Of a stretch of 64,000 bases of DNA, positions 1 through 64,000 are shown one piece after another (position 1 is the stretch's first letter; every line of letters starts with the position of its first letter). Made by a program: the position numbers and the translations under genes. Location of the stretch: NCBI GenBank assembly GCA_950295325.1, contig OX485806.1:43152001-43216000 (forward strand), given 5' to 3'. The stretch comes from Polytrichum commune (lineage: Eukaryota > Streptophyta > Polytrichopsida > Polytrichales > Polytrichaceae). Below the pieces are notes generated by a model, which made no database searches, was not told the DNA's origin, and saw only the letters and a program-made list of their open reading frames with translations.

Positions 1-1324
1 CTCATGCTTTGGTTTGATTCCAAATAAGATTTGGAGTCGCATGAGTTGGGCCGCTCGCTTTTGTTCATGGTCCATGATGATGATGTTTGTTTTGATAGTT
101 TGCCGTAACGTGATGACCTCATTGCACCGCCCAATCCTTTTGATGTCGTTAGGGAGAGGTTGGCTACAATTGATTTGACATTTTCAGAAATTCATCCACA
201 AGTACACGTAGTTATAGGTTTCTTCTAAATTGCATAGTTCACAGTCGTCTTATTCATTACTATTTTTTTTCATCTTTGTCGACAACGTGGCAAACGCATT
301 GTTTTTAATGCATACAATTAGAATATATAAACATCTTTACATTCAATTCGAATGCCATTCGCCATGACTTCCAAATTGATTGTGAATTAATGTGGTTTTG
401 ATCTAGAATCACCCAACAACTTCACAATCAAATTTAAATTGACATTAAGGTTCATGTGGGAGCTCAAAGCATAGCACAATACAATGTTGAGATTGAAATA
501 CCACTTCCAATTACATTTAAGATGACTTTCATTTCTAACTATGATTTGGCTTTACATTAAATTTCATTTCTGTATCTGTTGAATACTATTGAAAATCAAA
601 ATGCCAACACCATGACAATAATTCATATTTTGTGCATAGTGCTACGCACATTGCTCCAATATACATTGACATGTAATCTTAATCTTATTTTTATAATTAA
701 AGGTTGCAAAATCACGGGAGGAAGCGGTAGTTCAATCCGCATCCGAACGGGATCCTCCCTCTTTGCACTTTCCACCTCTTGATTTTCTTTCTTGTGAGCG
801 CAAGGTCCTAGCTCCATCTCCAATGCCGACATTTTTTGTCCTTCCAGGGAAGTTTTTTGTCGGCATGTGGTCTCCACCTCGGCCACCACCAACGATTTTA
901 TGCATTCCACTACTATTCTCTTGCGGCATAATCATCAACATCGCCCTACGTCTCGCACCGCACAAAAGGTTAATTGCCACACTGGATATTGTCTCCGCCA
1001 TTCTCATAATGATGACAATGATCGACATGTTCGTAATTATGATGCATATAAGGTAGGGGTGGCAATTTCCGTGCGGGTCCTAAAGTCGACCCCTATGTCG
1101 GAAGCACTTATTTAGGTGCTTTTACCTGGGTTTACAAAAGCACCTATCAAGGTGCTTTTACCGTTCACAGCGCTGCCAATATTTCATTGGCTGCCAGCGG
1201 TCGGTTTTAGAAATCCACCCTGTGGATATACCACGTATCCTATGTGCAAGTGTTGGTCACTCTACAAGGTTTCCTTTAAAAATTTGTAGGAAATCATAAA
1301 CATGTTGGAAAATTAGGATTTTTT
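1..1324. other. AT-rich flank, no supported gene
   Basis: I see no recognisable coding region here; the short overlapping open frames between 620 and 1115 lie on both strands and match no family I know. The stretch near 1055 (AGGGGTGGCAATTTCC) resembles the generic end of plant hAT-type elements, but no partner end or target duplication was found. At about 1110-1165 the heptamer AGGTGCTTTTACC occurs twice with an inverted copy between, so this piece could fold; its meaning is unknown. Confidence 0.3.
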
Positions 1325-1550
1325 CATAGATGCTCTTGCACCAGCTTTACGGAGCGCTCAAAATTTATAAAAAAATAATTTCAGCATCCCAACTAGGCAC
1401 ATATGAAATTTGGACGGAAATAGCCACCCTTACCTTATATACATTACATCAACGGAGGTTGGTGAAGGCTATATTGCATATAGGAAAAACAGTTGAAGAG
1501 TAGAGTTGAGGATGATGTTTTTAGCCCAATGCATAAACCATTGAAAATAT

Positions 1551-2801
1551 ATGAGTCCGAGGAAGATACATTGGAACACCCACATGAGGAGCAAAATTTT
1601 GACGTTTTTGTTTGGTACAATAATGTTGTGGATGCTAAATGGTAGATCCACATGTTCGTTTAAAGAATATATTTTCAACATTTACACACCACATATATTC
1701 TATGACATTCTGCAAATGCAAAGAAAGACTTTTGACAAGTTGGTACATGACCTCCGACCGTTTATACATGGACAACATACGTATTGGAAACAACCAATTA
1801 AAGTGGAAAAGAAAGTGGTCATGTTTTTCAAGCTTATGCATGGCGAAACTATACCTCTAGTTGTGGATAAAATGGCACTAGGCAAATCTACCGTATATGA
1901 GATCCTTCAGCAAGGGTGTTCGGCCATAAGCAATAATTTTGGACACCTCATTGTTTGGCGAATAGGTCGAATATTGGCTTGAATCACATATGCCTTTCAA
2001 GCCAAATAATAGATGCCCAATTGTATTGGTGCTATTGACGATTCACATGTCTACATTGTGGCGTTACCAAATTCTATGGCAGCAGTTGACCATTGCAACC
2101 GGTACAAATTATTTTCAATCTTACTACAAGGTAATGTAGATAGAAAATGTTATTTCATATGTATCAACACCGGACCGCCATGATCCTAACATGATAGCAC
2201 ACACTTCAAAACTACAAAACTTTACCAAAAGGTGGAAAAAAGAATTATGGGTGGATTTCATGATGACCCATTAATTTGGCCGGCGGCTCTTCCATTTCCT
2301 CATTATATTGTGGCGGACTGTGGATACCTTCTCTTGAGTTGGTGCATTACACCATACAAGATGGGACCTATGAGATTGCCTTTTTAAAAAGAAAAAGTTT
2401 AGTTCAACCAAAAACATTTAGCTATGTGAATGAACGTTAAACGAGGATTTGGCATATTTAAATCAAGATTCAAGGATATTGGAATAAAATCCTCTTTAAA
2501 ACTCAATTTTCTACCTACGCTTGTGCATTGTTGTTGTGTCTTGTACAATATACTACTTGCTAGAACAGACCGGACATTGGATCAAATCTTGGAAGATTGT
2601 TATCTCCTATTAATTGATGAAAACGACTTGCCATATAGAGACGAAGAAAAAAAATTTCAATGCCCAAGGTCAATGGGCATTGTGAGCGAAGAAAAAGCCT
2701 TGCCAGAAGGAAAAATGACAAGGGGGGATTTGTTAGATTATTTAGTACATATCCAAAATACCGACTACATAGCAAGACACACGAGAAGACCAAGATCTTA
2801 A
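1551..2801 (+). pseudogene. PIF/Harbinger (HARBI1-like) transposase remnant
   Basis: Translation in shifting frames gives the order of a Harbinger DDE nuclease. An N-terminal helical part (1551-1982) contains ALGKSTVYEIL, the helix-turn-helix-like segment of the family. Around 2028 follows IGAIDDSHVYI, the counterpart of the GAIDGTH motif with the first catalytic Asp. Around 2305 comes IVADCGYLLLSWCITPYK, the counterpart of the second Asp motif. Around 2430 comes NVKRGFGIFKSRF, where family members usually have E-R-A-F-G, so the third catalytic Glu appears to be Lys. HCCCVLYNIL follows, as in HNCCVLHN. Frame changes and stops near 1981, 2010 and 2185 rule out a working protein. The partner gene is on the opposite strand at 2962-3907. 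The family call is firm; exact ends are approximate. Confidence 0.8.
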
Positions 2802-2961
2802 AAATAAGCCAAAATTCAAGAAAAGAAGGGAGATTACAAAACCTTGTGAGAGCATCCATAGATGATGCCAACATCAATAAAACGCTAGTCATGATTTTCA
2901 ATTTTTTTGTCCTCTCCATCTCCAATTCATAAAGTTTGTAATCCTTGTTCAGAGCTTGTGC

Positions 2962-3907
2962 CTATTTTTGTGCAATTTTTACTTTATGCGCTGTATCAAA
3001 TGCCAACACTTCACTCCTCCAAACACGTTTGTCTTTGTCTTGTGCTTCTACATGTGCAAGATATTCGTAATTTAAGTCCTTGACAAAATCCACCCAATCG
3101 TCGGTGCCCACAGCTTTTCGCTTGCGACCCATTGAGCCGGGCGTGTTGTCTTCGGGTGTTCTCTTCGTTGGAAACTCAAATGCAATCGCGGCACTAGTTG
3201 CAGGGCTTCCCACTCCAACACAAGAAGGAGCACGTGGAGTAGAAGGGGAGCGACCAAAATGCCTTGCAACCGGTGGAGCCAACCTATCGAAGTCCACCAC
3301 ATTCGTTGCATGGGCAAAGATTTGTCTCTTTCCAACAAATCCTTCCATTTTTGTGTACATAGACTCACTAAATTCCAACGACATTTTCTTGGTTTTAGAC
3401 AATTATTTTTTCTCCTCCCTACTCATCCCCTACCAATTGGCTGAATCCATCCCTTCTATGTAATCTTTCATCAAACCGTCCCACTTCTTGGTTATTTGGT
3501 CAACATCCTTAACCTCGAAACACACCACACCCATGCATCCTGCCAAGACCAATTTCCATGCCGTGGTCCCATATACAAACTTGGCAAGAGAAGGTTGATT
3601 GGAATTGTGCCTCCCGACCCACTCTATACGTTTTTGGCCAATGAGGACAAACATCTCCACGTTGGTCCAAATTGGACCCTTGAACCTCGTGAGGAAGTGC
3701 GGCTTGTGATTGCAATGGAGCCGACGATGATCGTGCAGTATTTGATCTACCCCTAACACATCCACCTCGTCTTGTTGTAGTTGGTGCAGAGGAAGTCGGT
3801 GTTTGGTTGTCCAAATACTCCAACTCAAAGCCAAATTCCAAGTCAATGGGCACTTGGGTGGATGGACAATGTGAGCTCTCACTCAAATCCACGATGTCAT
3901 CCATCAC
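2962..3907 (-). pseudogene. Harbinger-associated Myb/trihelix-like protein, broken
   Basis: Reading leftward from the ATG at 3907, an acidic N-terminus with a short Ser/Thr-rich stretch leads after a frameshift (about 3690-3720) into GPIWTNVEMFVLIGQKRIEW and, further on, ITKKWDGLMKDY. This spacing of Trp residues (W-T-x-x-E ... K-W-x-x-L) is that of the Myb/SANT-like or trihelix domain found in the second ORF of PIF/Harbinger elements, which binds the terminal repeats with the transposase. The frame is then interrupted by TAG (3430-3432) and TAA ten codons apart, after which the same frame stays open to 2962. Both stops could be Gln codons changed by C-to-T. The C-terminal part (MSLEFSESMYTKMEGFVGKR) has no domain I can name. 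Confidence 0.65.
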
Positions 3908-3999
3908 TCAACAAAGAATCCTATCAACACACATGGAAAATGAGCAATCTAAATTCCCGCTAAAGTCAGGGTGCCAAGATGTCAAGAAAAATAAAAACC

Positions 4000-6900
4000 A
4001 TGTATAGATGGTCCAAAAATCATGAAAGGCCTAACCATTTACGTTCCATATACAAATATAGTGGTGCAAGTTAGAGGACCAGCGAATGCTCAAAGTTTCT
4101 CCTGGATTCAAGGTTAGGTGCAAACAAACATTATGTGCAGTGTGTCATTCTTGACAATGCATATGCAGACTTATCAGGCCTGCAAAAACTTGCTCCCACA
4201 CAAAAGTGCCCGAACTGCTATCTATTTATGGCCTTCTAAACATACGACAATTCCAATAACTTGCTCCCCAAGAACAAAGAAGCACCAGTCCATTCATCAT
4301 AACAATTTCCTCCAGAGGTTTCAAAAGAAGAGAAATAAAAATAAACAAGAACCACATAATCCCAAATGCAAGCCCCATATTCCCAAACCACAAACAAGCA
4401 GCCACCAACAATCCCACAAACCCCAACCCCCCATTGCATGGACATGATTTGGATTCTGAAAATTGAGATTAATAGAAAATTACACCAAAGTATTTGTCCA
4501 CTGCACATGTACAGAGTTCTTTATCCTACTTTCCCTAGGATGACATCCCTTTTAATCTAGGAACTTTAAAGTTCAGTACTTCTATAAGACGCTGGATCTG
4601 CAAGTGAAATCTCCGTTATGCTCCCCTCAAGGGAAACCAAAATTGGAAGGAATAAAAATGAAGTGATTTTAAATGCAACCAACTCAAAGTGAATAATTCT
4701 CCAAACATAGATCTTTTTCAGTCCTTTTTGAATTGGATCTCACACAAGCCATGTACATGGGACAAACGCGGTACAAGAGGGACATCAATGTACAACTGTG
4801 GAAAATGTTGCCACTTGAGCTGCAGCCACCCTGTGCCCAAATCAAGAAAGGACCAATTAGTGCATGCAGTACTTATAAAGCAACAATACAAGCGTTTTTT
4901 AGGGCTCGTCACCTCTCACCAGAAGATTCTTACATAACCAAGTGCAACCTTTAATAAGTCCCAAAATAAGAACCTAGATAATCTGATCACACTGCCAATG
5001 CTATGATACTATTGTAAACAAGTGTATTATCAGCATTATCATGCACAATGCAAATATTCTCTCCACCAACTCACCAATAGAGCCATTCACAAATAGATGT
5101 AAAGACGAGTCCATTTCACTGAGAATATATTGTATACCAAATCTCCACCGAGATACAGGAAGCACAAGTAATGGTGATTTACAAGGTATGTGTAGACAAT
5201 CCACTGTTCTCCATTTGTGCAACTTGTAAGGGCACAGCCAAGAACCATACAAATCATAGTAATCTGAGCACATCTGAGCAGTACATCATCAACATTTGGA
5301 ATCGAAGATCAGAAAAATACATTAAAAATAGAAGAAAACATACCCATTCACTTGTGGTCAAATTGATTACAGCCAGGCAGAAATGGAACAGCAACAACAT
5401 AATCTGCTCCAAAACATCAGAATACCCAAGACATTTAGCATGTCTTGATGTTCAGATAACCAAATGACCACCAATCAATTGCAACATTATATTGAGATTC
5501 CCCATTTTCTTTGGTTTCATGGATCTGTGGTGCATATGTATTTTCTTCTGTGCAAAGGGTTTGATGCCTAAATCGTTTGGTAAGGGTGTGCAAGGGGTCT
5601 TATTTATTTACTTTTAGGGAAGTTCAGACCACTGAACAAATGCCAACTCTCGAATGTGGTGCAAAAGTTGTCCGAGCATGTGTCCCCAAGACAATTTTGC
5701 ATGAAGTTTATGAGCAAAAGAATGATATTGCTAAAGCTGTGACAAAAGAGTAGGAGAGTGCAATTTTGTTTAATTTTGATCTATTGTATTGTGTTGGAAG
5801 TTTTTAAGAATGGCAAGAGATACCTGTAATATTTTATGGTCGTTGTGGATTTTATCACCCTGTATGTCACTGTTGGATTTGCTAATATTGATTGCTTGCT
5901 ACTCTTTGTTAACTTCTAGACCAGTTCATGTTCAATTTTGCCGTAAATGTGATACAGATCTACATGGCGATTATGGATGATGATAATAATTCGCCAACCA
6001 ATTATTAGTCAACTTATATGTGGTTACTACACTGAAGTGTCTGAAGAATTTATATTGATAGCTAAATAATTGTACCCTACTAAATCAGACAGTGAAGATT
6101 TGAACAACAGAATACCATGCTTCCATGCTTCCTCTATTCATTGCAATCCTGGCAAAAAACAGTTGGCCCAAACACACACATTAGCCATTGTAGTCACATC
6201 CACAAGCACTCAGCAGTCTTTCAAAATTTACTGTGCGACAACCAGAGGTGCATAGAATCTCCCCTTAAATCTGTGAACACTTCAAAAAACTCCGAAGTTT
6301 GGCGTTGGCTCGGTTGGCCTTCTGTCCCAAAAAAGATTAAAAAAAAAAAACAACCAAAAAAAAAAAACAAACTCCAGAGCTTTTATTTCTGGTTCAGACC
6401 GATGTTTAGGATCTTTCCAGTACTGACAAATTGAACATTTGCAAAAGGTCCCAAACATAGACATCTTTTCAACCAGATTTGCATATAGCAGGGCCAACAC
6501 ACAGATATACATATAGAAGTGCTCAATAAGGGAGGGGCTTAAAAATGGACACCGGAGAATAACCACCCAAATTCACCAATAGGTATTGACAAAGAACCAA
6601 TCTGGGGAGGAGATAATAGCCGTAAATCTGCAGCACATTCATACGTTAAAACTTTACACCTTCATCATGCATGACATCAAAAATGTTGTTTATACCAATT
6701 GGAAGCCAATAGTTTGCATGCCCAGTCACTGTGGAGTGTAAGCACTTGTTCTGCACACATAAAATTGCCAGCAGTAATAAAAAACAACAGAGTGTTGGAG
6801 ACTATAGCAGTAGTCTCAATTCCACCGAGTCTGTGACAAGGCTAACCATGATGGTGATGCAGGCTTTGGGGGAAAGTTTTGGGATTCATTTTTTGCCTTG

Positions 6901-8620
6901 TTTTGAAGTGCATGTAGTTTTTAGATAATGGCTTGAGGTCTTGAATATCTTAGTTTTCTACTACAAGGATAGACCACTAAAACCAAAGCGATGTGGCTTT
7001 GCAGGACAATGGTGTAAATCACCACCTCCTCTCAAACGAGAGGACAAGAAATTTTATCCAGAGCTTTCCTGGATTCAAAACCTCGTGTGTAGGTCCGGAG
7101 CTTTATAATGTTGGGAATAACGCACCCAGAGCATTTCCAAATGGGAACACGAAACGGTGGGCATTTTCTATACAACTTCAGTAGAATGATAGGAATGACT
7201 GTCGACAAGCGGGGTGACCTCTCTGAAACTCCTCAAAAATGTTTAAAGCCGCCATTGCCAAAGCCACAGAAACACTAGTAAAAATCACTTCGAGCTGCCT
7301 CCCTTCCAAGAGAGCCACACAAACTAACCAACAAAGGAACAACCAAAGTGGCCTGAACAAGAGTGACACCCCACGGTTGGATTGATTGTGTGTCTGTTGT
7401 TTTATTTCCTCTCCCCTTTGTGAAGTTTAGCAACAACACACACGCACACATCCATACCTGTAGCGAAGAGGTGGATGTGCACCGTGCCGTCCAAGGCAGC
7501 AACAACCAAAAGGCCCTCCGCAGCAACTAGGTGAGCCTCCTCGATCCATCCAAATGCACCCCGCTTCTTAGCAAACGACCCTTCTAGCTATTGGAAACAA
7601 TAGGACTAGAGATAAGATTGCACAAGCAAGTCACACATACACAAAGGCATATGAACAAAGCTTGGACTGAGATGGTTTCCTCCATATGGGTTGCTACAAA
7701 CAATATGGGATAACTCCGCTCCCACTAAAGACCAGCCTTGTAGGCTTATTACAACCTTATTACTTCTAGTATTACATTTCTATGACTATGAGCAACCTAA
7801 TGCTCCACCTTCAACACTAATGCACTCCACGGCCTCCACATACATCAATGCCTTCAAAGAAGGTGGTGTAGAATCAAATCATATGGCAAAAATTGTGAGT
7901 AGTATGCTTGCAAAACATTGCGAATGAATGCAATTACAATCCGCGATGTAAGTGCAAAAAATCGGCAGGATTAGGCTATGGGACAGAGCATTCCATGCGC
8001 AAAAGACAACATCATATTAGGGTTCTGGAAAGAAGATCAAATAAGTGGTGGCCGAATCGGGTAGATGAATTCAATCAAACGGCACAATTTTGCAACTCAC
8101 TCGGAGCCTACCACCTCCGAGATAGGATTTTGCCAAATATCTGTCTACATTTAAAGTCCACATCGAAAGCACCGGCCCACTCACCAGATAGATTTGGTCC
8201 TCAATAGTGTGCGGGAAGATTTTTGGACACAGCCGAAGCTAAAGCTCGCACTGAAGCAAGCTTGGGAGAAAACTGCGAACCTGTGCAGCGACCTCACGCG
8301 CGGAGCAGGACCCCGTCGACTTCGAGGAAGAAATGATTAACAAATTCCGTCCACCGAAGCGCGTTATCATCCAAGCTCGCTCCTAACGTTGCTTGGGAAG
8401 ACCGGTTCAAAACACTCCTTTCTTTGTGCTTGGCTCCGTTATCCGGGAGGAACATGCCCCCCTGCAGTCTTTGACACACCTATATGATGTCCAGTACGGA
8501 CCCACCGGATGCGGGTTCCAGATTTGCCCTAGCTCCGGTTACTACCGCACCGGTTCCGGGCTGGCACCCCGGGTGCGGCCCGACCTATTAGGCCAAATTT
8601 TAGAGTTCTGGCGGGTCCTC
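4000..8620. other. Intergenic region, nothing recognised
   Basis: About 4.6 kb without a supportable gene. Open frames are short, lie on both strands and show no family motif. An A-rich run occurs at 6330-6372. At 8490-8625 a GC-richer stretch contains repeated CCGGTTCCGGG-like and GCGGGTCC-like words that may be worn ends of a hAT-type element, without a confirmed partner. The last part is upstream of the decarboxylase gene and should hold its promoter. Confidence 0.5.
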
Positions 8621-8633
8621 AACCCCCCCAAAG

Positions 8634-8640
8634 TATAAAG
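8634..8640 (+). promoter_or_regulatory. Candidate TATA box of the arginine decarboxylase gene
   Basis: The word TATAAAG lies 141 bases before the ATG at 8781. A start site about 30 bases downstream would leave a 5' leader of roughly 115 bases. Position and sequence fit a plant core promoter, but no transcript evidence is available. Confidence 0.4.
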
Positions 8641-8780
8641 TGGCCTAAGAAGCTAAAGTCAGGTGGGAAGGGAATAACTTACTCAGGCTTTAGGGTTAGG
8701 GCTATCGCAGTATACCTTAACTCTCTCACCCACACACAGGGCGCTAGAGAAGGGAAAAGAGGAAGGCAAGGGAAGTGGCG

Positions 8781-11700
8781 ATGACGTCCCTCGTCTTCTC
8801 CTTCTCCTGCGACTCCTGCTTCTGCCGCCCAGCTGCTGCTTCCCTCTTAGCAAACTTCTCTCCCTCGCTAATAGTGTCCCTCCCCCATCGCCATGGCCAT
8901 GCATTTATTGTCTCCACAGCTCACAAAGCAAGCAATCTCCCCTCCCCCTCCTCCTTTGAAGATGACCACCGCCCATGGACGGTGCACGATAGCAACGCTC
9001 TCTACCGATTGCATGGCTGGGGTGCTCCTTACTTCTCCATCAATGCCGCAGGCCATCTCTGTGTTCGCCCCTCAGGCTCTGTAGAAGGTAAGTAAGGTAG
9101 ATGTGTGTTACTCAAATACTTTTCTCTCTGCATGTACTTCTCGTAGGATATGAATTAGTGCAAGATGAATAGTACATCCAACCGTGCCCGCAGCCATTTG
9201 TCTCATTATTGTCTGAGCTCACATGATTATCTTAATCATCATCAGAGTAAAGCTTCTCCTGCTCATTGAGTGGTCGTATAGGTTCCCCCAATCATGTTGA
9301 CTGTTGAACTGAGAATGGTTAGCATGTTTTGAGCTTGTAGTCCCATCTCTCTTTAAAACACGTGTGTTTTTTTTCTTTCCGGTCTTAGATCGACACATAA
9401 CTGCATACTACTCATTATATAGGTTTTTGATTAAGGCTAGTGTTGGATTAAGGCACGTCTAGCTTAAGGGATGATGCCCTGTTGGATCACTCTCAATTTC
9501 ATAGTATTTGGAAGGTATTCAATTGGAATATATTCTCACTATCCTATATTTTCTTGAATGAACTAAACTTGTTCAAAATAAAACTAAAAATGGTTGCTAA
9601 TTTAGGTTTTTGTCTGAAAATGTGTTCAGGACTCTCATGGATCTGATGTGGTTTGCCATGTTAATTAGAGTGGGCTTTGTGACTCATCATGTAACAAGTG
9701 TCATGGAACACCCTCTCTAGTTGCCAACCAGGAATTGCAAGGCAATTAATATTGATCGATGATTAATAGTGTGGGCCACACTAAGTCAGACGTTTAGTGT
9801 AGCAGAAACTTAAGTCAAGAATTCGCTGTTGGGAACTATGAAGTTCAGTCAGTGGGGGTGTCGCAGAAGCGGGCTTCTTCCATGCAGATTGAATTGTTGT
9901 CGATGGCCCCTGTTCAAACGGGTTGCCAGCTTTTGGCTATTGCTGCATTGTGTGGTGTGTTTGTAATTCATTCTAGTTTTTTGATTGCTTCTTTTTGATT
10001 GCTTTTGTATTGAGTATTGAACACCATTGCTCTATAATAACTATCTTTCTTGATTTTGATTGTATAATATACCGTAACTTTAATCTGTATGTGTTGTTTA
10101 AACAGCAAAAACTTACAAGGATACTATACACGTCGATGTAGATGATGCAGGGAGGGACGACATCGATGTAGTCGAAGTTGTAGATGCATTAGCAGCGCGG
10201 CAGATGCAATTGCCTCTTATTTTGCGATTTCCAGACATTCTTCGCCATCGCATGCAGGAGCTGCAGGCCTGCTTCTCTGCTGCTATGTCTAAATTTGACT
10301 ATAGGGTTGGTCTTCCTCTCTTTTTCTCAAGCCTTGCCCCTCATAATATCACTCAGGCAATTCTCTTGGATCAGTCCCCACCTGTAGCATTTGGACCCAT
10401 GTTGGACTAGTACATAGATGACTGCATGGTTTAATACACCATATCGATAATGGTGTCAAGGAACCTATCTGACTTGTATCAGGATAGTAATTCCAGACAA
10501 ATATGGTTACTTGATGGGTCCCATAAGATGAGAGAATCTTTGTATGCACCAGTAATAATTTGGGTAAATACCATCTTAAGACCATATTGATACTCGGGTG
10601 ATTTTACATAGGTTCTTGGATGGTATATAGGTCCAATTGATATCAAAAACAAAACTATAAAATTATGTTATAGAAAAATATAAAATTATCATCATATCTA
10701 CCCAAGGGGTATTAAAAAAAGGGGATACCTGTCCAACTCAGGTTCGGACTTATTCTTTAGATTAATCCCCACTAGTTGGAGCAAATACCCATGGAAAATG
10801 TAGACATAGTCTCATTTTCCGTAGATATGCACTCCACTAAGAGCTTCATCTCCATGCAGAATGACAGTTTCCTCTGGATGCAAACTTCCATGATCTCAGA
10901 AGAGGCTTCCGAACGCTTAAAACCAGATAAAAGTTCACTTGCTAAATGTTTGGAGATTGGTCACTCTATACAATTGGGAGACTTGCACTTGCCATTTCAC
11001 ATGGGACACAAAACCATATCCGTTCAAATCACTGACACAGTGCAGTTCTAACACCCTTTTCTCAGGAGTGGTGTGCAAGGTTTGGGTTGCTTTGGTCTCC
11101 ACTTTCTTGCATGAGAAATTGGTGTCCAAATTGCAGGAGCACCATCTGATAGCGAGTGCTTACGGAGAAGTATATATGGAGGATTGCATAACCATCATCT
11201 GCAAATGTTGGCAAGCAGATGGTGAATTGAGTTTGCTATCTGGTCCAGTTTTGGTGGTAAACTTGTGGTGAAAGACCTAGGGATAGTGGCCTTCCACCAC
11301 CATTTTCCCTACATGATATTTTGCCCAAAGTTCCTTTTGCACCATCTTTTCCATCAGCCTTTGAGATTAATGATGGATTCTTATTGGAAGTTTGGAGGAA
11401 CAATGAACCATTTTAAAGTTGGCATTTGTCTCAATTGAGTTGTAATTTATTCGGCTCCTAATAAACGTGCTCTGGTTGGCCTTTCTAAGTTGTTATAGTC
11501 CACTCTCCAGGTTCCTCTAGTGTAACTGCACCATCTGTTCATCTAGTCTACAATTGTAGTTTTATATCAGCATGCAGTCACACTGCATTCATTGCATTGG
11601 ATGTGGGTAGACCTTTTAGGTACTCAGGCCGGAAGAGGCATTTGTTTGTTTTCCTGATAGGTAGTTACATTCAGGATTTCACTCATAGCATACGAGCTCT

Positions 11701-14700
11701 TTGATGCTATCTACTTATCTTTATCTGACAAATACTTTGCAGAGAAATACCAGTAGCTCTAAACCCTAAACACATTATATAGTATCCATCACTTGTATGA
11801 TTGTCCATACCACAACACCTTCACAAGAAGTGTTGCTGAATAGGGAACTTCATCTGTACCTGTTTGTTTCTTCACTCATGGGTTCTGCATGACACTCTTT
11901 GCAAGTGTTGGTTTTTATTTGAGATTTGCAACTGCCGTGTTCCATTCAATATAGATTTGGTGCTTGGAAGTGTGGCTTGAACCCAAGGCCTTCACCTGGA
12001 TCCCATTAAAACTCTGAGGTCAAGCTGCCCAAGGGTGGAAAAGTACTTGGATGGATGACATTCCTTAACACTTGAATTTCTGGTGCGCCCGACCACTATG
12101 GCCCACCCAATCATAGTGGGTATGTGTTTGAACTGGATGTTTTTAATCAACTACCTGGGAACCCAGGGGCTCACCCTTGGGAGTGATATTGCAGGCTGGC
12201 TTGTCTTTGTCAAGGTGTTCACCTCTGAAGAGATGCATTAGTCTTTGAGGGCATCTCTTGTGATGCCCGTTTTGGGATGTATAGAGTTAGACCAGCTCGA
12301 AGATGAAGCAACACCCTAATATATGTTGGTGCAACATCGGAGGCATCTCTGTCTCTGTCTCTGTCTCTCTCTCTTTCTCTCTCATACTTGGAAGTGGAAG
12401 TGGAAGTGGGTCCAACGGACAAATAGTCTTTTATCTTGACAAGGATGGGTCGCCTAACTTTAGCTGTTCAAACTGCCACATACAGATGGAAAGATGCAAA
12501 CTAAACTCTGGATTGGTGTCTGTTCAGAGCTTGGTCTCCTGCATGACTTAAAAAGTGGGTGAAAGTAAGAGGATCTGATCAACCTTTGGGAGGGGGGTGG
12601 GCAGCAACCATTTCAGGGAGTGTTTCCAATCAAGTGCAACCCTGAATCTCATCTTTTGGACCAAGTTGTGGACTTTGGGTTTGGTTTGGAGGTGGGCTCA
12701 AAACCGGAACTACTTATAGCACTATCCAAGCTGAGCAGTAGAGACGGGGCTTTGCTCATCTGCAATGGATATAAGGCATATCACAGACCCTTAATTACTG
12801 GCTGTATGTGTTGTTTTTCTTCTGTGGCTTCTAGTTGCTATCCAGGTGGTTGAATTTGTCACACTCGTGTAATATATCTGCTGGTTTTATTTGTTCTGTA
12901 GTGGAGCATTTACACGTGGTCCATTTTATTCTGCTAAACATGAAGTTATGTTAAGAAATTTTATTTGAGCAATCCTTGTTGTATCTAATCAGCGTAAAGT
13001 ATTATTGCCAAGGCAGGATTCTGTGTATGTGGAGAATGCGGTTTTAGCCAGGAGACTGGGCATACAAGCTGTATTGGTTCTTGAACAGGTGTGCTTTTTA
13101 CAGTTTGTGTTGAACTGTTATTCCAATCCAATTTCAAAAAAATTATTTATGAAGCAGGCTTGACTAATTGCAACATGTTACTTCATTGAGTAACTGCTTA
13201 GACATGACAATGAAGTAAAGCTGATTTGAGACTGGTAGCAGATGGGGGAGCTGGAGGAGGTAATAGCCTGCAGCAGGCGATTGGGTATCCGCCCTATTAT
13301 AGGAGTGCGTGCCAAGCTGAACACTAAGCACAATGGACACTGGGGAGATACCTCCGGAGACAATGCCAAGTTTGGTCTTACTGTCATAGAAATTGTTTCT
13401 GTTGTTTATAGGCTAAGGCAGGTGCGTACCTTATGATTTTGGAACATTTGAGTCATCCTATAACTCAGTGGAACTTCTTGTCTGAAGTTATTGGTTGTTT
13501 TGCATACAGAATCAATAATTTTCTTACACTTGTGGTGCATGCTTGGAGGTAGTGATTGAATGTTATGAATAGCAACCTGTTTTGGTTCATTGAGGATCAA
13601 TCTTGTTTTAGCACCTCTTGGCATGCCAAAATGAGTTTCGACCCTCAATGAGAGAACATGGAATGTTCTTTGTTCAAACCTCCACACTACCTTTGAGCAT
13701 GCACTAAAAACTTACTGAACATGGGAGGTGTTCTATGCAAAACAACCAACTCCCAACCAAAAGTTCAGTTGAGGTAAAGGATAAGTCTATTGTTTCATCT
13801 GGTTCCCTCTGAAATCTTACAATTGGATACAGTTTATTTAGCAATTTTTTTGCAGCGAATATAATGTATTTATGACTTGTATTGTTGTGATACATCATAC
13901 TAAGTTTGCACTAATGTGGAGGGGTTTTATTGTTGTGGTGGTAATACAGGAAGGCATGTTGGAGTGTCTTGAGCTTTTACACTTCCACATAGGTTCTCAA
14001 ATCTCTTCCATTCTTGTAATCAAGGAGGCCATGCGGGAAGCCAGCCATGCGTACTGTGAGCTTGCTCGCATGGGAGCACCAATGGTACATTACTCACTTT
14101 CATATTCAATCCATGAAGGACTTTGGGTGTGTTTATATGGGATACAGGATGATTATAACGGACTCCCAACAATTATTGAAATTTAAAATAATTTGGTTGA
14201 TGATATTGAATACATATTTAGCACAGTGTATCATAGTAGGAAGTGCAAATAAAGTCATATGTGATAACATTGATTAGATATATGTGGTATGTATGTGAGT
14301 CTAGGTTATTTATAGTCAAACCTCCCTACAATTCACTTAACATAAGGTAAGCATGCCTCAAATGGACACTTCTAGCTCTGCACCCACTTCTCATAGGATG
14401 CAAAACGTGCAGTTAGTGCAAATGATTGCGAACTACAAATCATGTCCATAACCATTTGCCTCATAATCTTTGGAACTCATATGGATACCTTATTTTACTC
14501 CAAAGTGGAGATTCTTGAGCACATTAAATAATCATTCAGCTTCCCCCCCCCCCCCTTTCCCATTTATGTTGATTATGGAGCTAAGAATGTTAAGCAAAAG
14601 TTGAGCACTGAGTTCAATGTCTGTTAAATACATGTCTTTTTGCTGTCTGTTCTTAGATCAACACCTATCCACATACTACTCAAATATGGGCGTCTCATAT

Positions 14701-17628
14701 AAGAAAGGTAACCGAGTAAGGCCCACATACCTTACATAAATGCTCCAACTGGAATAATGCATATGATAAACGAGCTAATTTTAGGCAGGGTCACTTTTGA
14801 CATTTAAAGCTAAAAATATCCTAATTAAACCCCTCTCCAATCTTCAGGGGCGTTCTTTGTAACAGACCAATTAGCTTTCTAAGCCCTGGTGCACATGTAC
14901 AGGGCTACATTGATGTGGGGGGAGGATTGGGGATTGATTATGATGGCAGCAAAGGCCAATCAAGTGCATCCGCAAACTATTCCATGCAGGTAGTTTTTAC
15001 TGTTTGGAAAGTGGAACTCAACACTGAAATTAAAATATAAAGTAAAATATTTAACCCAAAATCTGACTCACTTGCATGTGTAGCAGCAGCATACAGATGC
15101 ATGAAATGTAACTCATATAAATGACTCTAGAAGATCTTGTAATGAATAGCGGTCAATACTTTCGGATTCTTTACATATAAATTTCATCAACAATTTGAAT
15201 GTGACTTTGTGAGTGAAATTAAATTGCATTGTTGAGAAGAATATGTCCACTCAAGGTTAGTTGTAGTTGGGTGCAGAATTATGCAAATGATGTTGTGGCT
15301 GCATTGATGGATGCCTGCTTGCTCAAAGGAGTAGTGGAACCAGTTATAATATCGGAGAGTGGACGAGCTTTGGCCTCTCATTCTGCAGTTCTTATATTTG
15401 ATGTGATTCATACAAACAACTGCCCAAAGCAGTCCATATCATCATACATGAATGATTTGGCGGAGGATGCAGCTTCACATCTTAGTCTTTCAAGGGAGGC
15501 ACATCGTAGCAATTCTCAAATGCAAAATGCTGGAGAGTATCTACTTTCTACGTTCTATGAGGTACTTATATGGAACAGTTTCACCACGACTTGCATATGT
15601 TTTGTGGACAAAGTTCTTGCGGATTTCATAATCTAGGTTCTTGTGCATCACAATTACATGTGTTACCCTTAAAGGACTGGGGTTGTGTTGATATGGGATA
15701 CATGATAGTTTCTCCAAACCTCCAACAAGTTTTGAACCAATATTTGGTCTGTGATATTGAATTCATATTTAGCACATCCTATGAAGAAGAGGAAGTGAAA
15801 ATAAGTCATATCTGACTTTGGTGATCAAATATATGTGGTATGTGTCTGAGACTAGGTCATTTATACAATCTTAAATCTCTGTATAATTCATTATACATAT
15901 ATGTATGTTCTAATTGGAATAATGCATATGATAAATGGGTTCATTCTAGATAGGATCATTTTTTTACACTTTTAGTTGACGAATTAAGAAGTAACCTTAA
16001 ACCCTTTGTATGACACCTTGAGGCCCAGAATGGGCCTCTTTGGACCTTTAAGGTTAAGTGTCTATTCCTACTTGGTAGAATGAATATTGCAGGTTTGTAA
16101 ATACTTGTTGTATATTTTGTAAAGATCACAGGCTTCCGGTGTTTGAAACCTTTTCAGGTCTATATGAGTTTGGAGGTAGGCAATGCGCAAGAAGCTTACA
16201 ATGATGCAAAGCAGCTGAGGCAGGAGGCTGGGAGTTTATTTAAGCTCGGCTGCCTTAGTTTAGAGCAGAGGGCGCAAGCAGATGTTTTATATGACAGTGT
16301 TTGCGAACAAGTGCTGGCATTTGGGCCACAACTTCCCAATGAGTTGAAGCTATCCTTGCCAACCATCTACAACGTGAATCTGTCAGTGTTTCGATCTGCA
16401 CCTGATTCTTGGGCTATAAACCAGATTTTCCCTGTCATGCCTTTGCAGCGCCTGCATGAGAAGCCTATTGTGCAGGCCACCCTTGCAGACTTGACATGTG
16501 ATAGTGATGGCAGGATTGATCGCTTTGTTGGCACCTCAGGTGATATCACCAAAATGTTGCCCCTTCATGCTCTGCAGAAGGGAGAGCCATATTTCCTTGG
16601 GCTTTTCCTTGGCGGTGTCTACCAGGTAACCTAATGTTTAGTATTATATCACAATGCCTCTACACAGTATTTACTTAATATAGCTTAGGGAGGCTTAAAA
16701 TTAAGGCCGTAACCTGGATCTCATAGGAACTCTGGGTTTAAGCCTCCCAAGGCTGGAATAGTGCTAGGATAGGTGACCTTCCTAACACTTGACTTGTTAG
16801 TGCACCCTACCACTGTGGCCCACCCAGTTATAGTGGCAGTATCCAGGTGAAGAATATTTTCTTAACCAACTAGGTGGGAACCTGAGGACTTGCCCTTGGG
16901 GGAAACAGGGTGCAGGCCAGCTAGATTGTCTGCACCTATTCAGATGTTCACCTTTGAAAGGAGGCAGTAGTCTTTGAGGGCCCTCTAATGCTTGTGATGC
17001 CTGTTTTGATGCCTGCTTCGGGATTACATAGTGTTAGACCAACTCCAAGATGAAGCAACACTATAATTCATGCCAGTGGCAACATCAGAGTCATCTCTTT
17101 CGTTACAGCTTGGTGGAGGGGCCCACTTTATGTGTGAATGCTGCATGGAAACATGATGAAAACACACCTATGGAAACTGTGTGTGTGACATAGTTGTTGT
17201 TTATGTATATTCATTTTGAATAATGTTGGGTCCCTTATTAACAAATGTGATTGATTTTGGCTAGGAAATTACATACACCTTTGTTACATGTTAGTTCAGT
17301 AACTCTCAGATCAATTTATTGAGTATCTGTTGTGTCTGGGATGCAGGAGATGTTAGGAAGTGCACATAATCTTTTTGGCAGTGTACACATAGCCCATGTG
17401 CGAGCATTGGGGGACGGTGATTTCACAATCGAGCATATCCTTCTTGGTCAGAGTGCAGGTCAGGTACTGGCTGGGACTTATCATGCAGATTCAGATTTGA
17501 TGGACAAGCTGATAATACAAGCTAATTCTGCCATTGCCACTGGAAATTTGTCGACGGAAGAAGGCGATCTGTTAGTTACCAACTATAGGCGTTGCCTCAA
17601 TTCCTACACCTACTTCAGCAGGCAATAA
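8781..17628 (+). CDS. ADC: Arginine decarboxylase, ten exons, 728 aa
   Basis: PLP enzyme converting arginine to agmatine, the first step of the plant arginine route to putrescine. Exons: 8781-9087, 10106-10305, 12605-12775, 13017-13088, 13242-13421, 13950-14084, 14903-14989, 15277-15561, 16158-16625, 17347-17628. The joined frame is 2187 nt, free of stops, ending TAA. Family marks in order: [18 protein letters not shown] near the start; VFPIKCN with the PLP lysine (residue 179); HFHIGSQ (321-327); [10 protein letters not shown] (from 361); SESGRA (410-415); LTCDSDG with the catalytic Cys (593). Length fits the family (about 700 aa). The ATG at 8781 is the first in-frame ATG. Intron 3 appears to use a GC donor (AAG|GCATAT), since the homologous NGFKD junction needs Lys followed by Asp. 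The other eight introns are GT-AG. I see no obvious defect, so the gene is probably functional. Plastid targeting is unresolved. Confidence 0.95.
9380..9430 (+). repeat. Dispersed repeat fragment in ADC intron 1
   Basis: The segment with GTCTTAGATCGACACATAAC and CATACTACTCAT is closely matched in intron 6 near 14,650 (TTCTTAGATCAACACC, CATACTACTCAA). A dispersed element therefore seems to have left pieces in both introns. The family is not recognised and the ends are not defined. Confidence 0.4.
11985..12350 (+). repeat. 5S-rRNA-derived repeat, copy 1 (ADC intron 2)
   Basis: About 11,993-12,090 aligns along the 3' two thirds of plant 5S rRNA: CTGGATCCCATTAAAACTC (5S: CCGGATCCCATCAGAACTC), then a GTTAAGC-like stretch, then AGTACTTGGATGGATGAC (5S: AGTACTAGGATGGGTGACC) and TGGTGCGCCC near the end. 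The 5S-like part is followed by about 260 bp shared with copy 2 in intron 9, then a CT-rich microsatellite. A 5S-derived SINE (SINE3-like) or a Cassandra-type TRIM LTR, which carries a 5S domain, would both fit. It is not a functional 5S gene, being diverged and truncated at its 5' side. Confidence 0.65.
12340..12385 (+). repeat. TCTCTG/CT microsatellite
   Basis: Tandem TCTCTG units pass into a CT/TTCT run, directly abutting the 3' side of the 5S-derived repeat. It may be the degenerate tail of that element or an independent microsatellite. Confidence 0.7.
14108..14850 (+). repeat. Dispersed repeat copy in ADC intron 6
   Basis: Two blocks, 14,108-14,335 and about 14,745-14,850, match in the same order a continuous segment of intron 8 (15,668-16,010). 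Shared words include ATATGGGATACA, ATATTTAGCACA, AGTCATAT, TATATGTGGTATGT and GGAATAATGCATATGATAAA. About 410 bp of extra sequence separates the blocks here, including a poly-C tract near 14,545 and the fragment also seen in intron 1. The family is unknown. Confidence 0.6.
15668..16010 (+). repeat. Dispersed repeat copy in ADC intron 8
   Basis: The compact counterpart of the intron 6 repeat. Order and spacing match without the 410-bp insertion, so this copy is closer to the original element, or the two introns exchanged sequence. No coding capacity or terminal repeats were recognised. Confidence 0.6.
16700..17100 (+). repeat. 5S-rRNA-derived repeat, copy 2 (ADC intron 9)
   Basis: About 16,711-16,809 follows 5S rRNA closely: CCTGGATCTCATAGGAACTC, then GTTTAAGCCTCCCAAGGCTG, then TAGTGCTAGGATAGGTGACC (5S: TAGTACTAGGATGGGTGACC), ending in TTAGTGCACCC. 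The following roughly 290 bp matches copy 1 in order (TGGCCCACCCA, CAACTAGGTGGGAACC, GTCTTTGAGGG, AGATGAAGCAACAC). Both copies share the gene's orientation. Two members in one gene imply a dispersed family. Confidence 0.7.
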
Positions 17629-18201
17629 AGTTGGTACCACCATTTCAGTTCATCTTTTATTATCTGTTGATACTGCATGACATACTTCCTTTTGGTCAAC
17701 CTGAATATGCTTAATTTAAACCTCAGAAGTGAGAGGTAAGGCTGGATTTTCTTGTGATATGAAGAAAAGTTGTGAGTTCATATTTATTTACTGTCATTTA
17801 GTGGCTGAATTTGTAAATGTGGCACTTGTTATTATAATTGAAACAGCATGTGACTAACAAGTTGTCTGTCATATTGAACTAACAAACCAGGCATCAAATT
17901 ACACAGCTCTTAGAATTCCTCTTTATAATGCTGTGTATGCTAGGTTATTGGTTAATGAGATGGATCTGTCATGCTTGTCATCATACCTTAGAAATGCCTT
18001 CCTCGCATGAGAAACCATGGTGCCGTTTTTCAGCTTGTGAGGATTGATTACTCCTTTTTAAATAGATAGAATAGATAGAATAGACTGTTTGCTTAAAATA
18101 AGGGGTTTTTTTCCTTCTGCTGGGTAATATTTGGGTGTTGTGTTCTCTCATCTCTTGTATCAATAGAGATGTAACATCTCAGTAAGTTGAGGTTTTCTAC
18201 A

Positions 18202-18213
18202 TGGTATTAGAGC
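18202..18213 (+). other. Retrotransposon primer-binding site
   Basis: TGGTATTAGAGC differs by one base from TGGTATCAGAGC, the plant LTR-retrotransposon site complementary to the 3' end of initiator methionine tRNA. It follows the inferred LTR end by no spacer, as usual for copia elements. Confidence 0.75.
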
Positions 18214-19119
18214 AAAGATTATAGAAGTCTCTGGTCCAAGTCTTGGTGACCTTGCTCCAAGGATTCAGTTTGAAGACATACAAGTACTTGCAATGGTGCA
18301 TTGACCTCATCAAGCACAAACATAGAAGTTGTGCACTAAGGAAGATGAGGCTATTTCGGGTAGTTTCCCTAATCGGACACCTATTTTTGGCTTCTGGTCG
18401 TTGGCACAATTACAATACATGGTGATTTAGCTGCCGTCTTATGATATTTGGGTTAGTCACCTTTGCAAAAGTTAAACTATGCCACACCATCCTCCATATT
18501 GAGGAGTGCTATCCACTGAGTTATGACATGCTTGATTTGTGTGCATGAGGTTGGCAAATTAGGAGGTGGCATGTGAGTATGAGGTGCCGACCAACTTGTA
18601 TTATGGTATTCTACATTGGAAAAATGATTTGGCAACATGTTATCTTACATGTGACCACTTTAGAGATATGACACAAACGATATTGACACTAAATTTTGTT
18701 TTCATTGACATGTGACCCATGTAGAATCTGCTAATCATGTTATCCACTTGCACAACATTGAAGGTTTTCCCCCCTATAACATGACATTGGGAAGTGGACA
18801 ATCTTTAATTTCGTAGCCTAGATCAATACATTTTTGAACTCTGATTTCAATGATTTCAAATTCTTTGGTCTTGATTTGCAATCACTAACCTGCTCAAGCT
18901 GGATGATTCCATAGAGCTAGAGGTGTCCTCATTAGCCTCATCTACCTTAAATAGACAATTAGACCAACAAAGAGAATTGTAGTGAAGGAAACAGAAACTT
19001 CCCGAATGCATAGCATTTGGAAGCAGGCCCCCACTTTGGAATCTGGACATATTGAATGGAAATCATGACACATAGAGACAGCCACTATACCTATTGCATA
19101 AACCTGCCAAGCAGTCCAA

Positions 19120-19650
19120 TGAGCGACGTTGAAGCTATGGGGCGACAACAAGCACTCAACAAGCATAACAAAGAATGTTATGCTCAAGCTGCTCAAAAGA
19201 TATGATGAGGCACATGCTTCTTGGATTGCTCTTAAGAATAGGTATGAATCAGGCAGTGCTCTTTGCAAGGTTACATTAAAACACAAATTCTTCTCATTGC
19301 GAAAAAACAGAAACAATAGGCATGGACAACTACCTCATTAAAATCAATGAGGTGGTTCATTACATTCTAGTGCCTTGGGAGGTGTCAATCTGCCAGGAGA
19401 TATCATTGTGTACTACACCCTCAAAAATCTCCCCAAAGAATATGAGGTGTTTTGCATAGGTAGTGAGAAGTTGTCAAGCTATGAGTTAGAAAACGAGCTC
19501 ATGTGCAAGGGAAATTCTTTGAAGACAAAACACTTAGCGGTTGAAACTCTTCACTTACAGAAGGTTTTGGCTCAAGACACCATGATCACCATGATCACCA
19601 CTCCATCAACAATCACAGACTTGTGTGTGCATGCATGCATTGGTCTATAA
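19120..19650 (+). pseudogene. Copia-type gag (UBN2-like) remnant
   Basis: Readable pieces include AHASWIALKNRYESGS near 19,210 and LPGDIIVYYTLKNLPKEYE near 19,390. These correspond to the W-x-x-L...Y ... L-x-x-LP-x-x-Y/F signature of copia gag polyproteins. A stop and frame change separate them near 19,340-19,375. No intact protein is possible. Confidence 0.65.
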
Positions 19651-20239
19651 TTGTGAGGAACCTACAACCCAATTCTCACTTTGGCTGATGAAATTTTCAC
19701 CAGCGAGATCAAACTTCAAAAGATTTGGAGATCGTGCACTTGCTCAGATCGCCTACAGATTTGTAACTTTTGCATGGAGTGCAGTAATCTTGAAAGAAAA
19801 TGTGATCTTAAAGTTGTCGATACTCACACACTCAATGCAACACTCGAAGAATAGAGGAATGAGGTTTTGGACAGATGCACATCCTTGAAGATCTTCCATC
19901 CACCGAAAAATTACAGAATCTTTTGATGAACAGAACAGACTGCACAAGACACTAATGAGCATCTAAAGTTGTGGAGGCTACTCTTAGTTGAGCTCAATCT
20001 GGTGAATTCATCTAAACACCAATCTCTAAGGTATCTAGTGAAAATAGTATTCAGGCATGTGAACTTTCTGGCCCCAGGCCATCTCCGACTCCCCATCATG
20101 CCCCAACTCCAAATCTTCAACATCAAACTCGTTTTCGATCACTCTCAGCTTGAAGACATTGGTAAGATCAAACTCATTTCAGGTAGGGGCTCCAAATCTG
20201 GCAAACGGCAACAAACATCTGAATCTTGATATCATGTAC

Positions 20240-20900
20240 CTATGTCACCCCTCCAACTGACTCCTTGAGCCATGAACACCCTTCCCAATTAGCAGCACAT
20301 GAGTGGAACTGACTCTCCCAACATTGTTTATACACCAAAAGGTGCTCCTTGGTCCACCCTTTGGGATGCTGAAATACAATTTCCACATGCGCTCTGAATA
20401 GTCTCAGCAATAAAAGACTGCCATGTGGCAAAATCACAAGAATAATTGTTTATTAAAATCCGAAGCAGGAAGCATTCTATAGTACCAGAGATGTATTTGA
20501 ATTGTGTGGGCTCACATGAATTCAATCCCAGCCTACCATCTTAAATAAATCTAATTACTTTCAGATCTATAGAATCCTTAAGAATTAAACTGGTGTTGAT
20601 TCGTGTTCAGGAGCAAATTCCTAACTATCTTCAAAACTTGAACTTTTCCGGGTCAAAATAAACAACATTTGAAGGGTTAAAATATTTGAAAGGTGTAAGC
20701 CTACTCAGACTGGACAAATGGACATCTTTATGGGATGAATTGCTGAGCATTCAAAGGTCCCACTTTTGCAACAAGTGGGAGACCGACATTATCTCATAAT
20801 GCCAATGTGAACTTCCAATCTCTATACCTGCCCCCACTGATTTTCAGCAATGTATTCTTGTGCAAATAGTGCAAAGGTCTCAGGGTGTCCTTGATTGACT
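20240..20900. other. Intergenic, nothing recognised
   Basis: No gene was identified between the copia remnant and the stop codon of the SDS22-like gene. The part next to 20,906 should contain that gene's 3' untranslated region, since the gene is on the minus strand. Confidence 0.5.
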
Positions 20901-20905
20901 AATTT

Positions 20906-23900
20906 CTAGTGTAGGAGGAGGTGAGAATCTAATTGCTGTAGCTTGGGAAGAGCCGATCTCAACTTGAAGATATACTTAGGATCGGAAGCCTGTAAAACCC
21001 AAACAACAATAAAAATTATCAGGAAAACAATGAGGTATAGACTTGACCGTCATCTTTTGACGTTGTCTCTGCAATCTAGATAAGCAAAGAGGATACAATT
21101 CAAGGTGGAGGGTGTGGGAACAAACGCAAGGATTCCGTTCGAGGTAGATAGTGCTGAGACAATCCATACACCCTTGCAACAAAGTCTCAATGCCCTCCAA
21201 AGAAGATATTTGATTGTCGTTGAGCCACAAATCTTCTAGCCTGCTTGGCAAACACACGTCCTGAGTTGTCCATAACATGAATTGGACTGCAAATAGTACA
21301 GCATATTTACATACATCCTCATTCCCAGTGCTAAAACATCTCCTCTTTAACAAAGAAAGAGTATGTAATTTTCTATTAAGAAAATTAAAATGGCCTAGTC
21401 CCTACTATTTCTCAAGCTCAATGCAAGATATAAAGCAGTGAGAGTGTATGACACTGATCAAATAAATCATGCTTGTTAGCAGATTGTGTTTGGAAAGCAA
21501 GGGTGGAGTAAGGGACAGGTAAGAGGTCCATGTGCAAATTATGACAAGTTAAACAAGTACTTTTAAGTGGCTAGAATTTTCAGGTGCCCAGAAACCCTCA
21601 GGCAATATCATCTTCACCTACAATTTGCTAATACCAAGACAAATCAAAGAAAATGATAATTAATGCTCTTTCTATTCATAGGTTGCCTAAGAAAGAAGTG
21701 AGCACCTTGTTAAATTTTCCAGGTTACTGATCACTGTGATTCTGTTTGAAGCTAAATCTAAGACGCGAAGGTTTTGCAGTGTCGAAAGCCCTTCCATCAC
21801 AGAGATGGAGTTATGGCTCAGATATAACTCCGTCAGCTTTTCACACACCTGCAAGCAGTGCACTACGATTTGTTCCATGAGGAGCCAGAACACATAAAAT
21901 AAAACAATGATTTTAGCCTTGTTTTTCAGATGAAGGATCTCCAGTATGTTACCCAAATCAGAGGCCACACCAACACTTGGGAAAGTATCTTCAGCATATC
22001 AGGTCTTCAATTGCTCTACTGTAGATGTAGAGATTCTAAGCCTATGACCTTCTCATGGTAGTATCTGAGTAACTCCAAAGAATTACAATATACCCAATAT
22101 TTTAGATGTTACTTTGTGGAATTGATAACCACCTTTTGTCACGAATTTCCATGCAGGAAGCAGATACTTTAACCGAAGAGATAAACATAGATGTTCCAGA
22201 CATAGCTGTTCTTGACTATTGAGCTGAAGATCTTTCCAGAACATTCAAAAACCATCTAAATCAACTACACTGGAGATTCCAAATTACCAGATCTTCAGAA
22301 CCCATCATGCTTGAGACATACTAAAAGACAGTCAAAAAGGCCATTAAATAGGTACGGAAAAACTAAACCACCATAACCTACACTTCATGCACAAGTAGCT
22401 TACTACAAGTTGTGCTTATTCATGAAGATAGACAGATAGCAGCAGAATGAAAGCTTAATAGGTGTCAATTTAAAAGGAACGTAGGAAACAGAAGTGGTTC
22501 AAGTTACACAAACATATTGTTAAATTTGGCAGAGGTATTATCCTCCAGTAGAGGACACAGATAACAAAGGAAAATGGCACTATGCAATGTCCTTATTGTT
22601 TTCCTATCAGGTCATGAGAGCAAAAAGTCAAAATAGAAGGTACCTGAAATGCCCCCATCAAAGTAAGTCGATTACTCTGGAGGCTGATTTGAAGCAGCCC
22701 AGTCAAGCCAGACAGGTTTACAGTCTGGATACGATTGCGTCCCAGCCACAGCTGCTGCAATTCTGCTAACTGCTCCAGGCCTTCCATCGCCTGTCCAATC
22801 ACAACCAGATCAGATCCGGACATGATATATTCCGTTCCAGTCAGAACATCTCAAAAGCCCAAAAAATCTACACATCTAAGCTTCTCAATAACAAAAACCA
22901 ATGAATGGAAACCTCAAGCTCTATCCTTGACATTTCCAAAAACACCTAAAGTTAATGATCACACTAGAACCTCTACCACACGCTTAGAAAGACACATACC
23001 CGTATCTTGTTAGAGCCCAGCTCTAGAACCCGCAGACTCCGTAAATGTTCAATCTCCTCTATTTTTCCAACTTCATTGTTTGATACGTACAATTCTTTCA
23101 ATGTCAAGGATACCTCAGACATGCCTTTCAAAGATGTGAGCTTGTTAAAAGAGACGTCCACCAGAGTGAGATTCTTAAAATTACTTAATGGAGGAATTTT
23201 CAACAGCTTATTATCTCGCAGCACAAGCTCCTTCATCAAAGCAAAATGAAACACATCATCAATATACACAACTTCAAAAAAGACAATCCCTGACCTCATT
23301 CATAAAGATGGTCAAACTTTGCAACAATTTACCACACTTAGCATATAATGATTTGAGGGAAAGCACTTTAGCAACCATACTCATGTGTACCACCAACCCT
23401 GGACCTAATGCTGATGCAAAGACAATGAATAGCACCTGCAAACCATGAAGAGGTCTCCACAACGCCAGCACATGGACCGCCTCATCAATGAACAAATTTT
23501 GTTCCAAGCTCAATTTCTTCACCCAAGTCATATGAAAAGAACACATTCAAACACCCGTTAGATGCAGGGGGGCAGGCACACACCGAGAAAACCACCATAT
23601 AACTGCAGAGCTGCAACCTCCAGCGTAAGTAGGATGCCACAATTCATCACTCAAATATGTAGATTCTGAATTAGAAAGAATCCGGTGTCACAGTTTCATA
23701 GTTGACGAATCGCGCATAAATGTGACAATCCAGGAAAACCCCAAAGAATTACAAGAACCACGTGAAGTAGAAGCCGCAGAACCTGAAGGCATGAAAGCGT
23801 CCCGATCCTAGCATCTAACTCTGACAAGCGATTAGCCGTCAAATCGAGCTCCGTTAGCATACTCGGCAAATCCACTTCCTCCAAATTACGCAATTGGCAG

Positions 23901-24286
23901 CTGGTCAGGTCTAATATCCGATCCTCCTCCTCGTCGCCCACCCCATGCCCCGATCGGTGTTGCCTGTCATCCAAACCACCACCAGTAACGCACGAATTCC
24001 TCTTCACCCCATCCTCATCGACACTTATACCCTCTGTTTCTCCAATTTTAGCATCTCCAACCCCCATTCCCGAAGCAGGGGCACCGTGAACCACGCCATC
24101 TCCCCCTCGAATTTTAGGAGCATCTTCAGCTCCTATTCTTGAAACAGGGGCACCATCGACCACCATCCCCTCTCCTACTCCAATGCTGGCGTCCTCAACC
24201 TCCATCCTCGGAGCAGGGGCTTCACCAATTCCCATTTTCGAAACAGAGGAACCATCATCAAGAATTTGGTCAGAAGATCGCTCCAT
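20906..24286 (-). CDS. SDS22/PPP1R7-like leucine-rich-repeat protein, 434 aa
   Basis: Homologue of the SDS22 regulatory subunit that binds protein phosphatase 1 in nucleus and cytosol. Exons on the minus strand: 24286-23783, 23516-23436, 23230-23000, 22790-22644, 21848-21706, 21240-21126, 20989-20906, all with GT-AG borders. The joined frame is 1305 nt, ending TAG. From about residue 127 it has SDS22-type 22-residue LRRs: LTELDLTANRLSELD, LKELYVSNNEVGKIEEIEHL, LQQLWLGRNRIQTV, LTELYLSHNSISVMEGL, LEDLWLNDNQISSLEGI. It closes with the cap IYLERNPC then SDPKYIFKLRSALPKLQQLD. The start is the ATG at 24286; upstream in-frame codons lack an ATG. The first 120 residues are an unusual acidic, Gly-rich extension with degenerate repeats of a GAPxSxMGxxDAxIG-like unit. 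I see no defect; probably functional. Confidence 0.93.
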
Positions 24287-24291
24287 CCCAA

Positions 24292-25040
24292 AAGCAACCA
24301 ATTCTGTTAAACTAAATTCTTTGTCTTACAGACACAATTTCCTCAGAGTCAACGTGAGTGATTTACTGTTCTCTACCAATTGTAGGCCGATCTGAACGTC
24401 ATGTAAGGGGGATGTCCAAGACAATTTTGGGGGGGGAGGGTGTGAAGAACCAACCGATTCTGTCAAGCTAATTTTATATATTCCGGCTACAAGTTTTCAT
24501 CTTCAAGTGTGATGAGACGTGGAGCCAAGCCTCATATGGATGTGAGAAAGAGTCCCTCCCGCAACGAGAGGAACCCCTAGGGATGCACAGCCAACCACTT
24601 CTGTCAAACTAATTTCATAACCCACGGCTGCAAATTTCTCATCATCGAGAGGCGCACTTCACTGCTATGTCTTCCTTCAGTCCATTAACCGATATGAAGT
24701 GAATGTGAGAGCGACACCTCCTGCAGTGGAGGGAAACCCTAGCAAGACTTCTCAACCAACTCTGTCCAAACTAATTCCACATCTCACGGCCGCAAGTTTG
24801 CCTGACATCGAGAAGCAATTTTACCATCCTGTCCTCCGCACATGTCCAGAATCACATTTGCAGTGATGGGCGCGGACGCTTTACCAACTGAGAGGACCGG
24901 AAAACTCGCGTTACAATAATAAGACTCAAAAACAAATCATGTCCAAATCAATTTCGCATTTCACGGCTGTACGTTTCCTGACGTCGTTAGCGATTTACCA
25001 TCCTTTCCCTGTCCTAAACAGATGTCCAGATTTACAATTT
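24292..25040 (-). repeat. Five divergent tandem repeats upstream of the SDS22-like gene
   Basis: A block with the consensus CCAACTCTGTCCAAACTAAT, then a variable stretch and CACGGCTGCAAGTTT (plus-strand reading), recurs at about 24,295, 24,451, 24,591, 24,753 and 24,934, spaced about 140-185 bp. The first copy abuts the start codon and the others run upstream, so the array covers the likely promoter and 5' leader. The copies are well diverged, suggesting old duplication. Confidence 0.7.
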
Positions 25041-25079
25041 GCAGCGATGGCTCGGCCTCGTCCCTAACTCCCAAACGGA

Positions 25080-25200
25080 GTTGGGACTTAGCCGGGGGGC
25101 GGTGCTGCCCGGAGGGGCGGGGCAGCAGTGAGGCAGGAGCGGGGCCACAAGGGGGCCGGGTCGGGGCCGGGTTTAGGGAAGGAGCGGGGCCGGGTCAGCG
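25080..25200. other. GC-rich purine-skewed island
   Basis: About 120 bases of strongly G-rich plus-strand sequence with repeated GGGGCCGGG and GGAGCGGGGCC words, unlike the AT-rich surroundings. It could be a CpG-rich promoter, a GC minisatellite or a transposon end. There is no gene evidence. Confidence 0.4.
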
Positions 25201-25203
25201 CGT

Positions 25204-25287
25204 CCCATCCACTTCCTCAACAAGTGGATGGGTTAGCAAGGAAACCATCTAGTACACCCCATCCATAATGTGCAAATATGGATGGGG
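25204..25287. repeat. Pair of perfect 11-bp hairpins
   Basis: Hairpin 1: CCCATCCACTT at 25,204-25,214 pairs with AAGTGGATGGG at 25,222-25,232 across a 7-base loop. Hairpin 2: CCCCATCCATA at 25,257-25,267 pairs with TATGGATGGGG at 25,277-25,287 across a 9-base loop. Both share a CCCATCCA core and lie about 300 bases before the MULE transposase frame, so they may mark the element's subterminal region. Confidence 0.75.
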
Positions 25288-26626
25288 CTGCAAGTGTTTG
25301 TGGAAGGTTTTGCAACTTTTTGGTACAAATGTTTTGTTTAGTGAGAGTGGTAAGGTGGAGTTGGAAGTCAATAGAAGTGTACATGTTTGCATTGTATTAG
25401 AGAGCATTGATAGTTTATAAAATATCCCTTCACAGAAGTTACAATCTTTGTAGGATTGTACTAGGGTTGAGAATTTGAACAACAATATTTTAGTATTCAT
25501 ACATTTCTTTAGCTTCAAGTGTGATTGAACTCTATTGCTTTAGTTGAACTCTAATGTTTTAGTTGAATCTTATCGCTTTGTAGGTATTTCATGAACATAC
25601 CGTCAACCTCGGAGGAGGAGGGCTTCTTTTATCCTTCGGATTTTGATGATGACTTAGAATTTGTGGTAGGGGTAGATGAACTCTTTCGTGATGTTTTAGG
25701 TGGCCAAAACCTACTATTCCCATATTCTAGAGTATTAGATTACTACTCAAGTGACAATGAATCAAATGGTGGAGGAGAGAAATATAGTTTTGGAGATGAA
25801 GAAGTTGAGGTGGACATAGTGGGGCAACAATCATCACACGACTTGGACTTTGTTGAAGAAGAAGGCATTGAAGTTCTTTCATTTCACAATGTAAGTATTG
25901 AATCAAGGCCAAATGGTTTTATTTTTACCAAATCTAGTTTGACGCTCATGATTCAATGTGTAGTATCGGGGTTGCAACCTAGTTTTTTTCAAATATGGAC
26001 TGCCGATCCCAATTTTCTACATGTTCTTCAACACCATGGTAGACCTGTTGATCCCAATGATCTTGTATACATTGTAGAACGTTGGGTACGGTTGCAAAAA
26101 AATGTAAAAGTTTTAGATAGTCCACATGGACTTCTTTTAAGCCCATGTAGTGATAAGATGGGGCGAGGCATAACTTCTAGTGACCTTTGGCATTCTATTG
26201 TGAAGCAAGCCCATTGTTATGTTAGTGGCAAACATTCCTCTATGAAATCCACGGTGCATTCCATACGAAAACAATGGTCTACCGATGTAAGAGTGGGTGG
26301 GATCCCGTATTATTTCATAGAAAGATGCATCCAATCTTGTGCAACTTGTAGTTGTTTAGGACCATTTTGGGATGAAATTGTTAAAGTTCCATTAGAGAAG
26401 TTGCAAGACACTTTTAACAATATATGTGCGAAGCATATAGTAGTTCGTAGAGTCAAAAGTAAGAGGCAAACAACATCTACGTTGGTCACGTACTACTATT
26501 GTCATAGAGGGGGGAATCAAAGAATTTGAATAGAGAAAGAAGAAGTAAACTCTACCCGGCGGGAGAGAAAATCTTACAAGTGTGATTGTGAGTTTCTTTT
26601 GAAAACAATTGTGTCTTCTATGAACA

Positions 26627-26631
26627 CAAAG
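26627..26631 (+). repeat. Target-site duplication (left), gypsy element
   Basis: CAAAG immediately before the left LTR is repeated at 33,694-33,698 immediately after the right LTR. A 5-bp duplication is standard for Ty3/gypsy integrase. Confidence 0.95.
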
Positions 26632-27603
26632 TGTCGCAACCCTTGCTAGCCCCCTTGACAATCTTGCCAATTTTCAATTCTAGCAAAGGTTACGAGCGCT
26701 AACCATTCGCATTCCGCCATGCTAATGGTTAGCTCCTCCTACCCCGGACCTTATAGTTCATAGGAGGGAACCAACCCTCCTACTTTGCTTTCGGGACTCA
26801 CCCCTTAATCGGTAACCCATTTCTTGGATGTGGACTTCCATCCATGGAAGTCCAATCCTATGTTGATCATCGCGTTGCCGGAGCAACACTACAACAACCC
26901 GAACCATACTAGGCAGCTATGGCCTCACAATGGGCCAATGCCCATGGAGGCCGTGCCGTTCGGCCTCGGGTGGGTGAGGCCACACCACCTCACCCATATA
27001 AGCCTCTAGGACTCTACGCGGGGCCCCTACCCCACCGTCAACCAACCTCTTGTCTCTCTACCAAGAGTTGGGGCCAAGTGGACATTTTCCCTTAGCCGCT
27101 GGGCCTAGAAGCCCCCACAGATTCAGACCATCATAACTTCCTTGTATGATATCTGATGCTAACACTTGACCACTCCATCTTCATCTACGCTTCATGTAGA
27201 TGCCGATGGACTCCTCACTTGCCCCATTCGGGCAAGTGGTGAGGAAGTTATGCCTGTTTGAACCTTGGCAGTCCCGGGAATCACTCCCAGGCACTGCTGT
27301 ACCAGGGCGCTGTCCCGGGACAGCGCCCCACTCAAATGGCCATAACTCCTAGCTCACACCTCCGATTGAGGTGTTCTTGAGCATTCTAGAATCACCACGC
27401 CATGAGCTACGCATAGCTCATGGCCTTACCCTCATGCCTCCTAGTCTCCGTGGGTGGGAGGCGTTCCCAACGCCCGGGGCCCTCACCCACACTAGGATCA
27501 CTTGGGCCCTCTCACCAACGGCGCCACAAGTCCCGGGTGTCACTCCGGGGTCCCCCTTGTGCCCATGGTGTTTCGGCCACTCCTCATGGAGAGGTGCGCG
27601 ACA
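26632..27603 (-). repeat. Long terminal repeat (3' LTR of the minus-strand element), 972 bp
   Basis: Begins TGTCGCAACC and ends GTGCGCGACA, with inverted TG...CA ends. By line-by-line reading I found no difference from the copy at 32,722-33,693. Element polarity is minus, so this is the downstream LTR. Confidence 0.97.
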
Positions 27604-27616
27604 CTCACCCCCACCA
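27604..27616 (-). other. Polypurine tract of the gypsy element
   Basis: On the minus strand GGTGGGGGTGAG directly precedes the downstream LTR, the expected place for plus-strand DNA priming. Confidence 0.7.
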
Positions 27617-28379
27617 AACGGAGTCGATGCCCTCATCGACTATACTCGTAGTCGGCACACCAATTCTCAAGTTGCCATCCTCTATGGTGCGGCATTGTGT
27701 TTACCTTAGGGCGCGACCCCCACAATGCATCTTCAAATTTGGCATAGTCCCAAAGGTGTCGTTCCTAGGTGGTCCATTAGCGACCTTGGATCTCTCATCC
27801 AAGGACCTAACCTATACTAGACCCACCTACTTTGGGACTCACTTGGGTTGCCCCTCCTTTGGGGCCTCCCCCGTTAAGCTCCACTAGCCTAACGTGACAC
27901 ATCTAGGCGAGACCTCAACGCTTCCACTAAGTTGTCTCGGTTGCAACTCCGAGATGGCTTTCCATTGTTAAGCCACGCCTCGATCGCACGGGGGTGATGC
28001 CAAGTCCCGCCCGACTCGGTTCCCACTTTGCTCTTTCGAGACATGGGTTCATGACTCCCATGCGCCAACTCTCGTTAGCTCGCGGGTAGCACTTTTATGA
28101 GCACGCGCCATCACCTTGTCCCCGCCCGGACAAGCCCACAACTAAGAAGTTTCTTGGTTTTATCCAAGGCCCCTCCAAGCCATGGCCCCCAATTACTCGG
28201 CTTACCCAACCTAGTTTGGCATATCTATTCCCCCTCTTCCATTAACCAAGCACAAGTACAAGACTAGGACCTCATCTCATACTTTTCTCTTTGCACCACT
28301 AAAGTTTGGACTTTATTCCCTCAAGCCAAAGAACAAGTTCATGTTGTGGAGTAATTAGCCTCGAAGCTAAGTGTGCTAC

Positions 28380-31300
28380 TAGCGTCTCTCCCCCACTAAA
28401 GGAGATTAATGTCCTCATCAATGCCTACGCTTCATTTTATTGGAATCCTTAGCCTTAGTTTCTTCAAAGTGCTTCACCAATTCATTGGTGTTCACCATGT
28501 CTCTTGCCGCCACCCAAGCGGTTTCTTTCTCATGGTATCCTCACCATTTCACCAAGTACTCCTTTGTACATTTTCTTTCATTTTCACTTGGGCTTCCTAC
28601 ACTTGAGGATGCCCTCCTACCTCATGTTCCAAATGACCTCCACAAGGTCGGGACGTGGCCTAATCACTTGCTTGTGATCGGGCCACAAGGTGTCGTCCTA
28701 AAATGACTTTCGTAATGAGACATGAAATGTCGGATGCACTTTGATCTCCGGCGGTAATTCCAACTTTTACATGTCCTTGAAAACTTCTTCCACAATGGAA
28801 AACGAAGCTCCAATTTTGGACATGAACTTTTGGAGTAAGGCCTTTGGGCAAGGTGAAGTTGTCCACATTCAACAACACCTTATTGGCCCACCTCATACTC
28901 CACTTCGCGTCTTCCGGCATTGATTTGCACTCCGTAGCACCTTCGGGCTTTCTCCACCAACAACTTGGTCATCTCCAAGACTTGTTTACCATCCTTGGCC
29001 AAGTCCTCACCATCTTGGTTGAACTCTAGTGTTGAATGTGCCCCCTCGAGAGCTAGGTTAATAGGTTGGAGCGCATCCACTCCATAAGCCACCACCAAAG
29101 ACCACCCCTTGGTAGCCAAGTGCGTGGCTACATTGCAATTACACTCCGCTCGACCCACATAGTCCGCCCAATCTCCTTGGTCCGCCCCCACCAAGTTCCT
29201 CAAGTATTGCTTCAAGACTCCATTCACATGCTCCGCTTTCCCATTCATTTGGGAATGCAAGGCCGTGCTAAACCTTAGTTTCATTCCGACCTCCTTAGAG
29301 AAATGCATTGAAAATGCACTTGTGAACTTTGGATCTTGATCCCACACAATCACTCTTGGCAACCCGTGGTGCCTCAACCATCCTTTGAGAAAAGGCTATG
29401 CGGTCTCCAACGCGGTCGCGGTTCCCACAATCGGCACCATGTGTGCCAACTTGGCCAACCGCTCTACCATCAACAAGATGGCATCATACTCATGTGACTC
29501 CGGCAAACTTGTGATCAAGTCCATGCACATACTATGCCATGGCGCCGACGGGATAGGCAACGGTTGCAAGAAACCGCCTTGCTTTTGGTAAGAAGCTCGG
29601 TTCACTTGGCACTTTATTCACGCCTTCACAAAGTGGGTTATATCCTCCTTTATGCACCGCCAATGGTACCTCCAAGACACCATTCTATGGCGGTTTTTTC
29701 TTTCTCCTCTATGGCCGGCAATAGGACTATCACATTCTTCCTTCAAAACCGATAGCCTCAACTTGCCTTGAGGCACATACACCCGACTTTGCTTACACTT
29801 GAACAATCCGTTCACCAACTTAACCTCTTTGAGCACCTTGCTCTTCCGAAGCTCACCTAAAAGCTTTTGTGCTTTGGGGTAGTTAATTTACCCCTCCCGT
29901 ATCTTGCATCACAAGTTTCCTTCGCCGGCACACATTAGCCACAAGGGTTGGATGGTTCTCATTGCTTGGAACTCTTCCCGTCTACTTAGCACATCCGGCA
30001 CCACATTTCCTTGGTCCGGTTTGTGGACCAAATCCACCTTCGTAAGCGCCAAACTATCATGCCACCGCAATGACTTGGCGCTCACTTGCGCTTGTATATG
30101 TTAAAATACTTTTAGGACACATTGTCCATGTAGACCTTTGCTTTGTGCGACCCCAAATAATGTCGCCACATCTTCAAGCAATGCACTACGGCAAAGAAGT
30201 TCTTTGTCATGAGTTGGTTGTCTTCTTCGACAACCATCGAGCCTCAAGCCCCCATATGCAAAGGCCATCCATCTTACATTAACAATCCATCATTGGGAAA
30301 GTTACTCGCCCCCGTATGCACCTCAAAAGGTTTGTCAAACTCCACAAACTTGAGCACGGGCGGTGAAGAGAACTTGCTCTTAAGCTCCCCAAAGACTTGT
30401 TGACAAGGCTAGTCCCACTCTTGGGATAGCCATTTCTTTCACAAGTCGGACAAGGTCGGACAACCATCGAGCTTCATGCTCCCATATGCAATGGCCATCT
30501 TTATTTTTTACATCAACATCCGCCAAATAAAGTCCCTCGCCCCCGTATGCACCTCAAAAGGTATGTCAAACTCCGCGAACTTGAGCACGGGCGGCGAAGA
30601 GAACTTCGTCTTAAGCTCCTCAATGGCTTGGTGGCACGGCTCATCCCACTCTTGGGATAGCCATTTCTTGCACAAGCCGGACAAGGTTTGACAACCATGG
30701 AGCTTAATGCTCTCATAAGCAATGGTCATCCATCTTGGATCAACATCCGCCAATGATAAAGTCCTTCGTCTCCATGTGCACCTCAAAATGCTTATGAAAA
30801 CCCGGAAACTCAACCACATCTTGTGAAGAGAACTTGCTCTTGAGCTCTCCAAAAGCTTGGTGACAAGGCTCATCCCACTCGTGGGATAGCCATTTTTTTC
30901 AACAAGTTGTCTAAGGTCCTAGCAACCTTAGAAAAACCTCGAATGAAGTGGTGGTAGTAGTTGGCTAGGCCAACAAATGAACTAAGCCCTTTTCTTGAGT
31001 CAAGGGCCAATTCTCCTCTTGGATTGCCTTGACATTCTTCATGTTTGTCCACCAACTTCCTTTGTCACCACATGCCTCAAGAACTCAATTTCTTCTTGAG
31101 CAAAGTTGCAATTCACTCCTTGGCGGTAACATTTTGAGCAACACATTGGTGAATACATCCTTGTATCTCACCAACATCCCACAAGTATGGTTTGGGGGAG
31201 GCCCATCTTTCCTAGCCTCCCCATGAGTTCCTTGGAGTTGCTCCAATGGAACCACGACCATTATGTTTACCATTTTTCATTTGGTCCATTAAGACCAAAT

Positions 31301-31601
31301 CCAACTTGGGTCCTCCTACCATAGGAGTCCTTGTCAATTTGAACCTCAATTCTTTGCCATTATGACACATCATAATGCACGGCAAGCACACCGGCTTGCA
31401 CCTCACAACTATCAGGTGAGTTTCAAAGAAGGCGGCCTTCACAATGACATGCATTTCATCTATTTCACATGGCGTGAAATTTTGACAAAATTCCAATGTC
31501 CCACATTGAAATGTTACATGCATCGCGGCCTCCTTTGTCTCATGCGGTTTGCCCTTTCCAAACCGCACCTTGGTGGGCTTCACCACTCTACCAATCGGCA
31601 A
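28380..31601 (-). pseudogene. Gypsy pol remnants: protease, partial RT, RNase H, integrase, chromodomain
   Basis: Read leftward. 31,601-31,212 gives a retropepsin-region match (LEFCQNFTPCEIDEM, KLTRTPMVGGPKLDL). 31,170-31,100 gives the RT start (YKDVFTNVLLKMLPPRSE), followed almost at once (31,100-30,900) by the RT tail (EFLRHVV, LSSFVGLANYYHHFIRGFSK); the fingers and palm, including the catalytic YxDD region, are missing. 30,910-30,231 is RNase H, in three tandem copies. 29,836-29,400 holds the integrase zinc-binding region and core start (PWHSMCMDLITSLPES). 29,377-28,880 holds the core end (GLPRVIVWDQDPKFTS). 28,640-28,400, in mixed frames, gives chromodomain-like TAWVAARDMVNTNELVKHFE. Frames change repeatedly, so nothing is translatable as a whole. 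Confidence 0.85.
30231..30910 (-). repeat. Triplicated RNase H segment in the gypsy element
   Basis: Three head-to-tail copies of about 229 bp begin near 30,231, 30,460 and 30,690, each marked by CAACCATCGAGC or CAACCATGGAGC and containing the HxAIEELKTKFSSPPVLKFAE-type coding segment. The copies are clearly diverged, so the triplication predates the latest transposition. Confidence 0.85.
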
Positions 31602-31725
31602 AACCCAACTCCCTTGTGAGCTTTGGGGTCATGAAAGAATGCCTTAACTCTTTGTCAACCCATGAGACAAGTCTCCCATTCATTTGAGCCTCAAGGTACA
31701 AAATACTTGGCCTTGGCTTAAGGCT

Positions 31726-32060
31726 ACTAGCCTTGGCCACAAAGCCATCGTCCAACATTCGGTCCTCGGCAACTTGGCTTGGCTTGGTCCGCAAAGCCAA
31801 CTTTAAACATTTCGTCCGCGGGACAAATTGGTTTGGTGCCACAAAACAAATTTCTAATAATTTGTCCGCAAAACAAACATGTTTTGCCTTGGTAGCACAA
31901 AGCCACCTTCCCACACTCCGTCCGCGGCACGAACATGAATTGCCTTGGTAGGACAAACCCACCTCCCAACATTCCGTCCGCGGCACAAGTATGATTTGCT
32001 TTGGAAGCATAAAGCCACCTTTCAACATTCCGTCCGCGGCACCAACATGTTTTGCCTAAG
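31726..32060 (-). repeat. Minisatellite of about 50-57 bp within the gypsy element
   Basis: Units marked by CGTCCGCGGCAC recur at about 31,813, 31,863, 31,920, 31,977 and 32,032, each followed by an ATG-TTTTGCCTTGGTAGCACAAAGCC-like segment broken by small changes. The array sits between the protease remnant and gag. Such internal arrays are common in large gypsy elements. Confidence 0.8.
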
Positions 32061-32707
32061 TAAAATGGACCAAACAATTTGCACTCATTTCTTTGGGACC
32101 TACTTTGGCTAAAGTCACTTGTGGTGATGCGCCGCCGAACTTCTCTTTGGGACCATCGGCTTCAATGCTCTTGCAAACTTGATGGTCCCCACCATGTCCT
32201 CAAGAAGCCTTGGGGACTTAAACAAGGCATCCACCACCCGCTTTTAAAACCCCACCTAAAAGGATGCATTTCTTAGAAAGCTCGTCCGTTTTAGGTGTAT
32301 CCTTCATTTGTGCGTTTGAATAGCGCACATAGGCCTTAAGAGGCCCCGGGTGCCTCATTAGCACCAAATTCATTCCAACATCAATACCTTCTAAGCATTT
32401 CGAATTGGAATTTCAATCCAACATTAATGCCCTCCAAGGTTTTGGGTGCTTTCGGTATTCTAGGCCCCAAATATTTTTTGAGGTTTGCGGGAGCCCTTTT
32501 CAAAGCACTCCTCCATTTTCCTTACCAAATCCACCCTCATGCCCACCATTGTCATTGGAACCAATGGTATGGTCAAATTCCACTTGCACATGATCCTTGT
32601 TCCAATTTGAGCCTCACAACCTTTCGGAAACCCCGGGCTCACCATCATAACCCGCATTTTTGATAGCCATGTCTACCTCAAAGTGCTAGCTCAAATATTG
32701 GAACCCT

Positions 32708-32719
32708 GCTCTGATACCA
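32708..32719 (-). other. Primer-binding site of the gypsy element
   Basis: On the minus strand this reads TGGTATCAGAGC, complementary to initiator Met tRNA, two bases from the right LTR. It fixes the element's direction as minus. Confidence 0.95.
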
Positions 32720-32721
32720 AG

Positions 32722-33693
32722 TGTCGCAACCCTTGCTAGCCCCCTTGACAATCTTGCCAATTTTCAATTCTAGCAAAGGTTACGAGCGCTAACCATTCGC
32801 ATTCCGCCATGCTAATGGTTAGCTCCTCCTACCCCGGACCTTATAGTTCATAGGAGGGAACCAACCCTCCTACTTTGCTTTCGGGACTCACCCCTTAATC
32901 GGTAACCCATTTCTTGGATGTGGACTTCCATCCATGGAAGTCCAATCCTATGTTGATCATCGCGTTGCCGGAGCAACACTACAACAACCCGAACCATACT
33001 AGGCAGCTATGGCCTCACAATGGGCCAATGCCCATGGAGGCCGTGCCGTTCGGCCTCGGGTGGGTGAGGCCACACCACCTCACCCATATAAGCCTCTAGG
33101 ACTCTACGCGGGGCCCCTACCCCACCGTCAACCAACCTCTTGTCTCTCTACCAAGAGTTGGGGCCAAGTGGACATTTTCCCTTAGCCGCTGGGCCTAGAA
33201 GCCCCCACAGATTCAGACCATCATAACTTCCTTGTATGATATCTGATGCTAACACTTGACCACTCCATCTTCATCTACGCTTCATGTAGATGCCGATGGA
33301 CTCCTCACTTGCCCCATTCGGGCAAGTGGTGAGGAAGTTATGCCTGTTTGAACCTTGGCAGTCCCGGGAATCACTCCCAGGCACTGCTGTACCAGGGCGC
33401 TGTCCCGGGACAGCGCCCCACTCAAATGGCCATAACTCCTAGCTCACACCTCCGATTGAGGTGTTCTTGAGCATTCTAGAATCACCACGCCATGAGCTAC
33501 GCATAGCTCATGGCCTTACCCTCATGCCTCCTAGTCTCCGTGGGTGGGAGGCGTTCCCAACGCCCGGGGCCCTCACCCACACTAGGATCACTTGGGCCCT
33601 CTCACCAACGGCGCCACAAGTCCCGGGTGTCACTCCGGGGTCCCCCTTGTGCCCATGGTGTTTCGGCCACTCCTCATGGAGAGGTGCGCGACA
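32722..33693 (-). repeat. Long terminal repeat (5' LTR of the minus-strand element), 972 bp
   Basis: Same length and, as far as read, the same sequence as 26,632-27,603. The right flank begins with target repeat CAAAG at 33,694-33,698 and then the resumed MULE reading frame. Confidence 0.97.
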
Positions 33694-34659
33694 CAAAGTC
33701 ATGTGTTGAAGGTGTTAAGCAAGAGATGGTCGAAATACATGTGCACTCCAAACATTCCGGTCATAACCCGGGAAGTGAAGGTGACAAGTACTTCTTACTA
33801 GTTCATCCTTTGGTGCTTTCATTTGCAAATGAGAATTTTAAAATGATGATGTCTCCTTCAACCATAGTTGTTGCTTTACTAAAAAACAAAGAATTTTGAA
33901 AACATGGTGACCTATTTTGAACAAGCCACATTTCGATTTTTTATGCTTGTGGATGAGGTCGAGGCATTATCATATTCCACTAGATTAAGTGGTGCGTTCT
34001 TCTAACCTTTTATTATCTTCATCATTCAACATTATTAATTTATGTTTTATTGAGATTTTTGTATGTGTTATACCTAACCAAGGTGTCTTGTATGATTCTT
34101 ATAGATGCCGTACGAAAAGATGATTGGGATGCCACTCAACTTGAAATTCTTGGGCTAAAAGCCAAAAGAAAGGTGATTTTTTACCAAAAATACGACAAGA
34201 AGCACGAAGATGTACGAAAAAAACCTTTCATTATCGTCATCCAAGACGAACTTATGAGAAACATTGCTAAGCGATTTTTTACGAGAAACTCATAGGCGTT
34301 GGATTCTACCTTCAAAACCAACAATTATGACCTATCATTATACGCTGTGGTTGTTCCGAATGACGACGGCCGGGGCATGCCAGTTTTCTATATACTTTGT
34401 TCTAAAGACAAAGGACAAGGCCATCAAGGTATTGCTATTGAAATTGCTTTGGAATATGTTTTTAAAAACATTGAGAATGTAAGACCTAGTGCAATTCTTA
34501 TAGACAAAGATATGACATCTTTGAATGCCATAACAACAATTGTGAGAAATGATAATTTTTGTTGAAAGGATAAACGAATAGGGGGAGAACAAATTACATG
34601 TCAAATTTTATTTTGCCACTTCCATGCTATGAAAGCATGGAGTGAGCATCTTCTCCCCC

Positions 34660-35099
34660 GGGAAAACTTAGTAGTGTGAGCGTAGAGCGGAAAGCAGAAA
34701 ATTTTGAGTTTGTTGGGTAATTTTAGGACAATGTGTGCCTATTTCCATGGAATTTATAAATAGTGTGAGGGCAATTTGTTGGAAAAGTACCCCATTCCCG
34801 TGGAGATTATAACGCATCTTAGTTCGAAAAACAAGTAGAACCTAAAGGCGTGAAAGAATGTATTTGTTATCAAAGATCTTATAGTCTAGGTTTGAAATGG
34901 TTTTATATTAAATTAGGGTTGACGTCAACAATTGAAATCAAACATCAACAAAACATATGGAAGGAATTGAATGGGGATTTGCAAAATGCATAAGAAAATA
35001 CAACAAATGAACTTAAAAAATATTTAAAAAAAACAATACATATGAGATAGAGTTTCTAAATGCACGAGGCGTAGTCGACTACTTGTACTACCATGACTA
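34660..35099 (+). repeat. Shared terminal/3'-flank repeat, copy A
   Basis: From GGGAAAACTTAGTA and GTGTGAGCGTAGAGCGG onward this segment matches 40,313-40,884 in order: TGCCTATTTCC-TGGAATTTA, ACCCCATTCCCGTG, TCTTATAGTCTAGGTTT, TATATTAAATTAGGG, TGACGTCA-CAATTGAA. It lies directly 3' of ParB-MTase copy A, as the second does for copy B, so the two genes were duplicated with this end. The sudden start, where the MULE frame stops, suggests a transposon terminus. Confidence 0.7.
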
Positions 35100-37075
35100 T
35101 CACGATAGTCTATCACTATCCTTGCCCTCCTCGGCCTCTATGTCTAGGAAATCCAATACTAGCTTATTGAAAGGTCGGATGCGACTAGGAGGTGGAGACG
35201 GAGCTTCCGCTAAAAGATTGGCAAGCTTAGCAGCATACGAAGGGAGCTCGAACGTCTTGGAAAGATTCGAACACATGCCTCGACGAATGATTGCGTTCTC
35301 CCCTGATACTCTGAACCCCCAAGCAAGAAGATTAAAAACAAGATGACACAAGAAGATGGGAAAAATGACATGAAGGTAAACATGGCAAAACATATAAAGC
35401 AAACTTACACACAAAGAAAACCGAATGCGCGTTTGGTCATCTTCTGAGGCGGATCAAAAATAGAGGTAGACGGTGGGACAACTGAGCAGGGAGTACGCGC
35501 AGGCTGGGAATCGCGCATGGAGAGTAGGATTATATTAAAAATGATGGGATCACTCTCAAGGGCCACAATATGCCGCTCAAGTGAGCGACATGCTGTAATC
35601 GAACCACCTAAAGCAAAGAGAGGGAAAATGTTAGTATGAAAACTAATGAAGAAAAAATAACGAAAAATTCAAAGTAATGATGATGCTGAAAAAAATGCGT
35701 ACCTACACCACACTGCCAGTCCATAATAACATCATTCTTGTCTGTGGGAGTAGCAAGGATGATAGAGAAGAAAACATGATGTTATTCACGAGCACTTTTC
35801 CAAGGTATCCCATCAGTACACATCGCTTGGCTCTTCTCATCGGTAAAGGCATTCAACCATCCATCTCACTGGAGGTTGTAACCATACTCTTGCATGGCCT
35901 CCTCATGCACTCTGAGAACATAATTAACACGAACAAGAACCTTGATGCTAAATTTTGGAGTCTGAAAAAATTAAAACGATTTCATAAGACTCGGAAGAAG
36001 TGAAATAAAATACAATACATAAGCGTAGTAAGATATAGAGAGTTGCTTACCACTCCAAAGGGGACCACAAGGGATTGGAGGTCCAAATCATTCATATCAA
36101 AACAATCTTCAGCGACGTAGAAATCGTAAGTGTATGCCCAATCAAAAACAGTCCCGGAAACAAAGGCATTTGCACAATGGGCAAGGACAAAGACACCATG
36201 ATCATAGAGGTTAGATTTCACAAATGCAAAAAGACACTCATAGTATAATTCATGGAGCTTGTTCCAAGCAGGAACATCGGTGGAGATGTTGGGCATGAGC
36301 AAATTCTCGGGAATGTCTGCGAAGAGCAAATCGAGGCCCTTGTGAATTGTAGTAAAGGTGTTCACATGGGAACGACCTGCCCCAACCTGCAATTAAAACT
36401 TCATGAGAAAACAATAGCAAGGAAAAAAAAGCAAACCAAAAGGAGAAAAGCCTGAAAAATGACGAAGGGAAAGATACAAACATTGGCAATGAACTCTTGG
36501 ATGCGGGTATATGCTGGAAGGGGACCTCCTGCAAGCTTAGAATCCAGCATGAGTTGTACCATGTCCACATTTTTTATAAAAGCAAACGTGTTGGGCGACT
36601 CCGAACAGGTGGCACTCGCATCCAAGAGGGCGGCCTTCCTCTTGCGATACAAGGAGAGAAGAGAAGTGCCATTGTGAGAAGGAATAACAATAGTTTGTGG
36701 ACAAAAGATTGAAGGAGTACTAGAGGGGGCAACTCATGGAGCAACGGAAGGAGTGCTAGATGGACTCCGTAGGAAGGTGGGTGGCTGAACAGGGGTCTTT
36801 GAAGCAGACCGAGTGACAAGGTGGAAAGAGGCTTAAGTGGCGGTATTATTTGCTCTGTCCTTTCCCTTTGGTGCCTTGGGCGGAGGAGGAGGAAGCTCAA
36901 CGATGTCGGGCTCCTCAAAAGGGACAATGTTGTCATCGGGAGCACTACTCACAAGGCTGGCAGAAAGAGGCTTTTCTTCCCCATGCACAAATTTTCCAGA
37001 ACAATCCAAGTACCATCCTCCAACCTGCAAGTGAGACTCAAGAAACTTGGTTGTTTACGTGGTCGTGTACACGTA

Positions 37076-37083
37076 GAGGCTAG
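37076..37083 (+). repeat. Target-site duplication of the MITE (left)
   Basis: GAGGCTAG is repeated exactly at 37,495-37,502. Eight bases is the hAT-superfamily length. Confidence 0.85.
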
Positions 37084-37494
37084 CACGGGGAGGTCACTTC
37101 ATTGTCAAGTTGACACCACGTGCGGACAAAGTTTGCTACCACTATATTACATGCCATATATAATTTTAAAATTTACAATATTTTTCCTACATATACATAA
37201 CCATTGATAGTATCTTTTATATATATTTTTTGAAATTTTTAGTCATCTTTATTTTTTTTTAGTAATAGTTTTAGTTCAATTTTATGTCATTCTAATTAGA
37301 AATGGTATGTTTTATGAACAAACAAATCATCAAATTTAGTTACCACTTTTAACTATGTCATAGGTACTGTGTATATCTATTCATGAAAAAACATTGATAA
37401 AATTTTGACCCATTTTGGTGGTGCATCTTACCAAAATAAGATTTTTTTTGGTCGCACGTGGTGTTCAACTTGACAATGGAGTGATCCCCCTGTG
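37084..37494. mobile_element. hAT-like MITE, 411 bp
   Basis: The terminal inverted repeats are about 40 bp: the left starts CACGGGGAGGTCACTTCATT and continues GTCAAGTTGACACCACGTGCG; the right, read inward, starts CACAGGGGGATCACTCCATT and continues almost identically. The interior is AT-rich and non-coding. The element interrupts the exon of copy A that encodes the segment before the WYLDCSG motif. Exact 8-bp flanking repeats support hAT transposase mobilisation. Confidence 0.88.
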
Positions 37495-38994
37495 GAGGCT
37501 AGAAAACACGTTCACCCTGTCTGAGAGGTAGGTGGGCAAGGAAGATGATGCCAATGCATTCTTTGCAACTAATTCTCTTATGATATAACTACAAAACAAA
37601 AAGAAAAATATAACCATGGGAAAGAGTAGGAAATGGAGTGCAAGAATGCAAGAAATGAAGTATACAAGAACAAAAATGGAGGATAAGTGCATTACCGATA
37701 GGTGACGCGCTTGATAGCCAGAATACGTCCTCGAACTCCAAGAGGTTACCACCTTTGGCAAAGGGGATGTCAGGGTTATCGCCGAGGTAAGGCTTGAAGG
37801 CTCTGTCCCAAGGAGAATCCTCTAGTGATCAACATACTCACGAGGACGTAAGATAGTTTCCGATGCGTCCCAATCGATATCGATGGTAAGATTGTCTTGA
37901 AATGTTTCAATCTGGACCGGGACTTATTTCTCCAACTGAAATGAGGGAGAGAGTGAGTGAAATTATATATGAAACAAGACGAATAAAAATAAAATTAAGA
38001 AGGCCAAGGAATGGATAAACCTGAGCCAAGAATGACGCCTTGTGAAGCCAGTCGTCCAAAGCCTTCTCCCTCATAGGCTTGTCGATGGGAAACTTGTTCT
38101 CCAACCTCTCACGAATGGAGGTGCTCCACCAATGAAGCCACTTGGTTTTTAATGAAACTTCGACTGAACATGTGACAATTTTTTGCAATTTTTCAATTGT
38201 CATGTCGGTCGAGGCGAATTCATTAAAGTGTCGGTCAATCTACGCACGTCCAAAAAAATGAAATGAGTTCAGGAGGATATACAAATGAAAGGATTATTTA
38301 TATAAAAGGAAACATGGAAGTGAAGAAGGGATACCTCGTAAAAGAAGTCCTCCCCATTGTCAGGGTGTGCGACCGAAATATATTTTTCAAATGTGCGTGC
38401 CCGAATACTTTTGATCGTCCTCTCATGGGCCTTGGACATGACATTCCAAATCTCAGTAGCAGTCCTCTCGGCAACCGGAGTGGTTTCACAGTAATGCCTC
38501 ACTCCAACGTCAGCTTGAGCCAAAATGTCTCTCTGCAAAAAATGACCTTGTGAGCAAATACAATCGGCATGAAAATGCAAAATGGAATGTAGGTAGGAAA
38601 ATGGAGAAGATGAAATATAAAATCATACCTTATAAAGAAATTTGACGAAGACATCCGCGGTAAGATTGTACCAAGTAGAGCGACTCTCCTTAATATTCTC
38701 GCATGCTTTGTAGTCAGTAGGAGAGATGAGATCCTTGAACGTCGATAACTCCAACCTCCCAAACGTATGAATTCGAATTAGCTTAGCAAGATTGTTCGCC
38801 TTCACGTAATCACACTCCGTAAACCTGAGAGAAAAAATATGAGAATCGGCCAATGAAAAGAACGGAGGAATAAAAAATATATGCTTACTAATTAATGTCA
38901 CTCATTGCGTTGAGGAATCTACTCACACACCCAAAAACAACAGTCCGCCATCCATCTCTCTCGCTACACACACACACTCAAATATCCTCCCAAC

Positions 38995-39140
38995 TCACAT
39001 ATTCTCACACTCCTCTCCCTCTCACATTGCACACCTCTCTCCCTCCCACCTGTCACACATCTCTCCCTTCCACCTCTCACACATCTCTCCACCCCACCTC
39101 TCACATTTCTCCACCCCACCTCTCACACCTCTCTTACCAC
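38995..39140 (+). repeat. Pyrimidine-rich CTCTCACAC-type repeat
   Basis: An imperfect array of roughly 20-23-bp units of the form CACCTCTCACACATCTCTCC. It lies just upstream of the ATG at 39,154, so it could be a leader/promoter CT tract of that ORF. Confidence 0.6.
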
Positions 39141-39153
39141 CCTTCTAGACACA

Positions 39154-40331
39154 ATGACACCCAGCAACAACCCAGTAGCCGCGAATCCAGAAGCAGTGCC
39201 CCGAATGCGAGGAGGATCGAACATCCAGGCAGTCCTGGCACGCCGACACCTAGGATCAGGCAGCAAGCTCAGTAGTAGCAGGCTCAGGAGTAGCGCCGAA
39301 GGCAAAATGGAGGAGAGAACAAGCGGAGGGCAACTCAACACCAGCACAGGTACGGGAGCGGGAGGCGCCAGCAAGCTCCACACCGGAATAAGGGCGAGAG
39401 CGGGAGAAGGAGGAGCCAGCAAGCTCTACACCGGTACAGGTGCTGGAGCGGGAGGGGGAGGAGCCAGAGAGACCACCAACGAAGCAGCCAACGGCTGGGA
39501 AGGAGGCGGCCCCATAATCGAGGTCCGGACCGGACAACAACTCCGGAGCACCAACAGCAAGCACCGTAGTAACACCAACACACGAAGTGCAGGCAGAAGG
39601 AGGGCACTTATTCAAGATTATAGTGATGATGAGGAAGAGATCGCCATACCACCTAGCCAACCAACATTTTTTAAGGAGAAAACCACACCTTACCATGATG
39701 CCGACATCGACATGCAACTCGACAATGTCACACCCGAGCATGGGGGAAGTTCCCTCCACATTTCAACCTCAAACGATGAGTACTTGGCCGCCCCCCGCCA
39801 AGCCGCCATGTCGCTCGACCAAATGGACATCATCAACCTTGATGAAGCAACACCTCCCAACAACCCGCACAAAAGCCCTAGGCTAGAGTTCGTGAAAGAC
39901 ACACAAAGCGCCAAACGTAGGAGGAGTGAAGTATTTGGTCATGCATTCAACTCCGACGCAAGCAAACTTTCAAACTGCGCACCAAAGAGGCAATTCCAAG
40001 CATTGACATTGTGTCACACATGTGGTTAGGCTTCTCAATACACGAGGCCATCGCTACACAAAGGGGTAAGGAAATCATCCATGAAACTCGTACCCATGAG
40101 GAATTTGAGAGACTAGGGACCCCCACAAATGAAGTCATAGAGTTCAAAACCATTAGACGTGCATTTCTGAGAGTACCACAAATATGTTATCCAAATGAGA
40201 GGCCGGATGCGGTACCCGGCAACCACCTCCACTTCACGCAAATTCCAAAGCAAGAAAAAATGGACCCCACCACCGGATTTTCCGAGGGCTTCCACATCAC
40301 CATCCGTTTTGAGGGAAACTCAAGTATGTGA
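39154..40331 (+). pseudogene. Uncharacterised element-borne ORF, one frameshift
   Basis: An ATG at 39,154 opens 291 codons. The N-terminal third is Gly/Ser/Thr-rich with two imperfect repeats of a GASKLxTGxxAxAG unit. Then comes a basic patch (AGRRRALI) followed by acidic YSDDEEE, a Pro/Ser segment and a second basic patch (AKRRRSE). The frame stops at 40,029, but a one-step change near 39,985 opens another reading that begins around IPSIDIVSHMWLGFSIHEA and ends at 40,331, where the shared terminal repeat begins. I do not recognise the family. The NLS-like and acidic patches suggest a nuclear protein; transposon ownership is inferred from position only. Confidence 0.45.
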
Positions 40332-40884
40332 GCATAGCTCGGAGAGCGGAGATTGGAGAGCGGAGATTTTCAAATTTGTTGGAATATTTTAGGGGAAGTC
40401 GTGCCTATTTCCGTGGAATTTAGTGATAGTTTGTCTTCAATTTGTCGAAAAAGCCACCCCATTCCCGTGTAAATAATAACCGAACCTATAGGCGTGGAAG
40501 ATAGTGTCTGTTATCAAACATCTTATAGTCTAGGTTTCGAATACGTTTATATTAAATTAGGGCTTACGTCATCAATTGAACATATGAGTTAAGCCTTAAC
40601 ACAAACATTCAAGCGGTATGGAATGTGGCCAAGAGTTAAAGTTCAACACAAACATTCAAACCATTCAAAGTCACTCACAACCTTAGCATCTCTCAAGTAC
40701 AACTAAAGTAGACAACCTTCAAAGTATACTCAACCCGTCCACCCAACCTATCTAGAGAATTGAAATCAAACACCAACCAACTTCAATAAGGGATTGAATG
40801 AGGTTTGCAATAGCCACATAAAAATTGAAGAAATAAACTTATAAAGTAAAATCAATACAAACAAAATGGAGGTTTGAGGCGTAG
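40313..40884 (+). repeat. Shared terminal/3'-flank repeat, copy B
   Basis: Counterpart of 34,660-35,099: begins GGGAAACTCAAGTA, then TGTGAGCATAGCTCGGAGAG, and matches through TTATATTAAATTAGGGCTTA. It contains an additional 150-200 bp before the gene's stop codon compared with copy A. The AGCGGAG word is repeated (about 40,345-40,372), as in the inverted copy at 59.4 kb. Confidence 0.7.
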
Positions 40885-43289
40885 TCAAGAACTAGGGCTA
40901 CCATGTCTATCACTATCCTCACCTTCCTCGGCCTCTATGTCTAGAAAATCCTCTATTAGTTTGTTGAAAGGTCGGATGCGACTAGGAGGTGGAGACGGAG
41001 CTTTCGCTAAAAGATTGGCAAGACTAGCAGCATAGGTTGGGAGCTCGAACGTCTTGGAAGGACTTGAACTCATACATGCGTTCTCCCTTGGCGCTCTGAA
41101 CCAATAAGCAATAAGATTAGAAACAACATGACACACAAAGATGGGAAAATGACAAGAACGTAAATATGAGAAAACATAGAAATAAAACTTACGTACAAAG
41201 AAAACCAAATGCGCGTTTGGTCATCTTCTTAGGAGGATCAAACATAGAGGTGGACGGTGTGGCATTTGAGCGGGGAGGTCGCGAAGGTTGGTTTTCACGC
41301 ATGGGGAGTAGTATCGCATTAAAAATCACTGGGTCACTCTCAAGGGCCACAATATGCCGCTCAATGGAGCGACACGCTGTAATCGAACCACCTACACCAC
41401 ATTGCCAGTCCATAATAACATCATTATTATCGGTGAGAGTAGCAAAAATGATAGAAAAAAAAACTTGATGCTTTTCGCGAGCACCTCTCCAGGGTATCCC
41501 ATCACTGCGCATTGTTTGGCTCTTCTCATCGGTGAAAGCATTCAACCATCCATCTCGCTAGAGGTAGTAACCATACTCCTTGGCGGCCTCCGGTCGCACT
41601 TTCAGAACGGAGTTAGTACGACCAAGAACCTTGATATTGAATTTGTAAGTCTGAAAAAATGACAACGATTTTATAAGAATCGGAATAAGTAAAATGAAAA
41701 ACAAAACAAAAATGGACTAGGAGATGGATAGTTGCTTACCACTCCAGAGGGGTCCACCAGAGATTGGAGGTCCAAATCAGCCATTCCAAACCAATCTTCG
41801 GCGATGTAGAAGTCGTAAGTGTGTGCCCAATCGAAAACCATCCTATAAACACTTGCACTCGCACAATGGACAAGGACAAGGACGCCATGATCATAGAGGT
41901 TAGATTTTGCAAATGCAAAAAGACACTCATAGTAAGAATCATGGAGCTTGTTCCATTCAAGAACATCCGTGGAGATGTTGGGCACCGGCAAATTTTCGGG
42001 AATGTCCGCGAAGAGGAAATCGAGGCCCTTGTGAAATGTAGAGGAGGTGTTCACACGGGAACGACCTTCCCCGGCCTGCAATGAAAAATTCATGAGAAAA
42101 AATGAAGAAGGAAAAACAAAAGCAAACCAAACGGAAAGGAGTCTGATGAATGCCAAAAGAAAACATACAAACCTTGGCAATGAAATCTTGGATGCGCGTA
42201 TATGCCGGGAGGGGACCTCCTGCAAGGTCGGAATCGAGCATGAGTTGTACCATGTCCACATTTTCGATGAGGGCAAGCGTGGTAGGGGAATCCGAAGAGG
42301 TGGCACTCGTATCCAAGAGGGCGGCCTTCCTCTTGCGAGGCAAGGAAAGTAGAGAAGTGCCACTGTGTGAAGGAGTAGCAATAGTTTGTGGACAAGATGC
42401 GGAGGAAGTGATAGAGGGGGCAGCTGATGGAGCAACTGATGGAGCAACGGAGGGAGTGCTAGATGGACTCTGTAAAAGGGTGGGTGGTTGAACAAGGGTC
42501 TTTGAGGCAGACCGAGTTGATTGAGTGCCGATATTCCTAGCTCTTCCCTTTCCCTTTGGTGCCTTGGGCGGTGGAGGAGGAAGCTCAACAATGTCGGGCT
42601 CCTCAAAGGGGACATAGGTCACCTCGGGAGCACTACTCACAAGGCTGGAAAAAAGAGGTTTCTCTACCTCAGGCACAAATCCTCCAGAACAATCCAAGTA
42701 CCATCCCCCAGCCTGCAAGTGAGAGTCCGAAAACTTGGAAACTTGCACGGGCGTATACACACAAAGATCGGAGTTGACATCGACCCAATCTACAAGGAAG
42801 GTTGGCAAGCACGAAGAAGGCAAAGCATTCTTCACAACGAGCTCACGGTGGATGAACCTGTAAAATGAAGAACATCATAAACAAAAACGGTGGCGGGATA
42901 GAAATGAAACAAAAACTATATTAACTAAAAGAAAACTCAAAATATTACCGGTAAGCGACGCGTTTGATTGCTATGGGGCCTTCCTTAAAATCCATGAGAT
43001 CAAGGCCTTTGATAAATTTCAAATCTCCCTTGTTGTCAAAATAAACCAGAAATGCCTTGTCCCAAAGATTCAGCCTCCAATGCTCAACATAATTGGCCGG
43101 TTGATAAATATCTTCCGGGGAACTCCAATCGATTTCAACGGAACACTCATTTTCAAATGAAGCTATCTCACCCTCAACCCCCTTCTCCAACTATGACAAC
43201 AAAGAAAATAGTAAGGAGATGGTACTTGATAACATACTCCACTCTAACTTGAACCATATATCAAAAACAAAATTCAATTTTGACAACAT

Positions 43290-45700
43290 AGGCCTCTAAC
43301 ATGGCCCCTTAAGACATTAGAAATCTGAACTTAGCTTATTAACTAGAAATCTGAAACCTTAACCTGGCCACTTATTAGGCTGAAAATTTGAATTTAGCTT
43401 ATCAACTACAAATCTGAAACCTCAAACATGGCCACTTATTAGGCTCATAATTTGAACCTTGCTTATCAACTACAAATCTGAAACCACTAACATGGCCACT
43501 TATTAGGCTCATAATCTGAACCATGCTTATCAACTACAAATCTGAAACCGCAAACATGGCCAATTATTTCCCTCATAATCTGAACCTAGCTTATCAAGTA
43601 CAAATCTGAAACCTCTAACTTGGCCACTTATTAGGCTCACAATCTGAACCTTGTTTATCAACTACAAATCTAAAACCTCTAACATGGCCACTTATTAGGC
43701 TCATAATCTGAACCTTGCTTATCAACTAAAAATCTGAAACCTCTAACTTGGCCACTTATTAGGCTCATAATCTGAAACCACTAACATGGCCACTTATTAG
43801 GCTCATAATCAAAACCTTGCTTATCAAATACAAAGCTGAAACCTTACACATGGCCTGCTAAAACCCCACTTACCCCACCCTCTCGGAATCAAGAAGGTCC
43901 CCCCCCTTGTCCAAATATTTATTGGACCTCAAAACTAGACTGAAAATCTGGAATTAGATTACATACTAGAAATCTGAACCCTCTAACATGGCCACATATT
44001 AGGCTAATAATTTGAACCTAGCTCATTAACTACAAATCTGATACCTTAACATGGCCCACTAAAATCCCATTTACCCCACCCTCTCGGAAATGAGAGGCCC
44101 CCCCCTGTCCAAATATTTTTTTGACCTCAAAATTAGATTGAAAATCTGGAATTGCTTACATACTAGAAATCTGAACCCTCTAACATGGCCACTTATTTCC
44201 CTCATAATCTGAACCTTGCTTATCAACTACAAATCTGAAACCTCTAACATGGCCACTTATTAGGCTCATAATCTGAACCTAGCTTATTAACTACTAATCT
44301 GAAACCACTAACATGGCCACTTATTAGGCTCATAATCAAAACCTTGCTCATCAAATACAAAGCTGAAACCTTACACATGGCCCGCTAAAACCCCACTTAC
44401 CCCACCCTCTCGGAATCGAGAGGGTCCCCCCCTGTCCAAATATTTAGTGGACCTCAAAACTAGACTGAAAATCTGGAATTAGATTACACACTAGAAATCT
44501 GAACCCTCTAACATGGCCACATATTAGGCTCAAAATCTGAACCTAGCTTATCAACTACAAATCTGAAACCTCTCACTTGGCCACTTATTAGGCTCATAAT
44601 CTGAACCTAGCTCATTAACTACAAATCTGAAACCACTAACATGGCCACTTATTTCCCTCATAATCTGAACCTAGCTTATCAAGTACAAATCTGAAACCTC
44701 TCACTTGGCCACTTATTACGCTCATAATCTGAACCTTGCTTATCAACTACAAATCTGAAACCGCAAACATGGCCACTTATTTCCCTCATAATCTGAACCT
44801 AGCTTATCAAGTACAAATCTGAAACCTCTAACTTGACCACTTATTAGGCTCATAATCTGAACCTTGCTTATCAAGTACAAATCCGAAACCGCAAACATGG
44901 CCACTTATTTCCGTCATAATCTGAACCTAGCTTATCAACTACAAATCTGAAACCTCTAACTTGGCCACTTATTACGCTCATAATCTGAACCTTGCTTATC
45001 AACTACAAATCTGAAACCGCAAACATGGCCACTTATTACGCTCATAATCTGAACCTTGCTTATCAACTACAAATCTGAAACCGCAAACATGGCCACTTAT
45101 TTCCCTCATAATCTGAACCTAGCTTATCAAGTACAAATCTGAAACCTCTAACTTGACCACTTATTAGGCTCATAATCTGAACCTTGCTTATCAAGTACAA
45201 ATCTGAAACCTCTAACTTGACCACTTATTAGGCTCATAATCTGAACCTTGCTTATCAAGTACAAATCTGAAACCGCAAACATGGCCACTTATTTCCGTCA
45301 TAATCTGAACCTAGCTTATCAACTACAAATCTGAAACCTCTAACTTGGCCACTTATTAGGCTCATAATTTGAACCTTGCTTATCAACTACAAATCTGAAA
45401 CCTCAAACTGGCCACTTATGAGACTCATAATCTGAACCTTGCTTATCAACTAGAAGTCTGAAACCTCAAACATGGCCACTTATACGACTCATAATCAGAA
45501 CTTAGTTTATATTCTAGAAAACTGAAACCTTAACCTGGCCACTTATTAGGCTGAAAATTTGAACTTAGCTTATTAAGTTGAAATCTGATACATCAACCTG
45601 GCCACTTATTCGACTCATCATCTGAATTTAGCTTATCTAATTCAAATCCGAAACCTCAACATGGCCCACTAATACCCCACTATCCCCTTGAAATCCAAAA
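43290..45700. repeat. 64-bp minisatellite array in an intron of copy B
   Basis: Some 35-odd head-to-tail units of the type AACATGGCCACTTATTAGGC plus TCATAATCTGAACCTTGCTT plus ATCAACTACAAATCTGAAAC; adjacent CATGG marks at 43,427, 43,491 and 43,555 give a 64-bp period. Near 43,880, 44,090 and 44,400 longer units intrude, carrying CTCTCGGAATCGAGAG-like hairpin words, the type that dominates the array at 48.6-51.1 kb. The array fills the intron 43,191-45,774. Confidence 0.92.
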
Positions 45701-45967
45701 CCTTGGCATGACCCACTCGAATCCCACATGTAGAATGGAAAGGAAGAAACGGAGTCAAAATACTGAGGATGCACCTGAGCCCAGAAAGAAGCTTTGTTGA
45801 GCCAGTTGTCGAAGACTTTCACCCTAAGAGGGAGATCGGAGGGAAATCTATTCTTATCCTTGACCTCGGGAGGAGAGTTCCACCAACGTAGCCACTTGGC
45901 CTTGAAGTGGGAATCTACATGTGCGGTGGCCACCTTTTGAAGTTTCTCAATTGTCATATCAGTGACC

Positions 45968-45972
45968 AGGAA
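45968..45972 (+). repeat. Target-site duplication of the solo LTR (left)
   Basis: AGGAA here is repeated at 46,911-46,915. Confidence 0.9.
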
Positions 45973-46910
45973 TGTCGCGCACCTCTCCATGAGGAGTGCC
46001 CGCAACACCATGGGCACAAGGGGGACCCCGGAGTGACACCCGGGACTTATGGCGCCATTGGTGAGAGGGCCCAAGTACTCTTAGTGTGGGTGAGGGCCCC
46101 GGGCGTTGAGAACGCCTTTCACCCACGGGGACTAAGAGTCATGAGGGTAAGGCCATAAGTTATGAGTAGCTTATGGCGGTGGAATTCTAAAATGCTAAGG
46201 AACACCTCAATCGGAGGTGCTAGCTAGGAGATATGGCCATTTGAGTGGGGCGCTGTCCCGGGACAGCACCCTGGGACAGCAGTTACCTGGGAGTGGTGCC
46301 CGGGACTGCCAAGGTTTGAAGAGCCATAACTTCCTCAATACTTCCCCGAATGGGGCAAGTGAGGGGTCCATCGGCATCTACGCAAAGAGTAGGTGACGAT
46401 AGAGTGGTCGCTTAATAGCATCAGACATCATATGTAGAAGTTATGGTGGTCTGAAGCTGCTGGGGGGTTTCTAGCCCCAGCGGCTAAGGGAAAATGTCCA
46501 CTTGGCCCCAACCCTTGTAGAGAGACAAAAGGATACTTGATGGTGGGGTAGGGGCCCCGCCCAAAGTCCTAGAGGCTTATATGGGTGAGGCGGCTTAGCC
46601 GACCGACCCCCCCGGAGCATACTTGGCAATGTGCTCCGGGTAGTTGTAGTGTTGTTTTGGCAACACGATGATCAACTCAAGAGTGGACTTTCATGGATGG
46701 AAGTCCACCTTAGCCATTGGCTACCTACTACGGGGAGAGTCCCGAATGCATGTGTAGGAGGGTTTGGTGACCTAGCCATGAGCTTGAAGGTCCGCGGTTT
46801 TGGGAGCTAACCATGCATGTGCGTGGGATGTGCAGGTTAGCGCTCGTGGCACTTGCTAGGTTGGAAAGGCGGTCAAGCTAAGTGAAGGAAAACTAGCAAG
46901 GGTTGCGACA
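45973..46910 (+). mobile_element. Solo LTR of the gypsy family, 938 bp
   Basis: Begins TGTCGCGCACCTCTCC and ends GGTTGCGACA: the reverse complement, with many substitutions, of the LTRs at 26.6 and 32.7 kb. Shared landmarks include GGGCGCTGTCCCGGGACAGC and the GGGGCCCC-rich part. Flanking AGGAA repeats show that a whole element inserted and then lost its interior by LTR-LTR recombination. It splits the exon 46936-45775 of copy B after the IDRHFSTFL segment. Its divergence indicates an older insertion than the intact element. Confidence 0.93.
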
Positions 46911-48599
46911 AGGAAAGTGGAGAAATGACGGTCAATCTGCCACATAGAAAAAAGATAAGTAAAATAAAGATAAAACAAGCACGGCAAAATTCATAGGAGG
47001 ATGAAAAACTAAACCAAAAAACAAAGATAGGAGAGACACCTCGTTGAAGAAATCATCACCGTTGTCCTTGTGGGCAACGGAAATGAACTTCTCAAAGTTC
47101 CGAGAACGAATGGTTTTGATCAACCTATCTTGGGTTTTTGTCATAGCATTCCAAATATCGGTAGCAGTTCTCTGAGCCTCCGGAGTAGCCTCACGATATA
47201 ACCTTGCCGCGGTATCAGCCGCGTTGGATATCTCCCTCTGAAACAAACAAAAATAAGGATAAGAAGCGCACATAGACGTGGGAGAAGGATGGGAGTGGAA
47301 AATGTACACAAAATTTACCTTGTATAAGAACTTGACGAAGACATCTAATGTCAGGGGATACCAAGTAGGACTCTTCTCCATCTTGGACTCACACATCTTG
47401 TAGTCCGAAACGAAAAGGAGGTCTTTAAACTCCTCTAGCCTCATCTTTCCAAACGTGCGAATGCGAAGTAACTTGGCGGGGAGGTTGTCCTTAACATGGT
47501 CATGCTCCGTGGATCTAGACAAATAAAATGTTAGAGGAAAAAATGCGAACAAACAAAAGAGAGGATCAACAACATTAAATGTTGAACTCACCAGTTGATG
47601 TCATTCATAGCATTAAGGAAGAGAGCGGTGCAATTTCTTGCATCCACCACAATACAATCAGCCCATATATGCCAATTTTTGTCCAACGGGTGATGATTGT
47701 TGATGTGCCTCCACCAAGCTGTCAATCGATGGTTCCCTTCCCACACGAAGAACATTTTGCCAACAAAGTAAGCAAGGTCGGAGTCTCTTTGGAGTATGAC
47801 ATCAAACTCTGCATTGGCCTCCTGCCATAATGGACTCCAGGAGGACTTGATGTCATCGGAGACATCAAGAGGCTCATCGAGGTTGTTGTATGCTGAGACG
47901 TACATAGCTCGGTCACCATCACGATACCCCATCACAAACTCATTCTCCAAACGAGAAACATCAACGTCGTTGATTGGCCGAACAAGAGGAAGAGTCCGCA
48001 ACCGACACAATAGAATTGAGAAACGAGACTTCCCTAGAGGCTTGAATCGAATCCGCAGAATCACGGTGTTGGAGTCTTGTTTTTGCGATCTACGAATCGT
48101 TAACTGTGCTTCAGCTGGATTCGACTCAGCAAAAGGTTTTATGCAGTCGGGTACAGCCGGAACATCAATCTACAACATAAGAGAAGCAAAGCATAAGAAA
48201 AAAACTCTAAACCCAGAATGTGAATGAAGCATTGATACAATACAAAAACACCAGTATCAGATGTACGAATCAAACACCTCTTCTTGTGAGATGTCATCCA
48301 AAGCCGCATGGCTAGCCTGAGGAGGCGACAATATAACAACCCCATCCGCCATGTATTGCACCCGTGCTACAGGAAGAGCCAAAGACTCCGATGCCTGCAT
48401 GCACAAAATACACCTTAAGACACTAGAAAACACAACAAAGCATAGTCTTTGCAAAATTAGAAACCTAAAACCTGCCCCTGTAATCCTACATGACCCACCC
48501 TGTCGATTCCAAGAAAAATCCCCTTATTCACTATATCTCCAAATCAGAATCCACTATTGACAACAAAGAACTCAACCTGGGCCCCTCACACCCACCCTT

Positions 48600-51140
48600 T
48601 GGTTTCCGAGAGGGTCTAAACCTTGGACTCATAATTTGATTTTAACGTATATACTAGAAATTTGAACCCTCTAACATGGCCACATATTACGCTCAAAATC
48701 TGGACCTAGCTCATTAACAACAAATCTGAAACCACTAACATGGCTACTTCTTAGGCTCATAATCAAAACCTTGCTTATCAAATACAAAGCTGAAACCTTA
48801 CACATGGCCCACTAAGACCCCACTATCCCCACCCTCACGGAATCGAGAGGGTCCCCCCCCCTGTCCAAATATTTAGTGGACCTCAAAACTAGACTGAAAA
48901 TCTGGAATTAGCTTACACACTAGAAATCTGAACCCTCTAACATGGCCACTTATTAAGCTAATAATCTGAATCTAGCTCATTAACTACAAATTTGATACCT
49001 TAACATGGCCCACTAAAACCCCACTTACCCCACCCTCTCGGAAACGAGAAGCCCCCCCCCTTGTCCAAATATTTAGTGGACCTCAAAACTAAACTGAAAA
49101 TCTGGAATTAGCTTACACACTAGAAATCTGAACCCTCTAACATGGCCACATATTATGCTCAAAATCTGAACCTAGCTCATTAACTACAAATCTGATACCT
49201 TAACATGGCCCACTAAAACCCCACTTGCCCCACCTTCTCGGAAACCAGAGGCCCCCCCCCTTGTCCAAATATTTAGTGGACCTCAAAACTAGACTAAAAA
49301 TATGGAATTAGCTTACACACTAGAAATCTGAACCCTCTAACATGGCCAAATATTAGGCTAATAATCTGAACCTAGCTCATTAACTACAAATCTGATACAT
49401 TCACATGGCCCACTAAGACCCCACTATCCCCATCCTCTCGGAATCGAGAGGGTCCCCCCCCTTGTCTAAATATTTAGTGGACCTCAAAACTAGACTGAAA
49501 ATATGGAATTAGCTTACACACTAGAAATCTGAACCCTCTAACCTGGCCACATATTAGGCTAATAATTTGAACCTAGCTCATTAACTACAAATCTGATACA
49601 TTAACATGGCCCACTAAAACACCACTTACCCCACCCTCTCGGAAACGAGAGGCCCTTCCCCCTTGTCCAAATATTTAGTGGACCTCAAAATTAGACTGAA
49701 AATCTGGAATTAGCTTACATACTAGAAATCTGAACCCTCTAACATGGCCACATATTAGGCTCAAAATCTGAACCTAGCTCATTTACTACAAATCTGATAC
49801 CTTAACATGGCCCACTAAAACCCCACTTGCCCCACCCTCTCGGAAACGAGAGCCCCCCCCTGTCCAAATTTTTTTTTGACCTCAAAATTAGACTGAAAAT
49901 CTGGAATTAGCTTACATACTAGAAATCTGAACCCTCTAACATGGCCACATATTAGGCTCATAATCAAAACCTTGCTTATCAAATACAAAGCTGAAACCTT
50001 ACACATGGTCCACTAAAACCCCACTATCCCCACCCTCTCGGAATCGAGAGGATCCCCCCCCCCCGTCCAAATATTTAGTGGACCTCAAAACTAGACTGAA
50101 AATCAGGAATTAGCTTACACACTAGAAATTCGAACCCTCTAACATGGCCACATATTAAGCTCAAAATCTGAACCTAGCTCATTAACTACAAATCTGAAAC
50201 CACTAACATGGCCACTTATTTCCCTCATAATCAAAACCTTGCTTATCAAATACAAAGCTGAAACCCTTACACATGGCCCACTAAAACCCCACTATCCTCA
50301 CCCTCTCGGAATCGAGAGGGTCCCCCCCCCTGTCCAAATATTTAGTGGACCTCAAAATTAGACTGAAAATATGGAATTAGCTTACATACTAGAAATCTGA
50401 ACCCTCTAACATGGCCACATATTAGGCTCAAAATCTAAACCTAGCTCATTAACTACAAATCTGATACCTTAACATGGCCCACTAAAACCCCACTTGCCCC
50501 ACCCCCTCGGAAACGAGAGCCCCCCCCCCCTTGTCCAAATATTTAGTGGACCTCAAAACTAGACTGAAAATCTAGAATTAGCTTACATACTAGAAATCTG
50601 AACCCTCTAACATGGCCACATATTAGGCTCAAAATCTGAACCTAGCTCATTAACTACAAATTTGAAACCACTAACATGGCCACTTATTTCCTTCATAATT
50701 TCCTTCAAAACCTTGCTTATCAAATACAAAGCTGAAACCTTACACATGGCCCACTAAGACCCCACTATCCCCACCCTCTCGGGGTCCCCCCCCCCTGTCC
50801 AAATATTTAGTGGACCTCAAAACTAGACTGAAAATATGGAATTAGCTTACACACTAGAAATCTGAACCCTCTAACATGGCCACAGATTAGGCTCAAAATC
50901 TGAACCTAGCTTATCAACTACAAATCTGAAACCTCTCACTTGGCCACTTATTAGGCTCATAATCTGAACCTTGCTTATCAACTACAAATCTGAAACCTCT
51001 AACTTGGCCACTTATTAGGCTCATAATCTGAACCTAGCTCATTAACTACAAATTTGATACCTTAACATGGCCCACTAAAACCCCACTTGCCCCACCCCCT
51101 CGGAAACGAGAGGCCCCCCCCCCCTTTGTCCAAATATTTA
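48600..51140. repeat. 200-bp higher-order satellite array 5' of copy B
   Basis: Units of about 200 bp carry TGTCCAAATATTTAGTGGAC, AACATGGCCCACTAAAACCC, a run of C and the word CCTCTCGGAATCGAGAGG, which can form an 8-bp stem with a GAAT loop. The C-tract/hairpin mark recurs at about 48,838, 49,039, 49,238, 49,438, 49,638, 49,838, 50,038, 50,307 and 50,508. Larger steps reflect one extra 64-bp unit. It shares units with the array in 43.3-45.7 kb and lies just upstream of the first recognised exon of copy B, probably within its 5' intron. Confidence 0.9.
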
Positions 51141-51149
51141 GTGGATCCA

Positions 51150-51415
51150 CCCTTCTCCCGTTCTTCCTCTATCCGTTCCAGTTCCTCGTTCCTGCTAGAC
51201 GTCCCTGTCTCTGCCTCTCCGCCCGTCTTGCTCAAATCTGTTGGTTGCTCACTTCCTTGTGTACAAGATTGCTCCTTCTTCCTCAGTTCTCTCCGTCTCC
51301 TTTGTTTTGAATTGCTAAAACTTGTGCCTCCCTTTATTTTCTTTCTCTTTCTTCCAGGATCGGCTGTGGAGACTTGATTATTTCCTGGTTGTGAACCCTT
51401 TGAGTGGTCCACCAC
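51150..51415 (-). other. Possible 5' exon: Lys/Arg-rich, then Glu-rich segment
   Basis: Immediately beyond the satellite, the minus strand is open with a nuclear-localisation-like GRKRKKIKGG and KQRRRRELRKKEQ, followed by acidic NEELERIEEEREKG. It has no ATG but begins after a plausible acceptor (CCCGCAG). Its composition and position suggest an upstream exon of copy B, with the array as intron. The donor (AAGG|GTGGAT) gives a phase that does not obviously match the exon at 48,394, so this remains a guess. Confidence 0.35.
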
Positions 51416-51419
51416 TCTG

Positions 51420-54165
51420 CGGGATCACTTTTAGTTAGAATGTTAGCATTAAAAGTTAGAATTGATAGGGAATTTAGGAAAAATTAGTTCATTTAGCATT
51501 TAGCCTAGAAGAAGGAAGGTCAAAATGAAACTAAGTAGTGCTAGAAGATAGCAAAGTAGAAAAAATGTGCTAGCTAGTAAAAACAACTAGCTAAGCAAAT
51601 ATTAGTAGATGCTAGTTATTAAGCAAATGTTAGTAGATGCTAGCTAAGCAAGTGTTAGTTTATTAGTTAGTGTGAGGCACACAAGACTATTGGAGGTGTT
51701 TTACGTAAGAAGATAAAATCGGCGTGAAGAATTTTGAAGACAAAAAAGAAAGAGAGCAAGGGGGATACTTGCCCACTTGCCCCCTTGCCAACTCGATGGC
51801 GGAAAAATTAGAAAGATTTCTAAAGGTTTTTTGTCGGAGCCACCTCGGCGAGAGGGTGGCAACCTCAACCGGGAAAACCCCCGAGCCAAAATATCGGGAA
51901 AGGGTTTGAAAAATGGATCCGGTGGAGGAGGGGTCCAACCCTTTTGTGAGAGGGTTTAAAAACCCCTCCTTCCACCTTGTAGCTCTCTTTCTTTCTCTAG
52001 TTTTTGGGCGAAGCCCTGCTTCAATGTAGTTAGGAAAAAATCCTTTAGCATGTATTCTCAATGGTCTAAAAGAAAGGCTTGAGAACCTCCTCTACTCTCT
52101 CTCTCTCCTAGTTAGGTTGTGTGTTTATTAACACACCAACAAAATTATTCCTTCTTTTGTAGAGGTAGGTTGGATGGTAGAGTTTTGAGTAGAGGCATTA
52201 TAGACCTCATCTGCCAATGCCCTGAAGGCTTAGTTCAAAAGCTAGAACAAGATACTTATCATTTTTCTCTTAGAGAGATTTCATATAGCCATCCATAGCC
52301 GTTTCCCATTTGTGATTTGGTTGAGATGACAATTAGTTATGGATTTTCAAAGATGGAGTAAAAAAACTGGGTGGTCTTGTGGGTAGCGGCTGCTGGATCA
52401 GACCTGCGAGCCCAATAGGAATTTTAATTCCAAGAAATTATATTTTTCCCAAGTAGAACTTTTGTGTAGCTTTCCAAAATGGCTTAGAACATTTGATTTG
52501 AGCATGATTTGAATTAGATATGAATTGTGCAAGATGGGACACATAGTTTGAGAACTTTTGGTTGACTGCTGCATTACAGAGGACCTGCTGGGTTCACTTC
52601 GGCTTACCTTTCTAATCACATATTTTTATCAAATACATCTTTTTAATATCTCTCCAGGGTCATATAGAACGTTTGATTTGACGAAGATTTGAATTAGATA
52701 TGAATTGTTGAAGGCGAGATACATAGTTTAAGCCTTCTTGATTGACTGCTGTGTTACAAGGAGTCCGCTGAATTTCTATTAGCTTAACCTGCTGATGTCA
52801 TAATTTTTCTAGTTAGAGCTTGTTCATAGCTTTCCAATGGTATAAGGAAAGCCTAGATCCAAGTAGTAAAGAATGTGCTATGAATTCTTGAAGTTAGAAG
52901 GTAGATAGGTGGGTTGGAAGGGTCGGTTGAATCGACCTCACACTTCCAACCCTCATAACTTTTGCATTTCTTATCCGATTAGAGTGATTTTTAGATCATT
53001 GGAAAGATAATTTGGTGCACTAAGTATAAATATTATGCTTAGGATTAAATTACAGGGCAGAATAACACTTTATATTTTAATTGTTAACTAAGGTACGCTT
53101 ACTACCAAACTAGTTACAAAGAAGGAGGCAAGGTCGACGCTCGGAAAGTGGAGCAAGGAAGGAGGTAGCGGCTCGGCCTACATCAAGCCCAAATCAACCG
53201 AGGAAAATTGAGGTAAATTAACTAACCTTAAGCCTTCCATTTAGGATCGGAGGGAGCACGGCTAAGGTACGTATCTCTAAACCCACTCACCTATCTCGTA
53301 AGGTCAAGTGGCTTGACCACTTGACCGCCAAGGGAGTACCCAATTCCATTGATTTCGGGGCCCTTGGTATGTTTTGTGGTAGTAGCTTCATTTATTAGCA
53401 AGTTTCGTGTGTGGTAAGTCGGATTAATCACCGACACGACCACTCTGAATGTTGTTGGTGGAAAGGTGGGGTTAATGACCCGCGAATCCACTATTATGTT
53501 GTTGGCCCCATAGATTGGGAGTAATGGCCCAATTTATGAAGATTGCGCAACAGGTTGAACCTACAGGTCGCCCGTCACCCTGGTCCCATTGAGTTGCATT
53601 TCGTGGTCTATCCAGTGTAAACACATTTAACAATCAAAACATACAAAATAAATCGTAAACCCTTGTTGGCAAGAGACCCGAGGTAAGGGGTGATGCCTAA
53701 TATGTTAATGTAGTAAGTTAGGACGTGCAAACAAAAGTAAGTAATTAAGAAGGAATTTGTGTAAAGGGTGGGACTTAGGCCAAGTTCCCCCGCTTAGAAA
53801 ACTAAATAGAACTAAATAAAGAAATAGGAAGAATTGAATGGTCCATCAAATTGTCGTTATTCCGTTCGTTGAGTTAGGGTGGTATGAGTCACACCCGGTT
53901 GGGTGTATCAGAACCATCCCAATTCACAAATTAGGATTGCCTTGGTTTCAAGGCTGGTGCGTCTGCGCGTAGAATAGGTTGTAGGTTAAGGTTAGAACTA
54001 GATATGAAATTGGTTAGTGGAGTTTAAAGCCACACTAGTAAAAAACTAAGGCCTAACCTCCGGAGGTACTACGACGCATATTTAATCTCCCTTAAAAATC
54101 TAACTACTCACGTTATACACCTATCATCCGGGTTCGGCTTGGGCGCCTGCAAATGCAGGCCACCT
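51420..54165. other. Repeat-like region without a recognised gene
   Basis: No coding region found. 51,540-51,680 has short direct repeats (AGCAAATGTTAGTAGATGC, GCTAGCTAAGCAA). 52,430-52,940 has three diverged tandem copies of about 180 bp, marked by TTTGAATTAGATATGAATTG at about 52,507 and 52,688 and by the recurring words ATAGCTTTCCAA and GACTGCTG. The composition resembles LTR or untranslated parts of retroelements, but no LTR pair, primer site or target duplication was found. Confidence 0.45.
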
Positions 54166-54639
54166 TCACCGAAGGGCTTGTGTGATACTTTTAGGCTCCC
54201 TCGAAAGGGGGTGGCCCAAAAGTACCACACTTGTTCCTTCATGTGTGCGTCTCGGTTTCCCAATACTCGTCTCTCTCCTATCCTCTTCTATTAGGGCATC
54301 GCACTCACATAATAACTCGTTCATTTGCTTGTATTGTTCTTTATATTGCCAGTGCTTGAGGGTTAGGGTATCCCTCTTTTTGGCAGCCGTCCCTTGTTTT
54401 CCCTTTTTGGCATCCTCCCCCTACTCATTTTTTATATACATTAGTTCCTCGAATTCTGTTCCTTCGGTGATGCATATGGTGACATCACAACGTTTGTCTT
54501 CACCATTCTTCTTCCTTATAAATCTTTGCATCTTTGTGCATTTACGTTTCTGTTTTTTTGCCTTCATGGCTTCCAGCTCAATGGCCGAACTTCGTTCCAA
54601 TGCCAAGATGTCCCTATTCTCTTCCCCATTGGTGCACAT
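54166..54639 (-). pseudogene. Small charged ORF beside the MULE transposase, one amber codon
   Basis: From the ATG at 54,639 the minus strand reads a basic, helix-forming protein (ELEAMKAKKQKRKCTK, ICITEGTEFEELMYIKNE). It meets a TAG, then continues in the same frame with GEDAKKGKQGTAAKKRD, LKHWQYKEQYKQMNELL and EEDRRETSIGKPRRTHEG to TGA at 54,166. Without the TAG it would be 157 codons. High charge and coiled-coil-like heptads suggest an accessory DNA-binding or oligomerisation protein of the element. It overlaps, on the other strand, the first codons of the transposase frame, so the two probably share a divergent promoter region. Function unknown. Confidence 0.45.
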
Positions 54640-57600
54640 GGTATTTTTGTTGTCTCAGAGCTTCATCTTAGCATTAGGTTCTCTCTTCAAGTTAATACAA
54701 TATGGGTAGATCGTGAGATCTTCAATGATACTGGATTGCTCGTTCATACATTCTATGAGCCCTCCAAGGTAACTGACAATGGCAATGTAGTGTGGGAACT
54801 TGGCGCGGGAAAGTATAGGGTTTGGGGCTGGCCAAATTCTCGGATGGGAGTGTCAACAGAACTCCATGCTCCTCTTCGATCTTCCACTGCTGACTTTAGC
54901 ACACCTCCGGTAGTAAGTGTCAAGACCGAGCCTGATATAGACAACGTTGTAGACTTGTCTGATTCTTCGACTGAAGATGTATCTATGAGGAAGGCTAATG
55001 TTCATGATTCCCCTCCTTTGTTTCCCTCTGATTCCTTTGTAACGCCTTCACCTTCTCGCTATGTTCCTTTATCTCCTTCCGTACCGTCTACGTCCAAACC
55101 TCCTCCACCTATTGTTCAATGTCTTCGTCGTCTAGGTTCTATACCCGGTAGTAAAAGCGTCCTCAAGAAAATAGATTACGATAAGATCAAAATCCAAGAG
55201 GTTAATCACCTCCCCCTTCGTTTCGATGGTACCCAGTTATTTGTCCTCCCTGCACCAGAAGTCTCTTCATCTCTTTCCAGGTCCAGGTCCATGGACGGCA
55301 TGGACAAACAATATGATGGCCATGTTTGGACGAAGACTCAGACCACCAACATTACAAACGACGTTGGCCTTCTATTTCGTTCCTCTACCTGTGTTGGCCA
55401 TCTCCAATGCCAAAACACTTGTTGTGATTTCCTTCAACGCGCCCATCGTATCTTTCATGTCAACGACACGGAATTTGATGGTTTCACTACTCAGCCTTTC
55501 CCTCTCTCTGGCATTGTGCCATCCGGATCTACTCTTGTGTGCAGGATCTACAAACAGCCTCCCAAATGCATTGCATTTTGCGAGGCGAAGATTTTCTACG
55601 TCCATGGGAAGAATTTCTCCCAAAGAGCATGCATTCATATCGGAAACCATCAACATCCAGTGAAGGTTGGGGACTGCACAGACAGTCGGAAGCGCATCAA
55701 TGCTCTTCTCGAGGAGCACGTTGAGCGTACGCCTCAGGCCACGTACAGCAAGATCGTCCTTGAAGCCAGCAAGGACATTGTTGGTGAGTTCCTCCTTTCT
55801 GAAAATAGTGAGAAACACCGTCTCCTCTCCTTAACAGAGCTCGAACCTGTGTTTGAGAGCTGTAGAGGGTTGAATTCCCCAAACCTTCGATCTAAGGTTA
55901 CCTCTTTCAAATTTTTGCGGAGGTTCGGTGTTATGGATGGCATCGCAAAGCTCCCAGGCGTTAGCAATTGGGCCTACGTCCAACGGAACCAATTCCCAGG
56001 ACAAGGTGACGATGCCGACAAGGTGTTCGTCTTCAAGATGTCCGAGGTTGGTCCTGGAAGCGGGGTGGATTTGGTTCGTCGGATGCAACCGGGTGGGGAC
56101 CTTGAGAACGCCTGGATTATGTCCGATCACGTCAAGCGGGTCAAAGGGTGGACCACCATGGCCGCTCATGTCTACGATGGGACTTATCAACGGGTCATGA
56201 CCATTTCATGTTGTGATTTCCAATCGGAGGATAAGGATGCCCAAGTGCTCTTCTGGCAGAACCTCAACCATGTCATGGCCCGCCACGGTATCCCGCATCC
56301 TAACTTTATTGGCTTCATGGCGGACAGTGCGCAAGCCAATTGGAACGCTGTGCGCATTGTGTATGGTTCAAGAGATCCCAAAGTTCCTATGGAGGGCCGT
56401 GAGCGCACTTGTTTTTTCCATTGGAAACAGTCGCTCGAGAAACATACGAAATCCTACATAAAGCATGAGTTACAAGACCAACATAGACACCTTTGCCTTC
56501 AATATCGCAATGCGTCCTCTATGGCAGAGGCGGAGACTAGGTACCTAGCTATCAAGGCTTGGTGGGCATCATCGAATTGTACAAGTGAGGACGGTCTCAA
56601 GCACCTCCAGCTATGGCTTGCTTTCTGGCACTTCCGCTACCTTCAATGGGGTGGTTTCATGGAACTAGTAAATCCCCTTCATGATTCATAATTGTCTTTT
56701 ACTGGATTTAGTTTCCTCTCTATGTGCTCCCTCTAATACTCCCTCTGCACTCCCCAATCAGGAAAAGGTTCTGACTCAAGACCAGTTGGCTGAGATGCCG
56801 TCGTGCAATCTTGCGGAGTCCGTCCACAACAAGTGGCTTCAGGCCTCGGGCAACAAGGGTGGAGATTTATACGTGGCTACGGTGGACGACTACATTCGCG
56901 CCTTCCTACAAGTTGTTGCATACTACACATTCCTTAAAGGTGGAGTTGGCGGAGATGGTCCAAGCAAAGAGGAACTCAAGCTCAGGGGTGCTCAACGTCG
57001 AACTCAGCGTACTGGTGACCCCACAGTGTTGCAGAAGGTCTTGCTCGACATGCCCGGTGGGGAAGAGTTTTGCACTCGCGATCCACACCTTGAGGGCGCC
57101 GAGGTGTTTGGATCGCAAAAACGAAGACCTGACACTCCAATTGGTGATGATGGCGAGACCCACCGCCCCGATACCGTGAACTTCTCACGCCCTCGTCCCG
57201 GTAAGCGAGTCACTCGATCTCAGCCAGAAACCCTACCTACTATCATTGAGGAGTGTTCCCCGTCTGTACAAGAGGTTCAGGTGCCTTCACCTGCAGGACT
57301 TGGTTTCCATCGTGTCACCGCAGTGCAAGAAACCAAAGTAGATGTCTCTCTTTGGCATATTGCCCGCATACCCTATACATCAGGGAAGTCTTGTTGGGCT
57401 AATCATGCGGGCACGAAGAAAAAGTGCTCTGCAAGAATCGTCATCAATAATAAGAGCGTCCTTGCGCCTACCTACACCGGTATGTGGCATCATTACAAAC
57501 TCCAATCGATGAAGCGCACGGACTTCGTCTTCTGCCCCGACGACATAGAGCGTTGCGTAAAGGGCCCTCGTCGGAAATGGGTCATGCCGTTCTCTGATGG

Positions 57601-58219
57601 TCAAGAGAAACCTCCCATTCCCCCAATCTGGCCCGTCAAGATTGGTACGAACCTCACCCGTTCGGAGATGTTCGCCCTTGAGAACGCAGGTTTTCAACTC
57701 CCACCAAAGGAGCGCATCACACCGACTCGACTCTTCACCAACTCCGCTCCCCCACTGGATATGTCTGGAATCCGTATTCCGGAATTCCCAGACTTCATCC
57801 CTCCGACAAGATTGTCCAAGGTTGTTCGGCGATCCAGCAGCGCACCTTCTGCAAAGCAGACGCAGATGGTTGCCTCTGCTGAAGCTATGCATGGTACTGT
57901 TTTGAAGTTAACTATGATCCCTCAACCGGGACTTGGCTGCATTATCACACTGCAGTCCAAGTCAGAACCCCAACCCCCTATATACCAGGTGACAGTGAGT
58001 TCTTATCCAGAGTGCAATTGCGCGAACTTCGTGGATATGATTTCCAAGTTCGGCCGCAAACGCAATCCTTATCAGAATTGTAAGCATTTGTATTACATTT
58101 TCATCAAGGTTTCCAATTTGGATCTCGAAGTGAATTTGTTCATTCACGCCCCGACATTTAGCTTCAACGAAGTCAAACCCATCCTTGAAGGGGGTCTTTT
58201 GACACAACCTACTTCCTAG
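54526..58219 (+). CDS. MULE-type DDE transposase with SWIM zinc finger, two exons
   Basis: Cut-and-paste transposase. Exons 54526-56667 and 56762-58219 (intron 94 bp, CTA|GTAAAT ... AATCAG|GAAAAG). The N-terminus contains VNTIWVDREIFND and YRVWGWPNS, then acidic Ser-rich sequence. A Cys-rich GCM/WRKY-like region (STCVGHLQCQNTCC, about residues 288-301) and IHIGNHQHPVKVGD follow. The DDE region has WIMSDHVKRVKGWTTM (about 531), FMADSAQANWNAV (about 598) and RTCFFHWKQSLEKH; I could not assign the third acidic residue. Exon 2 has ESVHNKWLQASGN, and near 58,009-58,090 a SWIM finger, ECNC ... NCKHLYYIF (CxC...CxH). The frame is uninterrupted, so the protein may be active. The start is uncertain: before residue about 60 the frame overlaps an opposite ORF, and the true ATG may lie elsewhere or on a missed exon. 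Confidence 0.8.
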
Positions 58220-58380
58220 AATTCCGCTCAGCCTAGCACTACATTAGGCTATGATATATGTGTCCATTTATGGACCAACCCTAAACCAATAATTGATTGA
58301 TATAATAAAGGTATAATTTCAATGATTATTTTTATTTACTTCAAAAATTTGTATCACAATGCTTCCTATGTCTATCAATT

Positions 58381-58848
58381 CTATTTCTGATTTGCATACT
58401 TCTTGGATAATTCCGATGGAGGTGGACCCGGTCGAAGCAAATCCCTATAAGATAATGTTTTGTCTCTAATTCGATCCTTCAGCAGAAGATGATGCGGAGG
58501 CAAGGCTCTCATCCTTTGGCGTAATGAAAGAGACTTCGAAGATTCGCCTTCCACCTTCACCTCCTGGTCCGTTTCTTTCGAATTGTCTTCATCCAAATCA
58601 ACGTCCTTCTCCGGCACATCTTCCTGCCTTTGTTCTTTTTTCTCATATTGTTTTTGCTCCTCCTGCACCCTCCACCTCCATGCTTGTGTAGACTGCGAAA
58701 ATGGAGTCAGGTCATAGTCATCACTAGCTCGATTTCCAGGCCTAAACTCAAATTCCGGCGATGAATTAACGGGAATATGAGGATCTCCTAGACTTCTAAT
58801 TTCCTACTCCCACCCTAATCCAGCAAACATGTCTTTTTTTTCTCCCAT
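58381..58848 (-). pseudogene. Second small charged ORF beside the MULE transposase, one amber codon
   Basis: The ATG at 58,848 opens MGEKKDMFAGLGWE, then TAG (codon 15), then the same frame runs to TAG at 58,381, 155 codons in all. Readable parts are SSPEFEFRPGNRASDDYDLT, an acidic Gln/Glu-rich helix (VQEEQKQYEKKEQRQED), DVDLDEDNSKETDQEVKVEG, and a basic C-terminus (RIRDKTLSYRDLLRPG). It is convergent with the transposase and ends 162 bases from its stop. A later ATG does not rescue the part after the amber. No known family. Confidence 0.45.
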
Positions 58849-58859
58849 TGTGTGCAAGT

Positions 58860-59220
58860 GTATATACAATCATGGTGGATATGAGTCCAATTTATAGTCT
58901 ATTCGGCCACAAACGATAATTGCTAAAGTCCAACCTATAGAGTAGACTCACATATAAGACAAAGAGAAAAGTGATGAATAACAACGAAGGAAGTTCATTA
59001 TTTTGATTCCTTTGTATTTTGATTGACCCATTCTTCATTTATACCAATCTCATAAAATCCAATTTCATTGATTATTCCTTGTAATCATCCTTGGTTTTAA
59101 TAATTCTTCAATTATACCAACTTCGATATACTTATTTTTGTTTGTTCTTTCTTGGGATCACCATTGATGTTTATCATATACTTATACGTTTTATTTTTAT
59201 GCTATTTCATTGTAGCACTT
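58860..59220. other. AT-rich spacer, nothing recognised
   Basis: Strongly AT-rich sequence between the small ORF and the inverted terminal-like segment. It may be the untranslated or subterminal part of the MULE element. Confidence 0.5.
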
Positions 59221-59455
59221 CCCGGGTCCGAAATGTAGTGAGACATTTTCAAATATAGGGCCTTTTGAGTTAGATGTGGACCTATACATTCCACGGAAAT
59301 AGGTCACTATTTTTTACTATTTTAAGTAGATTCTAGAATATTCGAAGCATATTCTAGACTATTTTTTAAAAATCTAAATTTGGTCTTAGAAGTTTGCTAA
59401 ATTTAATCACTCAATGCTCTCCGCTCTCCACATCACCGCTCTACGCACACGTACA
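59221..59455 (-). repeat. Inverted terminal-like segment related to 34.67 and 40.33 kb
   Basis: Read on the minus strand, GTGTGCGTAGAGCGG (59,450-59,436) and GGAGAGCGGAGAGC match the start of the repeats at 34,674 and 40,325. CCTATTTCCGTGGAAT (about 59,310-59,295) matches their inner part. This opposite orientation makes it a candidate right-hand inverted repeat of a large element, but no matching target duplication was found with either left copy. Confidence 0.55.
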
Positions 59456-59459
59456 AATG

Positions 59460-60580
59460 TCGTCCGAGATTTGGCGCTGAAGAAAATGCCGGTAGTGGCT
59501 TGAAGCTTCTTAGTGTCGCTTGCCGAGTGGAGGAGCAACTGCACCGAATCTGCACTGAGGGAGGTGTAAGGCATTGGAGATGCAGCAAGGGGTCAGTGCA
59601 GGCATTGGCGGCATAAGGGCATCAGAGGTAGGAGGATAAGGTGGCCTACCTCGAACCTTCCCACCAGCGTGAACTAGGAGGGAGAGAACGCCTAAGAATT
59701 CCTGGCCAAACCATTCACACCTACCTCGGTGTTGAAGAATGTCGTGGACAATCTGGAAGCAGTACAGAGTGCGGAGGGGGCTATCTGTGCCCGGGAGAAC
59801 AGTAGCTATACAATTGGCTGCTGCCTGTAAGCTCGGAAGGTTGGATGGAAGCTCGGTATGGCCAAAACCTTGAGTGAGGAAGGCTTGGGCAACAAACAAT
59901 TCCCAGATGTTGGGAAGTCTGCTGATCATAGTTGCAGTCGAATTCGGGGATTGGAAGGGGACCAAACAAGTGCTGGAAAGAGGTTACAGAAGGGGCAATC
60001 AAAATGCGGACTTCCTTAGCTGAATTCGGGTACAGAGCAGAACCAATGCTGCGGCATTACCCTCTCAGCTGAAGGCAAGTAAAGGCTCCAGGTTGGACAA
60101 GCGAGTGCCGAAGCTCAGGCCACACTTCTGTAAGACCTGCTGACCGAAGAACTGCCGAAATCCTTTCTGGAATTGGCATCGACTGCCGGTTGGGATGAGG
60201 ACTTATTGTTTACTAGCTGGGGTGATGAGTTGGGTTACTTAATCAAGTAGGGTAGGAGGAGAAATTAGGCTAGGGCAGCAACTAGTAGAATTAGTAAATC
60301 AGGAGGTACCAAGTTGAATTTGAGGAGCCTAAGGCCATTCTTAAAATGGTGGAGTTAGTTAAGTGAGTTGAATAGGGGAATGTAATAGTTGTAGGATGAT
60401 TGTGAGCACCAGGACAAGGGAATCAAGTGTTCATAAACACTTGTGAACTTAGGCCATCATAATAAATTGGGTGTTATATGTTTTACATCGTGGAGCATTG
60501 TGAGCTGGATATTGGAGTTAAGGAGGCTAAAGGTGTACATGTGAGCCATGGGCTCTCACCCGGATTACGACGCTTAAGGG
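59460..60580. other. Intergenic, nothing recognised
   Basis: An open minus-strand frame (59,510-59,965) has no family motif and ordinary composition, and I do not regard it as a gene. The region ends at about 60,585 where similarity to the ParB-like exon starts. Confidence 0.4.
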
Positions 60581-60584
60581 TGGG

Positions 60585-61070
60585 GATTTGTGGCTGACAT
60601 ACTTCCACCATGTTGTGACTCGATGATTTCCTTCCCACACGAAGAATATCTTTCCACAGAGATGTACAAGATCTGGATCCTCCTTCAGCTTGACATCGAA
60701 CTCCGCGGAGGCCTCTTTCCAGAGAGGGCTCCATGAGGCCATAATGGCAGGGGAAACCGGGAGGTCTATAGGAATGTCGTTGAGAACCGAAACGTACATT
60801 ACCCGATCTTCCTCTCGGTATCCCATAACAAACTCACATTCCAAACGTTGCACCTCTACCTCGCTGATTGGACGGACAAGAGGGAGGACTCGCAAGCAGC
60901 ACAAGGTAATGGAGAAGCGAGACTTACTGGTGGGCTTAATACAGAGGCGTTGGATAACGCCGTTTGAGCCCTCCTTTTGTGATTTGCGGAGCTTGAGCTC
61001 ACACACAACAAGATCCGTGTCGGCAACAACAACGACGGTATCATGGCCAATAGACATCACCTCTCCCTAC
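60585..61070 (-). pseudogene. ParB-like/methyltransferase family, copy C (ParB-like exon fragment)
   Basis: The minus strand is open from about 61,066 through RRSQ-like ELKLRKSQKEGSN, CCLRVLPLVRPISEVEVQRL, ECEFVMGYREEDRVMYVSVL, WSPLWKEASAEFDVKL and FFVWEGNHRVTTWWKYVSHK, closely paralleling exon 2 of copy B. Similarity stops near 60,585, just after the WEGNHR motif, so the rest of the domain and all methyltransferase exons are absent. Upstream, 61,070-61,195 (EVAEEQHQSAEDVVIAAPAI, then a TAG) may be a preceding acidic exon or read-through. The retained part has no stop, so this copy may have broken later than A and B, or be under different constraint. Confidence 0.7.
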
Positions 61071-61199
61071 ATTTGGCCTTGCGAATTGGCACTCTCAACC
61101 TGGGCGGCTTCAACTTCGATCGCGGGGGCAGCAATAACAACATCCTCTGCAGATTGATGTTGCTCTTCCGCAACCTCAAAAGATTGAGAACCCTAAGAA

Positions 61200-61465
61200 C
61201 ATGAAACCATATTAGAACTTCCCAACAAACAATCAAATGAGAACACATACAAGTTACCAATATCTTACTAACTATTAGAAAAATAACTCCCAATTTAGTT
61301 TGAACCCAAAGTAATATAATTATCAAATAGGGGACAAACGAGAACCGACCACATTCAAAGCCGCCATCATGATAAGATACAAGTGTCAAACAGGTCCTCG
61401 AGATTGTAAATAAAAAAAACTCCCGAAAGAAAAGCAAGGCCGAGCCAAAGTCATGTAGGCTCTCA
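61200..61465. other. Spacer before the satellite arrays
   Basis: AT-rich, with no gene recognised. A candidate acceptor (minus strand TTCTTAG near 61,193) implies it is intron of copy C. Confidence 0.35.
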
Positions 61466-61466
61466 A

Positions 61467-62830
61467 AGAAGAGGCCTCGGATCCGAAGCCTCCTCCATTA
61501 CCTCAAACATATGCACAGCAAAACAAGACAAGGCCGAGACTAAAGTCAAGTAGCAAACTCATGTACACCTAAAATGTAGACTTCCAAAGCAAGAACTTTC
61601 ACACAAAAAAGCCTCGGATCCGAGGCCTCCTCCCCTAACTCCTACATATGCACTAAACAAAAGAAGACAAGGCCAAAAGCAAAGTCAAGTAGCCAACCAT
61701 TCCATGTAAATTTCCAAACCAATAACATACACTAAAACGAGGCCTCGGATCCGAGGCCTCCTATCCTAGCTCTTACATATGCACTTAGCAAAACAAGACA
61801 TGGCCGAGAGCAAACTAATGTACACATCACATCTTGATTTTTCAAGCACAAACCTACACACAAAAAAAGGCCTCGGATCCGAGGCCTCTTCCCCTAGCTC
61901 CTATATATGCACTTAGCAAAACAAGAAATGGCCGAGAGCAAACTAATGTACACATAACATTTTGATTTTTCAAGCACAAACCTACACACAAAAGGGGCCT
62001 CGGATCCGAGGCCTCTTCTTCTAGCTCCTACATAGGCACTCAACAAAACAAGAAATGGCCGAATTCAAAATCAAGTAGCCAACTCAAGTATATAGAACAT
62101 TTTGATTTACACACCAAGAACCTACATACCTCGGCCGAGTGCAAAGTCAAATGGATATTCCATGTAGATTTCCAAACCGAGAACCCACGCAAAAAAAGGC
62201 CTCGGATCTGAGGCCTCTTCTCCTAGCTCCTACATATGCACTTAGCAAAACAAGAAATGGCCGAGAGAAAACTAATGTACACATAACATTTTGATTATTC
62301 AAATACAAACCTACACACAAAAGAGGCCTCAGATTCGAGGCCTCTTCTTCTAGCTCCTGCATATGCACTTAGCAAAACAACACAAGGCCAAACGCAAACT
62401 AATGTGCAAATAACATTTTGATTTTTCAAGCACAAACCTATACACAAAAGAGGCCTCGGATCCGAGGCCTCTTTCCATAGCTCCTACATATGCACTTAGC
62501 AAAACAAGACAAGGCCAAGAGCAAACTAATGTGCAGATTACATTTTGATTTTTCAAGCACAAACCTACACCCAAAAGAGGCCTCTTTCCATAGCTCCTAC
62601 ATATGCACTAAGCAAAACAAGAAATGGCTGAGAGCAAACTAATGTACACATAACATTTTGATTATTCAAGCACAAACCTACACACAAAAGAGGCCTCGGA
62701 TCCGAGGCCTCTTCTTCTAGCTCCTACATATGCACTTAGCAAAACAAGAAATGGCCGAGAGCAAATTATTTTATACATCACATCTTGATTATTCAAGCAC
62801 AAACCTACACACAAAAGAGGCCTCTTCCCC
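61467..62830. repeat. Array of about 127-bp units each holding a long perfect palindrome
   Basis: Around GGATCC centres at 61,479, 61,616, 61,747, 61,875, 62,002, 62,204, 62,330 (diverged), 62,458 and 62,698 the sequence is GGCCTCGGATCCGAGGCC. In the best copy (62,458) the palindrome extends to 28 bp, with half-site AAAGAGGCCTCGGA. Two units (about 62,577 and 62,817) have a collapsed form, AAGAGGCCTCTT, consistent with deletion between the two GAGGCCTC copies. Between palindromes lie TAGCTCCTACATATGCACTT and a CAAGCACAAACCTACACAC-type segment. The array probably lies in the 5' intron of copy C. Confidence 0.93.
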
Positions 62831-62869
62831 TAGCTCCTACTTATGCACTTAACAAAACAAGAAATGGCC

Positions 62870-64000
62870 GAAAGCAATGTCAAGTACCAACGCATGTATA
62901 CATAACATGACAAGGCCGAGAGCAAGTCAAGAATACATTCCATGTAGTTTGAGAAAGCAAAAACCTCTCCTCAACCCCAAAACAAGACAAGGCTGAGAGC
63001 AACTCAAGTGGATATTCCATGTTAGATTGAAAAAGCAAGAACCTCTCCTCACTCAAAACCCTACCTCTCATATACTAATTTGACATATCAAGACAAGGCG
63101 GAGAACAACTCAAGTGGAAATTCCATGTAGTTTGAGAAATCAAAAACCCTCTCCTCAACTCAAAACCCTACCTCTGACATGTTCCTAAACCCAAAACAAG
63201 ACAAGGCCGAGAGCAAGTCAAGTGGACATTCCATGTAGATTGAGAAAGCAAGAACCTCTCCTCATTCAAAACCCTACCTCTCACATACTAATTTGACATA
63301 TCAAGACAAGGCCGAGAGCAACCCAAGTGAACATTCCATGTAGTTTGAGAAATAAAAAACCCTCTCCTCAACTTAAAACCCTACCTCTCACATATTTCTA
63401 AACCCAAAACGAGACAAGGCCAAAAGCAACTCAAGTTTACATTCCATGTAGTTTGAGAAAGCAAGAACCTCTCCTCACTCAAAACCCTACCTCTCACATA
63501 CTCACTAAACCCAAATCAAGACAAGGCCGAGAGCAACTCAAGTTGACATTCCATGTATTTTGAGAAAGCAAGAACCTCTCCTCACTCAAAACCCTACCTC
63601 TCACATACTCACTAAACCCAAATCAAGACAAGGCCGAGAGCAACTCAAGTTGACATTCCATGTATTTTGAGAAAGCAAGAACCTCTCCTCACTCAAAACC
63701 CTACCTCTCACATACTCACTAAACCCAAATCAAGACAAGGCCGAGAGCAACTCAAGTTGACATTCCATGTATTTTGAGAAAGCAAGAACCTCTCCTCACT
63801 CAAAACCCTACCTCTCACATACTCACTTGACATATCAAGACAAGGCCGAGAGCAACCCAAGTAAACATTCCATGTAGTTTGAGAAAGCAAAAACCCTCTC
63901 CTCAACTCAAAACCCTACCTCTCAAATGTTCCTAAACCCAAAACAAGACAAGGCCGAGAGCAACTCAAATGGACATTCCATGTACTTTGAGAAAGCAAGA
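62870..64000. repeat. 107-bp minisatellite array running off the window
   Basis: Units with AGACAAGGCCGAGAGCAACT, CATTCCATGTA and CTCTCCTCACTCAAAACCCT. Successive marks at 63,516, 63,623 and 63,730 give an exact 107-bp period, and these units look identical, so expansion is recent. The earlier part is more diverged and mixes two unit types (with and without TTTGACATATC). The AGACAAGGCCGAGAGCAA word is shared with the palindrome array, so one array likely grew out of the other. Confidence 0.92.

Follow-up and report, generated by a model that had tools for sequence, protein, structure and literature searches.

A spliced gene with ParB- and methyltransferase-like folds, probably an accessory gene of an abundant Mutator-like transposon

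The gene described here joins a predicted ParB/sulfiredoxin (Srx) fold to a permuted methyltransferase-like fold, and it is, with a probability of roughly 0.9, an accessory gene carried by a transposon. The element is very probably a large and abundant DNA transposon of the Mutator-like type, the type being judged from its 9-10-bp target duplications. In its young copies a perfect 18-22-bp palindrome recurs densely in the noncoding stretch that separates the two divergent genes, and the methyltransferase-like (MTase) domain carries D-[I/V]-P-E in place of the usual catalytic motif.

Within the window, the 64,000-nucleotide stretch of DNA that was analysed, the gene (copy A) occupies the minus strand from 48394 to 40886 and has ten exons, encoding ~1,080 residues counted from the first exon seen. 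The peptides picked out in an earlier note on this DNA all lie on the minus strand in the order given there, with FFVWEGNHRLTAWW and ALFLNAMNDIN in exon 2, FADIPEN and DHGVLVLVH in exon 8, and DWQCGVGGS and HIVALESDP in exon 9. Exon borders are GT-AG with compatible phases, except that a stop is created at the exon 2/3 junction. Exon 1 (48278..48394; acceptor CAG, donor GT) is a putative 5' limit, more upstream exons being possible, and a 90-92% identical exon is present in 6 of 7 other close copies examined. It is followed by exon 2 with the ParB/sulfiredoxin-fold domain (47592..48169), exon 3 (47319..47513), exon 4 (47040..47237; 61% amino acid identity to copy B) and exon 5 (45775..46936), the coding parts of which (46936-46911 and 45972-45775) are split by a 938-bp solo LTR (45973..46910, minus strand). 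This LTR has the ends TGTCGC..GCGACA and a 5-bp target duplication, TTCCT, and is 79.9% identical to LTRs at 26632-27603 and 32722-33693. The remaining exons are exon 6 (42949..43190), exon 7 encoding a P/S/T-rich linker (42173..42857), exon 8 with the first part of the methyltransferase-like domain and FADIPEN at the motif IV position (41740..42075), exon 9 with motif I DWQCGVGG, the motif II acidic residue in ALESD and an in-frame TAG (41193..41650), and exon 10 with the C-terminal tail and stop (40886..41095). No known domain was found in exons 3-6 of copy A. Because of the solo LTR, the exon 2/3 junction stop and the exon 9 TAG, copy A cannot work as it stands and is a broken relic. Two further copies lie on the minus strand of the window: copy B (34660..38890), which retains exons 3-10, interrupted by several stops, together with no more than the last part of exon 2 and a terminus at 34660, and copy C (60581..61042), a truncated ParB exon of another element.

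The assignment of exon 2 to the ParB/sulfiredoxin fold, proposed in the earlier note, rests on the predicted fold and is supported by an AlphaFold2 (AF2) model and fold search, alongside 150 scored genomic matches to the exon. Prediction from the single sequence gave a pLDDT of 35; an alignment of relatives raised the quality, the best of five models reaching 82.0 and the other four 46.4-54.5, and in the fold search of the exon 2 model against the PDB no match passed 1e-3. The G-x-H/R-type motif at the strand-helix turn reads G145 in 86/91, N146 in 89/91, H147 in 91/91 and R148 in 82/90 rows of alignment A3. The note had looked to profile searches for both domains; on the ParB side, sequence-profile searches of exon 2 against Pfam, NCBIfam and PDB matched no ParB family, and tblastn of exon 2 against phages gave nothing real.

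The two domains belong to one gene, which is both spliced and amplified, as the note had proposed. The full-length joined query had no database relatives at E<=1e-3, and the relatives found later by single-exon queries are mostly exon-sized fragments: 271 for the ParB exon at E<=1, at least 120 of them listed, and 78 for the methyltransferase exons at E<=10, the weakest at 4.5e-5. The gene's own genome was searched over 407.8 Mb in 64 contigs, and the best 150 of 1264 ParB-exon candidates and the best 150 of 955 exon 8 candidates were scored, giving many genomic matches to each. Within the 12 kb downstream of 101/150 scored ParB exons, exon 8 is found on the same strand (median distance 2,654 bp); it lies upstream on that strand of three and on the opposite strand of none. 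Random placement, in which the lengths of contigs C1, C5, C6 and C7 were guessed, gave a mean of 0.38 and a maximum of 3 for the downstream arrangement. The other 49 scored ParB exons had no methyltransferase exon within 12 kb among the matches listed.

Evidence for a transposon came from six copies of a dispersed tier (c1-c6), fetched with their flanks, in which the ParB exon is 63% identical to that of copy A. Long stretches of these copies align with one another at 96.8-99.7% identity, and all six copies end in the terminus CTCACATACTTGAGTTTCCC. The corresponding terminus in the window, GGGAAACTCAAGTATGTGAGC (40313..40334), ends 6/6 young copies and 5/5 close copies fetched, up to five edits being allowed in the latter. 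Both ends were found in c2, c4 and c5, which measure 19.4, 13.1 and 16.2 kb, and each of the three is flanked by a 9-10-bp target duplication (GTTCATTTGA, TTATTTAAGT and GTGTAAATC, read by eye). The left ends of the others were not found, c1 being cut by an LTR, c3 truncated and c6 unmatched in the fetched piece. The terminal inverted repeats are imperfect, with the core TATGTGAGCGTAGAGCGGAGAGCGGAG at both ends of c5. Gene content also varies: exons 8-10 had no match in c4, and a stop interrupts exon 7 of c5. The window element spans ~19 kb, running from the terminus at 40313 through the ParB-methyltransferase gene and a transposase-like gene to a second, approximate end (59430..59465; complement GGACGACATTTGTACGTGTGCG); it shares 89.7% DNA identity with c5 over 54496-59106, and its ends (40313 and 59465) showed no matching target duplication.

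The transposase-like gene of the window (54445..58216, plus strand) consists of two open frames, 54445-56688 and 56672-58216, placed head-to-head with the ParB-methyltransferase gene, and has 83% and 89% amino acid identity to its relatives in c3 and c5. Complete relatives occur in c3 and c5, the two translated ranges of c5 reading through 739 and 500 residues without a stop; those of c1 and c4 are partial or split, and in c2 and c6 the fetched piece ends within the gene. An own-genome search scored the best 98 of 1993 candidates for this gene, and in 67 of the 98 a ParB exon stands head-to-head within 30 kb, against two tail-to-tail and one on the same strand; random placement, with the lengths of contigs C5 and C6 guessed, gave a mean of 0.54 and a maximum of 3 head-to-head pairs. 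For the remaining 31 scored copies, no head-to-head ParB exon was found within 30 kb among the matches listed. Pfam named no transposase family for the transposase-like proteins, and the MULE transposase domain PF10551 was not among the Pfam matches at E<=10 with default filters, so the term 'Mutator-like' rests on the target duplications, which in 3/3 copies with both ends agree with the 9-11 bp expected of MULEs. The proteins may also carry DDE- and SWIM-like residues, as judged by eye.

The permuted methyltransferase-like domain recognised in the earlier note stands, the motif IV region (exon 8) preceding motif I (exon 9). Around motif I of exon 9, the relative P0005 matches the solved DpnA of H. 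pylori (5hfj) with an E-value of 4.2e-4. A PHROG methyltransferase family was matched by 7/78 relatives (best 2.4e-4), unrelated families also appearing in the same search from E 0.008 upward. An HMM of 45 phage-type methyltransferases gave P-values of 1.1e-9 for copy A and 2.8e-10 for copy B, and fell below 1e-3 for 25/78 methyltransferase relatives, 0/120 ParB-exon proteins and 5/4740 shuffled decoys, none of the decoys lying below 1e-4. It was built from five phage genes weakly similar to copy A and 41 of 80 selected IMG/VR loci, one (L048) being dropped for stops, and the test is partly circular because it was seeded by weak matches to copy A; the PHROG and DpnA matches are independent of it. 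This HMMER decoy test was used in place of hhalign scores, which were set aside after a column-shuffle control in which 12/200 shuffles of exon 9, some of them absurdly high, and 4/60 shuffles of exons 8 and 9 together reached or exceeded the observed score. The exon 8 alignment at the motif IV place is weak, 6/200 column shuffles scoring as high. The profile search that the note had looked to also fell short for this domain: Pfam N6_N4_Mtase stayed below its gathering score (best E 0.17; 12.3 versus 26.7 bits), and no methyltransferase family exceeded the Pfam cut-off.

On sequence grounds the domain shares ancestry with the beta-class enzymes yet fails the catalytic-motif test: (D/N/S)-P-P-(Y/F/W) was sought across the family, and D-[I/V]-P-E stands in nearly all rows. 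Motif I, D-x-x-x-G-x-G, has D81 in 28/30 rows, G87 in 49/51 and G85 in 29 of at least 41 (in some rows intron is read through at that position), and the motif II acidic residue is E104 in 26/27 rows. The motif IV place reads D-[I/V]-P-E-N, with D in 52/52 rows, P in 46/52, and E (48), K (3) or T (1) at the aromatic position of the same 52. As read from these alignments, the SAM-site motifs are kept and motif IV is altered from D-P-P-Y to D-[I/V]-P-E across the relatives seen. The alteration is not confined to decayed copies: the matched exons 2-10 of c2 and c6 are free of stops save for one in the exon 9 match, and in c2 and c5 that exon 9-match stop falls in an intron and FADIPEN is kept, exon 1 being unmatched in the comparison of c2, c5 and c6.

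In known amino-methyltransferases the aromatic residue of motif IV stacks on the flipped base, and its loss in nearly all relatives seen speaks against the ordinary DNA- or RNA-modifying enzyme that the note had envisaged, tilting the odds away from a plain N6/N4 methyltransferase. One alternative, with chances a little short of even, is that the domain is a catalytically dead SAM- or DNA-binding module that aids ParB binding, for example to block silencing or to promote assembly of the transposase. The loss of the aromatic residue across relatives alongside conservation of the rest of the domain would suit such a module, whereas the conservation of motifs I and II suggests that SAM may still be bound. 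Catalytic activity, as judged from the motifs, is rather doubtful, and so is the alternative of a true N6-adenine/N4-cytosine DNA methyltransferase that marks the element's own DNA despite D-[I/V]-P-E. Motif I, the motif II acidic residue and the motif IV Asp of all 52 rows are retained, and self-modification has been proposed for algal proteins in the available text of PMC12477816; the replacement of the aromatic residue by E, K or T counts against it.

The palindromes offer a candidate binding site. In c5, tandem arrays lie between the two divergent genes, and the array units of young elements hold the perfect palindrome GAGGCCTCGGATCCGAGGCCTC. Its 18-bp core occurs in 22-46 copies per young element piece and was absent from the 15-22 kb of flank searched per copy (6/6 copies in each case). 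In the window, tandem repeats of ~64 and 200 bp fill intron 5 (43257..45675), where three units hold a CCCTCTCGGAATCGAGAGG-like inverted repeat and there is one exact CTCGGANNCGAG site, and the same repeats recur upstream of the copy A gene (48505..51160) with eight exact CTCGGANNCGAG sites; six palindrome sites CTCGGATCCGAG lie upstream of copy C (61613..62706). Sites resembling CCCTCTCGGAATCGAGAGGG occur in the diverged repeats of copy A. The shared form CTCGGANNCGAG matches 21 times in the window when each strand is counted, where 0.02 would be expected; six perfect palindromes, each matching on both strands, make up 12 of these. A caution applies, namely that tandem duplication multiplies any sequence inside the arrays, palindrome included. 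Conservation was 0.97 versus 0.58-0.70 in the flanks when sites were picked by the core; with repeats anchored on the flank, the palindrome bins (0.82-0.86) were not clearly apart from their neighbours (0.66-0.87).

ParB relatives typically bind inverted repeats, and the palindrome may be a binding site for the ParB-methyltransferase protein. Since it lies between two divergent genes it could serve either of them, and a use by the transposase or a host factor (in replication, recombination or promoter function) in place of the ParB protein is a credible minority reading, with nothing decisive against it beyond this habit of ParB relatives. Under the mechanism proposed here, the ParB domain would recognise the inverted repeats iterated within its own element, where the SAM-binding domain would act, either transferring methyl groups in an unusual way or binding without catalysis. 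The element would thereby be recognised sequence-specifically, and the protein could counter host silencing or regulate the element's own divergent promoters, a role modelled on VANC of the VANDAL elements of Arabidopsis, which are Mutator-like. The idea that the palindromes direct the protein to act on its own element is put forward tentatively, at slightly under even odds. The fuller picture, in which a land-plant transposon has a parS-like system, with a spliced ParB protein on dozens of palindromes and a SAM-binding domain (D-[I/V]-P-E) labelling or shielding its own copies against host silencing, is on balance unlikely in all its parts together.

ParB-methyltransferase accessory genes are already known from algal transposons. 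In the available text of PMC12477816, the Ectocarpus transposon Sola1-1_Ec32 has a 1104-aa accessory protein with ParB-like and N4/N6 DNA methyltransferase domains, similar proteins are referenced there from transposons of green and red algae, and the authors suggest that the Ectocarpus protein binds and modifies its own transposon. As in that description, a single large protein (~1,080 residues) here holds both domains, and its gene runs antiparallel to that of the transposase within a large DNA transposon; the likeness is one of architecture. The present element differs in its 9-10-bp target duplications, which indicate another transposon type, in its probable land-plant host, in D-[I/V]-P-E at motif IV and in its palindrome arrays, that text mentioning no such arrays for the algal proteins. 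A ParB domain is likewise joined to a DNA methylase in a Mycobacterium phage Vincenzo protein named DNA methylase and, from the available text, in a B. cereus ParB-methylase (PMC5512222), and the present gene differs from these in being a spliced eukaryotic gene with an altered motif IV. VANC, as outlined in the accessible part of PMC5735166, is an anti-silencing protein that causes methylation loss and whose targets often form tandem repeats; the shared features are a transposon accessory protein and tandem-repeat arrays in the element, with no homology claimed, and unlike the methylation loss described for VANC, the action of the ParB-methyltransferase protein is a proposal. The Marchantia 4mC methyltransferase is, by the description available in PMC8885841, likewise a bacterial-type amino-methyltransferase in a plant, one without additional N- or C-terminal domains that acts genome-wide.

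A search of full-text literature found no land-plant case of a ParB-methyltransferase transposon, Iyer 2011 and Petroll 2025 (green and red algae) falling outside that scope. What is new is the probable land-plant host, the different transposon type, the altered motif and the palindrome arrays. A plant host is indicated by an arginine decarboxylase exon (Pfam, 1.1e-13) and by the size of the genome. Such accessory proteins are extended beyond algae, to a host that is probably a land plant and a transposon of a different type, and the iterated palindrome beside the gene is a concrete candidate target, making it testable whether a transposon sets epigenetic marks on its own copies or prevents them. 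D-[I/V]-P-E further raises the question of whether a methyltransferase fold has been re-purposed.

An insertion of giant-virus or phage origin was also considered; scans of IMG/VR and GTDB genomes found no close relatives. When copies are compared, the substitutions fall strongly in excess at synonymous sites, with pS 0.76 and pN 0.27 for exon 2 (copies A and C) and pS 0.73-0.80 and pN 0.22-0.30 for exons 3-5 (copies A and B). Such protein-level constraint, and the many ParB-exon copies without stops, could also fit a host family in which an acquired ParB-methyltransferase was domesticated and then spread by ordinary duplication, as the earlier note had suggested, but this is highly improbable given the common termini, the near-identical dispersed copies, and the target duplications and fixed head-to-head transposase-like partner on which a domesticated host gene was rejected. 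The transposon copies A and B themselves look mosaic, since exons 8-10 (dS 0.24-0.54) are far closer than exons 3-5, which are saturated or nearly so.

Two of the window's copies of the ParB-methyltransferase gene, copy A (48394-40886, minus strand) and copy B (38.89-34.66 kb), differ in gene structure at the methyltransferase-like domain. Because the intron that follows the GVG of motif I is present in copy B and in two young dispersed copies of the element (c2 and c5), but absent from copy A (41650-41193), the A lineage has probably lost this one intron. Synonymous divergence between copies A and B is sharply unequal in the 5' half (exons 3-5) versus the 3' half (exons 8-10), and at the sequence level the pair reads as a mosaic, produced by recombination or conversion.

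An LTR retrotransposon with a 300-bp stretch identical between its LTRs lies at 26632-33693; its LTR family also supplies the solo LTR inside copy A and is contained in the young copies c1 and c3. Beside the copy A terminus, 38914-40331 (plus strand) contains two open frames, one 371 aa long and a second of 133 aa that extends into the transposon terminus at 40313. Neither matched in a Pfam search, and they may represent a gene interrupted by the transposon insertion.

Contig C4, which holds the window, carries 50 of the 150 ParB exons scored among 1264 candidates; 44 of these 50 by hand count, a number of them with stops, fall at about 41-59 Mb, the part that includes the window and possibly a low-recombination region.

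Elsewhere in the window, an exon with an arginine decarboxylase helical bundle (16101-16631, plus strand; Pfam E 1.1e-13) belongs to a host gene. A weak, below-cut-off DDE_Tnp_4 match (2430-2798, plus strand; Pfam E 0.003) is perhaps a Harbinger-type remnant. Tandem repeats with a unit of about 107 bp (62901-64000) adjoin copy C, a truncated ParB exon, and extend to the window end.
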